Shown piece after piece: positions 1 through 64,000 of a DNA stretch of 64,000 nt. The position numbers and the translations under genes are program-made. The stretch comes from an uncultured Cohaesibacter sp. GTDB lineage: Bacteria; Pseudomonadota; Alphaproteobacteria; Rhizobiales; Cohaesibacteraceae. Location: the NCBI RefSeq assembly GCF_963676485.1, contig NZ_OY781114.1:1240001-1304000 (forward strand), given 5' to 3'. Numbering within the stretch: the stretch's first letter is position 1; every line of letters begins with the position of its first letter. Below the pieces are notes generated by a model. The model was not told the DNA's origin. It saw only the letters and a list, made by a program, of their open reading frames with translations, and made no database searches.

Positions 1-377
1 GCAGCGTCAACACCGCCAAGGCCTGTCAGATAGGCTTCACGCTTGGAAAGGACATCATCCTTGTCAGATATAGATTTGGAGGTGCCGGTGATGGTCTCGA
101 CAGAATCCAGCAGATTACCAAGCAGCTCCTGCATCTTCGTGTAGGATTCAATCTTGGTTTCGTTTTGCGAGATCTTGTTGCTGATGCGATCGGCTGGCAG
201 CCTTTTTTGCAACACCGCTGCTTCGATCAGGGCATCCCAGTCGATGTCCGACTTGGAAGATACATTCGACGTATGTGTCTTGCTTGGGCTGGGAGAAGAC
301 GGAGTGGTCGTGCCTTTATTTGTGTCCGTGGGCGGGGGCATCGCCACGCCTTTATCGGTAGAACCAACACTCGTCAT
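1..377 (-). CDS. fliD: Flagellar filament cap / hook-associated protein 2, N-terminal part (cut by window edge)
   Basis: This gene starts at an ATG at 377 and runs off the left edge; about 125 residues are visible. FliD forms the cap at the filament tip and helps exported flagellin fold and insert. After a Ser/Thr/Pro-rich leader of about 40 residues comes a segment reading DIDWDALIEAAVLQKRLPAD and then a heptad-like stretch with SQNETKIESY. This matches the conserved FliD N-terminus, where a helix is followed by a K-I-x-x-N-E-x-K-I coiled coil. It lies just downstream of a flagellin on the same strand, separated by a strong hairpin, which fits a filament role. The long Ser/Pro leader is unusual. 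The rest of the protein cannot be seen. Confidence 0.78.
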   Translation of the reverse strand, partial: MTSVGSTDKGVAMPPPTDTNKGTTTPSSPSPSKTHTSNVSSKSDIDWDALIEAAVLQKRLPADRISNKISQNETKIESYTKMQELLGNLLDSVETITGTSKSISDKDDVLSKREAYLTGLGGVDA

Positions 378-404
378 TCGCCAAACTCCTGTATTAATTA
401 TACG

Positions 405-434
405 GATGAGCGCACCAGATCAGGCGCGCCCATC
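405..434 (-). terminator. Hairpin between flagellin and fliD
   Basis: A 12-base-pair stem (two G-T wobbles, six-base loop) lies between the stop of the first flagellin and the fliD start. The arms on the plus strand are 405-416 and 423-434. No strong T-run follows on the minus strand, so it may be a partial terminator or an mRNA 3'-end stabiliser that lowers fliD relative to flagellin. Confidence 0.6.
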
Positions 435-443
435 CATATTTGT

Positions 444-1985
444 TTAGCGGATAAGGCTGAGCAGGTTCTGTGGCATCTGGTTGGCCTGAGAGGCTGCTGC
501 AACAGCGGCCTGAACCTTCACCGTAGAGGAAGACAGAGAAGCCTGTTCCTTGGCGATATCCACGTCGGCGATGGCAGACTTGGCAGCTTCCAGGTTTTCA
601 ACACTGGTATCAATCTGAGCCGAGCGGAACTCGAACCGGGACATGGTGGCACCCATTTCCGCACGGGCATTGGAAATGGTGTCAATCGCGGTATCCAGAA
701 TAGACAGCGCCTCGTTGGCCCCTTCCTTCGTGGACACGTCCAGATCAGCGATCCCGAGATCCTTCGCCGTCAGAGACTCGATGGACAGGTTGATGGTATC
801 AGCCGAGGTGGACCCGACAACAATGTCTGCCCCCGTGCTTTTCGCCTCAGCCGTGGTGCCATGGGCGGTACCGGCGGTCAATCCGAGGTTGATCAGGCTC
901 AAACCACCCGAGGTATCGAAATCGTCAAGCGTAACCGTTGCGTTTTTGCCTTTGGTCGTGCTGGTCAATTCGATTTGGTTGGTCGTGCTGTTAAAACTTG
1001 CTTCGACGGTATAGTTGCCAGCTTCCTTAAGACCATCGTTGATCTGGGCTACCATGTCATCGGTTGTCAGCGTGCCACCGGCGGCGACGTTAACCTCAAC
1101 CTTGGTGCCATCAATGGTGATGGTGCCGGACTTGGCTTCCGTACTGCCGGAGTTGTCATACTGAGTTGTTGTTACTGTGGTAGGATCAATGCCAGTAGTA
1201 TTGTCTGTAAGACCGGAGACGGCATCACCGGTTACCTTAATAGTCAACTTCCCACCAGAAGTATCGACAATCTGAAGTTTTCCAGAGTTGTCTACGCTGG
1301 CCTTGACATCTGCAACGGCGTCATTGCCACTTGCAGAAAGCGCGGCATTGATCTGATCTGCCATATCTTGCGCACTCAAGGAAGCTGTGGTGGAACCCGA
1401 ATCGAATGCCGTTGTAATTTTAGCATCAACACCATTGATCGTTATGGTTTCGGTCTCAGCTGCGGTAGCGCTGGTGTTAGAGTAATCACCAGTGCCAGTG
1501 GAAATAGCAGCTTTACCTCCCTTTGCAACAGCGGCTTCTTTAATGTCATCCACGGAGAAGTCACTGGAACCATCCAGCAGGCTCTGGCCGTTGTAGCGGG
1601 TGGATTCGGTGATACCGCCGATTTCGTCTTTCAGCTGGGAAAACTCAGCCTGGATGTAGGTCCGCTCTTTGTTAGTCACCGTACCGGACGCAGACTGTGA
1701 GGCCAGCGTTTTCATACGCTCGACGATGTCGGCAATGTTGGATGCGCCACCGTCAGCGGTCTGCAAAACGGAAATACCATGGGAAGCGTTGGTGGAGGCC
1801 TGTTCCAAAGCGGCAACGTCGGTACCGATTTTGGTGGAGATAGCCAGGCCCGCAGCATCATCAGAGGCTTTGTTGATGTTGGACCCACTGGCCAACTTGG
1901 CCAAAGAACTGGATTGTTCCGTTGAGTTTCTGTTCAAAAAACGCACTGCAGTGTTTGCAGCCGTGTTGGTAGAAATTACTGGCAT
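444..1985 (-). CDS. Flagellin (513 residues), first copy
   Basis: This is a filament subunit exported through the flagellar type III system. The N-terminal D0/D1 region begins MPVISTNTAANTAVRFLNRN and contains LASGSNINKASDDAAGLAI. The C-terminal D0 helix ends in NQMPQNLLSLIR. The middle (about residues 165-340) carries two repeats of the flagellin IN-motif type, each built as T-I-x-I-[ND]-G then a strand, a D-x-x-x-Q-I-N segment and a second strand pair. An AGGAG ribosome-binding site lies a few bases before the ATG. The next gene upstream encodes a protein of identical length. The two central domains are nearly identical at the DNA level, whereas the normally conserved ends differ. Confidence is high for flagellin; a specific gene name is not assigned. 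Confidence 0.97.
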   Translation of the reverse strand: MPVISTNTAANTAVRFLNRNSTEQSSSLAKLASGSNINKASDDAAGLAISTKIGTDVAALEQASTNASHGISVLQTADGGASNIADIVERMKTLASQSASGTVTNKERTYIQAEFSQLKDEIGGITESTRYNGQSLLDGSSDFSVDDIKEAAVAKGGKAAISTGTGDYSNTSATAAETETITINGVDAKITTAFDSGSTTASLSAQDMADQINAALSASGNDAVADVKASVDNSGKLQIVDTSGGKLTIKVTGDAVSGLTDNTTGIDPTTVTTTQYDNSGSTEAKSGTITIDGTKVEVNVAAGGTLTTDDMVAQINDGLKEAGNYTVEASFNSTTNQIELTSTTKGKNATVTLDDFDTSGGLSLINLGLTAGTAHGTTAEAKSTGADIVVGSTSADTINLSIESLTAKDLGIADLDVSTKEGANEALSILDTAIDTISNARAEMGATMSRFEFRSAQIDTSVENLEAAKSAIADVDIAKEQASLSSSTVKVQAAVAAASQANQMPQNLLSLIR

Positions 1986-2447
1986 AGTCGAACTCCTAAA
2001 CTAATCGATACCGCCCAGCGAGCTTTTGAGACTGTTGTTTGTTCTCGCTTTTCGAGTCTGTAACGGAGCAAATGCAGGATTTCAGGCGCTGTTTATTTCG
2101 TAAAATAATCCGCGAATTTAACTATAGATAAACAATTCCACACCTTCACAGAAGCCAATCCTGAAGAAACAGCCAAAATCAGCCAATTCTTTGAGAACTT
2201 TCAGGCATTACCATCAGAAAATAGAAGAGAAATTCATACGAAATCGGAGCAAACATCATTAACAAAAGCAAAATATACCCAGAACACTTTATAAATAATA
2301 TTTAAAATCAAGTAAATATTAATTGCCTCAAGTCATTCCCTGTTTACCATAAATTTCAAGCAAAAGACCCGACAGCTCATGGAAATGAGCGCCGGGCCTT
2401 GATTAAGAGCAAGAGAGAGGGCTATGAGCTTAAAGCCCTCTGCCTAT
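1986..2447 (-). promoter_or_regulatory. Leader of first flagellin and intergenic region
   Basis: This 462-base gene-free stretch separates the two long flagellins. The part next to 1985 must contain the first flagellin's promoter and leader; I see an AGGAG site but no confident promoter boxes. Bases 2090-2350 are AT-rich. The right end holds the terminator of the second flagellin (2360-2441). Confidence 0.5.
2360..2441 (-). terminator. Tandem terminator hairpins after second flagellin
   Basis: Two hairpins lie in series downstream of the stop at 2448. The first pairs 2435-2441 with 2416-2422 (AGAGGGC/GCCCTCT). The second is long, pairing about 2394-2400 with 2364-2370, with an inner stem GCTCAT-TTCC-ATGAGC, followed on the minus strand by TTTTGCTTG. 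This is a strong rho-independent terminator, as expected after a highly expressed gene. Confidence 0.8.
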
Positions 2448-3989
2448 TTATTTCAACAAGCTGAGCAGGTTCTGCGGCATCTGGTTGGCCTGAGAGGCAG
2501 CTGCAACAGCGGCCTGAACCTTCACGCTGGAAGACGACAGGCTGGCCTGCTCCTTGGCGATATCCACGTCGGCGATGGCAGACTTGGCAGCATCAAGGTT
2601 TTCAACGCTGGTATCAATCTGAGCCGAGCGGAACTCGAACCGGGACATGGACGCACCCATTTTCGCGCGGGCATTGGAAATCGTCTCGATCGCCGTATCC
2701 AGAATAGAAAGCGCTCGATCTGCCCCCTCTTCGGTGGCAACATTGAGATCATTAATTCCAAGCGCCTTGGTGGTCAGGGACTCGATAGACAGATTGATGG
2801 TATCAGCCGAGGTGGACCCGACAACAATGTCTGCCCCCGTGCTTTCCGCTGCCGTCGTGGTGCCATGGGTGGTGCCAGCGGTCAATCCGAGGTTGATCAG
2901 GCTCAAACCACCCGAGGTATCGAAATTGTCAAGCTTGACCGTTGCATTCGCACCCTTATTGCGGCTGGTCAATTCGATTTGGTTGGTCGAGCTGTTAAAA
3001 CTTGCCTCGACGGTATAGTTGCCAGCTTCCTTAAGACCATCGTTGATCTGGGCTACCATGTCATCGGTTGTCAGCGTGCCACCGGCGGCGACGTTAACCT
3101 CAACCTTGGTGCCATCAATGGTGATGGTGCCGGACTTGGCTTCCGTACTGCCGGAGTTGTCATACTGAGTTGTTGTTACTGTGGTAGGATCAATGCCAGT
3201 AGTATTGTCTGTAAGACCGGAGACGGCATCACCGGTTACCTTAATAGTCAACTTCCCACCAGAAGTATCGACAATCTGAAGTTTTCCAGAGTTGTCTACG
3301 CTGGCCTTGACATCTGCAACGGCGTCATTGCCACTGGCAGCAAGCGCGGCATTGATCTGATCTGCCATATCTTGCGCACTCAAGGAAGCTGTGGTGGAAC
3401 CCGAATCGAATGCCGTTGTAATTTTAGCATCAACACCATTGATCGTTATGGTTTCGGTCTCAGCTGCGGTAGCGCTGGTGTTAGAGTAATCACCAGTGCC
3501 AGTGGAAATAGCAGCTTTACCTCCCTTTGCAACAGCGGCCTCTTTAATGTCATCCACGGAGAAGTCACTGGAACCATCCAGCAGGCCCTGCCCGTTGTAG
3601 CGGGTGGATTCAGTGATGCCGTCGATTTCGTCCTGTAGCTGGGAAAATTCAGCCTGGATGTAGGTCCGCTCTTTGTTGGTCACCGTACCGGACGCAGACT
3701 GGGAAGCCAGCGTTTTCATACGCTCGACGATGTCGGCAATGTTGGATGCGCCACCATCGGCAGTGTTCAACACCGAAACCGCATGGGAAGCGTTGGTGGA
3801 GGCCTGTTCCAGCGCAGCCACGTCGGTCGAGATTTTCGTTGCGATAGCCAGACCGGCTGCATCATCAGAGGCTTTGTTGATGTTGGACCCACTGGCCAAT
3901 TTGGCAAGCGAGTTTGACTGGTCATCGGCGTTTCTGTTCAAAAAACGCACTGCAGTGTTTGCAGCTGTGTTGGTAGAGATTACTGGCAT
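2448..3989 (-). CDS. Flagellin (513 residues), second copy
   Basis: This is the upstream paralogue of the first flagellin. It has the same length, aligns without gaps at a constant offset of 2004 bases, and has the same two IN-type repeats in the middle. The N-terminus reads MPVISTNTAANTAVRFLNRN and the C-terminus ends NQMPQNLLSLLK. Differences from the first copy cluster at residues 21-26, 50-75 and 118-135 and after about residue 340. In the intervening 180 or so residues only one substitution is visible (Ser to Ala in the NAAL-ASGN segment). It has its own 450-base upstream region with a CtrA-like box and its own double terminator, so it is probably a separate transcription unit. It is presumably a filament subunit. 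Confidence 0.97.
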   Translation of the reverse strand: MPVISTNTAANTAVRFLNRNADDQSNSLAKLASGSNINKASDDAAGLAIATKISTDVAALEQASTNASHAVSVLNTADGGASNIADIVERMKTLASQSASGTVTNKERTYIQAEFSQLQDEIDGITESTRYNGQGLLDGSSDFSVDDIKEAAVAKGGKAAISTGTGDYSNTSATAAETETITINGVDAKITTAFDSGSTTASLSAQDMADQINAALAASGNDAVADVKASVDNSGKLQIVDTSGGKLTIKVTGDAVSGLTDNTTGIDPTTVTTTQYDNSGSTEAKSGTITIDGTKVEVNVAAGGTLTTDDMVAQINDGLKEAGNYTVEASFNSSTNQIELTSRNKGANATVKLDNFDTSGGLSLINLGLTAGTTHGTTTAAESTGADIVVGSTSADTINLSIESLTTKALGINDLNVATEEGADRALSILDTAIETISNARAKMGASMSRFEFRSAQIDTSVENLDAAKSAIADVDIAKEQASLSSSSVKVQAAVAAASQANQMPQNLLSLLK

Positions 3990-4439
3990 GGTAGATATCC
4001 TGACTCGAAAAAAATGGCTCCACTTTACAGTGCCGTTAAGTGCGTTATTTCACGCGTTGTATTTGTAACGTGTCAGGGTAGGAAAACCGGGCAAGAATTA
4101 TTTTACTTTATTTTTTAACCCTTTAAACCTTTGTTAACTATAAGGTTTTATCGGCTCATCTTCCATTTCAAGCAAAAATCCGCAAAAATCGGCCATTTCG
4201 CATTTGGAAGACAGTGTTCGTCACAGTTAACGAAAGCTTAACAGCGAAAGAATACTTGGTAAATTAAAATTCACAAAATGCGCAACGCTTCGCAAAAAGC
4301 AAAAGACAGGCGCTCTATCCACTATAATAAAACAAGATCGGGACAAGAGAGTATGCAGCTGCGAAAGGGGCCAACCATATTTCCATAAGTCCCTTCAGAA
4401 AGCCGCCGGACGGGCATCATATTTGTAGCAAAAGGGGCC
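3990..4439 (-). promoter_or_regulatory. Upstream region of second flagellin
   Basis: This 450-base intergenic region contains the leader and promoter of the second flagellin and the 3' flank of the third. It is AT-rich from about 4085 to 4330. The clearest element is the CtrA-like site at 4123-4138. The leader has an AGGAT ribosome-binding site before the ATG at 3989. I see no gene. Confidence 0.5.
4123..4138. promoter_or_regulatory. Candidate CtrA-binding site
   Basis: The sequence TTAA-N7-TTAAC matches the full CtrA box consensus known from alphaproteobacteria. It lies 134-149 bases upstream of the second flagellin start. Another TTAACC half-site sits just before it. The region is AT-rich, so chance occurrence is possible. 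Confidence 0.4.
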
Positions 4440-5654
4440 CTACTGAAGCAGCTTGAGCAGATAGTGCGGCACCCTGTTGGCTTGCGCCACAGCCGCCGCC
4501 GCGGCTTGTACACGGACCGTCTCGGAGGACATCTTGGCCATCTCACGGGCAATATCGACATCCATGATGGCAGATCTGGCCGCTTCGAGATTTTCAAGAC
4601 TTGTGTCGATCTGCTGCGAGCGGAACTCAAAGCGGGACATGGTCGCGCCCAGCTCGGAGCGTGCATTCGCAACCGTTCCGATTGCCAGATCAAGCAATGA
4701 AAAGGCCTTGCTTGCACCTTCCCTTGAGGAAAGATCCAAGCCGGAAAGCCCGAGCGCGTCTGTCGTCAGAGACTGAATGGAAAGATTGATCGTATCACTG
4801 CCGGAAACGCCGACCACCACATTCGCGCCGGTTGTCACTGCCTCGATTGAAGCGCCCTGCTCTGCCACATCCGCGCCTTCGGCAAGCCCCATCGCGGCAA
4901 GCAATCCGCTGTCGCCCGTCGCGACCGTAATTTCCAGGCGAGCCGAAGCGCCGGTTTCTTCACCCGAGAAGACAAGGGCTCCGCTCTCGTCGACCGATGC
5001 GGACACTGTATAATCGCCCTGTCCCTGCAGGGACGCATTGATTGCATCCGCCAGATCCTGCGTCGACATGGCTTGCGTGTTGGCGCCGTCGCTTTGACTG
5101 GTCACGGTCACCATGGTGCCATTGATCAGGAAGCTGGCGCTCGCATCCTCTGTCGAGGCCGCAGCGCTGTAGCCGCCAGATACGCCGCTAGTATAAACCG
5201 CCGCAGTTTCTACCGTATCATCTGAATAGTTGCTCGACCCGTCCAGCAGGCTAACGCCATTATAGCGGGTGCCGGCGCTGGTGCTGTCGATTTCTTCCAT
5301 CAGGGCTGCAAATTCGGTTTGAATGTCGCGCCGCTCGTCATCGGTCACCGTGCCAGAAGCAGCCTGTGAAGCTAGGCTCTTCATACGCTCCAAAATCGCG
5401 GCAATAGATGCTGCACCGCCATCTGCCGTTTGCAGCAGTGCCAGACTGCTCGAGGCATTCTCGGAGGCCTGTTCCAGATTTGCAAGATCTGAAGACATGC
5501 CTGTAGCGATGGCGAGCCCTGCTGGATCATCAGATGGTCTGATGATGCGCGATCCACTTGAAAGTTTGGAAATGGAGTCTGAGAGACGATGCGAAGTCTT
5601 GTTCAAATATCGCACAGCTGTGTTAGCGGCAATATTCGTGGAAATGATTGGCAT
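4440..5654 (-). CDS. Flagellin (404 residues), third copy
   Basis: This is a flagellin with N-terminus MPIISTNIAANTAVRYLNKT, the SGSRIIRPSDDPAGLAIATG segment and C-terminus NRVPHYLLKLLQ. An upstream in-frame ATG would add 13 residues. The start at 5654 was chosen because flagellins begin at this MPIIS motif and because GAGGAG lies at the right distance. The central domain is shorter than in the two 513-residue flagellins and has only one IN-type repeat (about residues 175-240), so it may form a different filament section or a minor subunit. It belongs to the same MPxIST subfamily. The third-last position family pattern (LLSL) is changed to LLKL. Confidence 0.96.
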   Translation of the reverse strand: MPIISTNIAANTAVRYLNKTSHRLSDSISKLSSGSRIIRPSDDPAGLAIATGMSSDLANLEQASENASSSLALLQTADGGAASIAAILERMKSLASQAASGTVTDDERRDIQTEFAALMEEIDSTSAGTRYNGVSLLDGSSNYSDDTVETAAVYTSGVSGGYSAAASTEDASASFLINGTMVTVTSQSDGANTQAMSTQDLADAINASLQGQGDYTVSASVDESGALVFSGEETGASARLEITVATGDSGLLAAMGLAEGADVAEQGASIEAVTTGANVVVGVSGSDTINLSIQSLTTDALGLSGLDLSSREGASKAFSLLDLAIGTVANARSELGATMSRFEFRSQQIDTSLENLEAARSAIMDVDIAREMAKMSSETVRVQAAAAAVAQANRVPHYLLKLLQ

Positions 5655-5661
5655 GCTCAAA

Positions 5662-5728
5662 CTCCTCGTTGGGGGCAGCGGGCGCATGCTCACATTAAAT
5701 GCCGTGCGCCTACAGTCTCTAACGGGAG
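5662..5728 (-). promoter_or_regulatory. Leader hairpin that can hide the flagellin ribosome-binding site
   Basis: In the leader of the 404-residue flagellin, CTCCCGTT (5728-5721, minus strand) can pair with the ribosome-binding stretch AACGAGGAG (5670-5662), giving eight pairs with one bulged A. A nested inner stem, GGCGCA with TGCGCC, lies between them. The ribosome-binding site would be closed in this fold. Whether the transcript starts upstream of 5728 is unknown. Confidence 0.4.
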
Positions 5729-5776
5729 GTAAGGGCTAAACCGGTCGAAATTAAATCACATCACAGAGATATTTGC

Positions 5777-6433
5777 TTAAGGCTGGGTAAATAGCGAGAG
5801 GATATCTGAGCTGTGCGCCTTAAGTATCTGGCGCAGCTTTTGGCGTCCGCGTTTGAGCAGGGATTCCACTGCGGATACGCTTGTTTCCATAATTTCCGCG
5901 ATTTCGCTGTTGCTCATATTCTCATTGTAGGAGAAGACGATTGCAATGCGCTGTTGGTCTGGCAACTGAGCCACAGCACCTTCCAGCAGATCGATGGCTT
6001 CCTGCATTTCCAGAACAGCAGACTGGTTCGAGCTATCATCCTTGACATCAGGCAGCTCGTCCATGGCGGACGTTCTGTTTTTGCGCAACAGGTCAATGCA
6101 GCGGTTGGTGACAACCTTAAAGAGCCAAGTCGAGAATTTTGCCCGCCCGGCTTTCCAAGTGCCCCGGCGCGTCCAAACTTGCAGGAATGCATCCTGTAGC
6201 ACATCCTCGGCCTCGGGGCCGTCTTGCAGGATGCGGTAAGCGACCGCATAGCCACGGTCGACATGACGCTCAACGAGCGCCTGAAAAGCTTCTTCCTGTC
6301 CCAGAGCGATCAGACCAAGCAACTCGTCATCGCTCAGTGCAACCAGGTCACGCGCCTGCAGCAGTTGCGACTTGGTCGTAACCGTTTCAGGCATGTCCGA
6401 TTGTGAAACAGATTGCATGGTTGCGTTCTTCAT
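5777..6433 (-). CDS. ECF-type RNA polymerase sigma factor
   Basis: This 218-residue protein has the two-domain layout of extracytoplasmic-function sigma factors. Region 2 (about residues 50-120) contains EAEDVLQDAFLQVWTRR and FSTWLFKVVTNRCIDLLRK, the -10 recognition and core-binding parts. Region 4 (about residues 155-205) contains a helix-turn-helix, SNSEIAEIMETSVSAVESLL. A non-conserved N-terminal extension of about 45 residues precedes region 2, and the start could be a later in-frame Met (MQSVS or MPETV). No anti-sigma or sensor gene adjoins it, which is unusual. It lies next to the flagellin group but no link is shown. A flagellar role is only a guess. Confidence 0.92.
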   Translation of the reverse strand: MKNATMQSVSQSDMPETVTTKSQLLQARDLVALSDDELLGLIALGQEEAFQALVERHVDRGYAVAYRILQDGPEAEDVLQDAFLQVWTRRGTWKAGRAKFSTWLFKVVTNRCIDLLRKNRTSAMDELPDVKDDSSNQSAVLEMQEAIDLLEGAVAQLPDQQRIAIVFSYNENMSNSEIAEIMETSVSAVESLLKRGRQKLRQILKAHSSDILSLFTQP

Positions 6434-7424
6434 TATTCAGTCCATCAACGTTTCGGGCTAAGAAGTCACCTCACAAAATTCTTCCTACTAATAAAACGTT
6501 GTACCGAACTCTTTCAGGCGTGTAACTATAAGTTTTTTTTCAGCATATTTCTGACCTTTTCTAGGAAAAATGTGCAATTGGCCCGGAAACTTTTGCCTAG
6601 TAAAAAGTGATAATATCTATTCTTATGAATAGTCACGAAATAAAATTACAATTTTTCATTATATACAATTTAACTATTATGCAGTTTTGTAAAAATTATT
6701 TTTCATATAGAATATTCAATGTATATATTTTACATATTGAAAATACAAAGTATTATTATTTTGTATATTTTTTTAAATAATAAATTTATATATAATCTTT
6801 CTTATTTTACAGAAAATTTATAAATATAATTAAATGAAAATAGCGAAATTAAATTTACTCTTTATAATTATACTAATTATTTTATTTCTTAAAAATATTA
6901 TTTTTATATTTTCTATTGCAAACCCCAATATATCGAGTCAACCCTGTACATTTCCTAATTCAATTAGGAATTTGTTAATTCATATTACTAAAGTGTTAAT
7001 TTATACAATTTTTGCGAGAATTTTTATTTAGACAGAAATGGACAATTGCAGAAATAATTTTATATGTTCAAACACAAAACAAGCTCTCTTGTCCCCATCT
7101 ATGACCTCGGTTTCTGCACAGAAAAAGCAGCCTCGCAAGGCCATTCGCTCGGAAAAAGACGTCCAAATCAGTCCTGCAAACAGGCAAGCGACGCAACTGA
7201 ATCGCATTCCGAATCACCTTCCTTCTTCCCGATGCAGCTCCATTTCAGGCACAGGCCACGCACACTCCTCCAGTCATGCCGGAGCATAGACGCAGCAGAA
7301 AACATCAAGCGGGAAGCGCCTAAATCGGCCATACTTGGCGTTTTTGACAAGGTGTTGGAAATTGGAAAGTCGGCACATACGCATATGCGCCGAGTCTCTT
7401 TTTCGTTCTGAAGTCGGCCTTGCC
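6434..7424. other. AT-rich gene-free gap
   Basis: About 990 bases lie without a convincing gene between the sigma factor and the efflux pump. Bases 6600-7030 are extremely AT-rich with many A/T homopolymer runs, sharply different from the flanking genes. Short open frames here are Ile/Leu/Lys/Phe-rich as expected from composition and have no ribosome-binding sites. Bases 7040-7424 return to moderate GC with nothing recognisable. This could be a remnant of transferred DNA or a nucleoid-protein-bound spacer. Confidence 0.6.
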
Positions 7425-10400
7425 CTAGCCCTCGGCAGTGAGGTCCGCATCATGTCTGTCCCCGAAGAGGCGACGAACGACGACATAAAGAACCGGCACC
7501 ATGAGCACACCAATAAAGGTGGATGCCACCATGCCACCAATCACGCCAATGCCGATCGCATTCTGGGCATTGGCTCCAGCCCCAGTGGCCACAGCCAAGG
7601 GTAGAACGCCCAGAATAAAGGTAAGTGCCGTCATCATGATCGGCCGCAGCCGCTGCAAAGAGGCTTCAACAGCGGCCTCAATCAGCTCATACCCCTGCCC
7701 ATAGAGCGTCTCGGAAAACTCGACAATCAGAATGGCGTTTCGCGCAGCAAGGCCAATCGTGGTCAGAATGCCCACCTTGAAATAGACATCGTTCGACTGA
7801 CCAAACAACCAGGCTGCCAGCAGAGCGCCGAAGATACCAATCGGTACGACGAGCATCACCGAAATCGGGATCGACCAGCTTTCATAGAGTGCGGCGAGCG
7901 CCAGAAAGACGATCAGGAAGGACAGAGCGTAAAGCATGGGTGCCTGCTCCCCGGATTGCCGCTCTTGATAGCTCAGCCCGGTCCATTCCACGCCATAGCC
8001 GGGTGGAAGTTGCTGTGCGAGCTCTTCCATCGCCTGCATGGCCTGTCCTGAGCTGGTATTCGGGCCCGCAGTTCCATTGATCTGGATCGCTGACGATCCG
8101 TCATAGCGGGCCAAACTGGGGGCCACCGGTTCCCATTTCGTGGTCATGAAAGCGCTGAAAGGAACCATATCGCCGGACCTGTTGTTGACATACCATTTGC
8201 CGATATCTTCGGGCTGCATGCGATATTCGGCCGCTCCCTGAACAATGACAGGGCGCAAATTGCCGTTGAGGTCGAAATCATTGACATCCGTGCCCGAAAA
8301 AATAACGGACAGCATGGCGTTGATGCTACTCAGAGAGACACCGAAGCTCTCCGCCTTGGGCTGGTCAATCAGTAGGCGCAACGCACTCTCATCCTCATTT
8401 TCAGAGGACCGGACATTCTGCACGCGGGAATCCTTTTTGGCCAGCGAGACCAACTGATCGGCAGCATCTGACAATTCGGCATGAGAACCGCCATTGCGGG
8501 AAACCAGATACATGGAAAAGCCCCCCGAATTGCCCAGCCCCATGATGGCGGGTGGCTGCATGACGAAAATCTGTGCCTGACGGTTGGAGGCGAAGTGCTG
8601 ATTGACGCGAAAGGCAACAGCGGCCGCGCTCAGAGAGGCATTCTCGCGCATATCGAAGTCCTTAAGCTTGATGAACATCATGGCCTGATTGGCACCGGCG
8701 CCGCCAAAGCTGAAGCCCAGCGCAGCGAATGTCGCGTCAATTGCATCCCCTTCTTGATTGAGCAAGTAGGATTCCACCTCAGAGACCACCTGCTTGGTCT
8801 GCTTGTAGGTTGACCCCTCGGGCAGATTGATCTGGCTCATCAGCATGCCTTGATCTTCCGTCGGCAGGAAAGAAGAATTCATCCGCTCATAGACGAACCA
8901 AGCGCCGCCAGTGACCAGCGCCAACACAAGCAACATCGTAAAGGGAGCTTTCAGGATGAAGCGCACAGCGTCGCCATAGAAACGGGAAAGCGCATCAAAT
9001 CCCTTGTTGAACCAACGTGCCGGAGCGATCTCCTTGCCAGCCTTCTTTTTGCGCAAAAACCGCGCGCAAAGGGCCGGAGATAGTGTGATGGCCACAAAGA
9101 GAGACAACATCATGGCGGCAATCATCGTCACCGAAAACTGACGATAGATCACGCCAGTCGAGCCGCCAAAGAACGCCATGGGGAAGAAGACGGCCGAAAG
9201 CACCACCACAATGCCGATGAGCGCACTGGTGATTTGCCCCATGCTGCGGCGTGTGGCTTCCAGCGGCCCGATATCTTCGTCATGCATAAGCCGGTCGACA
9301 TTCTCGACAACCACGATGGCGTCATCGACCAGCAAGCCGATAGCGAGGACCATGGCAAACATGGTCAGAGTGTTGATGGTAAACCCCGTGACAGACAAGA
9401 CGGCAAGCGTGCCCAGCAGCACAACGGGCACTGCAATCAATGGCACAAAGGTGGCGCGGAAGGACTGCAGGAAGACCAAAAGAACAAGCACCACCAGCAC
9501 GACCGCTTCGCCCAGCGTGTGATAGACCTTGTTGATCGACAGCGCCACGAAGGGCGACGTATCATAGGCATAGCGCACCTCGACGCCATCGGGCAGAGAG
9601 CCTTTCAGCTTGTCCATGGTGGACCGTACGGCAGCGGAGGTATCCACCGCATTGGCGCCCGAGGCCAGATTGACGCCGAACCCGGCGGCATTCAGCCCCT
9701 TGAATAGGGAGTTGGAGCCATAATTTTCTTGCCCGATTTCCACCTTGGCAACATCGCCCAGATAGACAGAGGCGCCATTGTCATTGGTCTTGAGCAGGAT
9801 CTGCTTGAATTGGGCTACGGTGGTCAACTGGCTTTGCGCAGTCAGCGTCGCGGTGAATTGCTGACCTTCCAGAGTTGGCTGAGAGCCCAAAAAGCCAACA
9901 GACACGGTGGTATTTTGCGCCCTGACGGCAGTCACCACATCGCTCGGCGTCAACTGATACCGTTTCAAGGACATTGGATCGAGCCAGATGCGCATCGCAT
10001 AGCCAGATCCAAAGGCACTAACGCCCCCCACGCCCTCGGTTCTCAGAACCGGCCCCTGAACCACTTCTTCAAGCAGGTTGCCCAACTCGAGGGTTGAATG
10101 CTTGCCGTCGGTAGAAACAAGCGCGCCGACCAGAAGGATGGAATCGTTGGATCGGCTGATATTGATACCGGCATTCTGAACGGCATCCGGCAATTGCCCC
10201 TCAATCTGCCCGATCTTGGTTTGCACGTCATTCTGCGCGGTAACCGGATCAACCGCGCCGTCAAAGACCAACTGCAAGGATGCCCCCCCTGCGCGGGAAT
10301 TTGCAATGGTGTAGAGCACGCCGTCTACATCGGTCAGACTATCCTCGATGACCTTGGTCACGGAATTTTCAACCGCCTCGGCAGTCGCCCCCTTATAGCC

Positions 10401-10541
10401 AGCTGACACACGAATGGTCGTGGGGGCAATATCGGGATATTGCGCCACTGGCAGGCGGGTGATTGACCAAGCGCCCGCCAGCATTGTAACGATTGCCAGC
10501 ACCCAGGCAAAAACCGGGCGATCAATAAAGAAAGATCCCAT
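7425..10541 (-). CDS. RND multidrug efflux pump, inner-membrane subunit (AcrB/MexB type)
   Basis: This is a 1038-residue HAE1-family proton antiporter. It takes amphiphilic drugs from the periplasm or membrane and passes them to an outer-membrane channel. It begins MGSFFIDRPVFAWVLAI, as usual for the family, and the length is typical. The proton-relay Asp pair is present in TM4 (GLLVDDAIVVVEN, about residue 405). The Arg and Thr of the TM11 region are present (RLRPIMMTALTF). In TM10 the motif reads GLAARNAILIVEF, with Arg where AcrB has Lys940. It lies six bases after the fusion-protein gene in the same operon. No TolC-type gene is present, so a channel from elsewhere must be used. Confidence 0.95.
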   Translation of the reverse strand: MGSFFIDRPVFAWVLAIVTMLAGAWSITRLPVAQYPDIAPTTIRVSAGYKGATAEAVENSVTKVIEDSLTDVDGVLYTIANSRAGGASLQLVFDGAVDPVTAQNDVQTKIGQIEGQLPDAVQNAGINISRSNDSILLVGALVSTDGKHSTLELGNLLEEVVQGPVLRTEGVGGVSAFGSGYAMRIWLDPMSLKRYQLTPSDVVTAVRAQNTTVSVGFLGSQPTLEGQQFTATLTAQSQLTTVAQFKQILLKTNDNGASVYLGDVAKVEIGQENYGSNSLFKGLNAAGFGVNLASGANAVDTSAAVRSTMDKLKGSLPDGVEVRYAYDTSPFVALSINKVYHTLGEAVVLVVLVLLVFLQSFRATFVPLIAVPVVLLGTLAVLSVTGFTINTLTMFAMVLAIGLLVDDAIVVVENVDRLMHDEDIGPLEATRRSMGQITSALIGIVVVLSAVFFPMAFFGGSTGVIYRQFSVTMIAAMMLSLFVAITLSPALCARFLRKKKAGKEIAPARWFNKGFDALSRFYGDAVRFILKAPFTMLLVLALVTGGAWFVYERMNSSFLPTEDQGMLMSQINLPEGSTYKQTKQVVSEVESYLLNQEGDAIDATFAALGFSFGGAGANQAMMFIKLKDFDMRENASLSAAAVAFRVNQHFASNRQAQIFVMQPPAIMGLGNSGGFSMYLVSRNGGSHAELSDAADQLVSLAKKDSRVQNVRSSENEDESALRLLIDQPKAESFGVSLSSINAMLSVIFSGTDVNDFDLNGNLRPVIVQGAAEYRMQPEDIGKWYVNNRSGDMVPFSAFMTTKWEPVAPSLARYDGSSAIQINGTAGPNTSSGQAMQAMEELAQQLPPGYGVEWTGLSYQERQSGEQAPMLYALSFLIVFLALAALYESWSIPISVMLVVPIGIFGALLAAWLFGQSNDVYFKVGILTTIGLAARNAILIVEFSETLYGQGYELIEAAVEASLQRLRPIMMTALTFILGVLPLAVATGAGANAQNAIGIGVIGGMVASTFIGVLMVPVLYVVVRRLFGDRHDADLTAEG

Positions 10542-10547
10542 ATCCGC

Positions 10548-11795
10548 TTAATCCTTCACTGGCACATTGGCAGGCTGGGCCTTGCCCGAAGCATCCTTGC
10601 CGGTCGCGTTCGCCGCACCAGCATCGGTCACTTCCTTTATGACGCCATCAACATATGCGACGGGAATGGTCTTGATTTCGATGCCTTCCCGCAGATTGCG
10701 AATATTGTCGACAATGATCTGGTCACCAGCTTCGACACCGCCTGTGACGATCCAGTTATTCTGATAGACTCCGATCTCTTCAAGCGTTGCGACCGCCACC
10801 TTGCCGTCCCTAGCCACATAAACCGTGAGGCTGCCATCGCTGGCGCGCTGGGTGGCGCCCTGCGGCACCAGAATGGCCTCAGAGGTGCCAAGGGTGGCAT
10901 CCACACGCAAGAACTGCCCGGGAATGACCATGTGCCTTGGATTGTCAAACTCCAGACGCAGCGCAACGGTGCCTGTCGTGGTGGAAACCGATGTCCCCGG
11001 CGAGCGGAGCACACCTTCGCCATCCAGCATCTCACCTGTTTCCAGCTGCAATTTCAGCCTCACCTTTTTGGCGCGCTTGATGATGCCATTCTCGACCAGA
11101 TTGCGCACGGATAGCAGCCTGACGCTCGATTCCTGCACATCGACATATATCGGATCAAGTCGCGTGACCGTCGTCAAGGCGGTCGTCTGGTTGGAGGTGA
11201 CGATCGACCCCACCGACACGTCCGCAACTTCAGGGATGCCCGAGATCGGACTGCGGATCTCCGTCCACTGCAGATTGAGCTTGGCTGTGCGCAAGGCCGC
11301 TTCGGCCGTTTTCAATGACGCTTCGGCCTTATGCAGGCTCACTTCGGCATCCTTCACATTGGCTGAAGAAATGCCCGTGCCTTCAATTTTCCTATAGCGT
11401 TCAAGGGTCACCTGAGCCCCTTCCAGCGATGCCTGTGCACTGGCAACTTCCGCTTCAGCAGACTGGACCGAGGCCTCATAGGTTTCGTTATCAATGCGGA
11501 ACAACAAATCGCCAACTTTGACCGGGCGTCCCGGTGTGTAAGCGATTTCGGATATGGCTCCGTTCACACGGGGACGAATGGAGACCTGCTCATAAGCCAC
11601 CGCGCGTCCGGGCAAGGTCACCTCGTAAGGAACATCCGTTTCCTCAAGCGTGATGACACCGACGGGCAAGGGCCCGCGCGACTGTCCTCCCATGGCTCCG
11701 CCGGGCGCGGGCTGCGCGAAGGCCAGAGCCGGAGCCAAAAGGCCTATGAGTAAGGCCAGTATCGGTACAGGCATGCGTGTCATTGACGCTGTCAT
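10548..11795 (-). CDS. RND efflux periplasmic membrane-fusion protein (AcrA/MexA type)
   Basis: This is a periplasmic adaptor joining the RND pump to an outer-membrane channel. The start at 11795 (MTASMTRMPVPILALLIG) gives a clear signal peptide ending near AFAQ; a longer frame would bury it. The mature protein has a lipoyl-like half (VSIRPRVNGAISEIAYTPG), a helical hairpin rich in Ala/Glu/Lys (about residues 105-165), the second lipoyl half and a beta-barrel segment. No lipobox Cys is seen, unlike AcrA, so it may be anchored by an uncleaved helix or be soluble. A ribosome-binding AAGAGA precedes the ATG. It is the first gene of the pump operon, divergent from the MarR gene. Confidence 0.93.
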   Translation of the reverse strand: MTASMTRMPVPILALLIGLLAPALAFAQPAPGGAMGGQSRGPLPVGVITLEETDVPYEVTLPGRAVAYEQVSIRPRVNGAISEIAYTPGRPVKVGDLLFRIDNETYEASVQSAEAEVASAQASLEGAQVTLERYRKIEGTGISSANVKDAEVSLHKAEASLKTAEAALRTAKLNLQWTEIRSPISGIPEVADVSVGSIVTSNQTTALTTVTRLDPIYVDVQESSVRLLSVRNLVENGIIKRAKKVRLKLQLETGEMLDGEGVLRSPGTSVSTTTGTVALRLEFDNPRHMVIPGQFLRVDATLGTSEAILVPQGATQRASDGSLTVYVARDGKVAVATLEEIGVYQNNWIVTGGVEAGDQIIVDNIRNLREGIEIKTIPVAYVDGVIKEVTDAGAANATGKDASGKAQPANVPVKD

Positions 11796-11876
11796 GATTT
11801 CATTTCTCTTATCGTTTTTAACCAACCATCTGGTTTTCAAATGACACCATTGCCAAGCCATAGTTGACGATGCATT

Positions 11877-11898
11877 TTATCTTTCTGGAAAGATAAAT
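11877..11898. promoter_or_regulatory. Palindromic operator for the MarR regulator
   Basis: A perfect inverted repeat lies between the divergent pump operon and MarR gene: TTTATCTTTC, two bases, GAAAGATAAA. Size (22 bases) and symmetry fit a MarR dimer site. It ends 12 bases before the marR ATG, so binding would block the regulator's own gene and probably the pump promoter, by analogy with MarR/MexR systems. Confidence 0.65.
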
Positions 11899-11910
11899 GG
11901 GAATTCTGTC

Positions 11911-12420
11911 ATGAATGTGGAAGAACGAAGTAGACAGGTTTGCGAAAACTGGCCGGAGGCGGTGACACCTTTCGTGCAAAGCGCGGCACTGATCCAGCGC
12001 CTTTCTTCCCTACTGCAGGAAACGACAAAAGGACTGCTAAAGGTCCATGACCTGACTTACATGGAATTTGACGCATTGACGGCTTTGCGCTCGCAAAAGC
12101 AAGGCGTGGCGATGAAACCCACCGAACTTTACAGCGCCCTTCTCATTTCTTCAGGGGGCCTCACAAAAGTTCTCAAGTCACTGGAAAGCAAGTCTTATAT
12201 CGCTCGATCCTGTTCCCATGATGACGCAAGACAACGGCCGGTTCTCTTGACGGACAAGGGACGGCAAAAGCTTGCCGAGATCATGCCTGAAATCGCAAAG
12301 AATGCAGAAAGGCTTTTGCAAAACGGGTTCGAGAGCACCGATGCATGCGGTGCTTTTGCCGATGAGCTCAAACGGATCATCCAAGCCGCCGAGGATGAAA
12401 TTGAGCAGCATACGCCCTGA
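11911..12420 (+). CDS. MarR-family transcriptional regulator
   Basis: This 169-residue winged-helix repressor divergently adjoins the efflux operon, the classic layout for a drug-responsive repressor of an RND pump. The DNA-binding part (about residues 65-115) includes PTELYSALLISSGGLTKVLK as the recognition helix and SHDDARQRPVLLTDKGRQKL as the wing with the D-x-R family motif. The N- and C-terminal helices would form the dimer interface. A modest GGGA ribosome-binding site precedes the ATG. The likely operator is the palindrome at 11877-11898. The ligand is unknown. Confidence 0.92.
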   Translation: MNVEERSRQVCENWPEAVTPFVQSAALIQRLSSLLQETTKGLLKVHDLTYMEFDALTALRSQKQGVAMKPTELYSALLISSGGLTKVLKSLESKSYIARSCSHDDARQRPVLLTDKGRQKLAEIMPEIAKNAERLLQNGFESTDACGAFADELKRIIQAAEDEIEQHTP

Positions 12421-12532
12421 GCCGGGGCCCCAATGCGCGAGAAGCTCCCCCCTATTTGCCCACAGATACCGTGTAACCGACTGTAGCTGCGTGTCTATCA
12501 GGAAATAGTCGGCCCATCTTGCCTCGAAGCAC

Positions 12533-12567
12533 AAAAGAAAGCCCCCGGACGCCAAGCATCCGGAGGC
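12533..12567 (-). terminator. Terminator of the PFOR-Nfn operon
   Basis: On the minus strand the stem GCCTCCGGA/TCCGGGGGC (nine pairs, one wobble, nine-base loop) is followed by TTTCTTTT. It lies about 30 bases after the stop at 12600 and also faces the convergent marR gene. Confidence 0.75.
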
Positions 12568-12599
12568 TCTTTGCATAAAACTCATGGCATCGATGGATG

Positions 12600-15365
12600 T
12601 CAGTTGAGCTTGTGTTTTTCCATGCTGCGTACTTCCTGTGCCTTGAACTGGCCAAAGCGCGGCAGGAATTTGTCCCATTCGACCGAGTGGGCGTTGAATT
12701 CCGGCCCGTCGATGCAGGCATGCTGACGCAATGTCTTGCCATCTTTCAGGACAGGCACCATGCAAGCACCGCACATGCCGGTAGCATCCACCATGATTGA
12801 GTTCAGACTGACGACTGTCGGCACTTCATATGGCTTGGTCAGATCACTGACGGCACGCATCATCATCGGAGGACCGACAGAGACGACTTCCGCAATCTTG
12901 CGGCCTTTCGAGGTCTTGTCGTCCTTGAGCATGTCTTCAAGCGGATTGGTAACAAAGCCCTTGATGCCGAAGGTGCCATCGTTGGAACAATAGATGACAT
13001 CAAGCATGTCGCCATATTTGGCCTTCAGAAGGCCCATGCGCTCGTCTTCGCCCGTCCAGAACAGATGGTCTGCAGAGCGGAAGCCGATAATCATGGTGAC
13101 ATGGTTGCCGGTTTCCAGATGTGCCTTGGCAATCGGATAAATTGCGGGCAGGCCCACACCACCGGCAGTGAAGACAACGGTTTCTTTTTCCGGATCGAAT
13201 TTCTTGACGTCGCTTGGTTCTCCAAGCGGTCCAGCGATACCGGCAAAGAAGTCGCCTTCGCCCATCTTGTTCATCATCTTGGTCGAAGTACCCATGCCCT
13301 GAATAACCAGATCAATGGTACCGTTTTCCTTGTTCCAGTCGGCCAGAGTCAGCGGGATGAGCTCGCCATCCTGGGTCGCCAGCACACGAACAAACTGGCC
13401 AGCCCGTGCGGACTGGGCAATCACTGGAGCACGGATTGTCATCTCGACAATACCCGAGGCCAGATCAATATGCTTGAGAACGGTATGTTCAGCCAGCCCG
13501 AGGCTGGTGAAATGGTCCGCTCTCTTGACCATGTCGGAGATACGATCAGAAGCCAGATCGATGGATCCGAGAATCTGACGGGCAGCAGCCTGACCATCAC
13601 CGGCAGCAAGGATCGCCGTGGAACCGCCACGAGCGGCATCACCACCGGTATAGATGTCATCAATCGATGTTTGCTGGCTGTCTTTGCCAACATTGATCGT
13701 GCCCCATTTGCTGACTTCAAGCTTGGGCTCAGAAGACGGAATGATCGGGTTGGACTTGTTGCCAAGCGCCATAATGACCAGATCAGCCGGCATCTCGATG
13801 ACTTCGCCGGTTGGCCGCGGACGACGACGACCGGACGCATCCGGTTCACCCAGCTCGTTCACATCCACAACAGCGTGGGTCACAAAGTGGGTGTGATGAT
13901 CGCCGACAAACTCTTTTGGTCCGCGCAATTCAGCCAGTGCGATACCCTCTTCAAGGGCATGCTCGAGCTCTTCAACACGGGCAGGCATCTCGGACTGGGT
14001 ACGGCGATAAACGATGGTGACATTGCCGCCAAGGCGTTTTGCCGTGCGGGCTGCGTCCATCGCGGTGTTACCCCCCCCGATCACAAGGATATTCTTGTCC
14101 TTCACATCGGGAAGCGGGGTTTCATAGGCCGGATCGCGACCACGCATCAGGTTGACGCGGGTCAGGAACTCGTTGGCCGACATGACGCCCAGCAATTCTT
14201 CACCGGGCACATTCATGAAGGTTGGCAGACCAGCGCCGGACCCGACGAAGATTTTCCAGAAGCCCGCGGCTTTCAGATCTTCAAGGGTTGCGGACTTGCC
14301 GACAACAAAGTTCTTCACGAAGCGACCACCCAGGGCATCAATCTTGGCAACCACGTCATCGATCAGCGAGTTTGGCAGACGAAATTCAGGAATACCGTAG
14401 CGCAGCACGCCGCCCAGTTCGTGGAATGCTTCAAAGACCGTTACCGGGAAACCTTCAACAGCTAGAAGATAGGCATTGATAAGGCCGGAAGGACCGGACC
14501 CAACCACCGCGATAGGCGGCTTTTCACCCTTTTCCCATGGGCTGACAATGCCTGCGAAGCGAGCAAGTTGATCGGGATTGGCTGCTTTCTCATGCTCTGG
14601 CAGGAACCATTCCAGCTGCCCGATCTCGATCGGACGGTTGGTATGCTTGCAGACACCCTGACACTGGTGCTCCTGCGGACAGACGCGACCGGTCACATTC
14701 GGCAGCGGGTTGCAGCTTTCGATCAATTCCAGAGCCTGACGGATCTTGCCCTTGGCGAGCAGATCGATCATTTCAGGAATATGGATCTTGACCGGACAAC
14801 CACCAATCTTGGTGGCTTCCTCATCCTTGGTGCGCTGGATGATCTGCCCCAGCTCGCAAGGCTTGTCTTCGCACTGTTTGTCGCGCAGCACTTCCAGCCA
14901 GACAATCATTTCGACTTCCCGCAAGGAGTAGCCGAGGGTCTGATAGCCCAGATAGCCCTGGTTCACCAGCTCGAAGTCAGTGGACCGTTCTTCCGGCGTG
15001 CGGATATAGGGCGGGATGTAGCTGTCTTCGGGCCAACCTTCAGAAAGGCCCTTGAACATGGGGTAGCGGTCGGACATGTAGGCATCAAGCGCCTTGATGA
15101 ACTTGCGTTTGAAACGGAGCGGCAGGCTCCAGATAAAACGCTGGATCAGGGTGCTCATGTCGTCATTCTTGAGCAGAAGCCCCCAGAGCGTCTTGATGAA
15201 GGATTCGCCCAGTTCGTCCTTCTGGAATTCCCAGGCCATGGCCTGGGCTCCATCCGCGATGAAGACATTCCGCAGGGACCGGGGGTCCGCTGCGAGATGC
15301 TTTTTCAGAACATCCATTTGATGATCAAACAGAGCGTCCTGCGTTACTGCAGTATCAACGGTCAT
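12600..15365 (-). CDS. Fused NfnB-NfnA-type ferredoxin:NAD(P)H oxidoreductase
   Basis: This 921-residue protein carries two enzymes in one chain. Residues 150-605 resemble NfnB/GltD: Fe-S cysteines (165, 170, 190, 229, 235, 239), an FAD motif GSGPSG near 289 and an NAD(P) motif GGGNTAMDAA near 430. Residues 615-920 resemble NfnA: a ferredoxin-reductase fold with AGQFVR, GGVGLPAIYP, and a [2Fe-2S] site DATGMCGAC plus Cys884. The Nfn complex couples ferredoxin, NADH and NADP+ (electron bifurcation). The first 130 residues match nothing I recognise. The ATG at 15365 overlaps the stop of the upstream oxidoreductase gene (ATGA), implying translational coupling. The first Fe-S motif has fewer cysteines than the separate NfnB at 26284. 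Sulfide dehydrogenase (SudAB-like) is an alternative name. Confidence 0.85.
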   Translation of the reverse strand: MTVDTAVTQDALFDHQMDVLKKHLAADPRSLRNVFIADGAQAMAWEFQKDELGESFIKTLWGLLLKNDDMSTLIQRFIWSLPLRFKRKFIKALDAYMSDRYPMFKGLSEGWPEDSYIPPYIRTPEERSTDFELVNQGYLGYQTLGYSLREVEMIVWLEVLRDKQCEDKPCELGQIIQRTKDEEATKIGGCPVKIHIPEMIDLLAKGKIRQALELIESCNPLPNVTGRVCPQEHQCQGVCKHTNRPIEIGQLEWFLPEHEKAANPDQLARFAGIVSPWEKGEKPPIAVVGSGPSGLINAYLLAVEGFPVTVFEAFHELGGVLRYGIPEFRLPNSLIDDVVAKIDALGGRFVKNFVVGKSATLEDLKAAGFWKIFVGSGAGLPTFMNVPGEELLGVMSANEFLTRVNLMRGRDPAYETPLPDVKDKNILVIGGGNTAMDAARTAKRLGGNVTIVYRRTQSEMPARVEELEHALEEGIALAELRGPKEFVGDHHTHFVTHAVVDVNELGEPDASGRRRPRPTGEVIEMPADLVIMALGNKSNPIIPSSEPKLEVSKWGTINVGKDSQQTSIDDIYTGGDAARGGSTAILAAGDGQAAARQILGSIDLASDRISDMVKRADHFTSLGLAEHTVLKHIDLASGIVEMTIRAPVIAQSARAGQFVRVLATQDGELIPLTLADWNKENGTIDLVIQGMGTSTKMMNKMGEGDFFAGIAGPLGEPSDVKKFDPEKETVVFTAGGVGLPAIYPIAKAHLETGNHVTMIIGFRSADHLFWTGEDERMGLLKAKYGDMLDVIYCSNDGTFGIKGFVTNPLEDMLKDDKTSKGRKIAEVVSVGPPMMMRAVSDLTKPYEVPTVVSLNSIMVDATGMCGACMVPVLKDGKTLRQHACIDGPEFNAHSVEWDKFLPRFGQFKAQEVRSMEKHKLN

Positions 15366-18300
15366 CTTACGATCTCCGCGTTGCATTTTGCCGCCACTTT
15401 CATGATGCGGGACTTCAGGTCCGGAGTGACTTCGACCTGCTCCAGAGCACCAGGGATGGTATGTGCCACTTCCATGACAGCGCCATTCTCGACAACTTTG
15501 GTCAGTTCGAAGAGCTCAGGAACATCCTGATAGCAGGCTTTGCAGTTTGTGCAGAGCGATACATCCTCTTCATGAATGTGCGGCAGGCTGGCTCCAGCAG
15601 CGGCAGGCGCTGCCTGGGATGCACCATTTGCCGCAGCGGCAGAAGCCGTACCACCAAGCCCAAGAACGGCCGGGGAAGCAGACATGGATGCCATTTCAGC
15701 CATACCGGCTGCGATGCTATCCATGGAAAGCTCACGGGATTCCAGAGCTTCCTTGTATTTCTGTTCCATGGCAGCCAACTCTTTGCTGTGGGCAGCATCG
15801 AGTTTGGCAGCGGTCTGACCGGCCAGATGCTGAAGCGTGCGCCAGTTGTGACGGCGTTCTTCAACCAGATGCACGACCATAGCGCCGACTTCCAGCTTGA
15901 CCAGTTCACGTTTGGCATTGGCCTTCAGGATATATGGCACCTTGCGGCCACGCTCTACTGCTGGCATGTCGATATATTCATGCAGCGGCACAGCGTCCAC
16001 TTCACCCTTGATCAGACGGAACTGCTTTTTGAAGCGGGTTTCGTCATAGGCATAATCAGCCGGGGTCAGAGGCAGATCCATCAGCTTGAGCTGACCATCT
16101 TCCATATAGGAGATCGTCTGCATGGCCCAGTCCTGATCCAGTGCCGGGTTGCCTTCGATATTGAAGCGTTCAGCGAGGGTTTCCCCTGCTTTCGGATCAT
16201 GAACGAAGAGCGGGCTGACACGGGCTTCAACAGCCAGTTTCGAGCGACGGTTGGCAGCGTCGTCAGCAATCCCGTGTTCACCCTGACATGGCGTGTAAAC
16301 GTCAAGCAGTGCCGGTGAAGAGGAATGTTTCAGATAAGCCATCACATTCTTGAGGAAGTGACCCGGGAAGGATGTCGCACTCTGCACCACGAAGACATTC
16401 GGGTGGAAGCTTGCGATCAGCCCCAGTTCCTTGCGGTCTTCCAGTTTACCCGGATTGGCCTTGCCGAAGCGAGCCAGATCGCTGTCCTGACCGGACAGGG
16501 ATGCGGTAGAGGCCTGACCACCGGTGTTGGAGTAAACGCCGGAGTTGAGCACCATCACCTTGACCGGCGTGTTACTTGCCAGCAAGCGGGAGAGAGCCCC
16601 AAAGCCGATATCATAAGCAGCACCGTCACCGGAAATGTTCATGAAGGTGGGCAGCAGATCGCGTTCAGCGCTGGAGAAATTATGCCATTCGAAATTGTTC
16701 AGATATGCCCCGTCCGTTGCCGGATCATAGGCATTGGCCAATTCGAGTTTGGCAAGACGCATGGCCTTGAAGTCAACAGCCGCATTGGCGGTGGTGCCTT
16801 CAAAGATACCCTTGATAACGGCCGGTCCATCATGGAACAGGCTGTTGACCCATGGGTCATTGTAAGGGTTGAACGGGAAGGTGGAAGCATAAACCGAGCT
16901 ACAGCCTGTCGCGTTGGCAACAACCAACGGAGACTGACCATTACCGGTTGGACCTCCTTCGAGCATGAAGAGGCGTTTTTCAAGCGTTTTGAGGGCGCCG
17001 GAAATACGTGCTTCACGTTCGCTATCACCTTTGACTTCTTCAAGCTTCAGGGTCAGGCCGTTGACCAGTTCTTCCAGCTCACGCACATGAGACTTCTGAC
17101 GACGGTCATGGATCGCATGGGTTGCGGAAACAACCTGACGAATAGCCGTAACCTCGCCACAGCCGCGACAAGCACCGTGACCACCGGTGGTGGAATAGTA
17201 GTTGGCGCGATCCAGCATCATGCGCTTGATTTCGTTGTCGTCCTCAAAGGCCGGTTCAACAAAGCGTGCCGGTGTGTTCGGTGTCTTGGAAAGGAAGTTG
17301 AACTTGGACTGCAGATCATGCAGCAAGCCAGCATCCTGATCGGTTGCCACCAGGGCGCCCGGACCACAGATGTCCACGCATTCCAGACAGCCGGTGCACT
17401 TCCATGGGTCGATTGCCACTGCAAACAGACCACCCTGGCCGGTATGTTCGGCTTCCATGGCGTCGAAGAAAGGACGGGTCTTGGCAACGGGAAGAACCGA
17501 CACCGCTTCCACGATGCGTTCCAGATTGCCTTTGACAACGGCGCTTTCGACATAGAGCTCGTTGACCGCTTCGGCCACCAGCTTGGCAAAGCTCGGAGCG
17601 TCATCCAGCGCATTATATTTGCGACGGACAGCCTCACCGACGGAGCGGACATATTCACGAATGACGTCGCGCTGTTTCTCCGGCATGTCGATATCTTTGG
17701 CGGCAGCCATCAGCAGGGCATCGATATCGAAGACGCTTGGTGGAATGGCAGCATCCGGGCAGACCATGGAGCAGTCCAGACAGCCGGTGCATTTTTCCGG
17801 ATCAAAGACCGGCACTTCACGACGGAAGAGGCCCTTGTCCTTGGCAGCGGCAGACCCGGCAGGCATGAACATGCCAGACCCTGGCAGAACCGGTGCTTCG
17901 CCAATTTCACCTGCGCGGAATGGCGCAGCGACCGTTTCTTCATAATATGCGGTATCGAACAGGCCTTCAGGAGAGGATTCTGATGCAATACGGCACATGT
18001 TGGAAGAAATGGACGGGCTGAATTCAGGAACCGGATCGCCAGCAGCGTCCACTTCCACAAAATCAGGAGCCGAATAATCAACGACAGCCGTTTCCTCGAC
18101 ACCATCGCGGATAACCGCCATGTTGCCTTCGACAACAGCTTCACCCTTGGTACCGAATTTATAGCTGATCTGGCTGCGGATCTTTTCAATCACAGCTTCA
18201 CGATCGGCCCCTTCGGTAACGCGTTCCACATGGCCACAGACGGCACCGATGAAGGCGATCCCCATCATGCGGGTCTGAAGAGCGGCAACAGGGGCATGTT

Positions 18301-20341
18301 TCTTGGCAATGGCAAAGCCGTCAACAACCAGGAATTTGATTTTCCTGTCGCGAATGGTCTTGCGCATGGCTGAAGGCAGTTCTTTCCAGACTTCAAGCGG
18401 GGAAAGATTGGACTGCAGAATGAAGGTGCCGCCTTCAACAAGTCCGCGCAGCGGATTGCTGTGAGCGAAGACCTTATGGTCTGGCGAGACAACCACTTCC
18501 ACATCTTCCAGATCGGCGTTGGTGATCAGCACCGGCTCCGGAGAGAGCGTGATATAGTAGTTGGTCGGAGCCCCCGACTTTTCCGACCCATATTTCGGGG
18601 CGGACTTGGAATAAAGGTGCAGGGCGTTGGCCAGAATATCCGTGAGCAGCTTGCCGGTGGCAATCGTGCCGTAGCCGCCAACCGAATGGAAACGGATGCG
18701 CAGAGCACCTTCTGGCAGGAGGCTCGGGTTTGGCTTGGTTTCCAGTGCCATCAGTTCGGTTTCAGGATAAGCGTCTTTCAGCTTGGCCTGAAGCTCGGAC
18801 ATGGCCGGACTTGCATCCTTGGAGAAGAACTGGCTGCCCAGATAAACAAATGGCTGGCAAGCGCCGTCCATATTTTCAAAAGCTGCGACCAGATGGCGAG
18901 GCTGCAGGTCATGGGCACCCAAGCCAAAGATGGCGGTCGTCAGTTTTGGCAGTTCCGTGATGGCCGGAACGCCCGGATAGCGTTCGCCTGCACCATTTTC
19001 CATCCCTTTCATCAAAGCTTCCTTGACGAAGGCTGTCAGAGCGGTGTTATCGGAACGCTCAAGAATGGTGACGGCTTTCTTGCCTTTGACAGCTTCCACG
19101 AATTCCGCATCAGGGAATGGCTGCAGCATCTTGATGGATACCACGCCGACTTTTTTGCCCTGACGGCGCAGGTAAGCGGCAACAGCTTCGGCATCATCGG
19201 TCACAGAGCCAAGGCCAACCACAACCGTTTCAGCATCTTCGCATTCAAAGCATTTAACAGGTGCATAGCTGCGACCGGTCAGAGCGGAATATTCATCCAT
19301 GGCTTCGCGCACAAAGCGGGCAACGTCGCGGACGAAGTGGGTGCGATGGTCAACGGAGCCTGCCTGGAAATCTGGCTGGTTCTGAACACCACCGGTCAGG
19401 CCCGGATTGTTGATATCGACCTGAGCAGGGACGCGCTGGCGGGTGCCTTTCTGGAAGGCATTGGTCCACTGGCGATTCCACTGCGTGTGCAGCTCGGCAG
19501 GCAGCATGTCGAGGGTTTTGGCAACAAGGTCGCCAGCATTGTCTTCTTCAACGGCATCTGCATTTTCGTCAAGGAAGGCAACGAGCTTGGCATAAGCGTC
19601 CTGCTCCATATCCGAGCTGTGACGGCCCAGATAACGTTTAAGCTGGAAGACACGACCCTTGGCACCATAAAGCATTTCCTGTGCGACGGTCGGGCACATG
19701 ATACGCTCGGACGGGTCACCGACAAACTCACGCAGCAGATCTTCTTCCGGCATCAGCACTTCGCTCATCATATGCGAGGTGACGAAGCCGTCCATGCCGT
19801 TTGCGACAGGAATCATGGACATCGCGCTGACCTTGTAGGAGATCGCGGCGAGGTCGGCTGCTTCCTGCGGGTTGGAGCCGAACAGGATGGTGTAACCGGA
19901 CGGCAGCAGAGCGTAGATGTCGTCATGACCAGCCATCACGTTCAGTGAATGACGGGAAACGGACCGGGCTGCAACCTGCATGACAAAACCGCCGACTTTC
20001 TTGCCGACGGTGACATAATGCGATTCAAGGCCGTAAAGCACGCCTTGGGAAGATGAAGCGTTGGACACATATTGTCCACCCGTGAGCGCGGCACCAAGCG
20101 CGCCAGACTGGGCTGAATGTTCCCCTTCAGGCTCGAAGAAGAAGGGATGACGACCCCAGACATTAAGTCCGCCGCCAGCTCTGAAAGCTTCGTAGATTTC
20201 GGCAATTTCGGTTGAAGGCGTGATCGGATAGCCGATGACACCACCGCACACCTGTCCCATAACCTGGGCCACGGCGCCGTTACCGTTAATTACCGTTGAA
20301 TTTCCGGGATACGCCGGTGTTTTTGGAAGTTTTTCGTTCAT
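15362..20341 (-). CDS. Very long pyruvate:ferredoxin (2-oxoacid) oxidoreductase
   Basis: This 1659-residue protein exceeds the usual 1170-1200 for single-chain enzymes (NifJ type). It decarboxylates a 2-oxoacid to acyl-CoA and reduces ferredoxin. Domains in order: an alpha domain (IGYPITPSTEIAEIY near 38); a gamma domain (RIRFHSVGGYGTIATGK near 548); two [4Fe-4S] motifs, CTGCLDCSMVCP (near 851) and CTGCLECVDIC (near 982); a TPP domain with GACRGCGE (near 1056), SGDGAAYDIGFGA (near 1237) and NSGVYSNTGG (near 1266). An extra 300 residues follow, including an Ala/Pro-rich linker and a C-terminal ferredoxin (CTNCKAC near 1597). ATG 20341 was chosen (GGTGGAG just before it); an upstream GTG is possible. 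Its gene overlaps that of the fused Nfn protein. Pyruvate is inferred; the true substrate is untested. Confidence 0.9.
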   Translation of the reverse strand: MNEKLPKTPAYPGNSTVINGNGAVAQVMGQVCGGVIGYPITPSTEIAEIYEAFRAGGGLNVWGRHPFFFEPEGEHSAQSGALGAALTGGQYVSNASSSQGVLYGLESHYVTVGKKVGGFVMQVAARSVSRHSLNVMAGHDDIYALLPSGYTILFGSNPQEAADLAAISYKVSAMSMIPVANGMDGFVTSHMMSEVLMPEEDLLREFVGDPSERIMCPTVAQEMLYGAKGRVFQLKRYLGRHSSDMEQDAYAKLVAFLDENADAVEEDNAGDLVAKTLDMLPAELHTQWNRQWTNAFQKGTRQRVPAQVDINNPGLTGGVQNQPDFQAGSVDHRTHFVRDVARFVREAMDEYSALTGRSYAPVKCFECEDAETVVVGLGSVTDDAEAVAAYLRRQGKKVGVVSIKMLQPFPDAEFVEAVKGKKAVTILERSDNTALTAFVKEALMKGMENGAGERYPGVPAITELPKLTTAIFGLGAHDLQPRHLVAAFENMDGACQPFVYLGSQFFSKDASPAMSELQAKLKDAYPETELMALETKPNPSLLPEGALRIRFHSVGGYGTIATGKLLTDILANALHLYSKSAPKYGSEKSGAPTNYYITLSPEPVLITNADLEDVEVVVSPDHKVFAHSNPLRGLVEGGTFILQSNLSPLEVWKELPSAMRKTIRDRKIKFLVVDGFAIAKKHAPVAALQTRMMGIAFIGAVCGHVERVTEGADREAVIEKIRSQISYKFGTKGEAVVEGNMAVIRDGVEETAVVDYSAPDFVEVDAAGDPVPEFSPSISSNMCRIASESSPEGLFDTAYYEETVAAPFRAGEIGEAPVLPGSGMFMPAGSAAAKDKGLFRREVPVFDPEKCTGCLDCSMVCPDAAIPPSVFDIDALLMAAAKDIDMPEKQRDVIREYVRSVGEAVRRKYNALDDAPSFAKLVAEAVNELYVESAVVKGNLERIVEAVSVLPVAKTRPFFDAMEAEHTGQGGLFAVAIDPWKCTGCLECVDICGPGALVATDQDAGLLHDLQSKFNFLSKTPNTPARFVEPAFEDDNEIKRMMLDRANYYSTTGGHGACRGCGEVTAIRQVVSATHAIHDRRQKSHVRELEELVNGLTLKLEEVKGDSEREARISGALKTLEKRLFMLEGGPTGNGQSPLVVANATGCSSVYASTFPFNPYNDPWVNSLFHDGPAVIKGIFEGTTANAAVDFKAMRLAKLELANAYDPATDGAYLNNFEWHNFSSAERDLLPTFMNISGDGAAYDIGFGALSRLLASNTPVKVMVLNSGVYSNTGGQASTASLSGQDSDLARFGKANPGKLEDRKELGLIASFHPNVFVVQSATSFPGHFLKNVMAYLKHSSSPALLDVYTPCQGEHGIADDAANRRSKLAVEARVSPLFVHDPKAGETLAERFNIEGNPALDQDWAMQTISYMEDGQLKLMDLPLTPADYAYDETRFKKQFRLIKGEVDAVPLHEYIDMPAVERGRKVPYILKANAKRELVKLEVGAMVVHLVEERRHNWRTLQHLAGQTAAKLDAAHSKELAAMEQKYKEALESRELSMDSIAAGMAEMASMSASPAVLGLGGTASAAAANGASQAAPAAAGASLPHIHEEDVSLCTNCKACYQDVPELFELTKVVENGAVMEVAHTIPGALEQVEVTPDLKSRIMKVAAKCNAEIVR

Positions 20342-21506
20342 ATTCTCCACCCAATTACAACAGACCGGTTGTTGGTAGTCTCAGCCCGTCGAAATGAAAT
20401 AAAGTGCTCATAGAATTGCCTGCAACCAAAGCCCAGTGGCAAAGGCGGTCACCCCAGGTCCTCAGATACCTTCAGCTGTCAGAAGCAGTCGCGTGGTCTA
20501 GATGGTCATGTGAGCCACTCAAAAGCCCCGGAAATGCATGGCCCCATGGCCATAACTCCCGATACTTTAGTGTTATAATCGTTAGTCTATCCAATGGCTT
20601 TCGGCGTTGATTTGCATCAACACAGCCTCTTGGCCGCAGGACTCCACCGCATGATGATACAATTTCTAGCGCGATTAGAGCTGTTCAAGAAGGTGGCTTT
20701 AGAGACTGTTTTTAAAGTGTTTTTCTCCAGCAAACCAAGGCAAGTAAAGAGGCATGGATACACCTTAGGATTAGGTAGGAAGGGTTTTTCTCGACATATT
20801 TGCTAATAAGACGAAAGAATAAAACAGGTCTTTCGCAATCCACTACACTGCAATTCTATCAGCTGCCGCCCTCGCCCTCCGGCACCCTTTGGCTGGTCGG
20901 ATGCAAGGGTGACCCCTTCCATTTTAGCCCACCTGAGATTTTCTAGGTCTTTGGGCGGATCTTTTCACGCGGCGAAATCCGGTATTTGGGTAAAAATCGA
21001 ATGCGCTAGAGGAGAGTAGGGAACATGATAATCCCACAAGCCGGGGCCAGCTCAGCTCCCAAAACGACTCACTTTAACGCAAGGCCTGACAGTTTCTCGT
21101 AGCGACGCCATATTAAATATGTAAGCGAGTGAAAGATCTTATTTTCGGCCTTATTTGGCAAAACACAGCCCCAGATGATTAACACCAAAGCCTCAGCAGT
21201 TAATATTCACAGACCGCATAACTTTGCATAGCGATTTTTTCTGTTATGCAACTTACCTCTATCCACTTTGGTCTAATGCGCGATTCTCGCCAATTTGCTG
21301 CGAATTCAGGGTTCAACTAGCCTTTGGTCCAAACCTTTTACTGCTTCCAACCCTTTATCTCATTAGAATAAATGAGTAATACTTCCGGCATTGAGGATTT
21401 TGTCATCGGGTGTCCGATCCATAATTTCCGGCGGGTTTTTTACCCGTTCAACCTCAACCTTAACGCAGCGCTCAATCCGGGCGCTGCCTAGCATAGCGGT
21501 AATAAA
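20342..21506. promoter_or_regulatory. Divergent control region between PFOR operon and decarboxylase operon
   Basis: These 1165 bases contain no convincing gene. They hold the promoters of two divergent operons. Seen elements are the FNR box at 20607-20620 and a TATAAC-like -10 hexamer on the minus strand at 20577-20572. A seven-base inverted repeat TTGCATA/TATGCAA (21224-21230, 21245-21251) lies toward the decarboxylase genes. There is also a short AT palindrome, CATATT-A-AATATG, at 21109-21121. The leader of the carboxyltransferase gene has no strong ribosome-binding site. Confidence 0.55.
20607..20620 (-). promoter_or_regulatory. FNR-type box upstream of PFOR
   Basis: TTGAT-TTGC-ATCAA is a perfect match to the FNR/FnrL/Anr consensus TTGAT-N4-ATCAA. 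It is centred about 270 bases upstream of the PFOR start. A TATAAC hexamer on the minus strand about 39 bases nearer the gene could be the -10 element, which is somewhat further than the ideal activator spacing. It implies induction when oxygen is low. Confidence 0.7.
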
Positions 21507-23060
21507 ATGGCGATTTCCAAAACTCTTTCTGATGAGTTGGAGAAACGGCGCAAAATCGCACTGGACGGTGGCGGCGCAAAGAAAGCTGAAGACAGACATG
21601 CCAAAGGGCGTATGACTGCCCGTGAACGCCTCGGGGGTCTTTTCTCTGAAGGTACGTTCCAGGAATTCGGCTTGCATGCGCAACACAATACCCGTTACTT
21701 CGGTATGGCCGATAAATCCATCCCGACGGACGGTGTTATTTGCGGCACAGGCTTTGTCGACGGTCGTCCAGTAGCAGCCTTTTCCCAGGATTTCGGCGTG
21801 GTTGGTGGCTCCTTGGGTGAAATTCACTCCAAGAAAATTTGCGCAGCCCTCGATCATGCTGTGAAAGCAGGCGTACCTGTTGTTGGCTTCAACGATTCAG
21901 GCGGAGCACGTATTCAGGAGGGTGTTGGTGCCCTTTCCGGTTATGGTCAGGTATTCTATCGCAACGTTCAGCTCTCTGGCGTTGTGCCTCAGATTTCTGT
22001 CATCGCAGGCCCTTGCGCCGGTGGTGCAGCCTACAGCCCTGCCCTGACCGACTTCCTTATCATGACCCGCGAAAACGCACAGATGTTCATCTGTGGACCA
22101 GAAGTTATTCGCGCCGTGACCGGTCAGATCACCACAATGGAAGAAATCGGGTCGGCTCAAGCGCATGCTTCCGTATCCGGTAACATTCACTTCATTGCTG
22201 AAAACGACCAGCATGCTGTGCAGATCGTGCACAAGCTGCTTTCGTTCCTGCCATCAAACAACATGATGGATCCGCCGCATCATATCGAGCCGGACCTGAA
22301 AATTGTTGATGACCCTGCATTGGATGAGCTGGTTCCAGCCGATTCCAAGACACCGTTTGATTGCCGTGAGGTTATCAAAAGCCTTGCTGACGACGGTGAT
22401 TTCCTTGAAGTCATGGAACATTTTGCAGCAAACATCGTAATCGGCTTCGGTCGCATTGGCGGCATGGTCGTTGGTTTCGTTTCCAACCAGCCAACCGTTA
22501 AAGCGGGCACGCTGGATATCGATGCCAGTGACAAGGCTGCGCGCTTTGTTCGTTTCTGCAACGTCTATAATATCCCGATTGTTACCCTCGTCGATGTTCC
22601 CGGCTTCCTGCCAGGCGTCGCTGAAGAACGTCGCGGTATTATTCGTCACGGCGCAAAAATGCTCTTCGCATATGCCTCTGCTACTGTTCCCAAGATCACT
22701 GTTATCATGCGTAAAGCCTATGGTGGCGCGTATCTGGCAATGTGCTCGGAAGACATGGGTGCAGACCGCGTTATGGCATGGCCTACGGCCGAGATTGCTG
22801 TGATGGGTGCTGAAGGCGCTGTCAATATCCTTTACCGTAAGGAATTGAAAGAAGCAGAAGACAAGACAGCCAAGGCAAAAGAACTTGCTGATGAATATCG
22901 CAAAGAATTTGCTACTCCTTACTTGTCTGCTGGCAGATTGGCTATCCATGACATCATTCAGCCTCGCGAAACCAAGAGTGCTATTGCCCTCTCGCTTCGT
23001 GGCCTGATGTCCAAACGGGAAACCCGTCCGCCGAAGAAACACGGCAACATTCCACTCTGA
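21507..23060 (+). CDS. mmdA: Biotin-dependent decarboxylase carboxyltransferase subunit (MmdA type)
   Basis: This 517-residue acyl-CoA carboxyltransferase removes the carboxyl group from methylmalonyl-CoA or a similar acyl-CoA and loads it on biotin. It has the N- and C-half crotonase-like folds: PVVGFNDSGGARIQEGVGAL (near 130), GPCAGGAAYSPALTDF (near 171), VDVPGFLPGVAEERRGIIRH (near 365) and RKAYGGAYLAMC (near 405). Length and motifs fit the MmdA/PccB family. The neighbouring membrane subunits make a sodium pump more likely than a carboxylase, and no biotin carboxylase is present. The ATG at 21507 follows an in-frame stop at 21487-21489, so no longer start is possible. Glutaconyl-CoA as substrate cannot be excluded. 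Confidence 0.9.
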   Translation: MAISKTLSDELEKRRKIALDGGGAKKAEDRHAKGRMTARERLGGLFSEGTFQEFGLHAQHNTRYFGMADKSIPTDGVICGTGFVDGRPVAAFSQDFGVVGGSLGEIHSKKICAALDHAVKAGVPVVGFNDSGGARIQEGVGALSGYGQVFYRNVQLSGVVPQISVIAGPCAGGAAYSPALTDFLIMTRENAQMFICGPEVIRAVTGQITTMEEIGSAQAHASVSGNIHFIAENDQHAVQIVHKLLSFLPSNNMMDPPHHIEPDLKIVDDPALDELVPADSKTPFDCREVIKSLADDGDFLEVMEHFAANIVIGFGRIGGMVVGFVSNQPTVKAGTLDIDASDKAARFVRFCNVYNIPIVTLVDVPGFLPGVAEERRGIIRHGAKMLFAYASATVPKITVIMRKAYGGAYLAMCSEDMGADRVMAWPTAEIAVMGAEGAVNILYRKELKEAEDKTAKAKELADEYRKEFATPYLSAGRLAIHDIIQPRETKSAIALSLRGLMSKRETRPPKKHGNIPL

Positions 23061-23076
23061 GCAAAGGATTATCTTG

Positions 23077-23487
23077 ATGCTCGAAAACCTGGAAATCATC
23101 GTAACGGGCTTTTTAGTGGTAATGCTGGCTCTTGCCATCCTGTGGGCAGCTTGTTCTCTGGTCGGAAGCTTTTTTATCCGCCAGGAAAAGAACAACTCTG
23201 GCACAGGGGGCAAGGACCATGCCCCGAAGGTACCGCCGCGTGCGGCGGTCGCCTCCCGGGCAGGCGTACCACCACATCATCTGGCTGCAATCGCAGCAGC
23301 CGTAGCCGCAACTCTTGGGGCAGGATACAAAGTGACACGCGTCGCAGCTCCTCCCCATAAAGTCAGCGAATGGCCACTGGAAGGTCGAATTTCATCATTC
23401 TCGGGACATAACACCCGTAATGGCTGGGCTTCCATGATGCCCTTGAACAGTAGCCAGACCCCCAATTCTCTGAGAGGACAAAAGTAA
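23077..23487 (+). CDS. Small membrane subunit of Na+-pumping decarboxylase (OadG/MmdC-like)
   Basis: This 136-residue protein has one N-terminal membrane helix (ITGFLVVMLALAILWAA-like, residues 7-28) and a basic, Ala/Pro-rich cytoplasmic tail. In Na+ decarboxylases the small subunit anchors the carboxyltransferase to the membrane pump. The C-terminal part resembles trailing segments of such subunits (SEWPLEGRISSF, NGWASM). ATG 23077 with AAAGGA before it is preferred to an upstream TTG. It overlaps the start of the biotin carrier gene by one base and sits 16 bases after mmdA, so it is part of the same operon. Assignment rests largely on size, topology and context. Confidence 0.75.
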   Translation: MLENLEIIVTGFLVVMLALAILWAACSLVGSFFIRQEKNNSGTGGKDHAPKVPPRAAVASRAGVPPHHLAAIAAAVAATLGAGYKVTRVAAPPHKVSEWPLEGRISSFSGHNTRNGWASMMPLNSSQTPNSLRGQK

Positions 23488-23885
23488 TGAAACGCTTGCG
23501 GATCACCGTACAGGGCATCACCTACGATGTAACGGTGGAAGACGAAGATATGGACAACGCTGCTCCGGCTCCGGCTGCGAAACCAGCAGCTCCCGCCCCA
23601 GTAGCCGCCGCTCCAGCTCCTGCCGCTCCGGTCGCTCCGGCTCCTGCAGCAGCTCCTGCCGCTCCAGCTGGTGATGGCGCTGTGCCTAGCCCGCTTTCAG
23701 GGACTGTCATCAGCGTTGACGTTTCTGTTGGTCAGAAAGTTTCAGCTGGCGACACTCTGGTTGTCCTTGAAGCCATGAAGATGAACACGAACATCAGTGC
23801 TCCATCTGATGGCACAGTTACCGCGGTCAATGTGGCAGCCGGTGCTACCGTGACCGAGGGTCAAGTTCTTGTAACCCTTTCATAA
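23487..23885 (+). CDS. Biotin carboxyl carrier protein of the decarboxylase
   Basis: This 132-residue protein carries biotin between the carboxyltransferase and the membrane pump. Residues 25-62 form an Ala/Pro hinge. Residues 65-132 form the biotinyl domain, with the lysine of EAMKM (Lys98) as attachment site and the mirrored half [20 protein letters not shown]. Length and layout match MmdC/GcdC-type carriers. It starts at an ATG overlapping the stop of the preceding gene (TAATG), so the two are translationally coupled. It is strongly supported by sequence. Confidence 0.95.
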
Positions 23886-23902
23886 GGAGGGAGATCCTTC
23901 TC

Positions 23903-25054
23903 ATGGAAGGCACAGCAACTCAGGCCTCCAAGCTTGAACAGATTTGGCATTTGACCGCTTTTGGCGATGTGACCTGGCAAATGATGGTCATGTGGGCGAT
24001 CATTGCTCTGCTGTTCTATCTTGCGATCTACAAAAAATTTGAACCGCTTCTGCTAATCCCTATCGCCTTCGGTGCACTGCTGGCCAACCTGCCCACGCAG
24101 GGCCTGGTCAACTTGCCTCATGGCGGAGAGCCTGGCGGTCTCTACTACTATATTTCCAAAGGCGTTGAGCTGGAAATCTTCCCACCGCTCATCTTCATGG
24201 GCGTTGGGGCTTTGACTGACTTCGGTCCGTTGATCGCCAACCCGCGTACGCTGCTCCTCGGTGCAGCTGCTCAGTTTGGCGTGTTCGCTACCTTCCTTGG
24301 TGCAACCTTCATTGGCTTCCAGCCACATGAGGCTGCTGCCATTGGTATCATTGGTGGTGCTGACGGCCCGACCTCGATCTTCCTTGCCAGCAAGTTGGCT
24401 CCGGATCTGCTGGCTCCAATCGCGGTTGCAGCTTATAGCTACATGGCGCTTGTGCCGTTGATCCAGCCTCCGATCATGCGTGCTCTGACCTCTGAATCAG
24501 AACGCAAAATCAAGATGAAATCCCTGCGTAAAGTGGGTCGCCTTGAAAAGCTCATCTTCGCAGGCATGGTGACGATCCTTGTGATCCTGCTGGTTCCTGC
24601 AGCAGCCGCCCTGATCGGCATGCTGATGCTGGGTAACTTCCTTCGGGAAAGCCTTGAAGCAGAACGCATCACCAAGGCTGCACAGAACGAGGTGGTCAAC
24701 GTCATCACGATCTTCCTGGGTACGTCCGTCGGCATCACGATGACGGCAGAACGCTTCCTGAACTTCGACACCATGAAGATTCTGTCTCTGGGCATCGTCG
24801 CTTTCAGTATTGCTACTGGTTGCGGTATTCTGATGGCCAAACTGATGAACGTGTTCTCGAAGAACAAGATCAACCCGCTTATCGGGTCTGCCGGTGTGTC
24901 TGCGGTGCCTATGGCCGCACGCGTTAGCCAGGTGGAAGGCCAGAAAGCGGATCCAAGCAACTTCCTTCTCATGCATGCCATGGGTCCGAACGTTGCCGGT
25001 GTGATTGGCACAGCAGTGGTAGCAGGCTTCTTCCTCGCCTGGTTCTCACTCTGA
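23903..25054 (+). CDS. Na+-translocating decarboxylase beta subunit (OadB/MmdB/GcdB)
   Basis: This 383-residue polytopic membrane protein transfers carboxybiotin to CO2 release while exporting Na+. It contains the family signature with the essential Asp, [15 protein letters not shown] (near 152), and the later [20 protein letters not shown] region (near 325). At least nine hydrophobic helices can be seen. A strong AAGGAGGGAG ribosome-binding site precedes the ATG. It is last in the four-gene operon and is followed by a terminator. The family is clear; whether the substrate is methylmalonyl-CoA, oxaloacetate or glutaconyl-CoA depends on the MmdA partner, which favours an acyl-CoA. Confidence 0.95.
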
Positions 25055-25082
25055 CCGTCAAGTCTACGATCTGAACAAATTG

Positions 25083-25112
25083 AAGCGCGGGTCTTAAGGC
25101 CTGCGCTTTTTT
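25083..25112 (+). terminator. Terminator of the Na+ decarboxylase operon
   Basis: The stem AAGCGC (25083-25088) with GCGCTT (25103-25108) is followed by a run of T to 25112. It lies about 30 bases after the stop of the beta subunit gene. Confidence 0.8.
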
Positions 25113-25195
25113 GTTGCCTTCCCTCTTTGTTATTTACTCCCTTTTCACCAGTCCGATTCAACCTTAGTCGTACAAAGTGGCAGAACACAGCCCTT

Positions 25196-25209
25196 TTGAT
25201 TGGTGTCAA
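25196..25209 (+). promoter_or_regulatory. FNR-type box upstream of Nfn-Kor operon
   Basis: TTGAT-TGGT-GTCAA matches the FNR consensus with one mismatch. It is centred about 112 bases upstream of the NfnA start. No ideal -10 hexamer stands out at the canonical spacing; TTGTAT at 25244-25249 is a weak candidate. Its presence in front of the paralogous operon supports shared oxygen control. Confidence 0.55.
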
Positions 25210-25314
25210 TGTTTCCCCCCTCCATGAGCGTAGCGTCGAAGCTGTTGTATTTGTTCCGATTATTGCAACCTGTGCAATCTAGTTGGCAAATTCCGCAACA
25301 ATGGGAGGAAAGTC

Positions 25315-26283
25315 ATGTCCGATCGCGGGGTCGCCAGCGGTCGCGGGGAGGATTTGTCTGTCGCAAGCCGGCAGACCAGATCCGGGAAAGGTGTTACCGC
25401 ATCTTTTCCCATTCTGACGCGCACCGATTTTTCAAAGTCAACATTCCTCATAGAAATCGAGCATCCAGTCATGGCAAAAGCGGCCAAACCCGGCCAGTTT
25501 GTCATTGTGATGCTGCATGAGCTTGGTGAGCGGATTCCGCTGACCATCGCGGATTTCGACCGGGAAAAGGGAACCATCACGCTTGTGGTACAAGCGGTGG
25601 GCAAATCCACCAGAGAAATGCAACTGCTCTGCAAGCCTGGCCGTGAAATCTACGCCATGCTCGGCCCTCTTGGAATTCCCAGTGACATTTCATCGAAAAC
25701 CAAAAAGGTCATCTGTGTGGGTGGCGGCCTCGGCATCGCGCCCATCTATCCGCAAGCGCGGGCCTTCAAGGAAGCGGGCGCCCATGTGATTGGCGTCTTG
25801 GGCTTCCGTTCCAGCAATCTGATGTTCTGGGAAGAGAAGTTTCGCGCCATCTGCGACGATTTCATCATCTGTACCGATGATGGATCCGCCGGTATTCACG
25901 GGCTTGTCACTCAAGGCATCGAAGCCGCTATCAAACAAAATCCGGATGTTGACGAAGTGGTCGCCATTGGCCCTCCCATCATGATGCGTGCCTGCACGGA
26001 AACCACACGCCCCTACGGCATCAAGACAATGGTGAGCCTCAACCCGATCATGGTCGATGGCACCGGCATGTGTGGTGGTTGCCGCGTGAAGGTGGGCGAA
26101 GCGATCAAGTTCGCCTGCGTGGACGGACCTGATTTTGATGGTCATCAGGTGGACTTTGATGATCTCTTCACCCGATTGCAACGCTACCGGCCCGAAGAGG
26201 CCTCCGCGATGGAACGTTATTCGGATAGTTGCCGCCGACTGGCCCTTGCGCCGGATGCAGCACCCATTGAGGGAGGCAAGTAG
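25315..26283 (+). CDS. NfnA-type ferredoxin-NAD(P)H reductase subunit
   Basis: This 322-residue flavoprotein of the ferredoxin-reductase superfamily corresponds to the NfnA/SudB small subunit. It has the FAD-binding KPGQFVIVML and IPLTIADFD segments (near 60-85), the NAD-binding GGGLGIAPIYPQA (near 138) and a [2Fe-2S] site VDGTGMCGGCRVKV plus FACVDGPDF (near 240-270). About 30 N-terminal residues are a non-conserved, basic leader; a later start is possible, but GGAGGAAA lies ideally before this ATG. It works with the adjacent NfnB, whose ATG follows the stop directly. Dihydroorotate dehydrogenase electron-transfer subunit is a related alternative, disfavoured by context. Confidence 0.87.
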   Translation: MSDRGVASGRGEDLSVASRQTRSGKGVTASFPILTRTDFSKSTFLIEIEHPVMAKAAKPGQFVIVMLHELGERIPLTIADFDREKGTITLVVQAVGKSTREMQLLCKPGREIYAMLGPLGIPSDISSKTKKVICVGGGLGIAPIYPQARAFKEAGAHVIGVLGFRSSNLMFWEEKFRAICDDFIICTDDGSAGIHGLVTQGIEAAIKQNPDVDEVVAIGPPIMMRACTETTRPYGIKTMVSLNPIMVDGTGMCGGCRVKVGEAIKFACVDGPDFDGHQVDFDDLFTRLQRYRPEEASAMERYSDSCRRLALAPDAAPIEGGK

Positions 26284-27792
26284 ATGGCTCGCAAAACCAT
26301 TCGATCCATTCCGCAACAGCGGGCTGACATGCCCGTTCAGGAGCCGGAAATCCGCGCCAAGAACTTTGATGAAGTAACGTTGGGATTTGATCTCGAAAAT
26401 GCCCTTCTGGAATGTGAGCGCTGCCTGATGTGCCCACAACCCGCCTGCATCGAGGGGTGCCCGGTCAAGATTGACATTCCGGGATTCATCTCAAGGATGC
26501 TGGAAAAGGATTTCCGCGGGGCCTATGACCATATGACCGATGCGACCCAGCTTCCCGCTGTTTGCGGCAGGGTCTGCCCACAGGAGGATCAATGCGAAGG
26601 GGTGTGCGCTGTCGGCGCCGGCACCGGCCTTGAACCGGTTGCCATCGGACGGCTTGAACGGTTCCTCGGCGACATGGCAATTAAGGAAGGGTGGCAGAAA
26701 TCCGCACAGATCGAGCCCAACCGCTTCCGGGTTGCCATCGTGGGATCTGGTCCAGCCGGAATGGCTTGTGCGGCGGATCTGGCCAAAGCCGGATGCGCCG
26801 TTACCATTTATGAGGCCTTTCATGTGCCCGGTGGTGTACTGCGCTATGGCATTCCCGAATTTCGCCTGCCCAAGAGCGTTGTGGATGCCGAGATTGCCAA
26901 CCTCAAAGCATTGGGTGTCGATATCCAATGCAACACGCTCGTCGGCCGCCTGTTCACCATTGAACAGATGCTTGATGACATGGGGTATGATGCAGTCTTT
27001 ATCGGCGTTGGTGCCGGTACTCCCCACTTCATGGATATTCCGGGAGAAAATCTCAACGGCGTACTCTCGGCCAACGAGTTGCTGACCCGCTGCAATCTGA
27101 TGCATGCGGGAGACTTCCCCAAATTCGACACCCCGCTTGGCCTTGGCAAGCGCGTGGCCGTGATCGGTTCGGGCAACACAGCCATGGACGCCATGCGCGT
27201 TTCGCTGCGGCTTGGAGCCGAGCAGGTGCATTGCATCTACCGGCGCAGCGAGACCGAGTGCCCGGCCCGCAAGGAAGAGCTGCATCACGCTCAGGAAGAA
27301 GGCATCGAGTTCCACTGGCTGACCAATCCTGTCGAGATTCTTGGTGACGCCAACAACAATGTGCGCGGCATCCGTTGCGTACAGATGGCGTTGGGGGAAC
27401 CCGACAGCTCGGGACGGCGACGCCCTGTGCCGGTTGAAGGCAGCGAATTCGACTTTGAAGCGGATACGGTGGTTTATGCCATCGGCACCTCGCCCAACCC
27501 TATTCTAGGCCAAACCTCGTCGATCGGCCTGAACAAGTGGGGCTATATCGACACGGATGACGATCTTTCAACCTCTCTTGCCGGTGTCTATGCCGGAGGG
27601 GACATCGTCACCGGAGCGGCGACCGTGATCAAGGCGATGGGCGCTGGCCGCAAGGCGGCTGACAGCATTCGCCGCTATCTGGGCCTCAGGGACACCAACG
27701 TAATTTACGAGCCGGAGAAATCCGACTTCGAGAACAGCTTGTTCGGCATCGACCTTGCGGAACATTGCTTTACCAGAATAAGACAAATTTAG
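26284..27792 (+). CDS. NfnB-type NADPH:ferredoxin oxidoreductase large subunit (GltD-like)
   Basis: This 502-residue GltD-family flavoprotein is the large partner of NfnA. The N-terminal Fe-S segment has the full cysteine pattern LECERCLMCPQPACIEGCPV (near 41-60), followed by GRVCPQEDQCEGVC (near 98). Then come the FAD motif VGSGPAGMACAADLA (near 155), a GGVLRYGIPEFRLP motif and the NADPH motif VIGSGNTAMDA (near 295). In the Nfn complex this subunit binds NADPH and the second flavin where electrons bifurcate. It begins immediately after the NfnA stop and is followed by the Kor genes. This suggests that ferredoxin reduced by Kor is recycled here. Confidence 0.9.
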   Translation: MARKTIRSIPQQRADMPVQEPEIRAKNFDEVTLGFDLENALLECERCLMCPQPACIEGCPVKIDIPGFISRMLEKDFRGAYDHMTDATQLPAVCGRVCPQEDQCEGVCAVGAGTGLEPVAIGRLERFLGDMAIKEGWQKSAQIEPNRFRVAIVGSGPAGMACAADLAKAGCAVTIYEAFHVPGGVLRYGIPEFRLPKSVVDAEIANLKALGVDIQCNTLVGRLFTIEQMLDDMGYDAVFIGVGAGTPHFMDIPGENLNGVLSANELLTRCNLMHAGDFPKFDTPLGLGKRVAVIGSGNTAMDAMRVSLRLGAEQVHCIYRRSETECPARKEELHHAQEEGIEFHWLTNPVEILGDANNNVRGIRCVQMALGEPDSSGRRRPVPVEGSEFDFEADTVVYAIGTSPNPILGQTSSIGLNKWGYIDTDDDLSTSLAGVYAGGDIVTGAATVIKAMGAGRKAADSIRRYLGLRDTNVIYEPEKSDFENSLFGIDLAEHCFTRIRQI

Positions 27793-27809
27793 CTGCCGGA
27801 GCCAAGACC

Positions 27810-29759
27810 ATGACGGAATATGGCATGCAGACTTCTCCTAAGGATGCTCCTCCCTGCGAGGAAGCGGTCGCATCGGGGAAGTATCCCGCAAGTGGACCTG
27901 CCGAAGTTATTCAGGAACATATTGTTGAAATCGTAAGTGACTCAGGGGAAGGTGCGCAAAGATGCGGACAGGCCCTTGCCTCAATCGCCGCCCGATCAGG
28001 GCACGGAATCTGGACCGTAGAGATCATCCCTGCCGAGATCCAACCGCCTCATCGCTCCATCGCGGGAGCCAGCGGAAACCGGGTGCGCATGGCCGCGCAT
28101 AAGGTCACCAACGTGGGTGACAAGGCCGATCTCGTGATTGCCTTTAACGAACAGGTGCTTTTGAGCCGCCTGAACGCCAACGAGATCAAGCCCGGGGCTA
28201 CCATTCTCATTGAAGAAATGTGGAAGCGCGACAAGGACCCCGCCGTTGCCCAGAATTATGAGAAGGTAACCGCCGAAGTCCGTGCCAAAGGCTACAAGCT
28301 GTTTGAAATTCCGATGGAGACGGAATGTCACAAATATGTTCCGGATGCGCGCAAGGGCAAGAATATGTTCGTGCTGGGCATTCTCTGCACAATCTACAGC
28401 CTTGATACGGCGCTGGCCGAAGCTCAGGTGCGGCTGACCTTTGCCAAGAAGGATCAGAAGATCGTGGATGCCAACCTCGAGCTTCTGGCAGCCGGACGGG
28501 TTTGGGCGTCGGAAAATCTCTCCATGCGCTACATGATTCCGGCAGCGCCGGTTATCAAACCGCAGATCGTGACCAATGGCAATGCTGCGCTGGCACTGGG
28601 GGTTGTCGCATCGGGCATGGAGGTCTGCTCCATGTATCCGATTACACCGGCCACCTCGGCCTCGCACTATCTCTCGACCATTTTCGAGAAGGTCGGCTGC
28701 GTGGTGCATCAGGCAGAGGATGAAATCTCGGCGGCAACCTTCGCCATCGGGGCGTCCTATGCGGGCAAATGCGCGGTGACCATCACCTCCGGCCCCGGCC
28801 TCTCGCTCAAGCAGGAAGCCATCGGCCTTGCCGTAATGACCGAGATTCCACTGGTTGTTATCGATGTGCAACGCGGTGGGCCTTCCACTGGTCTACCAAC
28901 CAAGGTTGAGCAAGGCGACATGATGGCCGCAATGTTCGGAAGCCATGGCGATGCCCCCAAGGTGGTCATGGCGGTGGATTCCATCGAGGACTGCTTCTAT
29001 TCGGTCATCACAGCACGCAAGATCGCCGAGACCTTCAACATGGTCGTGGTTATCCTCTCGGATGCGGCACTATCAACGGCGCAACAGCCATTTGACCGGC
29101 CGGAATTCAACGCCGACTGGCTCGCCCCTCCGGTCAACCAGTCTGCAGTGCCTGAAGATGCGCACCCCTATGACTGGGACGAACGCACAGGGATTGCGAC
29201 CCGCTTCATCCCCGGCCAGCCAAACGGCATGCATTGCCTGACCGGCCTTGCCCATGACCGGGACAGTCATGTGGCCTATGACCCTCAGATCAACGAGGAA
29301 GGCCTTTTGAACCGCAGCCGCAAACTGGCTGCATTGCAGAAGACGCTGCGTCTGGCGCCCGTCTATGGAGATGAGGAAGGTGATCTGCTGCTCATCGGCT
29401 GGGGCAGTACCCGCGGTGCCATTGAAGAAGCCGTCAAGATCATGCGGGCCAAAGGCCATAAGGTCTCCTCGCTGCATCTGAAATTCATCCAACCGATGGC
29501 GTCTGGGATTGATGCCGTCATGAAGCGCTTTGGCAAGGTCATGACTATCGAGAATAACTGGAATGATCCCCAAAGCGATCCGCTGATCGATCCGTCAAAC
29601 CGGCGCTATTCCCATTTGGCGATGCTGTTGCGCTCGCGCTGGCTGGTGGATGTGGATTGCTGGGGCAACGCCCGCGGCCAGCCGCTCAAGCCAGCTGAAA
29701 TCATAGAGGCTGCAATGGCCAAGCTCGACGACAACCAGCAACCGGCGGGAGGGCAATGA
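27810..29759 (+). CDS. 2-oxoacid:ferredoxin oxidoreductase, fused gamma-alpha subunit (KorA type)
   Basis: This 649-residue protein has a gamma domain (about residues 30-215) followed by an alpha domain. The alpha domain shows ASGMEVCSMYPITPATSASH, TSGPGLSLKQEAIGLAVM and RGGPSTGLPTKVEQGD, all hallmarks of the two-subunit OFOR class. With KorB it converts a 2-oxoacid plus CoA to acyl-CoA and reduced ferredoxin. ATG 27810 (GGAG before it) is preferred; an earlier in-frame codon would overlap nfnB. It lies one base before korB. The substrate (2-oxoglutarate, pyruvate or a branched-chain oxoacid) is not decided by sequence alone. Confidence 0.9.
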   Translation: MTEYGMQTSPKDAPPCEEAVASGKYPASGPAEVIQEHIVEIVSDSGEGAQRCGQALASIAARSGHGIWTVEIIPAEIQPPHRSIAGASGNRVRMAAHKVTNVGDKADLVIAFNEQVLLSRLNANEIKPGATILIEEMWKRDKDPAVAQNYEKVTAEVRAKGYKLFEIPMETECHKYVPDARKGKNMFVLGILCTIYSLDTALAEAQVRLTFAKKDQKIVDANLELLAAGRVWASENLSMRYMIPAAPVIKPQIVTNGNAALALGVVASGMEVCSMYPITPATSASHYLSTIFEKVGCVVHQAEDEISAATFAIGASYAGKCAVTITSGPGLSLKQEAIGLAVMTEIPLVVIDVQRGGPSTGLPTKVEQGDMMAAMFGSHGDAPKVVMAVDSIEDCFYSVITARKIAETFNMVVVILSDAALSTAQQPFDRPEFNADWLAPPVNQSAVPEDAHPYDWDERTGIATRFIPGQPNGMHCLTGLAHDRDSHVAYDPQINEEGLLNRSRKLAALQKTLRLAPVYGDEEGDLLLIGWGSTRGAIEEAVKIMRAKGHKVSSLHLKFIQPMASGIDAVMKRFGKVMTIENNWNDPQSDPLIDPSNRRYSHLAMLLRSRWLVDVDCWGNARGQPLKPAEIIEAAMAKLDDNQQPAGGQ

Positions 29760-29760
29760 G

Positions 29761-30753
29761 ATGACTGCTTCCATGAGCCAATGTCTGATGCAGATGGTGC
29801 AAACCGACTATCAGATTGCCGATTATCAAAGCGATATCACGCCACGCTGGTGCACAGGCTGCGGCGATAACGCCATTCTCACCGCCATGCAGCGTCTGTG
29901 CCGGGATGAACAGCTACCGCCTGAAAAGACCGTTTGTGTCTCGGGCATCGGCTGCGCATCCCGCCTGCCTCATTACATGAATGCCTATGGCTTTCACGGC
30001 ATCCATGGGCGTGCCCTGCCGATTGCCGAGGGGATCAAGATCCGCAGGCCGGATCTCAGTGTCTTCGTTACCACGGGCGATGGGGATTGCTGCTCCATCG
30101 GAGCGGCCCACTGGCTGCATGCGGTGCGCTACAACATGAATATGACGATGCTGCTGCATGACAATAATGTCTATGGCCTCACCAAGAAACAGGCGTCGCC
30201 AACCTCCCCCAAGGGATTGAAGAGCAACACCACCCCCTTCGGGGCCACGCTCAATCCGCTCAATCCCTTGAGCGTCACGCTGGGTATCTCCAACGTTTCC
30301 TTTGTGGCGCAGGTGCCGGACTGGATTCCCGAATTGCTCTATGATGTGCTTTCCAAGGCCTATCACCACAAGGGCTTTTCCTTCATTCGTATCCTGCAGC
30401 GCTGCCCGAACTTCATGAACCATCATTTCGACGCCGCCGTGCAGGACCCTCTGCGAGTGCGGATGCTGACCCATGCGGATGGTTTGCGGCTGAAACCGGA
30501 ATTGTCCCGCATCTACAAGAATCAGGAGACCCACGATCCGCTTGATCTCAATCGGGCGCAGGCTCTTGCCATGCTGGATGAGGAAATTCCGGTGGGCGTG
30601 CTCTATTCCAATCCGGATGTGCCTTGCTATGACGAATTGCGCAAAGGCAAGCGCCCGAGCACGCCACAACTGGTGGAAACTGTTCTCAACGAAGAATTCG
30701 ACAAGGTCGGCATTTGGCCCGAAGGCCAGCAAACGACCTCAACCGGGGAGTGA
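29761..30753 (+). CDS. 2-oxoacid:ferredoxin oxidoreductase beta subunit (KorB type)
   Basis: This 330-residue TPP-binding beta subunit shows PRWCTGCGDNAILTAM (near 30), SGIGCASRLPHYMN (near 61), the TPP/Mg2+ motif TTGDGDCCSIGAAHW (near 103) and the matching Asn loop HDNNVYGLTKKQASPTS (near 137). Two cysteines of the first motif plus another pair with later Cys residues to hold a [4Fe-4S] cluster in this class. It completes a two-subunit OFOR with the upstream KorA. Unlike the next gene product, all TPP residues are intact. Its gene ends six bases before the next ATG. Confidence 0.92.
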   Translation: MTASMSQCLMQMVQTDYQIADYQSDITPRWCTGCGDNAILTAMQRLCRDEQLPPEKTVCVSGIGCASRLPHYMNAYGFHGIHGRALPIAEGIKIRRPDLSVFVTTGDGDCCSIGAAHWLHAVRYNMNMTMLLHDNNVYGLTKKQASPTSPKGLKSNTTPFGATLNPLNPLSVTLGISNVSFVAQVPDWIPELLYDVLSKAYHHKGFSFIRILQRCPNFMNHHFDAAVQDPLRVRMLTHADGLRLKPELSRIYKNQETHDPLDLNRAQALAMLDEEIPVGVLYSNPDVPCYDELRKGKRPSTPQLVETVLNEEFDKVGIWPEGQQTTSTGE

Positions 30754-30759
30754 CCGATC

Positions 30760-32994
30760 ATGCAGGTGGCTCAAATTTCAACGGCCCCTCAGGGTCTGGG
30801 CACTGACGCTTCCATGGAGGATGCCGCATTGACGGGCCTTCGTCCGGCGCTCTTTGCCCGCTACAACGCGCTCGACAGCTTGCGCTATGACTACCCTCTT
30901 GTCCTCATCGAGGGAGAAGAGGTGGAAAAACCGCTTATGCCGCTATGTCACATCGTGGACGAAGCCCTGCGGCTGGTGGCCCCACAAGGACCGGATGGAG
31001 AGGACCTGCGCCAACAGGTTTTGCGCCTTGAACAGCGCATGCGCGACAAGGTGGCAGCGGGAGCGGAAGAAAAGCTCTCCGAGCTTTGGCGTATCAGTGA
31101 AGCGGAGCTCGTGGCAGAATGCGGCCAGTCGGCATTTGGCCCTCTTGATCAGTCTCTGGATAGAGCAAGGCAGGCCATCACTCTGGATGGTCGGGTTATC
31201 GGCTGCACCGAGGCAACACCGGGCAAGGTTCTGGCGCATGTCTGGCAATCCATGCATCTGGCACGGGCCCGCAAGTTCCGCTACAAGGTCGACCGGCTTG
31301 TGCTCCGGCTCAATGACATTCTGAAGTCGGATCATATCAAGTCTGATGAGGCCCATAGCCCTGAAGCCCTAGCCAAATCCATGGGGCTGGATGGCGATAA
31401 ATCCATCGACTTCAGTGCCCTGTCAAACATCCTGCATCGTGCCCGCCCAGAAGACCGACTACCAGCCGACAGGGTGGCCCGCATCAAGCATGTGTTGCAG
31501 GTTCTTCAGACACAGGCCTTCTTCGGACCGGGCCGGGCGACCTATAGCTATCCGGACAAGGCGGTGTGTTATAGCTATGTGTTCAAAAGCTGCACAGATG
31601 CGCTGGATGCCTATCGGGATCGGCTGCCAAGCGTCATTGAGTTCACCAAGGCTCTGGCAATTGCGGAAATGGAAGTGGAGAATAAATATGTTCCCGACTT
31701 GCATGATGCGGTCTTTGCCAGTTTCGATGAGAGCGATCTGACTGAGGAGCAGATGGCCTTCCTGCCACCTGCCATGATCTTCCTCAGAGACGGGGAGACG
31801 GCTTCCTCCGAGATCGCCCGTGCCTATGAAGCACTTGCCTGCGGATTGCCCATCAAGGTGATGATCCAGGTGGATGACATTCTCGGGCCGACATCTCTGG
31901 AACCACCGATCAACTCTTTCGGTGCGGGCACTACACGGCTCGCCTCCATGGCCATGGGCATCAACAATGCCTTTGTGGTTCAGGGCTCCAGCGCGCATAT
32001 GGCCCGCATGCAGGATGATATGGTCCGCGCCATGCATTATGGTGGCCCGGCCATGTTCAGCATCTATTCGGGTGCGACCAAAAGCGTTCCGGGCGTGCCA
32101 GCCTATATTCTGGCAGCGGCAGCAACCGAAGCCCGCCTGTTCCCGAATTTCTCCTACGATCCGTCAGCTGGCGCCGATTTGGCCAGCCGGTTCGATCTGT
32201 CGGCCAATCCCCAGATGGAGAAGGACTGGCCCGACCATGCCCTTCGCTATGAAGACCCGACAGGCGTGCGCAAGGAAGAAACCGTGCGCTTTACGTTCGG
32301 GGATTTCGCTCTGGCGGATACCCGCTACCACCGCTTCTGCGAGGCGGTTGGGCGCAAGAACTGGAGCGGCGATATGGTGCCGTTCGAGGAGTGGTTGGAA
32401 ACATCCGGAGCAAGTGACGATATCAAACGCGCCTATTTACAGGGCGTTGACCGGCAAGACGCCCTGATGCGCATCGTGGTTGATGACAAGATCGTTGTCG
32501 CTGCCCGGCGGTGCAAAGACGCATGGAACCGCTTGCAGGAGCTGGCAGGCATCAACAATTCCCATGTGCTGGCCCAAATGGCCGAGGAACGGCGCAAACG
32601 GGAAGCGCTGCTTGCAGAGCTTTCCAGCGAAGCGGCGGGCCCTGTCGTTGCCGAGCCAGTTGAGCCGGTTGCAGAGACCCCTCAACCACCAGCTGAGCCC
32701 CAGGCTGATTCTCAAGACAATGACGGTGCTACCGCTGAAGTGCTTGAGGATATGCCATGGATCGAAACACCCCGTTGCACAACCTGCAACGAGTGTCGTC
32801 AGATCAATGATCAGTTGTTTGGCTATAATGAAAATATGCAGGCCTTCATCGCAGATCCCGACGCAGGCACCTATCGCCAGTTGGTGGAAGCAGCAGAAGG
32901 CTGTCAGGTCAGCATCATCCATCCGGGCCAACCTCGTAACCCGAGTGAACCGGATCTGGACGATCTGATGGAACGGGCCAAGCCGTTTCTCTAG
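30760..32994 (+). CDS. Uncharacterised TPP-domain-like protein with C-terminal ferredoxin (catalytically degenerate PFOR beta paralogue)
   Basis: This 744-residue protein is not a family I can name. Residues about 290-610 line up with the TPP domain and following extension of the long PFOR in this window: EFTKALAIAEMEVENKY against DFKAMRLAKLELANAY, LPIKVMI against TPVKVMV, and DPSAGADLASRF against DPKAGETLAERF. The TPP motif GDG has become RDG and the NSGVYSN loop has become VDDILGP, so TPP catalysis is unlikely. A Pro/Glu-rich linker (about 625-668) leads to a [4Fe-4S] ferredoxin-like motif CTTCNEC (near 673) with a later Cys near 715. Residues 1-285 match nothing recognised. It ends the Nfn-Kor operon, six bases after korB. 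An electron-transfer adaptor for KorAB is the best guess. Confidence 0.7.
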   Translation: MQVAQISTAPQGLGTDASMEDAALTGLRPALFARYNALDSLRYDYPLVLIEGEEVEKPLMPLCHIVDEALRLVAPQGPDGEDLRQQVLRLEQRMRDKVAAGAEEKLSELWRISEAELVAECGQSAFGPLDQSLDRARQAITLDGRVIGCTEATPGKVLAHVWQSMHLARARKFRYKVDRLVLRLNDILKSDHIKSDEAHSPEALAKSMGLDGDKSIDFSALSNILHRARPEDRLPADRVARIKHVLQVLQTQAFFGPGRATYSYPDKAVCYSYVFKSCTDALDAYRDRLPSVIEFTKALAIAEMEVENKYVPDLHDAVFASFDESDLTEEQMAFLPPAMIFLRDGETASSEIARAYEALACGLPIKVMIQVDDILGPTSLEPPINSFGAGTTRLASMAMGINNAFVVQGSSAHMARMQDDMVRAMHYGGPAMFSIYSGATKSVPGVPAYILAAAATEARLFPNFSYDPSAGADLASRFDLSANPQMEKDWPDHALRYEDPTGVRKEETVRFTFGDFALADTRYHRFCEAVGRKNWSGDMVPFEEWLETSGASDDIKRAYLQGVDRQDALMRIVVDDKIVVAARRCKDAWNRLQELAGINNSHVLAQMAEERRKREALLAELSSEAAGPVVAEPVEPVAETPQPPAEPQADSQDNDGATAEVLEDMPWIETPRCTTCNECRQINDQLFGYNENMQAFIADPDAGTYRQLVEAAEGCQVSIIHPGQPRNPSEPDLDDLMERAKPFL

Positions 32995-33011
32995 ACTGAA
33001 TGCATGGATCG

Positions 33012-33029
33012 GTCGGGGACATCCCCGAC
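33012..33029. terminator. Hairpin after the Kor operon
   Basis: The perfect stem GTCGGGG-ACAT-CCCCGAC is 17 bases past the operon stop. It lacks a T-run, so it may stabilise the 3' end or act with Rho. Confidence 0.45.
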
Positions 33030-33100
33030 TGATGCCTTATCAAAGGCGCTCCGCTTGGGCCAAGCCTTCACAAAGCGCAAAAAGAGCGGACCGACGCAGC

Positions 33101-33598
33101 CTACATGAGCAGGCTGTTGCCGCGCCAATCCTTAGAGGGTCGGCGGATATGGGCATCGGTCAACACATTGACAAACCGCTCCAGATCGCACGAATTGCTG
33201 TCTGACCCATCATCATATCTGACAGAATGCATGGTGATGGTCGACACATCGCCGATCAGGTTCAGACCAAAGCGCGCATCAAGATCAAGATGCCTGAAAG
33301 CCATCTCGAGCCGTAGCGTGGGTGGTGTGGACCAATCCAGTTGCGTCGTGGCTTCGCCGCGATAGAAAAGGGTATTGGCCTTGAGGAATAATTCCGAGGA
33401 CGATGCAACGATATCGCTGATATTGGCATGAGAATCCGTAAAAACATACGAAATCAAATGCGCTGCATCGACCAGTCTAAGCTCGGTGATGACATCTTTC
33501 ATCGCCCAAAGCATGGCATGCTCATAAACGTCTTTGCAATCAGCTGTTGCAAGAGGCTTTCGACTAATCATGGTCGATTTCCGGGAAGCTTTGTTCAT
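33101..33598 (-). CDS. Hypothetical protein at end of the motA-flhB operon
   Basis: This 165-residue protein is of unknown function. It has no membrane segment or known motif. It is acidic with alternating hydrophobic segments and is probably a folded soluble protein. Its ATG lies two bases after the flhB stop, so it is probably translated with the flagellar switch and export genes. A second ATG (33571) would give a shorter form. Composition resembles its neighbours. A role in flagellar assembly is suggested only by position. Confidence 0.6.
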   Translation of the reverse strand: MNKASRKSTMISRKPLATADCKDVYEHAMLWAMKDVITELRLVDAAHLISYVFTDSHANISDIVASSSELFLKANTLFYRGEATTQLDWSTPPTLRLEMAFRHLDLDARFGLNLIGDVSTITMHSVRYDDGSDSNSCDLERFVNVLTDAHIRRPSKDWRGNSLLM

Positions 33599-33600
33599 TC

Positions 33601-34686
33601 TTAGCCCGAAGCTGTTTTGTAATTCGAGCCGTCGGCAGAATACACATAGTATAGAATTTCTGCAACTACTCGGAAAAACTGTGGTGGTATAGGCAAATCG
33701 ACTTCACTTTCGGCAAACAATGCCCGCGCCAGAGGCACATTTTCGATCACCGGAATGTCATTTTCTTCTGCGATTTGACGGATTTTCAGCGCGATAAGGT
33801 CTTGTCCTTTTGCTACGACAACCGGAGCCTTGTCTACGCTATGCTCATAGCGCAGCGCAACGGAAAAGTGCGTCGGGTTGGCAATGACAACATTGGCCTG
33901 AGGCACAGAGGCAATCATTCGGTTGCGCGCCCGGTCTCTGGCCAGCGAGCGCATGCGCCCCTTGACCATAGGGTCACCCTCGGATTGCTTGATTTCATCT
34001 TTCACTTCTTTCGGACTCATGCGCAGATCCCGGCGCCATTTCCCCCTCACCCAAAGGACATCGAGCAGAACCAGCGAGATTGTTGCGACACAAACACCCG
34101 AGACAAGTCGAATGGTAATACTGAGAAGTTCTTCTGGCAGCAAGGTAGGATCTGTAAACATGGTATTCACCAGAACCTGTCGGTAGCTTGATATGAGAAT
34201 GCCGAGAACGACGGCAAGCATGGCAAGCTTTGCAAGAGCCTTGAGAAATTCAACCCATCCTTGGGCGCCAAACATGCGCGAAAAGCCTTTGCCAATCGAC
34301 AATTTGGATAGATCGGGGCGCAGGCGCTCAAACGAAATTTGCGGGGGATGCTGAACCCAGGTCGCAGCAAGTCCGAAGAGGAACAAGATGGAAATGGGTA
34401 CGACCAGAAATTTGGCCACTTCCATTCCAACAGCTGAGCCCAACTGAGCAAATTGTGCTTCGTTTCCAAGACGAATTTCTCCTATTCCATCAAGTATACG
34501 TGACATGGTTGTGGATAGCGATGCTACTTGTGTTTTCAGTGCAAATGCCAGAATGACCAGAATTCCGAGAAAGGTGGCAAAGGCATTCACCTCTTTGGAG
34601 AGGGGCAGATTCCCCTTTTCAATCGCGTCTCTTATCTTTTTCTCTGTTGGCTCTTCTGTCTTGCTGTCCTTATTCTCGTCTGACAT
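33601..34686 (-). CDS. flhB: Flagellar export apparatus protein FlhB
   Basis: This 361-residue inner-membrane export gate component switches export from hook to filament substrates. Four membrane helices lie within about residues 32-210. The C-terminal domain contains the autocleavage motif NPTH (residues 270-273), followed by the typical KGQDLIALKIRQIAEENDIP and RALFAESEVDLPIP segments. A Lys/Glu-rich N-terminal start (EEPTEKKIRDAIEKGNLP) is family-typical. It is expected to be cleaved between Asn270 and Pro271. It is downstream of fliG in the minus-strand operon; only about 40 bases separate them. Confidence 0.97.
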   Translation of the reverse strand: MSDENKDSKTEEPTEKKIRDAIEKGNLPLSKEVNAFATFLGILVILAFALKTQVASLSTTMSRILDGIGEIRLGNEAQFAQLGSAVGMEVAKFLVVPISILFLFGLAATWVQHPPQISFERLRPDLSKLSIGKGFSRMFGAQGWVEFLKALAKLAMLAVVLGILISSYRQVLVNTMFTDPTLLPEELLSITIRLVSGVCVATISLVLLDVLWVRGKWRRDLRMSPKEVKDEIKQSEGDPMVKGRMRSLARDRARNRMIASVPQANVVIANPTHFSVALRYEHSVDKAPVVVAKGQDLIALKIRQIAEENDIPVIENVPLARALFAESEVDLPIPPQFFRVVAEILYYVYSADGSNYKTASG

Positions 34687-34727
34687 GCGTGTCTCATATT
34701 ATCCCGGGGCCTGCCTGAGCATGGCAC

Positions 34728-35777
34728 CTACTGGAGAAAGGCGCCGCCCTCCTGTTTCGGGTTCAGGTCGATTTCACCCCGCCCGGCCATTTCAAGCGCC
34801 AGGTCAGTGATTTCGCGTCTTGCCGCAAAGACATCCCGTTCTGCAGCTGGCTGACCGCTGGCCAGCTCATGCTCGATGATGCGCCGGGTCCGGCTGGCCA
34901 ATGTTGACAGAATGGACTGCCGCAGGCCCTGATCCGTTCCCTTGAGCGCCATGACGATGGCTTCGGTATTGATCTGGTCAAAGATGGCCATACGGGCACG
35001 CGGAGTGAGATTGATGATATCGTCGAAGGTGAATAACAGGCCCTTGAGGGCTTCTGCAGCCTTGGGCTGGCGCTCTTCGAGAGAGTTGAGAGCCGCTTCC
35101 ATCTGGTCGCGTTCCATCTTGTTGAGAATGTCCGCCATACGCGAGAAGGTATCGGCCTGCATATTGCCCGAGAAATTCAGCAGGAAGTCCTCATGCAGCA
35201 CTTTTTCGATGTCTCTGGCAGCTTCCGGCACGATGGGCTTGATCGTCAACATCCGGCGCATCAGCTGGTTGCGCAATTCCGGCGGCAGCTGATTCATGAT
35301 CTTGGCGGCGGCAGTCGGTTTGCTGCGCGAGAGAATGAAAGCCGCCGTCTGGGGATGCTCCTTCTTGATATAGTTGGCGATCGCCGTCTCGGAGATATTG
35401 GCGATCCTGTCCCAGATAGACCAGTTGGAGGAGCCGGCCACATCAGCGATGATATCGGAAACCTCATCTTCGGGCAAAACGCCCGTCAGCAATTTCTGAA
35501 CCTCATTGACCGAGCCATAAAGACTGGCGCCATCACCGAATTGCTTCACGAATTCCTCGATGATGGTTTCCATCTCCTTGGCATTCACGCTACCCAACTG
35601 GGCCGCAATGCGGGTGATCATGCGGATTTCGTCGCTATCAAAATGCGAAAGCACGCGCGCCGCATTTGTTTGACCCATTCCCAGAATCAAAGCCGCAACT
35701 TTTTCAACACCCCGGAATTTGCGAACCATGGGTTCGGGGGCTTGAATTTCGTTGGAAACAGCAGGCACAGCCGCCAT
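34728..35777 (-). CDS. fliG: Flagellar motor switch protein FliG
   Basis: This 349-residue rotor protein contacts the MS ring (FliF) at its N-terminus and the stator (MotA) at its C-terminus. The motif KKEHPQTAAFILSR (near 135) marks the middle domain. MSRMADILNKMERDQMEAAL-like helices and the charged C-terminal torque helix region (residues 260-335) are present. Length fits FliG of Hyphomicrobiales. The start MAAVPAVSN has a ribosome-binding GAGGTG. It is separated from fliN by 126 bases of apparently non-coding DNA. Confidence 0.96.
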   Translation of the reverse strand: MAAVPAVSNEIQAPEPMVRKFRGVEKVAALILGMGQTNAARVLSHFDSDEIRMITRIAAQLGSVNAKEMETIIEEFVKQFGDGASLYGSVNEVQKLLTGVLPEDEVSDIIADVAGSSNWSIWDRIANISETAIANYIKKEHPQTAAFILSRSKPTAAAKIMNQLPPELRNQLMRRMLTIKPIVPEAARDIEKVLHEDFLLNFSGNMQADTFSRMADILNKMERDQMEAALNSLEERQPKAAEALKGLLFTFDDIINLTPRARMAIFDQINTEAIVMALKGTDQGLRQSILSTLASRTRRIIEHELASGQPAAERDVFAARREITDLALEMAGRGEIDLNPKQEGGAFLQ

Positions 35778-35903
35778 GACACACCTCTATCGAATTTGTT
35801 ACTCTTCTTGTGCAACGCGCGGGGCAAGCTGCGCCACGATTGCAGCATCTTTTGAAACAATGCGTCGGTCATATCCTCGGCAGCAATGACGAGGAGAGAG
35901 GCC

Positions 35904-36335
35904 CTAGTTGATGGCCTCTGGCTTGGTAACATTCGCGGAGCCGACGATTTCCGTGAGGGAAACCCCGAAACGCGAGTTGTCGTCTTCGACCACGACCACT
36001 TCGCCACGGGCAACAACACGTCCGTTGACCACCACCTCAACCGGCTCGCCGACGCGATGATCCAGCGGAATGACCGCCCCGCGACCCAGCTTGAGCAAGT
36101 TGGAGACCAGCATGGATGCGGAGCCCAAAACCACCTGAATATCAACCGGAATGCTCAGGATATTGTCCAGATTGCGATCCGTATCGATTACACCGCCAAG
36201 GGTTGCTTCTCCCTCGGCCACTTTGGAGAAATCGGCCAGTGTCGGGCCAGCTTCTTCTTTCTCCTTGGCGGCCTTTGGTGGGGCCACCGGTTCATCCAAT
36301 TCGATTTTCGCGAACTCAATATCATCAGGATTCAT
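35904..36335 (-). CDS. fliN: Flagellar motor switch protein FliN
   Basis: This 143-residue protein forms the base of the switch-complex C ring. An acidic, Pro/Glu-rich N-terminal tail (residues 1-55) precedes the SpoA-type domain: ILSIPVDIQVVLGSASMLVS, LKLGRGAVIPLDHRVGEPV and VARGEVVVVEDDNSRFGVSL. These are diagnostic for FliN. It lies between an uncharacterised coiled-coil gene and fliG. The C-terminus is longer by about ten residues than the minimal family. Confidence 0.95.
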   Translation of the reverse strand: MNPDDIEFAKIELDEPVAPPKAAKEKEEAGPTLADFSKVAEGEATLGGVIDTDRNLDNILSIPVDIQVVLGSASMLVSNLLKLGRGAVIPLDHRVGEPVEVVVNGRVVARGEVVVVEDDNSRFGVSLTEIVGSANVTKPEAIN

Positions 36336-36390
36336 GGGGTTATTCCTCTTCGATTTCCGAATAGTTCATTTCTGACGTTTGCAAGAGGCG

Positions 36391-36912
36391 TCATGATTTC
36401 AGATTGACCCTGCGCAACATCGAGGGCAGTTGATCTTCAATGCGATAAAAGGGAGGGTGTCCGGGCTTGGCCGCCACTTCGCCACCATTCAGAAGAGGAT
36501 TGGTTTGCTCTTCCCTTTGCGCTGCTTCATTGGCCGCTTCACTGATCTTTTTGAGAATGCAGATCTGATTTTTGCATTCCTTGGCGATCTGTTCCTGGAA
36601 GGCGACCATTTCGAGGCGCAGTTCCTTTTGTTGGCCACGCACTTCCCGGGTCATCTTGTCGATGTCGGTTACGATGTCCCGCGCTTCATCAATGCGTTTT
36701 CCCAGCGCGTTGAGAACCTGCTGGCCGCGGACATTGATCTCGTCGATCGAGACCTCGATCCCTTCCAGCGCCAGATTGGTCTGTTCCATGATGCGGCGAA
36801 ACTCGAAATGATTGTCACGCAGCTTCTGCAGCCGGGTATTCATCTTCATCACCCAGACCGAGGTAATGATAAGGGCAATCATCAAAATGCCGTCAGCGAG
36901 ATAAGATATCAT
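36391..36912 (-). CDS. Uncharacterised membrane-anchored coiled-coil protein in the switch operon
   Basis: This 173-residue protein has one N-terminal membrane helix (residues 3-22) and then a long amphipathic, charged coiled coil (about residues 25-130). An EQTNPLLNGGEV segment and a C-terminal tail rich in Pro and basic residues follow. No enzyme motif is seen. The gene overlaps the end of fliM by 20 bases and precedes fliN, a tight placement that suggests a structural role at the motor base. The family is not known to me; it is unlike FliL and FliO in layout. Confidence 0.7.
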   Translation of the reverse strand: MISYLADGILMIALIITSVWVMKMNTRLQKLRDNHFEFRRIMEQTNLALEGIEVSIDEINVRGQQVLNALGKRIDEARDIVTDIDKMTREVRGQQKELRLEMVAFQEQIAKECKNQICILKKISEAANEAAQREEQTNPLLNGGEVAAKPGHPPFYRIEDQLPSMLRRVNLKS

Positions 36913-37822
36913 CGAAAATGTCCTCTTTCTGGTGGATCAGATCTTCTACCTGAAGGCAGTAGGATCCATCCGACTGACCCATGGAGCAGGTAAAGAGTGG
37001 CTGGTTATTGCTCTGCAATGTGACTTTGGAACGCGGCGTTGCCTGAAGCTGGAGAATGTCGCCAACCTTGAGATCGGCAAGTTTGTCGAGGGTTATCTGC
37101 TGCTCTTCAAGTACGGCGTTCAACTCGACATGCGTCCGCTGGATTTCTGCCTGGAACTGCTGCGTCCATTCCTTGTCGCGATTGTTGCCTTCACCGCTGA
37201 CGACCTGAGCCAGATTCTGCCTGAGTGGTGTGAGAGCGGAATGGGGCACGACAACAAACATCTCGCCGCCTCGACCAATGGCCTGCAACAACAGCCGACC
37301 AACAACTGCGGAATTGTTGCGCCGACCAATGACCGCAAAGTCCATGCGGGTTTCGATGCGTTCGAACTTGAGCGTGATGTCGGCCACGGATTTGAGAGCA
37401 TCTTCAAGCGCCTTGATGGAATCCATGAACAGCGAGCGCGCAACCCGGGTTTCGATATTCGAGAAGGGGCGCTCGTCGTCTATGGGGGGCTCGGTGCCAT
37501 CAGCGCCAAACAGCACTTCCATCATCGAGAAGATAAAATCACGATCAAAGCCGATCAGCAGGCGAGTGTCCCATTCCGGCGTATAGACGACGGCGGCCAG
37601 TGCATTGGCCTCATTTTCGTCCAGGATATCTCCGATCCTATCATTGCCGATGTAGCTCACGGAGACGAATACCGGAGACGCTGCCCGCTGACGCATTGTG
37701 TCTGCAAATACCCGTGCCATTCGATCAAAGATGATCGGGAGCATCGGCAGACGTTCAATGGAGTTTCCTGCTGCATCCAGCAAGCGATCCGTAATTGGTG
37801 AAAGGTTATGTGCCTGTGCCAT
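36893..37822 (-). CDS. fliM: Flagellar motor switch protein FliM
   Basis: This 309-residue switch protein links FliG to FliN. The middle CheC-like domain covers about residues 40-215 (FSMMEVLFGADG, ERPFSNIETRVARSLFMDS, GEMFVVVPHSALTPL). The SpoA-like domain covers about residues 225-300 (LNAVLEEQQITLDKLADLKV, GDILQLQATPRSKV). The N-terminus lacks the usual E-I-D-A-L-L CheY-P-binding peptide, so CheY must bind differently. It is three bases after motA and overlaps the next gene. The assignment is good despite divergence. Confidence 0.93.
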   Translation of the reverse strand: MAQAHNLSPITDRLLDAAGNSIERLPMLPIIFDRMARVFADTMRQRAASPVFVSVSYIGNDRIGDILDENEANALAAVVYTPEWDTRLLIGFDRDFIFSMMEVLFGADGTEPPIDDERPFSNIETRVARSLFMDSIKALEDALKSVADITLKFERIETRMDFAVIGRRNNSAVVGRLLLQAIGRGGEMFVVVPHSALTPLRQNLAQVVSGEGNNRDKEWTQQFQAEIQRTHVELNAVLEEQQITLDKLADLKVGDILQLQATPRSKVTLQSNNQPLFTCSMGQSDGSYCLQVEDLIHQKEDIFDDILSR

Positions 37823-37825
37823 GGA

Positions 37826-38737
37826 TTATGCGGCTCCCTTCTGGGGCATCTCGTGCACCGTGCCATCGGCAGCGCCGCCCACCGGACCGACATTCATGGT
37901 CTGGCTTTCCACTTCATCGATGGACGGGCGGTCGATTTCGGAAATGGTCTTGCGGCCATGTTCCAAAGCGATCTGGGGGGCAGCACCATTCATGAAGGCC
38001 AGAAGGGTCTGCTTGACAATGACGTAAAGACGCCCTTTTTTCTCGCGCACCGATTTCACCTTGTTGGCCATCGGCCCGACAATTGCGTAGGAACAGAAGA
38101 TACCGGCGAAGGTGCCCACCAATGCGGCGCCAATCAGTCCGCCCAGAATGGCCGGGCTCTGATCAATGGCCCCCATGGCTTTGACGACGCCGAGCACGGC
38201 GGCAACAATACCAATGGCCGGAAGGCTTTCAGCCTGAAGGGAAAGCGCAAGATAGGGCTTCATCTGATCGCGCATCCGCGTCATCAGCTCTTCATCCATC
38301 AGGCTTTCGATTTCGTGCGGTCTGGCGTTGGAAACGATCAGAATTCTGAAATAGTCGCAAATGAAGTCGCGCAATGCCGGATTGTTGGCGACCGACTTAT
38401 ATTGCTGGAAAATGACCGAGTCTTCGGGATTTTCGATATGCGGCTCAACCTCGTTACGGCCCTTGGCGCGAAATTCACGCATGATCGTATAAAGAAGGCC
38501 CAGAACATCGAGATATTCCTTCTTCTTCGGAGCTGCGTTCGTCACGGCCTCCAAAATGGCCCGTCCGGTATCGAACACCACCTTGAGCGGGTTGGCGATG
38601 ACGAATGTTCCGAATGCGATGCCGAAAACGATTACAAATTCCCAGGGCTGCAGCAAAACCGCTACATGCCCCCCCATTGCGGCGAAGCCACCAAGCAAAG
38701 ATGCCATCGCTATGGCTAATCCTACAAATACACTCAA
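37826..38737 (-). CDS. motA: Flagellar stator protein MotA
   Basis: This 303-residue stator subunit forms the proton or sodium channel with MotB. It has four membrane segments (residues about 1-20, 33-52, 168-190, 200-222) and the cytoplasmic loop with charged residues that touch FliG (KAKGRNEVEPHIENPE region). The ESLPAIGIVAAVLGVVKAMG motif with its Pro is conserved. The start is a TTG at 38737 with an excellent GGGAGAG ribosome-binding site. The next Met is ten residues in and would lose part of helix 1. It is the first gene of the switch operon. MotB is encoded 13 kb away at 51344. Confidence 0.95.
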   Translation of the reverse strand: MSVFVGLAIAMASLLGGFAAMGGHVAVLLQPWEFVIVFGIAFGTFVIANPLKVVFDTGRAILEAVTNAAPKKKEYLDVLGLLYTIMREFRAKGRNEVEPHIENPEDSVIFQQYKSVANNPALRDFICDYFRILIVSNARPHEIESLMDEELMTRMRDQMKPYLALSLQAESLPAIGIVAAVLGVVKAMGAIDQSPAILGGLIGAALVGTFAGIFCSYAIVGPMANKVKSVREKKGRLYVIVKQTLLAFMNGAAPQIALEHGRKTISEIDRPSIDEVESQTMNVGPVGGAADGTVHEMPQKGAA

Positions 38738-39078
38738 GATCGGCTCTCCCGATTTAGACTTTTCGTTGGGTCCAACCTAGATTTGCTGTCTTGCGCGAAC
38801 CTGACCAGACGCAGGCCAGAGGCTGGTCACGGGACTATTTGCGCGATTTTTTTCACAGTGTTTCCAGCCTTTTACTGACAATGAACGCTGCGCAGTCAGC
38901 ACAAAATAGGGAGAAAACCGGCGCTTATGTGCAGAACAGGCGCTCTATATGCCAGCCACGGATTTTGAGAGCACGCACGACAAGGCGCATGCCAGTTTAC
39001 CGATAAAAAGAAGCAGGACGTCAGCTTGGGGCAAGTTGCAGGGCTCATGATCCGTTGATCTGAAACGGAGTTATAGCC
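38738..39078. promoter_or_regulatory. Divergent promoter region between motA and the DUF1217-flgF operon
   Basis: These 341 non-coding bases must hold promoters for both flagellar operons. I see no confident -35/-10 pair, sigma-54 or CtrA box. Ribosome-binding sites are GGGAGAG (motA side) and ACGGAG (DUF1217 side). Confidence 0.4.
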
Positions 39079-39867
39079 ATGACTGATACATATATGCGCG
39101 TATCCATGCTCAACCGGGATTACGAGAAGACCATCGATACGCTCAGCAAGGATGGCCAGGTAAGCCGGGAAACGGATCATTATCTTGAGAAAATCCGAGA
39201 CATCAAATCAATAGATGACTTTCTTGGCGATTACGAAGTCTATAGCTACGCCATGAAGGCCTTCGGGCTGGACGACATGATCTACGCCAAGGCCTACATG
39301 CGCAAAGTGCTGGAAGAAGGCATCAGCGACAGCAAATCCTTTGCCAATCAGCTGACAGACCAGCGTTTCAAGGAATTCGCGACGGTCTTCAATTTTGCAA
39401 GCCATGGGGATGCGACCACATCCTTTGAAAAGGCGCAGCAAGGGGTTGTAGACAAATATCTCGAGCAAACGCTCGAAACCCGAGAGGGGCAGGAAAATAC
39501 CGGTGTTCAGCTGGCGCTTTATTTTCAGAAAAAAGCCGCCTCCATCACCTCCCCCATGGAACTGCTCGGGGACAGGGCTCTGGCGGAAGTGGCCCGCACG
39601 ATTGCAGGCATTCCGGAAGAAGCCGCTGGCGCTGATATTGACTGGCTCTCGGAGACCATCGCAGACAGGATCGACATCGATAAAATGTCCGACCCCGACT
39701 ATGTCGGCGAGCTGGTGCAACGTTTCTCCATTCTTTACGATCTGAACCATGAGACCACATCCACGGCAGCCCCGAATATTCTGATTTCGAGCAATAGGAA
39801 CGCCATCGTCGGAATGGACGAAGATCTCCTCATGTCCCTTCAGGGCCTTCAGCTGGGAGGCATCTGA
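39079..39867 (+). CDS. DUF1217-family flagellar-locus protein
   Basis: This 262-residue helical protein resembles the DUF1217 family found in rhizobial flagellar clusters (start TYMRVSMLNRDYEKTIDTLS; central repeats of D-F-L-x-D and A-x-K-A-F-G-L-D-D). No signal peptide or membrane helix is seen. It is the first gene of the plus operon, with stop overlapping flgF ATG (TGATG). The function is unknown; the strict linkage with flgF implies a role in rod or hook assembly. The family assignment is from recall of sequence features. Confidence 0.75.
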   Translation: MTDTYMRVSMLNRDYEKTIDTLSKDGQVSRETDHYLEKIRDIKSIDDFLGDYEVYSYAMKAFGLDDMIYAKAYMRKVLEEGISDSKSFANQLTDQRFKEFATVFNFASHGDATTSFEKAQQGVVDKYLEQTLETREGQENTGVQLALYFQKKAASITSPMELLGDRALAEVARTIAGIPEEAAGADIDWLSETIADRIDIDKMSDPDYVGELVQRFSILYDLNHETTSTAAPNILISSNRNAIVGMDEDLLMSLQGLQLGGI

Positions 39868-40592
39868 TGCCAACATCCAACTATGTTTCCCTCTCCTCGC
39901 AGATTGCGCTCAGCAACAGAATGGAATCGGTTGCCCGCAATGTCGCCAACATCAACACTGCGGGCTATCGCGGCGAGTCAATCAATTTCTCCGAGATCCT
40001 GGCCAATTCGGGCAGCGAGTCAGTGAGCTTTGTTTCGATGGGCAACACCCATATTTCGCGAGCAAAAGGAGCCATCACCCAAACCGGCAACCCTTTGGAT
40101 CTGGCCATTGATGGCGACGCCTGGTTTTCATTCCAGCGCGGAAACGAAGTGGCCTACACACGGGATGGCCGGTTACAGATGGATTCATCCGGACGCCTTA
40201 CAACAGTGAATGGCGAACCCGTGCTCTCCTCCAGTGGCTCGACCATCCAGATTGACCCGCAAGGTGGCCGCATCGTGGTTCAGGCTGATGGCGAGATTGT
40301 CCAGAATGGCCTGACCGTCGACAGCATCGGGCTGTATGAGATCAATGAGGATGACGCGCTCAAACGCTACGGTGGATCCGCGGTTGTTCCCGAAGGGGTC
40401 GCTTTCCCGCTTCAGGATTCTTCCAAGGCCCGGGTCATGCAGGGCTATGTCGAGGGATCGAATGTCAACCCGATGAGGGAAATGACCAAGCTGATCATGA
40501 TCAGCCGCGCCTTCGAAAGCGCTGAAAAGGTTATGGAAACGTCGGAAGATGCACAGCGACAGGCAGTACGCGAACTCGGGGAAGACTCATGA
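39867..40592 (+). CDS. flgF: Flagellar basal-body rod protein FlgF
   Basis: This 241-residue rod subunit has the axial-protein N-terminus (LSSQIALSNRMESVARNVAN) and C-terminal motif (SNVNPMREMTKLIMISRAFE). Middle motifs NPLDLAIDGDAWFSFQRG and YTRDGRLQMDSSGRLTT are shared with FlgG-type proteins. Its 241 residues match FlgF rather than FlgG. It is exported without a signal peptide. It starts inside the stop of the DUF1217 gene, and its stop overlaps the next ATG. Confidence 0.93.
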   Translation: MPTSNYVSLSSQIALSNRMESVARNVANINTAGYRGESINFSEILANSGSESVSFVSMGNTHISRAKGAITQTGNPLDLAIDGDAWFSFQRGNEVAYTRDGRLQMDSSGRLTTVNGEPVLSSSGSTIQIDPQGGRIVVQADGEIVQNGLTVDSIGLYEINEDDALKRYGGSAVVPEGVAFPLQDSSKARVMQGYVEGSNVNPMREMTKLIMISRAFESAEKVMETSEDAQRQAVRELGEDS

Positions 40593-41185
40593 CGACTCCG
40601 GTTTTATCCAGCGCAGCGCTTGATGCCATCAGACCACAGGATCTATCAACCAAGACCTTGCATCAGCGCCAAAGCGCCGTTTTTTCCATCACCCCTTCAA
40701 GAGCCCCTGCCGGAGCGGGCCAGTCCGAGACAGTCGGACTGGTCCGTGAAGGTTTCTCACTTGAGTCCATTCCTCTTGTAGGGGATTTCTTCTCGGTTAT
40801 CTCTTCGCTTTTTTCCTCTTTTGAAAGCGCTCCGTCTCCGGCGGGCCCTGCGACAGAGCAACTTTCTGACGCCATTGCCGGGCCGCCATCTCTTTCGGGC
40901 GGAACGCACGCGCATCTTGCATCTGTGCAGGATGCCAACGAGCCGCTTGATCTGAGCCGCTATCTTTCCAATCTGGATTTCAGACCGACAGGCACGATTG
41001 ATCTGGTTGGCGACAGCGAAACCTCCCCCCGGAGCAAATCCGGGTCTGGCAGCATGGAAGAAGCTGACCCCACCATACTCCCCCAGATTACGGGCCTGGC
41101 TGCGCATCCTGCCAACAAAATACCATTGGATATGCTGGCTCAAATGCAAACACGTTATCTGCAGATGGCGTCCGAACAGGACTGA
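40589..41185 (+). CDS. Hypothetical low-complexity protein between flgF and fliI
   Basis: This 198-residue Ser/Pro/Ala-rich protein is likely largely disordered. It contains a short hydrophobic stretch IPLVGDFFSVISSLFSSF (near 62-79) and a C-terminal helix ANKIPLDMLAQMQTRYLQMA. The ATG overlaps the flgF stop (ATGA) and the gene ends 16 bases before fliI, so it is cotranslated. No family is recognised. The layout (disordered N-terminus, short C-terminal helix) would suit an export substrate or chaperone partner of FliI. Confidence 0.65.
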   Translation: MTTPVLSSAALDAIRPQDLSTKTLHQRQSAVFSITPSRAPAGAGQSETVGLVREGFSLESIPLVGDFFSVISSLFSSFESAPSPAGPATEQLSDAIAGPPSLSGGTHAHLASVQDANEPLDLSRYLSNLDFRPTGTIDLVGDSETSPRSKSGSGSMEEADPTILPQITGLAAHPANKIPLDMLAQMQTRYLQMASEQD

Positions 41186-41201
41186 CAAGGTGTCAACGAA
41201 C

Positions 41202-42620
41202 ATGTCGCAAGGAAAAAAGGCAACCGCCCAGCGCCAGGACCAGGCCAATAAACTGGATCGTCTTCAAGGCGTTGTCCGGCTCTTGCAGGAAGAGCATCAG
41301 GCGCTCAGGATATGCGGCTTTGTAACACAAATCACCCCCGGATATTATGGAATCAGCGGGCTGGAGAAGCATGCCCATATCGGCGATTGTATTGAGCTGG
41401 ATGTCGAGCGCCCTTCTGGCCGCGGACCGGCACGGGCAGAGGTCATCCGGATTGATCAGGACAAAGTCTTTGCCAAACCCTATTCTCGCCATCTCGATGT
41501 TGGCATAGGCACCCGCGTTTACCGCATGGGACCGATCCAGTTTTGCCCCGACGACAGCTGGAAGGGGCGCGTTATTGATGCCCTCGGGCGTCCGATTGAT
41601 GGCAAGGGCATGCTGGTGCCCGGCAGAGAGAGTGTCCAGCTGGAAAATGACCCGCCCGCAGCCATGGAGCGCGGTCTCATCAGCAAAGCGGTCCGCACCG
41701 GCGTCCGCGCCATTGATTTGTTCACGCCGCTATGCGTGGGCCAGCGCATTGGCATTTTTGCAGGCTCGGGCGTGGGTAAATCCACCTTGCTGGCCATGCT
41801 GGCCCGTGCGCTGGAATTTGACATCGTCATTGTTGCTCTTGTCGGAGAACGCGGGCGAGAAGTGCGCGAATTCATTTCCGAAACGCTGGGCGATAGCCTT
41901 GAGCATTCCATCGTGGTCGTGGCGACCGGAGATGAAAGCGCCATGATGCGCCGTCAAGCGCCGAAAACAGCGATGGCGCTGGCTGAATATTTCCGCGACA
42001 AGGGAAAATCGGTGCTGATGATCATGGATTCGGCCACCCGCTTTGCTTTGGCCTCTCGCGATGTGGCCATGGCATCAGGCGAGCCTGCGGTGGCCCGCGG
42101 GTTTGCACCAAGCGTCTTTTCCGATCTGCCCCATCTGCTTGAACGCGCAGGCCCCGGCCCAGCTCCAAAAGACAAGGATCAACCATGCGGCGCGATTACC
42201 GGTGTGTTTGCAGTTCTGGTTGATGGCGATGATCACAATGATCCGGTGTCCGACTCCATCCGCGGCATTCTGGACGGGCATATTGTTCTGGATCGGTCCA
42301 TCGCCGATCAGGGACGCTATCCGGCGATCAACCTGTTGACCTCGGTCTCGCGCATGGCCAACAAGGCCTGGGCGGCAAACGAGACCTCGCTGATCATGAA
42401 ACTCAAGGGCATGATCGCCCGCTATGAAGAAACACGGGATCTTCGGTTGCTTGGTGGCTATGCAAAGGGCAGCGACCCCGAGCTGGATCATGCCATGGAA
42501 CTGGTGCCGCGCATCTATGACATTCTGTGCCAGACGCCCTTCGAGCTGGGAGACACCCAGACGGACCCTTTCCGCGCCCTTTCCGATGCGCTGATGGCGC
42601 AGGAGAAAAAGAAGGGATAG
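41202..42620 (+). CDS. fliI: Flagellar export ATPase FliI
   Basis: This 472-residue hexameric ATPase powers or assists type III export. The Walker A motif GSGVGKSTLLAML starts at residue 188. The catalytic loop VALVGERGREVREF and Walker B VLMIMDSATRFA are present, as is the C-terminal GYAKGSDPELDHAM region. The N-terminal beta-barrel begins near ICGFVTQITPGYYG. ATG 41202 was chosen; a GTG four codons earlier in frame is possible (ribosome-binding AAGG lies closer to it). Adjacent genes encode a presumed disordered protein upstream and the rod-binding protein downstream after 100 bases. Confidence 0.95.
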   Translation: MSQGKKATAQRQDQANKLDRLQGVVRLLQEEHQALRICGFVTQITPGYYGISGLEKHAHIGDCIELDVERPSGRGPARAEVIRIDQDKVFAKPYSRHLDVGIGTRVYRMGPIQFCPDDSWKGRVIDALGRPIDGKGMLVPGRESVQLENDPPAAMERGLISKAVRTGVRAIDLFTPLCVGQRIGIFAGSGVGKSTLLAMLARALEFDIVIVALVGERGREVREFISETLGDSLEHSIVVVATGDESAMMRRQAPKTAMALAEYFRDKGKSVLMIMDSATRFALASRDVAMASGEPAVARGFAPSVFSDLPHLLERAGPGPAPKDKDQPCGAITGVFAVLVDGDDHNDPVSDSIRGILDGHIVLDRSIADQGRYPAINLLTSVSRMANKAWAANETSLIMKLKGMIARYEETRDLRLLGGYAKGSDPELDHAMELVPRIYDILCQTPFELGDTQTDPFRALSDALMAQEKKKG

Positions 42621-42720
42621 GGAATTCGGTGCCTTGAGCAAAAGAGGCAAGCTTCAAGCAAGCCCGAGAGCCTAGGCTGGCCCTGAATTTAATCCATGAG
42701 GACTGATCCGAGGATAACCG

Positions 42721-43185
42721 ATGGCTATTTCAATCCCTTCAGATCTGGTGCTGGATGTCGTCAACGCGGCAGATCCGGTTGAGCGACAGATGGCAGCACA
42801 ACGCCTAGGCTCGGCCTCACGCTCTGCAATGCAGGTGGTCAGCGCCACCGGTGCCGTTCCCGATCTTGGAAGCGGCACCGAGCCAGCCAGCTTTGAAAAG
42901 CACTATGCAAGCGCGGCCAAACCCGCGGTGCTCTCTGATGCCGGCATCTCACGCTATAGCAAGGGCATCGCGAAGGAACAGAATCCCGTTAGCGAAAAAT
43001 TTGTAGCGCTGATGCTGCACGAAATGCTGGAGACCATGCTGCCCCGCGATACCGAGGGCATTTATGGCGAAGGCCTTTCGGGTGACATGTGGCGCTCGAT
43101 GCTGTCCGAACAGGTCAGCAACCAGATGGCCAAAAGCGACAAACTTGATCTGGCATCCTATTTCAATCTGCCAGAGCAGGCGTGA
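42721..43185 (+). CDS. Rod-binding protein (FlgJ N-terminal domain type)
   Basis: This 154-residue protein corresponds only to the FlgJ rod-scaffolding domain, with EKFVALMLHEMLETMLPRD (near 97) and YGEGLSGDMWRSMLSEQVSN (near 117). No muramidase domain is present, as in most alphaproteobacteria. In such species a separate lytic transglycosylase opens the wall; a candidate lies at 55643-56239. A 100-base gap from fliI may hold a weak internal promoter. The assignment is moderately strong. Confidence 0.82.
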   Translation: MAISIPSDLVLDVVNAADPVERQMAAQRLGSASRSAMQVVSATGAVPDLGSGTEPASFEKHYASAAKPAVLSDAGISRYSKGIAKEQNPVSEKFVALMLHEMLETMLPRDTEGIYGEGLSGDMWRSMLSEQVSNQMAKSDKLDLASYFNLPEQA

Positions 43186-43200
43186 TCCCATCCCTCATTC

Positions 43201-43653
43201 ATGAATGAAACAGAGTCTGACATGCAAACATCCCTTCAAGAAAACACCGGTCAGAGTGTTGATCTGGCAATCGCCCCAGATGGAGCTTCGGCCCCACAGA
43301 TGCAGTTGCCTGAAATCGAGGAGCGCATTCTGGAATGCGTGCAACGGGCCATCCGGGCCGTCTCGATGGAAACCAAGGCATTGCGCGAAGAGACAGGCGT
43401 CGACCTGCGTGCGCATAGCGATGAGAAATCGCGCATTCTGCTCGAATTGAGCCGGCTGACTGATAGCCTTGATGTGACGAGGCTTTCCTCGTCGGTGACC
43501 TCCGAGCTGCTTGTGCTGCGCAAATTTCTGGACGAAAACCAGCAAGTTTTGCAACGCCATCTGGAAGCGGTGCGTGAAATCACCGAAGTCCTGTCCAAGG
43601 CCATGTTGGCAGCGGAATCTGATGGCACCTATGGTGCTCAAACCACGGAGTGA
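43201..43653 (+). CDS. FlgN-like flagellar export chaperone (tentative)
   Basis: This 150-residue, mostly helical acidic protein has the core LECVQRAIRAVSMETKALRE and the following KSRILLELSRLTDSLDV, resembling the FlgN family. FlgN chaperones deliver hook-filament junction proteins (FlgK, FlgL) to the export gate. No membrane segment is seen. It sits 15 bases after the rod-binding protein gene. FlgN proteins are poorly conserved, so this is based on fold type and place. A later start at MQTSLQ is possible. Confidence 0.55.
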   Translation: MNETESDMQTSLQENTGQSVDLAIAPDGASAPQMQLPEIEERILECVQRAIRAVSMETKALREETGVDLRAHSDEKSRILLELSRLTDSLDVTRLSSSVTSELLVLRKFLDENQQVLQRHLEAVREITEVLSKAMLAAESDGTYGAQTTE

Positions 43654-43662
43654 TTGAAAGCA

Positions 43663-44118
43663 ATGCGCTACGCCCTGCTCGCCATCTGGATCGGTGCTGT
43701 ATCGACCCTGTCGGCCTATGTTTCCGGCCATTGGATCAACAACAAGAGTTTCGCTGAACTGTCCGGCATTCCACTTCAGGAAGGTATGGATTTTGAGAAA
43801 ACGCGTGCGATCAGCGTACCCATGATCACGGATGGCAAGGTGCGGGGCTATATCGTGGCGCAATTTGTCTACACGATCGATTCCACCACGCTCAGGGAGC
43901 TGGCGATTCCGCCCAATCCCTTCATTGTGGATGAGGCCTTCCGCACCATCTTCAATGACACATCCATCGATTTCGACGATCTGAAGACCTATGACATCGA
44001 CAAGCTGACCACCCATATCAGGGACAGCGTCAACGAGCGCATGCAGGCCAAGCTTGTACATGACATTCTGGTCGAAGAGTTCAGCTTCTTCCCGGACTCT
44101 TCCATCAACAAGACCTGA
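43663..44118 (+). CDS. Single-pass membrane protein, FliL-like topology
   Basis: This 151-residue protein has an N-terminal membrane helix (YALLAIWIGAVSTLSAYVSG) and a periplasmic domain with a beta-rich centre and a C-terminal helix ending near the final residues (VHDILVEEFSFF). This matches FliL-like size and topology but has no strong FliL motif. ATG 43663 is preferred to an upstream TTG. It lies ten bases after the FlgN-like gene and before flhA. It could be a stator- or export-associated protein; call it hypothetical with caution. Confidence 0.55.
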   Translation: MRYALLAIWIGAVSTLSAYVSGHWINNKSFAELSGIPLQEGMDFEKTRAISVPMITDGKVRGYIVAQFVYTIDSTTLRELAIPPNPFIVDEAFRTIFNDTSIDFDDLKTYDIDKLTTHIRDSVNERMQAKLVHDILVEEFSFFPDSSINKT

Positions 44119-44350
44119 TCCCGGCAACGCAGGTTCAGGCAAATAGTCTCATACCCGGCTCTGACCCCAAGGCCTCACTGGCATCCATGCTGCGCGACAC
44201 ATCGTAGCTTTCATGCCAGTGCGCGCCTGCTTGCGTGCCATAGCCCAAAGGCATTGGCACAATGGGTGTGACAAAGCGGGCGGAGTAACAAGCCCGACGC
44301 AAGCTTGCTTATGCATTTTAGAACGCACGCAACGAACAACGGAGAGCGAC
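44119..44350 (+). promoter_or_regulatory. Leader region of flhA
   Basis: These 232 bases have no gene of their own. They contain a nine-base inverted repeat CACTGGCAT/ATGCCAGTG (44176-44184, 44213-44221) and a shorter GTGCCA/TGGCAC pair following. There is no T-run, so it is probably not a terminator; it may fold in the flhA mRNA leader. Confidence 0.4.
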
Positions 44351-46444
44351 ATGTCCGACAGCCAAGTCGTCGCACCAATTGGGATGAATTCTGAGAAAAA
44401 AGGTCGGGATGTCGGCTTTGCGTTCGGTATCGTTATCATTCTGACGATCCTGTTTCTGCCGATCCCGCCAATCCTCATCGATATTGGCCTGTCCCTGTCA
44501 ATCGCCCTGTCAATCCTGATCCTGATGGTTGCCTTGTGGATCCAGAAACCTCTGGAATTCTCCTCCTTTCCAACCATCCTGCTGATTGCCACCATGCTGC
44601 GCCTGTCGCTCAATATCGCCACAACGCGCATGATCCTCTCGCAGGGGCACAAAGGGCTTGATGCCGCAGGCAATATCATCAATGGCTTTTCCCAATTTGT
44701 GATGAGCGGAGACTTCGTCATCGGCCTGATCGTCTTCACGATCCTTGTGATTGTGAACTTTCTGGTGATCACGAAAGGTGCGACCCGTATCGCCGAAGTG
44801 GGGGCCCGCTTCACGCTCGACGCCATTCCCGGCAAGCAGATGGCCATTGATGCCGATCTCAATGCCGGTCTTATAGACGACAAGGCTGCTCAGGCCCGCC
44901 GATCCGAGCTGGAAGAAGAAAGCTCCTTCTTTGGCGCCATGGATGGTGCTTCCAAATTCGTGCGCGGTGACGCCATAGCAGGCCTCATCATCACGGCAGT
45001 GAATATTTTCGGCGGCATCGTCATCGGGGCGACGCGCCACGGTATGACCATGGGCGAAGCCTCGGACGTCTTTACCAAACTGTCCGTCGGCGACGGTCTT
45101 GTTTCGCAAATCCCGGCGCTGATCGTCTCTCTGGCTGCGGGCCTGCTCGTCTCCAAGGGCGGCACACGCGGCTCGGCTGAAAAGGCCGTCATGGGCCAGC
45201 TTGGCAAATATCCCCGAGCTCTGTTTGTGGCCGCCAGCCTGATGATTATTCTGGCCCTGATGCCCGGTCTGCCGGTGCTTCCTTTCGCAGCCCTTGCTGG
45301 CATCATGGTCTTTACCGGCTATTCCATTCCCAAACGTCTGGCCGAAGAAGAGGCCGAGAAGGCGCGCAGAGCGATGATCGCTTCCAAAAAGAAGGAAGAT
45401 CAGGATCGCCTGTCCGCCAAGCCAAGCCTCAAAACTCCAGAAATCGAACTTTGCCTTGGCAAGCAGCTAACCGCCCAGATGCTGACATCGCGCGATGATC
45501 TGGCCAACCGCGTGTCCAAGATGCGCCGCAAGTTTGCAGAAGATTACGGATTTGTTGTTCCTGATATCCATCTTACGGACAGTCTGGCTCTGCCGCCCAA
45601 AAGCTATGAAATCAAGATCCACGGCACCATCATCGCCAGCCACGCGCTACGCGTGGGCGAACTGCTGGTTCTGGCTGGCCCAGACAAGACAGCAAGCCTG
45701 CCTGGTGAGCCAACCCGCGAGCCTGCCTTCGGCATGCCCGGCATCTGGGTTCCCAGCGCCTATCAGAGCGAGGTTGATCGCATCGGTCTCAACTCGGTGG
45801 ACAGCACCACCATTGTGCTGACGCATTTGAGTGAAGTGATCCGCAACAACCTACCGCAGTTGCTTTCCTACAAGGACATGCGCCATCTGATCAATCGCCT
45901 CGATCCGGAATATAAGAAGCTGATCGACGACATCTGCCCGGCCCATATCAGCTTTTCCGGCCTGCAAGCCGTGCTCAAGCTGCTGTTGGCAGAGCGGGTT
46001 TCCATCCGCAACCTGCATCTCATTCTGGAAGCCATCGCGGAAATCGCACCGCATGTGCGCCGCTCTGAAGAAGTTGTCGAACATGTGCGTGTGCGCATGG
46101 GCCAGCAGATTTGTGGCGATCTGGCCAAGGGTGGCAAGCTCTGCGTCATTCGGCTGGGCAACCGCTGGGATCTGGCTTTCCACGAAGCACTCAAGCGCGA
46201 CGCAAAGGGCGACATCATAGAGATTGATCTGGAACCGCAGCTGGTCGAACAGTTTGGTCAGCAACTGACCAAGGTCGTGCATGAACAAGCCGCCAATCAG
46301 CAGAGTTATGCCCTGCTCACCACACCAGAAGCCCGCAGCTATGTTCGCATGATTGTCGAGCGCCTGTTCCCGACCCTGCCAGTGCTGTCGCATCTGGAAG
46401 TGTCCCGAGGCGTCGAGCTGATCACAATCGGAAGCGTGTCCTGA
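44351..46444 (+). CDS. flhA: Flagellar export gate protein FlhA
   Basis: This 697-residue membrane protein forms the nonameric export gate ring. Eight membrane helices lie in about residues 20-320, with the FHIPEP-type cytoplasmic loop region [20 protein letters not shown] (near 150). A large C-terminal cytoplasmic domain contains the IWVPSAYQ and [19 protein letters not shown] motifs. The start at 44351 with GGAGAG before it was chosen; a longer frame upstream adds a non-conserved tail. FlhA binds late substrates and chaperones. The fliR gene starts six bases after the stop. Confidence 0.97.
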
Positions 46445-46450
46445 TCTGCC

Positions 46451-47203
46451 ATGGCCTGGATACAACCCACAACATTGCTTGCCGTCTTCCTGATCCAGTG
46501 CCGCATTGGCGCTTGCCTGATGATCATGCCCGGCTTTGGCAGCTCGCGCATTCCCATGAATGTGCGGCTGTTCATTTCACTGGCCGTTTCCATCGGCCTT
46601 GCTCCGCTCTTGCTGGCGTCCGTCATGAAAAGTCTGCCCGATACCAATCTGGAACGGGTTTTCCTGTTGATCGCCACCGAACTATTGACCGGCATCACGA
46701 TTGGGTTCATTGGCCGGATTTTCATGACCGCCCTTGAAACCATGGGCAGTTATGCGGCCATGTTCATGAATCTTGCAGCCATGGGAGGCAGTCCACTTGA
46801 ATCCAACGATGCCCTGCCCCCGATGGTCAACATCATTTCCATGACGGCCATCGTCATGATTTTTGTATCGGGGCTGCATTGGCAGCTGATCTCGGGGTTG
46901 GTGACCTCCTTTTCGGTCATCCCCCCCGGCCTGACCTTTGATGTGCAAGGCTCACTCATCCAGTTTGTCGACACGCTGACCGAAGCTTTTCTGGTCGCGT
47001 TGCGTGTTTCAAGCCCTTTCGTCCTTTATGCAGTGCTCGCCAACCTGTCCCTCGGGCTGCTGAACAAGTTCACACCGCAGATCCCGGTCTATTTCGTTTC
47101 TATGCCGTTTATTCTGATGGGTGGCCTGTTGTTGACCATGTTTGTTGTCAGCGAAATGGTGGGAATTTTTATTGATGCCCTTTCGCTCGCCCTTAGCCGA
47201 TGA
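46451..47203 (+). CDS. fliR: Flagellar export apparatus protein FliR
   Basis: This 250-residue, very hydrophobic membrane protein is part of the FliPQR export pore. It shows the family core RIGACLMIMPGFGSSRIPMN near 17, FIGRIFMTALETMGSYAAMF near 80, and a C-terminal half LGLLNKFTPQIPVYFVSMPF near 195. Six helices are expected. It follows flhA by six bases and precedes a small coiled-coil gene by 12. Pore partner FliQ is encoded at 61869; FliP is outside the window. Confidence 0.95.
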   Translation: MAWIQPTTLLAVFLIQCRIGACLMIMPGFGSSRIPMNVRLFISLAVSIGLAPLLLASVMKSLPDTNLERVFLLIATELLTGITIGFIGRIFMTALETMGSYAAMFMNLAAMGGSPLESNDALPPMVNIISMTAIVMIFVSGLHWQLISGLVTSFSVIPPGLTFDVQGSLIQFVDTLTEAFLVALRVSSPFVLYAVLANLSLGLLNKFTPQIPVYFVSMPFILMGGLLLTMFVVSEMVGIFIDALSLALSR

Positions 47204-47215
47204 AGAAGAGACCCC

Positions 47216-47614
47216 ATGTCAAAAAGAACCGAACGACTTCGCAGACTTCTCCATGCCCAGGAACAAATGCACAAAAGCACCCAGCAAGCGGTTGAACAGA
47301 CGGTTCAACAGAAAACGCATTTGCGGGAAAAGGAGGCCTCTCTGGTCAAGATGATGGCCGAAGGCGATCCCATTCTGGTCAATGCCTTGATGGCATCCCA
47401 TGCCAAGCAGCTTAAAAAGGTGGCCAAGGAGCGGGCCGAGCTGGATCAGGCTCTCGAAGTGCTGCAACAACAATTGCGCAAACATGGAACGACCATGGAA
47501 TCGGTCCGTCGCTTTTTAAGCATGGTAGAAGACAAGGAACGCAAGGAGCGGGAAAAGTCTGACAACCTGGAAATCCTTGAAATGGTTACAAATCCGCGTT
47601 CGGATCATCCCTGA
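47216..47614 (+). CDS. Small coiled-coil protein, FliJ-like
   Basis: This 132-residue protein is almost wholly Lys/Glu/Gln-rich helix (residues 8-115), with repeated heptads and few aromatic residues. It resembles FliJ in length and coiled-coil nature; FliJ connects the FliI/FliH ATPase to the FlhA gate. No definitive FliJ motif was seen, and similar sequences arise in other coiled coils. It is 12 bases after fliR and is followed by a terminator, so it ends the operon. Confidence 0.55.
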   Translation: MSKRTERLRRLLHAQEQMHKSTQQAVEQTVQQKTHLREKEASLVKMMAEGDPILVNALMASHAKQLKKVAKERAELDQALEVLQQQLRKHGTTMESVRRFLSMVEDKERKEREKSDNLEILEMVTNPRSDHP

Positions 47615-47660
47615 AGGAAAGACCATTTTGCTCCTTTTCACCACATGTCTTGCCCTCGTA

Positions 47661-47688
47661 AAGCCCCTTTTAAAAAGGGGCTTTTCTT
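47661..47688 (+). terminator. Terminator after the flhA-fliR-fliJ-like operon
   Basis: The stem AAGCCCC/GGGGCTT (47661-47667, 47677-47683) is separated by a short AT loop and followed by TTTTCTTTTTG. It is a good rho-independent terminator 47 bases after the stop. Confidence 0.85.
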
Positions 47689-47840
47689 TTTGTTTATGCT
47701 TTTGCCAGCAAGAGCTGAATAAAAAATGTGGTGCCTCGACAGACTGGTCAGGCTGAGGCAAGGTCGGCTCACTATGGTGAGAAGCACGACAGGTTGAGCA
47801 TAACCTAAAGCAAATGTTCAAAGGCATGAGGCCGCCCTGT

Positions 47841-47895
47841 TGTCCCGGATACAAGCCCGGAATGTCCCCTCTATCTTCTAATTTGAAAGGGACAT
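47841..47895 (+). promoter_or_regulatory. Flagellin leader hairpin that can hide the ribosome-binding site
   Basis: In the leader of the 305-residue flagellin, ATGTCCC (47862-47868) is perfectly complementary to GGGACAT (47889-47895), which overlaps the ribosome-binding AAAGGGA just before the ATG at 47900. A second anti-site TGTCCC (47841-47846) offers a competing pair. Two exclusive folds are therefore possible. FlbT is known to bind flagellin leaders in Caulobacter, and flbT is in this cluster. Confidence 0.5.
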
Positions 47896-47899
47896 AATC

Positions 47900-48817
47900 A
47901 TGTCTAACAGTATTCTGACCAACACCTCTGCAATGACTGCTTTGCAGACCCTGAACGCCACGAACAAAAATCTGGACGCTACTCAGCAGCGCATTTCCAC
48001 TGGTATGCGTGTTGCCGGAGCAGAAGACAACGCTGCCTACTGGTCCATCGCAACAACCATGCGTTCCGATAATGGCGCTCTTTCTGCAGTGCAGGATGCG
48101 CTCGGTCTTGGTGCCGCTACCGTGGACACCATGTATACGGCCATGAACTCTACCGTTGATGTGATGAAAGAGATCAAGAACAAACTGGTTGCTGCCAAGG
48201 AACCTGGTCTTGATCGTGCCAAAATCCAGTCTGACATCTCTCAGCTTCAGAACCAGTTGAAATCCGTTGCGAACTCCGCTGTGTTCAACTCCGAAAACTG
48301 GCTCGTCAGCGACACCACTACGACACCGACCAAAAGCATCGTCAGTTCCTTCAGCCGTGACAGCTCTGGTGCCGTTCAGATTGAAACGATTGATATCACT
48401 CTGTCCGACATTCAGCTGTTCGACTCCACTGGCGGTGGTGCAGGTATCTTCGATACTGCCTTGACGATGGGTACCAATGTTACTGGTGCAGATCTGTCTG
48501 ACTTCGACATCTCTGCCGTTGCAGATTCCGATCTTTCCGGTCTTGATTCCCTGATCGACGACGTTGAAACCGCCATGGGCAAGATCACTGATGCTGCAAC
48601 CACTCTTGGTTCGATCAAAACCCGCGTTGATCTGCAGAATGACTTCATTTCTGCTCTGACTGACGCAATTGATCGTGGTGTCGGCCAGCTGGTTGATGCA
48701 GACATGAACGAAGAATCCACCCGCCTGAAAGCTCTTCAGGTACAGCAGCAGCTCGGCATTCAGGCTCTCTCGATTGCCAACTCTGGTTCTCAGAGCATTC
48801 TGTCTCTGTTCCAGTAA
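47900..48817 (+). CDS. Flagellin, rhizobial type (305 residues)
   Basis: This short flagellin begins MSNSILTNTSAMTALQTLNA and contains RISTGMRVAGAEDNAAYWSI, typical of Rhizobium/Brucella flagellins. It ends IANSGSQSILSLFQ. The middle domain is short (about residues 145-215) with no IN repeat. It clearly belongs to a different lineage from the three MPxIST flagellins at 444-5654. It is flanked by terminators, so it forms a monocistronic unit. Which flagellin makes the main filament is not shown. Confidence 0.95.
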   Translation: MSNSILTNTSAMTALQTLNATNKNLDATQQRISTGMRVAGAEDNAAYWSIATTMRSDNGALSAVQDALGLGAATVDTMYTAMNSTVDVMKEIKNKLVAAKEPGLDRAKIQSDISQLQNQLKSVANSAVFNSENWLVSDTTTTPTKSIVSSFSRDSSGAVQIETIDITLSDIQLFDSTGGGAGIFDTALTMGTNVTGADLSDFDISAVADSDLSGLDSLIDDVETAMGKITDAATTLGSIKTRVDLQNDFISALTDAIDRGVGQLVDADMNEESTRLKALQVQQQLGIQALSIANSGSQSILSLFQ

Positions 48818-48854
48818 GCTGTTCAATAAATGGGCTCTTGATTTTGACAGCTGT

Positions 48855-48884
48855 AAAAGGCGCATCCCTTGGGGTGCGCCTTTT
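48855..48884 (+). terminator. Terminator of the 305-residue flagellin
   Basis: The stem AAAAGGCGCA (48855-48864) with TGCGCCTTTT (48875-48884), ten pairs, has its T-run in the 3' arm. It is a strong rho-independent terminator 38 bases after the stop. Confidence 0.9.
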
Positions 48885-49024
48885 CTTCATTCTGCCTTCT
48901 TCATTTGACCCTTGATTTTGGACGCCAATCTTCAATTCAGAGGGGCCACACAGGCTTCGCGCAAGCTTTCCGGCCCATAGTCTCAAAAGACGTTTCCTTT
49001 TGCTTGAAAGAGGGTTGAATTTCG

Positions 49025-50665
49025 ATGCCTGGAAGTGAACAAGCCGAAAAAATATTGGCAAATCTTAAAGAGCTCGGTCCCAGAAGGCTTATGGCTCTTG
49101 GTCTTATCGGGCTTATGACCCTTATGTTGGTCGGAGGGGGGGCCTATTTTCTCTCCAAACCCCAGATGACCGTGCTTTATTCCGGGCTGGACCGGGAAGA
49201 CATCACGCGGATCGGCTCTGCCCTACAGGATTCAGGTATCCGGTTTGATGTGAATACGGAAAGCTCTGCGGTGCTTGTCCATCATTCCTCCGCTTCGCGC
49301 GCCCGCATGTTGCTGGCCGAAAGGGGATTGCCCCGTGGGGATAGCGCAGGCTACGAGCTTTTCGACAATCTCGGTTCGCTGGGTCTTACTTCTTTCATGC
49401 AGGAAATTACCCGTGTTCGAGCACTGGAAGGCGAGCTGGGCAGAACGATCCAGTCGATGAAGGATGTTCAGTCGGCCCGCGTCCATATCGTGCTGCCGGA
49501 AAAGGGCTCCTTCCGCAAGAAAGACCAGATGCCCTCGGCATCCGTCGTCATTAAGGGAGCTGGCACGGGCGAATTCCAGACAGCCCAGGCTATCCGCTAT
49601 CTGGTGGCAGCAGCCGTTCCGGGCATGAAGCCGGCCGAAGTAACGGTTCTGGATTCCTCTGGCGAGCTGTTGGCTTCCGGACAGGGCAAGGATGCTTCCT
49701 CCGCCGGTGAAATGGCAGGGCTTGAAACGCTCGTTTCTGACCGCATTCAGGAAAATATCCGCAAGACCCTTACGCCCTATCTCGGCCTTTCCAATTTCCA
49801 GGTATCCGTAGCGGCCACTCTCAATACGGACAAAGAGCATGTGGCACAAACAATCTTTGATCCCGACAGCCGTATCGAACGCAGTGTCCAGACCGTTCGT
49901 TCAAGCGAAAGCGCTCAGAATGCCAGCTCCCAGCCACCGACCACAGTCGAGCAGAATTTGCCCGATGAACGGGTCGATGACAGCGGCAGCGAACAGTCGG
50001 TGGAAGAAAACCAGCGGCGCGAGGAAACGATCAACTACGAGATTTCGAGCAAGAAGGTCGAGCAGACCCGCGAAGGGTATGATGTTGAACGGCTCTCCAT
50101 CGCAGTTCTGGTCAATCGCGCCCACCTTCTGGACAGCTTGGGCGAAGGGGCGGATGAGGCAACCATCAATACCGCCATCAACAAGCATATCGAAGAGATC
50201 AGCCAACTGGCTTCCTCTGCGGCAGGTCTGAGTACCGCCCGCGGAGACCAGATCAAGGTTGCCGTGGTTGATTTCCAGGCAGGTGCGGGTGAGCTTGATC
50301 CTCTGCCGCCACTGACGGTGACTCAGGTGCTGCTGCAACAGTCGGGCAATGTGGTCAATGCCGTCAGCATTCTGGTGGTCTCCACTTTGCTGATCTGGTT
50401 CGGTCTGCGCCCTGCAATCAGTGCTCTGGTTCCCAAGCCGATCGCCAATGACAACAGCCCTGAAGACGCAGAGCTAGAGCTTGGCCTTGACGAACAGCTG
50501 GGCTACGTGGCCTCCGACCCGAGCACCCATGCTGGATTGATTGAAGAATTATCCAAGAAGCTGGATGCCTCCCCTGTACGCAAGCTGGAGCGTGTCGTCG
50601 AGATGAACGAAGAACAGTCGGCCGCGATCCTCAAGCAGTGGTTCTATGAATCGGAGACGGCTTGA
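49025..50665 (+). CDS. fliF: Flagellar MS-ring protein FliF
   Basis: This 546-residue protein forms the membrane ring that anchors the rotor. Two membrane helices lie near residues 25-45 and 435-460. The intervening domains include the family stretches ALEGELGRTIQSMKDVQSAR and PEKGSFRKKDQMPSASVVIK and the motif FQTAQAIRYLVAAAVPGMKP. The cytoplasmic C-terminal tail (AAILKQWFYESE) is the FliG-binding end. The stop overlaps the next ATG (TGATG). The gene is expected to start the fliF-fliH-motB operon. Confidence 0.95.
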   Translation: MPGSEQAEKILANLKELGPRRLMALGLIGLMTLMLVGGGAYFLSKPQMTVLYSGLDREDITRIGSALQDSGIRFDVNTESSAVLVHHSSASRARMLLAERGLPRGDSAGYELFDNLGSLGLTSFMQEITRVRALEGELGRTIQSMKDVQSARVHIVLPEKGSFRKKDQMPSASVVIKGAGTGEFQTAQAIRYLVAAAVPGMKPAEVTVLDSSGELLASGQGKDASSAGEMAGLETLVSDRIQENIRKTLTPYLGLSNFQVSVAATLNTDKEHVAQTIFDPDSRIERSVQTVRSSESAQNASSQPPTTVEQNLPDERVDDSGSEQSVEENQRREETINYEISSKKVEQTREGYDVERLSIAVLVNRAHLLDSLGEGADEATINTAINKHIEEISQLASSAAGLSTARGDQIKVAVVDFQAGAGELDPLPPLTVTQVLLQQSGNVVNAVSILVVSTLLIWFGLRPAISALVPKPIANDNSPEDAELELGLDEQLGYVASDPSTHAGLIEELSKKLDASPVRKLERVVEMNEEQSAAILKQWFYESETA

Positions 50666-51351
50666 TGACAATCCCACTCAAGGACCTGATCCCGTCTGTC
50701 GATGACGCACCCCTGGAGCCTGCGGAAATCAAACCGCTTGGCAAAGCAGAGCAGACCAAGATTGTCTTTGGCGGGCTTGACCTACTGCTACCGATTGCAA
50801 CAGAGTCTGCGCCCGTCGAAACGAACACAGACGCGCAAAGAGTTTGCACAGAGGCTTGGGCCAATGGCCTTAAAGATGCAGAAATCCTATGGCAGGAGCA
50901 GCTTTCCCTGCAACGGCTGAAACTGCGCGAGGAATTCGACGTCATGAAGCAGGTGCTGGCCGCCGAGCTACATCGCCAGTTGCAGGGACATGTCGCAGAA
51001 CAGATGACCGAAATTAAAAATCTGCTCGCTGATCAGGTTGCCGAGATGCTCCAGCCCTTTCTCGCAGAACAGGCTCACCGCCGGATCATCGAGGTCTTTT
51101 CCGATGTCGCCGAGCGGGCCTTGCATGAATCCGTTGCTGAAAGCCCTGTGCTGCGCGGCCCTGAAAACCTGCTCGAGCAGCTTGGTTCTGCCGTTGATTG
51201 CGAAAAGCTGTCGGCACTTGTGGGGGATGTGGCACCACAGAACCGGCAGGATGAACCCACAGAGCTTTCCCTCAAGGTGGATGCCTGCGTTTTCGAAACG
51301 CGGATTGCCGATTATCTGACCCAACTGGAAGAGGCGGTACAAGATGACTGA
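50665..51351 (+). CDS. FliH-like regulator of the export ATPase
   Basis: This 228-residue protein has an N-terminal tail, a central helical region (about residues 65-165, LQRLKLREEFDVMKQVL, QLQGHVAEQMTEIKNLL) and a small C-terminal beta-rich domain (TELSLKVDACVFETRI). This is the FliH/HrpE layout. FliH holds FliI at the base of the motor. Its sequence is diverged and no strict motif proves it. ATG 50665 overlaps the fliF stop, and its end overlaps the motB start by eight bases, so all three are co-translated. Confidence 0.72.
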   Translation: MTIPLKDLIPSVDDAPLEPAEIKPLGKAEQTKIVFGGLDLLLPIATESAPVETNTDAQRVCTEAWANGLKDAEILWQEQLSLQRLKLREEFDVMKQVLAAELHRQLQGHVAEQMTEIKNLLADQVAEMLQPFLAEQAHRRIIEVFSDVAERALHESVAESPVLRGPENLLEQLGSAVDCEKLSALVGDVAPQNRQDEPTELSLKVDACVFETRIADYLTQLEEAVQDD

Positions 51352-52855
51352 TCTGGAACCAACAAACGAAAAAGAATTGATCATCATTCGTCGCCGCCCT
51401 GAGCTCGATATCGAGAAACCCCATAGCGGCGTCTGGAAGATCGCGCATGCCGACTTCATGACGGCAATGATGGCCTTTTTCATGGTCATGTGGCTGATTT
51501 CGAGCACGGATGATGCAGCCAAGAAGCATATTGCACGCTATTTCAACCCGGTGAAACTCTCTGCGATGACGTCCTTTCCAAGGGGATTGGATGATCCCGA
51601 CCCGAAGGACATGAAAGTGGGGCCGGAAGCCACTCCCCCCAAGACGTCATCACAGCAGGATGATGGACGCTCGCTCTCCCAATCCGCGGTTCCGGCGGAT
51701 GCCAATGGGCAGAACGGACAGCAGGGCGCGTCCCGTTCCCGCACGGAAGAGACCAGCAACAGGCCACTGCCGACCTACACGGAAGCTGAAATCTTTTCAG
51801 ATCCTTACGGCGTTCTTGACCGCATTGCGATGAATGGCAAAGCCGCCGCAAGCCAATCAGACGACGATGACACATCCTCCCAGGTCCTTGCCCGCAATGA
51901 TAGCCAGATCGAAGGCACCGGTGGTGAAGCGATGCGCGATCCGTTTGCACCTCTTTCCTGGCGCCTCAATCCCCTTTCTCTGGATGAGATGGACATGACG
52001 GAAGACGCCACATCTTCCAATTTCTCCATCGCAGGGATCGCAGGGCAGGAAGTCAATCAGACTCAATCAGAAACCGGAGAGAGCCTTCAGGCGGAGACTT
52101 CTGCCAGCGGTAGCGGCTCTTCAAATGTCGCCCCTTCAGAACCCGGCTTCGCCATGGCATCTGCCGCGTCAACCGCCGCATCCCAAAATGCGATGGATGA
52201 ACAGAATGCAGGTACCCTGACCCCAGGGGGCCTCGCTGATGCAGACCAGAGCGAGGGCGACGCGCAGCAAGGCACCAAGCGCCAGCACACTGCCGTCAGC
52301 ACGCAAAAATCAACCGGGCTCGCCTCAAGTGACGATGACAAAGCCACCATTGCTGAATCAGCAGCTGCAAGCGCTCTGGACAAACAGGTTGATGAATTCA
52401 GAACTATCCTGAAGGCAGCCCTCAATCTGGAACCGCGCCCGACCATCGGCGACGAACTGACCGTGACCACGAGCGGTGATGACATGCTCATCAATGTCTC
52501 GGACAGCGCAGATTATGGCATGTTTGCCATCGGATCTTCCGAGCCCACAGCGCAATCCATCATCCTGCTTGAGCGCATCGCCAAAAGCCTTAAGCAGATC
52601 AAGGGCAAGATCATCATTCGGGGTCATACCGATGCGCGCCCGTTCCGCAATGGCAAATCGGACAACTGGCGCCTCTCAACGGCCCGCGCCCATATGGCCC
52701 GCTTCATGCTGATCCGTGGCGGATTGGATGAAAGCCGCCTGCTGCGCGTGGAAGGCTATGCTGATCGCGCGTTGAAGCATCCCGATGATCCTGAAGCCGA
52801 TGATAACCGCCGCATTGAAATTCTCGTGCAGCCGAGTAAGGAGGCACCGCAATGA
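51344..52855 (+). CDS. motB: Flagellar stator protein MotB
   Basis: This 503-residue stator subunit anchors the motor to peptidoglycan. The N-terminal HSGVWKIAHADFMTAMMAFF holds the single membrane helix and the ion-binding Asp (residue 37). The C-terminal OmpA-like domain (about 400-500) shows IIRGHTDARPFRNGKSDNWR and DNRRIEILV. A linker of about 250 Ser/Gln/Ala-rich residues separates them, much longer than in enteric MotB (about 300 residues in total). It overlaps the fliH-like and motC genes. MotA is encoded at 37826. Confidence 0.95.
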   Translation: MTDLEPTNEKELIIIRRRPELDIEKPHSGVWKIAHADFMTAMMAFFMVMWLISSTDDAAKKHIARYFNPVKLSAMTSFPRGLDDPDPKDMKVGPEATPPKTSSQQDDGRSLSQSAVPADANGQNGQQGASRSRTEETSNRPLPTYTEAEIFSDPYGVLDRIAMNGKAAASQSDDDDTSSQVLARNDSQIEGTGGEAMRDPFAPLSWRLNPLSLDEMDMTEDATSSNFSIAGIAGQEVNQTQSETGESLQAETSASGSGSSNVAPSEPGFAMASAASTAASQNAMDEQNAGTLTPGGLADADQSEGDAQQGTKRQHTAVSTQKSTGLASSDDDKATIAESAAASALDKQVDEFRTILKAALNLEPRPTIGDELTVTTSGDDMLINVSDSADYGMFAIGSSEPTAQSIILLERIAKSLKQIKGKIIIRGHTDARPFRNGKSDNWRLSTARAHMARFMLIRGGLDESRLLRVEGYADRALKHPDDPEADDNRRIEILVQPSKEAPQ

Positions 52856-54216
52856 TCAAGCCAGCCACATCAGCACAAAGCCGCAGCCATCGCACCCGTC
52901 TCATGACATCCATGCTACTGGCCTGTTTATGCTCCGTTGCAAGCCTGCCCAGTGCCGCCGCCCAGACAGCGGATAAGGCCGCCGATCAAAAGAAGGCCAT
53001 TCGGGTCATCAAGGGGGTATCCACGGTACCCGCCAAGGCGCCCGATAGACCTGCAAATGGCACGATCATCCCCCATGCTGTCGATGCTTCCGTTGATGAT
53101 ATGCAGCCCTATCTGCAGGTGCGCGTGGTCCAGAATCTTCAAGCCCAGACGGCGAAAGGATCAACGCAGGCGCTCAAGGCCCAACGCAAACTGATCATCA
53201 ATCTCAACCAGCACTTTCTTGAACTGCCTGCCCGGGTTTGGCAGAACGAACAGAATGCACGCGCAGCTGTCATTCATCTGCTCTCGGGTGGGCACCCTGC
53301 GGTGGGCCATCGGCTGTTGTCGCTCGACCCGCCACCAGCCGTTGATCCTGCGCTCCTAAAAGGGGCGCTGGCCTATATCGAAGGCAGAAAGAATGAAGCC
53401 TACTCTGTCTTTTCTACCATAGACCCGCTGTCTCTTTCGCCAACATTGGGGGGACAGATCGCGCTGGTTCAGGCCATCCTTGCCCTGCCGGACAATCTGC
53501 AGGACGCCCAGATTGCCATAGACAAGGCCCGCCTTCTGTTGCCCGGTTCCCTCGTTGAGGAAGCCGCCCTGCGTCGGGGCGTATCTGTTGCAGCGGCCGA
53601 GAATGATACCCGCCTGTTTCAAGCCTATTCGCTGCAATATATGCGACGGTTCAACAACTCGATCTATAATTCGGATTTCCGTCGGCGGTTTGCCATCGCC
53701 ATGCGCCGCTTTGGCGAGAGCAAGGCAGGGGCCAGCTTTGCCGAACTTGATACGGTCATTTCCGAGTTCGACATGGATGCGCGACGCAGCCTCTATTTGT
53801 TGCTCTCCTATTCAAGCCTGATCGCAGGCAATGTGCCCCTTGCCCAGCAGGCGGCAAAGGCGGCGCTGCCGCTCACGCTAGACGGCTCGCAAGACCAGTC
53901 CCGCTCCCATCTCTATCTGGCAGGTTCGATGATTGATGCAGATAGCATCAAGCTTTCCCTACAGCATTTGTGGAAGGTGCAGCGCAGCAACCTCACCAGT
54001 CGGGACCAGCTTCTGGCAGACAAGATATCTCAGGTGATCAACAATATCCGCGCATGGCCCGAAACAAAGGATCCGGCGCTGGCTTTCACAATCAGGCCCT
54101 CAACTGTCGACAAGGGCGAACCGGGCTGGCAACTGGAAACACTGACCCAGGGCAGACAGGCCATTCGCCAGACTGATCTTTTCCTGTCCTCTTCCAAACA
54201 ATCTTCTCTTAGGTGA
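52852..54216 (+). CDS. motC: Chemotaxis/motility protein MotC
   Basis: This 454-residue periplasmic protein is typical of Rhizobiales. An N-terminal signal sequence (LMTSMLLACLCSVASLPSAA) is followed by the helical body, including the stretches SLDPPPAVDPALLKGALAYI and GSLVEEAALRRGVSVAAAEN. In Sinorhizobium MotC assists MotB positioning in the stator. The motB-motC-fliK order seen here is the rhizobial one, which supports the call. Its ATG overlaps the motB stop (ATGA). Confidence comes mainly from order and signal sequence. Confidence 0.85.
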   Translation: MIKPATSAQSRSHRTRLMTSMLLACLCSVASLPSAAAQTADKAADQKKAIRVIKGVSTVPAKAPDRPANGTIIPHAVDASVDDMQPYLQVRVVQNLQAQTAKGSTQALKAQRKLIINLNQHFLELPARVWQNEQNARAAVIHLLSGGHPAVGHRLLSLDPPPAVDPALLKGALAYIEGRKNEAYSVFSTIDPLSLSPTLGGQIALVQAILALPDNLQDAQIAIDKARLLLPGSLVEEAALRRGVSVAAAENDTRLFQAYSLQYMRRFNNSIYNSDFRRRFAIAMRRFGESKAGASFAELDTVISEFDMDARRSLYLLLSYSSLIAGNVPLAQQAAKAALPLTLDGSQDQSRSHLYLAGSMIDADSIKLSLQHLWKVQRSNLTSRDQLLADKISQVINNIRAWPETKDPALAFTIRPSTVDKGEPGWQLETLTQGRQAIRQTDLFLSSSKQSSLR

Positions 54217-54222
54217 ACAAGC

Positions 54223-55689
54223 ATGCCTAGTCAGACCATTCCCGCCGCAGGGGCCAACGCAAACACCAAGGTCCTATTTTCCGGAAAACGCTCTGTTCAT
54301 GGAGACAGTCAGCATAAGCAGCAGGCCCATGACAACAGCGCCTCCTCTGGCGACGAGGCCGAACAGGCCAACAATGATGAAGTGGCAGAACTTGAAAAGA
54401 AATCCCACAAGAGGTGGGCTAACAGGACCAATGGCGACACCGGCCCTTCACCCTTTGAGAAGCTGTTTGATCTTGTCTCGCCTGATGCCAATGAAATGGC
54501 GACCATGACAGCGGCGGCCGATGGCGCCAAAGACCAGACTGCCCTGAAAACCGATTTCAAATCCGTCCAGCAACTGCTGGCGCAAGCAGGTTTCGGGCAA
54601 GTGTCTGATGGTGCAGCAGCTGGCAGGCTTGCAGGCACCAACGGTGATCTTCCGGGACAGGCTGCCAAAAGCCACCTGCCCGGGCAACTTTCTGCAGAAG
54701 CCGCCCTTGCCGATAAACAGAAGGCCAACGGCCTGCCTCAAACCGGAGCGCAAAGCACTCTGGGCCAAGCCGCAGCAGAAGCCAGCGCAGCAAAGGATAA
54801 CAAGGCTCTCTTTCAATCGCTTTCCCAGACACCGGAGAAAGTTGCTCTCGGCTCGATTGATCAGCTCGCCAGAAATGCCGGATCCAACCCTGCCGATCCG
54901 GGCAATCTGAAAGCCTATTCGCTGGATACACGCGCAACATCGGCCTTTGATACAGTGATGCCGATTGTCAGGGACGCCATGTTGACGCCCACCCAGAAGG
55001 CCCAGCGCGATGGTTTCAGCGTTCTCAAGCAGGAGACCCATTTCGCGCCGATGGATATGCTCGAGACGGCGAGTCTGGCCTCATCCCAAACAGGTCTTGC
55101 CACGGCCAATTCCGTGCTTCGGCAAATCGGAGATGCGCTGAGCGGTAGCCTCAAGGGGCAGGGTGCAGCCAATCCTGACAGCGCTTTTGATTCACAATTC
55201 TCAGGTGGATTGAAGCTGCATCGCAGTGGCGATGTGCTGCGGGTGCTCGACATCCAGCTGCATCCGGCAGATCTGGGCAAGGTGCGTCTTTCCGTGCGCC
55301 TGAATGACAATAATATCGAGGTGCGGATCGAAGCGTCCAAGGCCGAGACCGCCAAAATGCTTGAGACCAATCAGCATGAGCTTAACAAACTGCTGCAAAA
55401 GGCTGGCTATCATGCGGACCGCATTGCCGTGGTGGCAATGGACGACAAGAGCACATCGCAGATTCTGCCGCCCTCTTCCAATGACAGCCTGAACCAGCAA
55501 AATGGTCAGGACCGGCCCGGTTCCTCCTGGTCGAACAACGGCTCTGAGGGACAAGAAGGACAACAGCAGCAATCAGGCGCACGAGACGAAGGCGGACTCT
55601 TTTCGATGGAATCCTTTGATGAGAATAATGATGGGGCGCATCATGACGGCACACCCGAAAGTCAGCCTTATCGCGGGCTTACTCTTTAG
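54223..55689 (+). CDS. fliK: Flagellar hook-length control protein FliK (MotD)
   Basis: This 488-residue secreted ruler controls hook length and the substrate switch at FlhB. The first 300 residues are low-complexity, Ala/Ser/Lys/Gln-rich. A compact C-terminal domain (about 330-415) contains LQLHPADLGKVRLSVRL-like and NNIEVRIEASKAETAKMLE segments, the FliK signature. A Ser/Gln/Gly-rich tail follows (440-480). It starts six bases after motC. The 3' end overlaps the transglycosylase gene by 47 bases. The name MotD is used in some rhizobia. Confidence 0.9.
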   Translation: MPSQTIPAAGANANTKVLFSGKRSVHGDSQHKQQAHDNSASSGDEAEQANNDEVAELEKKSHKRWANRTNGDTGPSPFEKLFDLVSPDANEMATMTAAADGAKDQTALKTDFKSVQQLLAQAGFGQVSDGAAAGRLAGTNGDLPGQAAKSHLPGQLSAEAALADKQKANGLPQTGAQSTLGQAAAEASAAKDNKALFQSLSQTPEKVALGSIDQLARNAGSNPADPGNLKAYSLDTRATSAFDTVMPIVRDAMLTPTQKAQRDGFSVLKQETHFAPMDMLETASLASSQTGLATANSVLRQIGDALSGSLKGQGAANPDSAFDSQFSGGLKLHRSGDVLRVLDIQLHPADLGKVRLSVRLNDNNIEVRIEASKAETAKMLETNQHELNKLLQKAGYHADRIAVVAMDDKSTSQILPPSSNDSLNQQNGQDRPGSSWSNNGSEGQEGQQQQSGARDEGGLFSMESFDENNDGAHHDGTPESQPYRGLTL

Positions 55690-56239
55690 CCTTCTTGCAT
55701 CTGCCCCGGCCGGCGCGGCGACCGGCCAAGCCGAAACGGCGACGGTCGATGCGGTTTGCGAGCGGGAAATGCGCGCTGCGGCCGCCAGCGAAGGGGTGCC
55801 ACTTGGCATCCTTTATGCGGTCGGGCTAACCGAAACAGGGCGCGGCCTGAAACTGCACCCTTTTGCCCTCAATATCGAAGGCAAAACCGTCATGGCCTCC
55901 TCCAAAAGAGCAGCACTCGATGCCGTGCGAAAAGCCCGTAAAAACGGCAAAAAGCTGATTGATATCGGCTGCATGCAAATCAACCATCATTATCATTCTG
56001 ACCAGTTTTCATCTCTTGATGAAATGATTGATCCCCACGCCAATGTGCGCTATGCGGCCCAGTTTTTAAAACAATTGCGTGCCCGTCAGGGAAACTGGAC
56101 GATGGCGGTGGCCCGCTATCATGCCGGGCCGAACAACAATCCCGCTCAGAAGCGCTATGTCTGTGCCGTTATCCGCAATCTCGTAGCCAGCAAATTCGGA
56201 CAGTGGACAACCAGGTCCCGTGCCTTCTGTGGCCGATAA
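55643..56239 (+). CDS. Periplasmic lytic transglycosylase (SLT fold)
   Basis: This 198-residue enzyme cuts peptidoglycan so that the rod can pass. A signal peptide (VSLIAGLLFSLLASAPAGAA) precedes the catalytic domain: GILYAVGLTETGRGLKLHPF with the catalytic Glu near 57, then IDIGCMQINHHYH (the G-x-M-Q-I-N motif near 110) and MAVARYHAGPNNNP. A start at ATG 55643 is favoured; nearby in-frame ATGs exist. The 5' end overlaps fliK. The rod-binding protein at 42721 lacks a muramidase, so this enzyme may take that job, like SltF in Rhodobacter. No LysM domain is present. Confidence 0.88.
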   Translation: MTAHPKVSLIAGLLFSLLASAPAGAATGQAETATVDAVCEREMRAAAASEGVPLGILYAVGLTETGRGLKLHPFALNIEGKTVMASSKRAALDAVRKARKNGKKLIDIGCMQINHHYHSDQFSSLDEMIDPHANVRYAAQFLKQLRARQGNWTMAVARYHAGPNNNPAQKRYVCAVIRNLVASKFGQWTTRSRAFCGR

Positions 56240-56272
56240 ACCAACGCGCCTTTGCACCTTGTCATCCCTTGC

Positions 56273-56305
56273 GCCTGCCAAGCCTTTACGTTGGCAGGCA
56301 TTTTT
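56273..56305 (+). terminator. Terminator after the transglycosylase
   Basis: The stem GCCTGCCAA (56273-56281) with TTGGCAGGC (56291-56299), nine perfect pairs, is followed by ATTTTTG. It ends the fliF-to-transglycosylase operon. Confidence 0.85.
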
Positions 56306-56552
56306 GTATGGGGCTACGCATGCAACCACTTCCTCGCCTGCGTTTTTGTCCTTCACTGTCCAAGGCCCCCCGAGACGCATCGATTGAGCATAAAAATTTA
56401 ATCAATTCAAATATTTAAAACAGTTGTGAGGCCAGTTTCGCGCAAGCCTTATGACATACCCTCTCAGCATAGACACCACACAGTCCCTATCAGGGCATAC
56501 TGCGCCACTGCTCCGGATGCGAGATAGCGGTTACTTTAAACAGGAGAGCACC

Positions 56553-57857
56553 ATGGGCCTTTACGGCGTAATGCGTTCTAGTGTTTCAGGCATGAACTCC
56601 CAGTCGAGCAAGCTTGGCACTGTATCTGATAATATTATCAATGCGAACACCACCGGCTACAAGAAGGCCGAAACCGAATTCAAGTCCGTCGTTACCACTC
56701 AGAACACCACATCCTATAATTCGGGTGGTGTGGAAGCGCTCACCACCTACGACATCTCCACATCTGGTAATATTCAATATACCACCAGAGTGACCGATCT
56801 GGCGATCGATGGCAGTGGCTTCTTTGTCGTGTCTGATTCCGACGGCACACCGTTCCTTACCCGTGCGGGCCATTTTGTTCCCGACTCGGATGGCAACCTC
56901 GTCAATACGGCAGGCTATTATCTGCAGGGCTTCGACCTCTCATCGGGTTCGCCTTCGGTTGTCGCCAACGCGCTCACCGGCCTTGAAAGGGTGAATATCA
57001 ACCAATCTCAGCTGGAAGCCAACGCCACCACGAAAGGCTCCATGAGCGGCAACCTGCCAGCCAATGCAGACATTGAAGTCGGCCCTCTTCCGTCCGCCAA
57101 CGATGGCACCATCTCCAACATCAACTATACCGCCAAGACGTCGCTGGTCTCCTACGATGATGTGGGCAACGAAATCCAGATGGATGTCTATTTCACCAAG
57201 ACCGGCACAGACACCTGGGAAGTTTCCGTCTTCAACAATGCGGATTCCACCGATGGCGGCTTCCCCTATACTGCATCGGTTACCACCGCGCACGGCAATA
57301 CCTATACCAACCCCTTGTCAACCACGACGCTGAACTTCAATGCGGATGGCTCCTTTGCAGCCACCTCGCCAACCGATTTCAGTTTTCATATCCCGGATCA
57401 TGAACCACCCACTGAAGACGCCACCATCTCCATTGCTGGCATGACGCAGCTGGCTGCCGATTTCGGTGTCGATGATCCCTCTCTGAACGGTAACGCACCG
57501 CAGAATGTCGAGAGCGTTGAAATCAACCCCGACGGCACCCTCTATATGGTTTACGAGGATGGTTCGCGTGAGCCGGCCTATCGCATTCCGATTGCGGATG
57601 TTGCCAGTGAAGACAATCTGAACCCGATGGGTGGCGAGGTCTTTACCACAACAAACGAAAGTGGCGACGTGCAGGTTGGTTTCCCCGGAGACAATGGCAT
57701 GGGCACTCTTATTTCGAGCGCCATTGAGGGATCCAACGTGGATCTGGCCGAGGAGCTGACCAACCTGATTGTTGCCCAACGGTCATTCTCCGCTGACTCC
57801 AAGGTATTCCAAACCGGATCAGATCTGCTCAGTGAGGTTGTCAACCTCGCTCGATAA
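56553..57857 (+). CDS. flgE: Flagellar hook protein FlgE
   Basis: This 434-residue hook subunit has N-terminal axial motif YGVMRSSVSGMNSQSSKLGT and C-terminal SNVDLAEELTNLIVAQRSFS. Central DLAIDGSGFFVVSDSDG is typical. Start ATG 56553 with CAGGAGAG preceding was chosen; an earlier in-frame codon adds a non-conserved 34 residues. Export is by the flagellar apparatus. Length suits FlgE of Hyphomicrobiales. A 313-base upstream gap follows the transglycosylase terminator and so must contain a promoter, but none was recognised. Confidence 0.95.
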   Translation: MGLYGVMRSSVSGMNSQSSKLGTVSDNIINANTTGYKKAETEFKSVVTTQNTTSYNSGGVEALTTYDISTSGNIQYTTRVTDLAIDGSGFFVVSDSDGTPFLTRAGHFVPDSDGNLVNTAGYYLQGFDLSSGSPSVVANALTGLERVNINQSQLEANATTKGSMSGNLPANADIEVGPLPSANDGTISNINYTAKTSLVSYDDVGNEIQMDVYFTKTGTDTWEVSVFNNADSTDGGFPYTASVTTAHGNTYTNPLSTTTLNFNADGSFAATSPTDFSFHIPDHEPPTEDATISIAGMTQLAADFGVDDPSLNGNAPQNVESVEINPDGTLYMVYEDGSREPAYRIPIADVASEDNLNPMGGEVFTTTNESGDVQVGFPGDNGMGTLISSAIEGSNVDLAEELTNLIVAQRSFSADSKVFQTGSDLLSEVVNLAR

Positions 57858-57866
57858 GTCCGACTT

Positions 57867-57933
57867 CACGAGACTACACACGTCCCCCCACCAACGGCGT
57901 TCCTCCCTTCGGGTGTAGTCTCGTGCATTTTTT
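57867..57933 (+). terminator. Large hairpin between flgE and flgK
   Basis: A perfect 13-base-pair stem, CACGAGACTACAC (57867-57879) with GTGTAGTCTCGTG (57913-57925), is separated by a 33-base loop and followed by six Ts (57928-57933). It sits right before the flgK ribosome-binding site, so read-through might be needed to express flgK, flgL and later genes, making this an attenuator. Confidence 0.85.
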
Positions 57934-57945
57934 AAGGTAAGTGTC

Positions 57946-59382
57946 ATGAGTCTATCAGTTGCTCTGCAAGTCGCCCAATCTGCCCTGAGCACGCGACAAA
58001 AAGAAACCGCCATCCTATCGCGTAATATTACCAACGCCAGTCAGGAAGGCTACACGCGCAAGACGGCATTGGTCTCAACGCTGCAAGCAAGCGACGGCTC
58101 AGGTGGTGGTGTCTATATCAGCGCCATTTCCCGGTCGACCGATCAGGCTTTGTTCCGCAGTCTCATCTCGTCCACTTCTATCGGAGAGAGAAGCGATGCC
58201 TATCTGAACGGATTGACCCATCTGTCCAGCACGATTGGTGACACGAACCAGAATATTTCCCCCGCGGCCGTCTTGGGCGAGCTGGAAACAGCCCTGCAAG
58301 CCTATGGCGCCATGCCTTCCGATTCCGTTCTGGCCGGACAGGTGCTTTCTTCCGCGCAGAATATGGCATCAACGCTGAATGCCGCGTCTGCCTCGGTACA
58401 AGCCGAGCGGGAAAATGCGGATGAGAAGATTGCCCAATCCGTGGCAATCATCAATGATCAGCTGGCGCGCATCGAAACCCTCAACAAGGAAATCGTGCGG
58501 GGAACCGAGCTTGGCTCGGATGTTACCGACGCGATGGACGCGCGTGACCAGGCTGTGCTGGAACTCTCCGCCCAGATCGGCATCAAGACCCAGACACGGG
58601 AGAATAACGATCTGGTCATCACCACCGAAAGCGGTGTGATGATGTTCGAGACCACAGCCCGCAGCGTCACCTTCGAGCAGACCGACACTTTTTCCGCTGC
58701 AACACAGGGTAATTCGGTTCGGGTGGATGGCGTTCCGGTCGCAGGCCCCAATGCCAGAATGGAAATCAGCAACGGGCGCATTGCCGGGCTGGTCGCAGTG
58801 CGCGATGAAGCTGCCGTTACCTACCAGAACCAGCTTGATGAAATCGCCCATGGTCTGATCACCGCCTTTCAGGAAAGCGGCACCGCCGGCATATTCACCC
58901 ACACCGGCACGCCTTCGGTGCCAGCTGCGGGCACATTGGTTCCGGGACTGGCTGCCGATATCCAGGTCAACAGCGCCCTTGATTCCGATCATCTGGATCT
59001 CATTCGGGACGGCATCACCACGGATTACAACCCGTCTGACCATGCCAGCTACGGGGATCGCATCCAGCAACTGCTCAGCAATCTGGACACTTCCATGGTG
59101 TTCAACGGCGATACGGGCGTTGACACGACCGGCACGCTCAAGGATTTCGCGTCCTCCTCCGTGAGCTGGCTGGAATCCACGCGCCAGAGTGCCAATACCG
59201 TTTCCGAAAACCAATCCATCACCCTTAATCGGGTAACCGAATCTTTCTCCAACGCGACCGGCGTCAATATTGATGAAGAAATGCAAAGCATGCTGGAAAT
59301 TGAGCGTAGCTATTCCGCGACCGCAAAATTGATCAGCACGATCGATGAAATGTTGGATCAACTTCTACAGATTGCGGGTTAA
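57946..59382 (+). CDS. flgK: Hook-filament junction protein FlgK
   Basis: This 478-residue hook-associated protein 1 has N-terminal SLSVALQVAQSALSTRQKET with the axial coil and NITNASQEGYTRK. The C-terminal segment reads TGVNIDEEMQSMLEIERSYS. The central region is variable. FlgK forms the first junction zone between hook and filament. AAGGTAAG lies before the ATG. It is followed by flgL after three bases, the usual order. Confidence 0.93.
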   Translation: MSLSVALQVAQSALSTRQKETAILSRNITNASQEGYTRKTALVSTLQASDGSGGGVYISAISRSTDQALFRSLISSTSIGERSDAYLNGLTHLSSTIGDTNQNISPAAVLGELETALQAYGAMPSDSVLAGQVLSSAQNMASTLNAASASVQAERENADEKIAQSVAIINDQLARIETLNKEIVRGTELGSDVTDAMDARDQAVLELSAQIGIKTQTRENNDLVITTESGVMMFETTARSVTFEQTDTFSAATQGNSVRVDGVPVAGPNARMEISNGRIAGLVAVRDEAAVTYQNQLDEIAHGLITAFQESGTAGIFTHTGTPSVPAAGTLVPGLAADIQVNSALDSDHLDLIRDGITTDYNPSDHASYGDRIQQLLSNLDTSMVFNGDTGVDTTGTLKDFASSSVSWLESTRQSANTVSENQSITLNRVTESFSNATGVNIDEEMQSMLEIERSYSATAKLISTIDEMLDQLLQIAG

Positions 59383-59385
59383 ATC

Positions 59386-60426
59386 ATGACGAACTATATC
59401 TCTTCCCTTTCGTTTTCAACGGCGACAAACAAATCCATTTCTTCGCAAACGAGCAATCTGGTAAAGCTCCAGAAGGAAGTCTCTTCAGGCAGGCATTATG
59501 ATGTTGGTCTGCATCTGGGCAGCTCCACAGGCGAGGCCGTTTCCATCCGGGCGCAGTTCCATACGCTCAATGCCATTGTCGACACCAACGCTCTGATTTC
59601 CAGCAGTCTGGATGTGGGCGTGCAAGCGCTGGAAAATGTTTCCACCGCAGCGTCCAGCTTCCAGTCCACCTTGCTGACATCCATCGGCAGTCCAACGGCA
59701 CGCAGCGTGATCGTCTCAAGCGCCAAGGGCAATCTGGATGAGTTGATTTCCAGCCTTAACACGTCATTCAACGGCTCGTTTATCTTCGCTGGCATCAACA
59801 CCGAAGAAACGCCGATTGAGATCTATGAAACCGGATCATCAAACAAGACCGCCATTGACGCCTCTTTCAATGCCAAATTCGGCTTCGGACCGGATGATCC
59901 TCAAGTGGCCAATATCACCGTGGCCGATATCGAGGATTATCTTGATAATGGCTTTGCCACCGAGTTCAATGCTGCCAACTGGGGGGCTAACTGGTCAACG
60001 GCGACCGACGAGGTAACCTCCAGCAGAATTTCTGCCACCGAAGTGATCGACACATCGGTCAGCGCAAACGAAGAATCCCTGCGCAAGTTGACAATGGCAT
60101 ACACGATGGTCTCTTCCATCGGGGCAGAGAATATGTCGCAGAAAGCGTTCGATGCTGTTGCCAACAAGGCGACCGAACTTATCGGTTCGGCCATTCAGGA
60201 CCTTAACAATGTCATCGGCAAGGCCGGTAACGCGCAGGCGCGGGTCTCCGACGCCTCCGATCGTCTTGCGATCCAGACCGATACTCTGAACGAACGCATC
60301 GTCGATCTGGAAAATGTCGATAAAACAGAAGCTTCGGTTCAATTGTCCAGCGCGGTCACGCAACTTGAGCTGACCTACGCAATCACCAGCCGCATGCAGA
60401 AATTGAGCTTGTTGAACTATCTCTAG
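59386..60426 (+). CDS. flgL: Hook-filament junction protein FlgL
   Basis: This 346-residue hook-associated protein 3 is related to flagellin. The N-terminal region has VKLQKEVSSGRHYDVGLHLG. The C-terminal helix includes DRLAIQTDTLNERIVDLENV and TQLELTYAITSRMQKLSLLN. Its start follows flgK by three bases and is coupled with it. It ends 154 bases before flaF. The central part is predicted to be partly beta. It forms the last ring before filament growth. Confidence 0.92.
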   Translation: MTNYISSLSFSTATNKSISSQTSNLVKLQKEVSSGRHYDVGLHLGSSTGEAVSIRAQFHTLNAIVDTNALISSSLDVGVQALENVSTAASSFQSTLLTSIGSPTARSVIVSSAKGNLDELISSLNTSFNGSFIFAGINTEETPIEIYETGSSNKTAIDASFNAKFGFGPDDPQVANITVADIEDYLDNGFATEFNAANWGANWSTATDEVTSSRISATEVIDTSVSANEESLRKLTMAYTMVSSIGAENMSQKAFDAVANKATELIGSAIQDLNNVIGKAGNAQARVSDASDRLAIQTDTLNERIVDLENVDKTEASVQLSSAVTQLELTYAITSRMQKLSLLNYL

Positions 60427-60579
60427 GTTCCACTTTCAAGGCGCAACATTCAGAGCGACGTGGCACGGCTCCGCCGGGTGTCGCTCAAAAACCAGAATAC
60501 CATAGTGGCTGGCAGTCCGGCGATGAAAGCCTGTTCTGCCAGACCTCTTTACGGAAAGATCATCAGGGCGAGGAAGAGA
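60427..60579 (+). promoter_or_regulatory. Spacer between flgL and flaF
   Basis: These 153 bases probably carry no gene. They have no clear promoter. The longer open frame through here lacks a ribosome-binding site, so flaF is started at 60580. Confidence 0.4.
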
Positions 60580-60930
60580 ATGTACACTTCTTATTATGCG
60601 GAAAGCTCTCAACTGTCTGGATCATGCCAGAAAAGCAACGAAATCGAAGCAATCAATCATCTGGTTGATCTCTTGAAGGAGGCGAAAGTTCAGGGGATCC
60701 AGTCTGCCGTTGGCATCAATGCGCTTTATCAGACCAATCTCGTCTGGTGCTTTTTGCTCGAAGACCTGGCAAAGCCGGAAAATACAATGCCCGATCAGCT
60801 CAAGGCCGACCTTGTTTCCATCGGTCTCTTCATTCTCAAGGAAGTTGGCCGGATTCGCCAAAATGAGAGCGACAATCTTGATGCGCTTATCGACCTCAAC
60901 ACCATGATCAGCACAGGATTAGCACAATGA
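60580..60930 (+). CDS. flaF: Flagellin synthesis regulator FlaF
   Basis: This 116-residue, mainly helical protein begins MYTSYYAESSQLSGSCQKSN, a signature of FlaF. FlaF with FlbT adjusts flagellin levels after hook completion, as known in Caulobacter and Brucella. A GAGGAAGAGA ribosome-binding stretch precedes the ATG at 60580; an earlier frame has no such signal. The stop overlaps the flbT ATG (ATGA). The pair flaF-flbT is typical of alphaproteobacterial flagellar loci. Confidence 0.9.
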   Translation: MYTSYYAESSQLSGSCQKSNEIEAINHLVDLLKEAKVQGIQSAVGINALYQTNLVWCFLLEDLAKPENTMPDQLKADLVSIGLFILKEVGRIRQNESDNLDALIDLNTMISTGLAQ

Positions 60931-61382
60931 AACCGATGCGGCTTACTTTCAAATCCGGAGAGCGGTTTTACATCAATGGTGCCGTGATCCGTTTTCCCAA
61001 AAAGACAACCATCGAGCTGTTGAATGAAGCAGAGTTCCTGCTCGAAAATCACATCATTCAGGCTGATGAGACAACCACGCCCTTGCGGCAGCTCTATTTC
61101 ATCGCCCAGATGATGTTCACCTCGCCCACCAACGTCGAAGAGGCACACAAAACCTTCCTGAAATTCGCGCGCAGCCTGACCGATAGTGTCGACCATTATC
61201 GACTCTGTGCCGGGATTCAGGAGATCGTGGATGTCGTCAACGCCGGCAACTATTACGAAGCCATGAAACGCATTCGCGCCCTCTACGCTCTGGAAGAAAG
61301 TCTTTTAAGCGATGTCGTTGATATCCATGAAGAAAAGGATACGCGCTTTGACCATTCCTCTTCGCCAGAAGCGCGCTTCTAA
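60927..61382 (+). CDS. flbT: Flagellin post-transcriptional regulator FlbT
   Basis: This 151-residue RNA-linked regulator shows GERFYINGAVIRFPKKTTIE and FLLENHIIQADETTTPLRQL, the FlbT pattern. FlbT in Caulobacter binds flagellin mRNA leaders and limits translation or stability until assembly is complete; in Brucella it promotes flagellin. Direction of control cannot be judged here. Two flagellin leaders in this window have hairpins over their ribosome-binding sites (5662-5728 and 47841-47895), which are natural targets. It overlaps flaF. Confidence 0.93.
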   Translation: MKPMRLTFKSGERFYINGAVIRFPKKTTIELLNEAEFLLENHIIQADETTTPLRQLYFIAQMMFTSPTNVEEAHKTFLKFARSLTDSVDHYRLCAGIQEIVDVVNAGNYYEAMKRIRALYALEESLLSDVVDIHEEKDTRFDHSSSPEARF

Positions 61383-61458
61383 CCCGGTTCACACCCCAGA
61401 CTGTTTGTAAGCAAAGGCAGGCCTCTCGCCCTGCTGCTGTAAGAAGGATTATCCCAGA

Positions 61459-61869
61459 ATGTCCGTTTCCCCCGTTGCTTCCGGCACCAATGCCGGCTCC
61501 ACCCAGTCGTCCTCTGGCGTCGCAAATGCCATGACCCTCGACTATGATGCATTCCTGCAGATGATGGTCGCCCAGATGGAATATCAGGACCCGACCAATC
61601 CAACCGATATGTCCGAGCAGATGGGGCAGCTGGCGTCATTCTCCAATGTGGAGCAGAATATCCAGACCAACAACAAGCTCGATAATGTGCTTTCCCAGCT
61701 CTATGTGAACCAGTCGACATCTCTGGTTGGCAAAACCCTCTCGGCCACACGCAATGGCGAAGAGATTTCGGGCACGATTTCGTCTGTCACAATTTGCACC
61801 GACGGCGTTGTCGCAAGCCTTGAAGATGGCACGGATGTGCTTGTCAGTGCCGGGGTTACGATCTCCTGA
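61459..61869 (+). CDS. flgD: Flagellar hook-capping protein FlgD
   Basis: This 136-residue cap guides hook polymerisation. The conserved core LDYDAFLQMMVAQMEYQDPT (near 28) and MSEQMGQLASFSNVEQNIQT are diagnostic. The protein is short compared with enteric FlgD (about 230 residues) because the Tudor/Fn3-like C-terminal part is reduced. GTISSVTICTDGVVASLEDG fits a small remnant. The GAAGGAT ribosome-binding site is clear. The stop overlaps the fliQ start (TGATG). Confidence 0.93.
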   Translation: MSVSPVASGTNAGSTQSSSGVANAMTLDYDAFLQMMVAQMEYQDPTNPTDMSEQMGQLASFSNVEQNIQTNNKLDNVLSQLYVNQSTSLVGKTLSATRNGEEISGTISSVTICTDGVVASLEDGTDVLVSAGVTIS

Positions 61870-62135
61870 TGAATGAAGTTGATGCACTCGATCTTGTTCG
61901 GGAAGCCTTTTGGACCGTGATTGTTGCAGCCAGCCCCGCCGTGGGAGCTGCAATGGTTATCGGTCTTGCCATTGCCCTGTTTCAGGCCTTGACGCAGGTG
62001 CAGGAAATGACACTGACCTTCATTCCAAAGATCCTCGTCATTTTCCTGATGCTCATCGCCAGCGGCACTTTCATAGGCACCCAGATCACCAGCTTCACCC
62101 AGATCGTTTACGATCATATCGAGCATGGCTTTTAG
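61869..62135 (+). CDS. fliQ: Flagellar export pore protein FliQ
   Basis: This 88-residue protein has two membrane helices (about residues 18-40 and 50-75). The family motif AAMVIGLAIALFQALTQVQE (near 27) is present, as is LTFIPKILVIFLMLIASGTF (near 48). It is part of the FliPQR pore. Its ATG lies inside the flgD stop, so expression is coupled. A terminator follows. The partner FliR is encoded at 46451. Confidence 0.96.
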   Translation: MNEVDALDLVREAFWTVIVAASPAVGAAMVIGLAIALFQALTQVQEMTLTFIPKILVIFLMLIASGTFIGTQITSFTQIVYDHIEHGF

Positions 62136-62172
62136 GCACTCCGCTTCTGCCTTGGCGGGGTGCTTTTCTTTT
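62136..62172 (+). terminator. Terminator after fliQ
   Basis: The stem GCACTCCGC (62136-62144) with GCGGGGTGC (62155-62163), one wobble, is followed by TTTTCTTTT. It ends the flgK-fliQ unit. Confidence 0.8.
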
Positions 62173-62967
62173 GCTCTAAAGTCATGAGCCCTGGTTCCTT
62201 ACCCATGGATGGCTCCGCCGGACGTCGACCTGTGCTGGCTATTATGACTTTCTTTGCGCCTCACCTGCATCCTGATGGCGCCAACTCTGCTTCCCTTATC
62301 TCCCCAGGTCTTTCTCCAAGCGCCAAGTAGCCAGTAAGCAGCCGAAGTGTGTCCTCCACCCTGTACGGGGCCCACGGCGGCCATATGACAGCCTATGGCT
62401 GCCCCTTGCTTTGAAGGGTACAGCGAAACGCCTGCGATTGCTGTCAGGCCTGTTTGTTTCTTTTCTGCATGAAGATGGATTGCTCGGTAAGACCGGGCGC
62501 GCATTGGCCCGCTTACGGCAAGCGGTAAAATGCAGGCGTCTTCCTTGCCCCCTACGCACCTGCGGAGAGCTGACTATGCGAACAATCATTCGGGGACATG
62601 CTATCTGACCCTCTTTTCGGGCACAGCAAGTCTGCTCAGGCTCGTTTCCACATAAAGGAACCTAAGGGCACATCGCTCCTGCGCATCAGGCAGAAAGAGC
62701 AACGACGGGGCATTTGAGAGCATGCTTCATGCTGCCGCTCAAGATACCGTTTTCTTTTTTGAAAACCCTCAAGGCGGACTGCCTGTCGGGAGAAGAATGT
62801 TCCATTTCGGCCTTCATGCCGAAATGCCAATATAAGGGTAAATCTTGAAATAACTTCGTATCAATCAGATTACGGCCAGTTGCCGTTATTGTCATGACCT
62901 CCTGTTGGTTCCTGCTCCGGTCCAGTATAAGCGGAGCCAAATGCAACCTATTTTGCGACCTTCTTGT
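62173..62967. other. Gene-free region with structured GC-rich core
   Basis: These 795 bases between two convergent units hold no convincing protein gene. Bases 62340-62600 are GC-rich with several hairpins, such as CAGCC-TAT-GGCTG near 62383 and CCGCTT-ACGGC-AAGCGG near 62509. It could be a dispersed repeat or structured RNA. Frames here translate to Arg-rich chains without ribosome-binding sites and are discounted. Confidence 0.5.
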
Positions 62968-63657
62968 CTAGCCCTGCTCAGTGAGAGCGTTGAACATATA
63001 GCCAAGATAACGTTTGGAATCGATGGGATCATAGCCAAGGCGCAGCTTCAGCTTTTTACGCAGCTTGCTAATATGGCTTTCCACGACGGTTTCTTCGACA
63101 TCTTCGTTCAGCAGCCCATAAACCGCATTATAGATCTGAGCGCGGCTCACGCGACGATCCCTGTTCTTGACAAGATATTCCAGAATGCGACGCTCACGAC
63201 GCGGAAGCTCGAGCGCTTCACCGCAAATCTCTGGGGAACGCCCGTCGAAATAGACACGGACATCGCCTTCTTCATGCTGCATTTCAGCTTCTACTCCTGC
63301 TCGACGGCTGATCACAGCAGCTCTGACGAGGATTTCTTTTACATGGATAGGTTTGCTAACCACATCATCAAAACCGGCTGCAAACAGATCCAGGGTCTGT
63401 TCCAGAGAGGTTTTGTCATTGAGTGCGATGAGGGGGGTTTTGCGGCAACGGGATCGAATGAGACCAGGATAACTGATCCTTTCCTCACAATCCCCCAGAA
63501 GGAAAGCTTCAACCGCATTGATATCTGTATCAGACAGAGAGGTAACCCAACTGCCGAATTCCTGCGGCACAATGCCGATGGAGGGCACACCTTCCCGCTG
63601 AAATCCGGCGGTATAGCCGTCAGACACCAGCTCCCGCTTTTCAATTAGTACGATCAT
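62968..63657 (-). CDS. Flagellar response regulator of the FtcR/Rem type
   Basis: This 229-residue OmpR-like regulator begins MIVLIEKRELVSDGYTAGFQ, closely resembling FtcR of Brucella and Rem of Sinorhizobium, which activate flagellar genes. The receiver region (residues 1-120) lacks a clear phosphoacceptor Asp in the usual place (AVEAFLLGDC), as in those proteins. The C-terminal winged helix (about 135-225) has LPRRERRILEYLVKNRDRRV, HISKLRKKLKLRLG and DSKRYLGYMF. ATG 63657 was chosen; a longer frame has a non-conserved Phe-rich tail. It faces the flagellar operon convergently. Phosphorylation may not control it. Confidence 0.88.
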   Translation of the reverse strand: MIVLIEKRELVSDGYTAGFQREGVPSIGIVPQEFGSWVTSLSDTDINAVEAFLLGDCEERISYPGLIRSRCRKTPLIALNDKTSLEQTLDLFAAGFDDVVSKPIHVKEILVRAAVISRRAGVEAEMQHEEGDVRVYFDGRSPEICGEALELPRRERRILEYLVKNRDRRVSRAQIYNAVYGLLNEDVEETVVESHISKLRKKLKLRLGYDPIDSKRYLGYMFNALTEQG

Positions 63658-64000
63658 TGAAATACTCCATTCTTGGTAGGTATAGAGGTATTGCAATGAC
63701 GCGCTGTCGTCACTAGAAAACACGCCCTTCAAGACAGCTTTCAGAAGGCGCGGGAAAAAAAATATAAATAGGAAAGGTGCCCTTTTAGTAGAATTATGTC
63801 TAAAACTGGCACTATTTTTCGGGAGGATTTTATTCAAGTGGGCTAATGCACTCGAGTTATTACAAAAATATGCTTCGACTTTGGCACAATCAAGGCATGG
63901 ATCAGGAAATAGTTAATGACTGTTTACAATTATATTCCACACATTCCAATAACACCATTGAAACAATAACTTTTCAAATTTTATGCTTTGGATAAGTTTT
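63658..64000 (-). promoter_or_regulatory. Upstream region of the FtcR-like gene
   Basis: These 343 bases are AT-rich toward the right edge and hold no visible gene. They should contain the promoter of the FtcR-like gene; no CtrA, FNR or sigma-54 motif was found. Confidence 0.4.

Follow-up and report, generated by a model that had tools for sequence, protein, structure and literature searches.

Nfn as described works with free ferredoxin, and the 2-oxoglutarate:NADP+ oxidoreductase of Azoarcus is composed of KorAB and a flavoprotein. The locus described here would be like the Azoarcus enzyme in linking KorAB with a flavoprotein partner. We know of no catalytically dead PFOR half beside Nfn, nor of one in the Azoarcus enzyme. 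PMC5736913 names korAB with bzdV as a ferredoxin-regenerating system. According to PMC5020499, two-subunit OFORs are without domain V, and a large pocket, in which an external ferredoxin has been modelled, lies close to their only cluster; the same paper gives the Mg ligands of OFORs as the GDG motif and an Asn, and the TPP activator as a Glu of the alpha subunit. The KorA and KorB encoded upstream of the gene under study, here called X, are of the same kind as this StOFOR-type enzyme, but the locus differs from the enzyme as described there, which has no third subunit and an external ferredoxin. Long PFORs encoded next to Rnf genes are like X in having a domain V region, domain VI, an extension, a linker and a ferredoxin in the same order. 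Unlike X, they have intact TPP and cluster sites and domains I-IV, whereas X retains only the ferredoxin.

The DNA analysed, hereafter the window, is a stretch of 64,000 nucleotides from an uncultured Cohaesibacter sp. (contig NZ_OY781114.1, positions 1,240,001 to 1,304,000). It contains a run of five genes on the + strand in the order NfnA-NfnB-KorA-KorB-X. The products of the first two, the small (NfnA, 25315-26283) and large (NfnB, 26284-27792) Nfn subunits, match solved structures of NfnI (PDB 5jca_S, E 1.2e-92, and PDB 4ylf_B, E 1.1e-169, respectively), a homology that identifies them as NfnAB, with bifurcation as a predicted property. KorA (27765-29759) and KorB (29761-30753) match solved two-subunit OFOR structures (PDB 6n2n, E 2.2e-79 and 4.9e-51) and belong to the two-subunit OFORs, KorA with POR and POR_N domains and KorB, the intact TPP subunit, with GDG and the Asn loop NNVYGLT. 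The start codon of KorA as listed overlaps NfnB, and the true start may differ. X is the final gene of the run, an open frame of 744 aa at 30760-32994 that begins 6 bp after the stop of KorB; an intact KorB directly upstream had been stated in the preliminary description of this DNA. Na+-pump decarboxylase genes lie upstream of the run, with a terminator-like stem (25082-25109, + strand; a consensus match only) between the Na+-pump gene and NfnA. The terminator scan returned 4 sites against a shuffle mean of 7.6, that is, fewer than in the shuffles.

X had been described beforehand as a dead paralogue of the TPP domain with its own ferredoxin, aligning at about residues 290-610 with the TPP domain and extension of the PFOR in the window. 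The alignment was reproduced by BLASTP, a single comparison, which paired X residues 221-630 with the window PFOR at 24% identity (114/475 columns, E 1e-24). Comparison of five X sequences with the C-terminal halves of four PFORs by hhalign gave a probability of 100 over 583 columns, from X residue 143 to the end, and this homology predicts the PFOR domain VI fold in X. In a search of a small database, residues 143-743 matched residues 1009-1650 of a 1651-aa PFOR from genome G033 (26% identity, about 650 columns). The match is confined to the C-terminal half of PFOR; Pfam detected neither POR_N nor POR in X, which also does not have the domains I-IV with the TPP-activating Glu of a complete PFOR. 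Residues 27-142 gave hhalign probabilities, both without shuffle control, of 80.8 against the PFOR domain V region and of 38.5 against the whole PFOR N-terminal part, where the best place was again the domain V region. Both placements are collinear, the domain V region lying directly upstream of domain VI. By its sequence, X is most likely the entire C-terminal half of a PFOR rather than a lone TPP domain. Because the collinearity extends to the terminal ferredoxin, the latter most likely arrived with the PFOR half; the dead domain and the ferredoxin of the earlier reading stand, but the ferredoxin is rather part of the PFOR half than an addition of X's own.

On the + strand, X can be divided as follows. 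Residues 27-142 (30838-31185; hhalign) are probably what is left of a PFOR domain V, with the helical part of that region retained and both 4Fe-4S motifs gone. They are followed by a degenerate domain VI with the former TPP and proximal [4Fe-4S] sites (residues 143-440, 31186-32079) and by an extension common to X and the long PFORs (residues 441-610, 32080-32589), both delimited by alignments and hhalign. A Pro/Ala/Glu-rich linker at about residues 611-662 (32590-32745), the least constrained part by dN/dS, leads to a single-cluster ferredoxin (residues 663-744, 32746-32991) with C673, C676, C679 and C715, recognized by Pfam Fer4_13. This was the sole Pfam match of X up to E 1, at 25.3 bits against a cut-off of 24.5; the X proteins of genomes G188 and G093 also passed the cut-off and that of G156 stayed below it (21.7 bits). 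The NCBIfam scan of X returned a single, meaningless match, which at 10.1 bits (E 0.16) was far under its cut-off of 700. Searched alone against PDB sequences, X found only a ferredoxin (E 0.28), and a profile of X found a ferredoxin (6.7e-5), a PFOR that we take to be that of Moorella (0.12) and an unrelated hydrolase (0.82). The AlphaFold model of X, built on a 4-row alignment, had a pLDDT of 36.1, too low to be informative on the fold or on a docking surface. We predict that X is an accessory member of the OFOR superfamily without catalytic activity of the OFOR kind. Pfam and NCBIfam do not match it beyond Fer4_13, in agreement with the earlier statement that no described family with this architecture was known; among the open-licence PMC papers listed in the literature searches, none describes an X-like protein, as judged mostly from the listings. 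The long proteins are called PFOR here by homology, the window PFOR and three of the Rnf-linked PFORs scoring about 390-421 bits, under the NCBIfam cut-off of 911 for pyruvate:ferredoxin oxidoreductase.

Catalytic and cluster sites were compared in 8 X rows and 19 PFOR rows, three of the latter being split PFORs without ferredoxin. The X rows include neither near-duplicates from the genus nor the G236 copy, which is truncated. None of the eight domain V cysteines, which hold two [4Fe-4S] clusters in PFOR, had an aligned Cys in any of the 8 X rows. At the proximal cluster, the second Cys (C149, 31204-31206, + strand) was retained in 8/8 X rows and is the only one found in all of them; the NATGC Cys (C270) was present in 5/8, all from the genus, and the other two in 0/8, so that no X row has the four ligands. 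The fourth of these, in PFOR part of a Tyr-x-x-Cys motif, is replaced by YSGA (32065-32076, + strand; FSGA in G156). GDG was found at the aligned place in 0/8 X rows and in 19/19 PFOR rows. It is replaced by RDG in the window (31786-31794, + strand), in all 12 genus alignment rows and in G188, by RLR in G093 and by CGQ in G156. The X protein of G093 has a GDG tripeptide three residues beyond the aligned place. The Mg/TPP loop is replaced in 8/8 X rows by QxDD[IV]L, in the window QVDDILGPT (31867-31893, + strand), so that the RDG and VDDILGP reported earlier in place of the TPP motifs were seen as claimed. Q370, D372, D373 and L375 were invariant in 9 diverse X rows, and in the alignment D372 stands opposite a Thr/Ser which, in the PFOR loop, presumably supplies a metal ligand. 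Since the motifs are replaced and there is no domain carrying the activating Glu, it is very unlikely that X alone acts as a TPP enzyme of the OFOR kind.

The terminal ferredoxin is preserved. CxxCxxC was found in 8/8 X rows (CTTCNEC in the window, after the linker, as noted before), and the four cysteines including C715 were invariant in 12 genus rows and in 9 diverse rows, the pattern of a single-cluster ferredoxin (CxxCxxC and a distant Cys). Between the X proteins of the window and of G156, the ferredoxin was identical at 50/82 positions compared with 51/148 in the domain VI core.

Selection on X was estimated as dN/dS between the window genome and six congeners, with a seventh, more distant comparison (dS 2.3). 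Whole X gave 0.074-0.104 in the six and 0.127 against the seventh. For the dead domain VI the values were 0.050-0.071 and 0.119, respectively; in the six congeners the extension gave 0.067-0.153, the ferredoxin 0.031-0.064 and the linker 0.15-0.30, the last being undefined against the seventh. These values argue that X is a functional protein and no relic. Constraint on the dead domain is close to that on the ferredoxin, so that this domain, too, should serve a function. The four partner genes gave 0.015-0.050 in comparisons with two species for which X gave 0.082 and 0.103, X being the faster.

The distribution of X was narrow and followed that of KorA. Scoring only the top candidates of a first-pass search, X was present in 14/18 genomes of the genus and in 5/289 genomes of the class, the window genome included in both counts, and a profile search of 385 class genomes recovered the same five. 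Genus genomes without X were G005 (64% complete), G009, G011 and G017 (90-99%). Relatives with a species name were Cohaesibacter marisflavi (90%) and C. haloalkalitolerans (81%). KorA was found at 81% or more in the same 14/18 genus genomes and was absent from the same four, and at 60% or more in exactly the five X-bearing genomes among the 289 of the class, where the next long match reached 37% and one 53-residue stretch 45% (E 3.2e-4). A further 99 of the 289 matched KorA more distantly and gave no match to X, and across 398 phylum genomes no other KorA match exceeded 39% among the matches listed. A phylum profile search with X matched 48/299 genomes; among the matches listed, apart from the window X, the frames were of 1651-1698 aa or of 142-592 aa, and three of the shorter frames, L041, L043 and L044, proved to be PFOR halves that lack a ferredoxin and have their TPP motifs intact. 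Outside the genus, none of the 2-3 candidates scored in each of the four genomes with X was a PFOR matching X, and such a match was also absent in G093 (18 scored) and G156 (3/3 scored). A scan of viral contigs for further X yielded 74 pattern matches and no relative, and two plasmid records matched X, both through long PFORs.

X was also tied to KorAB-NfnAB by gene order, and the korAB-adjacent gene sought among alphaproteobacteria was found in the same genomes as close KorA. In 13/14 genus genomes KorA and X have the same orientation and X starts 1004-1077 bp beyond KorA, which leaves room for KorB; for four of these spacings the first residues of the protein are not part of the X match. The remaining genome, G016, has its KorB divided between two contigs. 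Gene content was read at 8/18 loci (the window, L021, L022, G188, G093, G156, G236 and G016), and the order NfnB-KorA-KorB-X was found in 8/8, with NfnA in 7/8; the G236 contig ends inside NfnB and inside X. The 17 X copies not cut by a contig end were all open frames without stops.

Our best explanation, for which we see about an even chance, is that X is a non-catalytic, tethered-ferredoxin subunit that wires KorAB to NfnAB. Its bases are the homology and the loss of sites, the retained ferredoxin, the co-occurrence and gene order, and purifying selection, and it does not rest on which PFOR was the parent. Also in its favour are the matches of the neighbours to solved NfnI and two-subunit OFOR structures, the pocket described for the latter, and the lack of a PFOR match to X among the candidates scored in the X-bearing genomes outside the genus. 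The C-terminal half of a long PFOR would have lost the TPP site and three internal cluster sites and retained the terminal ferredoxin on its linker. The degenerate PFOR body would dock on KorAB or NfnAB, and the tethered [4Fe-4S] cluster could enter the pocket which the absence of domain V leaves open in two-subunit OFORs, there taking single electrons from the KorB cluster, which is exposed. The cluster would then pass the electrons to the [4Fe-4S] chain of NfnB. In this way the oxidation of a 2-oxoacid, probably 2-oxoglutarate for this KorAB, may be coupled to the reduction of NADP+, perhaps NAD+, or the reverse. More tentatively, KorAB, X and NfnAB might together be a single 2-oxoacid:NAD(P)+ oxidoreductase, perhaps one that confurcates or bifurcates electrons, in which free ferredoxin would not be needed because X holds a tethered one. 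Counted against a tethered-ferredoxin subunit are the faster evolution of X compared with its four partner genes and the occurrence of the same kind of terminal ferredoxin in long PFORs next to Rnf rather than Nfn genes. A role for KorAB in replacing a missing 2-oxoglutarate dehydrogenase is unlikely, the genome having an E1 gene over the family cut-off. If true, the wiring of KorAB to NfnAB by X would add a pseudoenzyme subunit to the OFOR superfamily, a natural case of half an enzyme put to new use as an electron wire, and would account for the direct supply of a flavoprotein by a two-subunit OFOR that has no ferredoxin domain of its own. With five genes and named Cohaesibacter strains, the system is compact enough for testing low-potential electron channelling against a shared ferredoxin pool.

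Other roles for X would account for part of these observations. X could be a structural or regulatory pseudo-subunit, its dead domain VI replacing a KorB-like contact or protecting from oxygen and its ferredoxin being redox-sensing or structural; we hold this to be rather unlikely. According to PMC5020499, the OFOR dimer interface is built from domains I, II and VI, and PFOR domain VII reaches over the partner subunit, both of which suit such a role, as does the near-equal constraint on the dead domain and the ferredoxin. The four cluster cysteines are kept, however, and the ferredoxin is the best-kept part of X, which fits a working redox centre. A working centre might serve another acceptor, with X as a tethered ferredoxin of KorAB that delivers to Rnf, nitrogenase or another reductase while NfnAB is separate. 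Long PFORs with a similar ferredoxin tail adjoin Rnf genes in 4/4 loci, and the tail is therefore not specific to Nfn; in the window genome itself, a 499-aa frame matches RnfC over part of its length (38%, E 1.5e-34). On the other side, the four X-bearing genomes outside the genus match RnfC weakly, at E 1.9e-8 or weaker, and NfnB stood beside KorA in all loci read, so that we regard another acceptor as unlikely. Rnf as a general partner was rejected, the strong RnfC match being found only in the window genome among six genomes searched.

The invariant residues of the QxDD[IV]L motif raise the further prospect that X has acquired a new activity, with the motif binding a metal or some different cofactor where the Mg/TPP loop used to be and where D372 takes the position of the PFOR Thr/Ser; the displaced GDG of G093 can be cited in the same sense. 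Such an activity is, in our judgement, distinctly unlikely, as G093 and G156 do not have the Asp of GDG at the aligned position, X lacks domain I and its activating Glu, and Pfam and NCBIfam offer no further family that matches X. A decaying pseudogene or a chance ORF might be suspected from the absence of family matches apart from the marginal Fer4_13, but is given next to no weight, being refuted by dN/dS of 0.074-0.127 in seven comparisons and by the uncut copies, all of them open.

The parent of X was sought among the long PFORs, including four linked to Rnf genes (in G033, G576, a Persicobacter plasmid and a Gemmatirosa plasmid), next to each of which RnfC passed the family cut-off. In a tree of domain VI and the extension, 8 X rows were separated from 19 PFOR rows by a branch with 100/100 support and a long stem of 0.99, as a result of which the tree does not place the parent lineage. 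Compared with the ferredoxins of these four PFORs, that of X had 38/82, 34/82, 44/81 and 34/82 identical positions, and compared with that of the window PFOR, 12/59. In the domain VI core the identities were 32-39/148 to the four Rnf-linked PFORs and 32/148 to the window PFOR, so near to equal that the core does not discriminate between the two kinds, and the identities of the extension were likewise about equal. We therefore lean against descent of X from the window PFOR, and the duplication proposed in the preliminary description was not borne out for that PFOR. Judged by the ferredoxin, the parent was probably a long PFOR of the Rnf-linked kind.

Of the KorA proteins found beyond the alphaproteobacterial set, that of the Gemmatirosa plasmid is the closest (55%). 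The gene order there is KorA, KorB (51%), a 344-aa ORF, an RnfB-like gene, a long PFOR, RnfC and RnfD, and the long PFOR is intact, with ferredoxin. Among the four Rnf-linked loci, KorAB adjoins the long PFOR in this one only. From this neighbourhood, a PFOR with a ferredoxin tail beside KorAB of the X-linked clade is a plausible source arrangement of X. The product of the 344-aa ORF matched no Pfam family at cut-off and had no relative among the other plasmid records. By hhalign it scored 24.0 against X (probability 1.6%) and 31.6 against PFOR C-terminal halves (probability 11%), and at these probabilities it was kept as a lead only and not as a member of the X family. Thirty shuffles gave at most 18.8 against the score of 31.6, and the 344-aa protein, weakly collinear with domain VI, may be a more degraded form of this domain without ferredoxin, which may represent an independent or more reduced version of X.

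The window also encodes a PFOR-like protein of 1662 amino acids (15362-20350, minus strand) that carries a C-terminal single-cluster ferredoxin motif of its own, CTNCKAC, differing from the ferredoxin of X, the degenerate PFOR C-terminal half. Across the 18 genomes of the genus compared, a PFOR-type frame matched by X was identified in 14, a set identical to that of the X holders; the frame is 446 amino acids in G016, and none was found in G005, G009, G011 and G017. At the former Mg/TPP loop of X (window 31867-31893), the Q, D, D and L of QxDD[IV]L were invariant in nine diverse X sequences, and this motif is a candidate site for binding a metal or a partner.

Genes for a carboxyltransferase, a small subunit, a biotin carrier and a Na+-pump beta subunit (window 21507-25054, plus strand) precede NfnA and were also found in loci L021 and L022. 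No match to them was detected upstream of NfnA in three of the four X-bearing genomes from outside the genus, within the approximately 1.3 kb (G188), 5.3 kb (G093) and 4.3 kb (G156) examined. A 165-aa ORF (window 33101-33598, minus strand) separates X from the next flagellar gene and has counterparts with 89% identity in L021 and 62% in L022.

On the Gemmatirosa plasmid NZ_CP007129.1, a 344-aa ORF (L104 16152-17186, minus strand) is weakly similar to, and collinear with, PFOR domain VI and contains no ferredoxin; it is possibly a second degenerate PFOR fragment linked to KorAB. Its neighbours are KorB on one side and an RnfB-like gene on the other. In G093, a second OFOR-like set (L028 13227-17846, plus strand) lies downstream of X and on the same strand, with ORFs matching KorA/PFOR, KorB/PFOR and NfnB, preceded by a 245-aa ORF that, judged by eye, looks like a gamma subunit.
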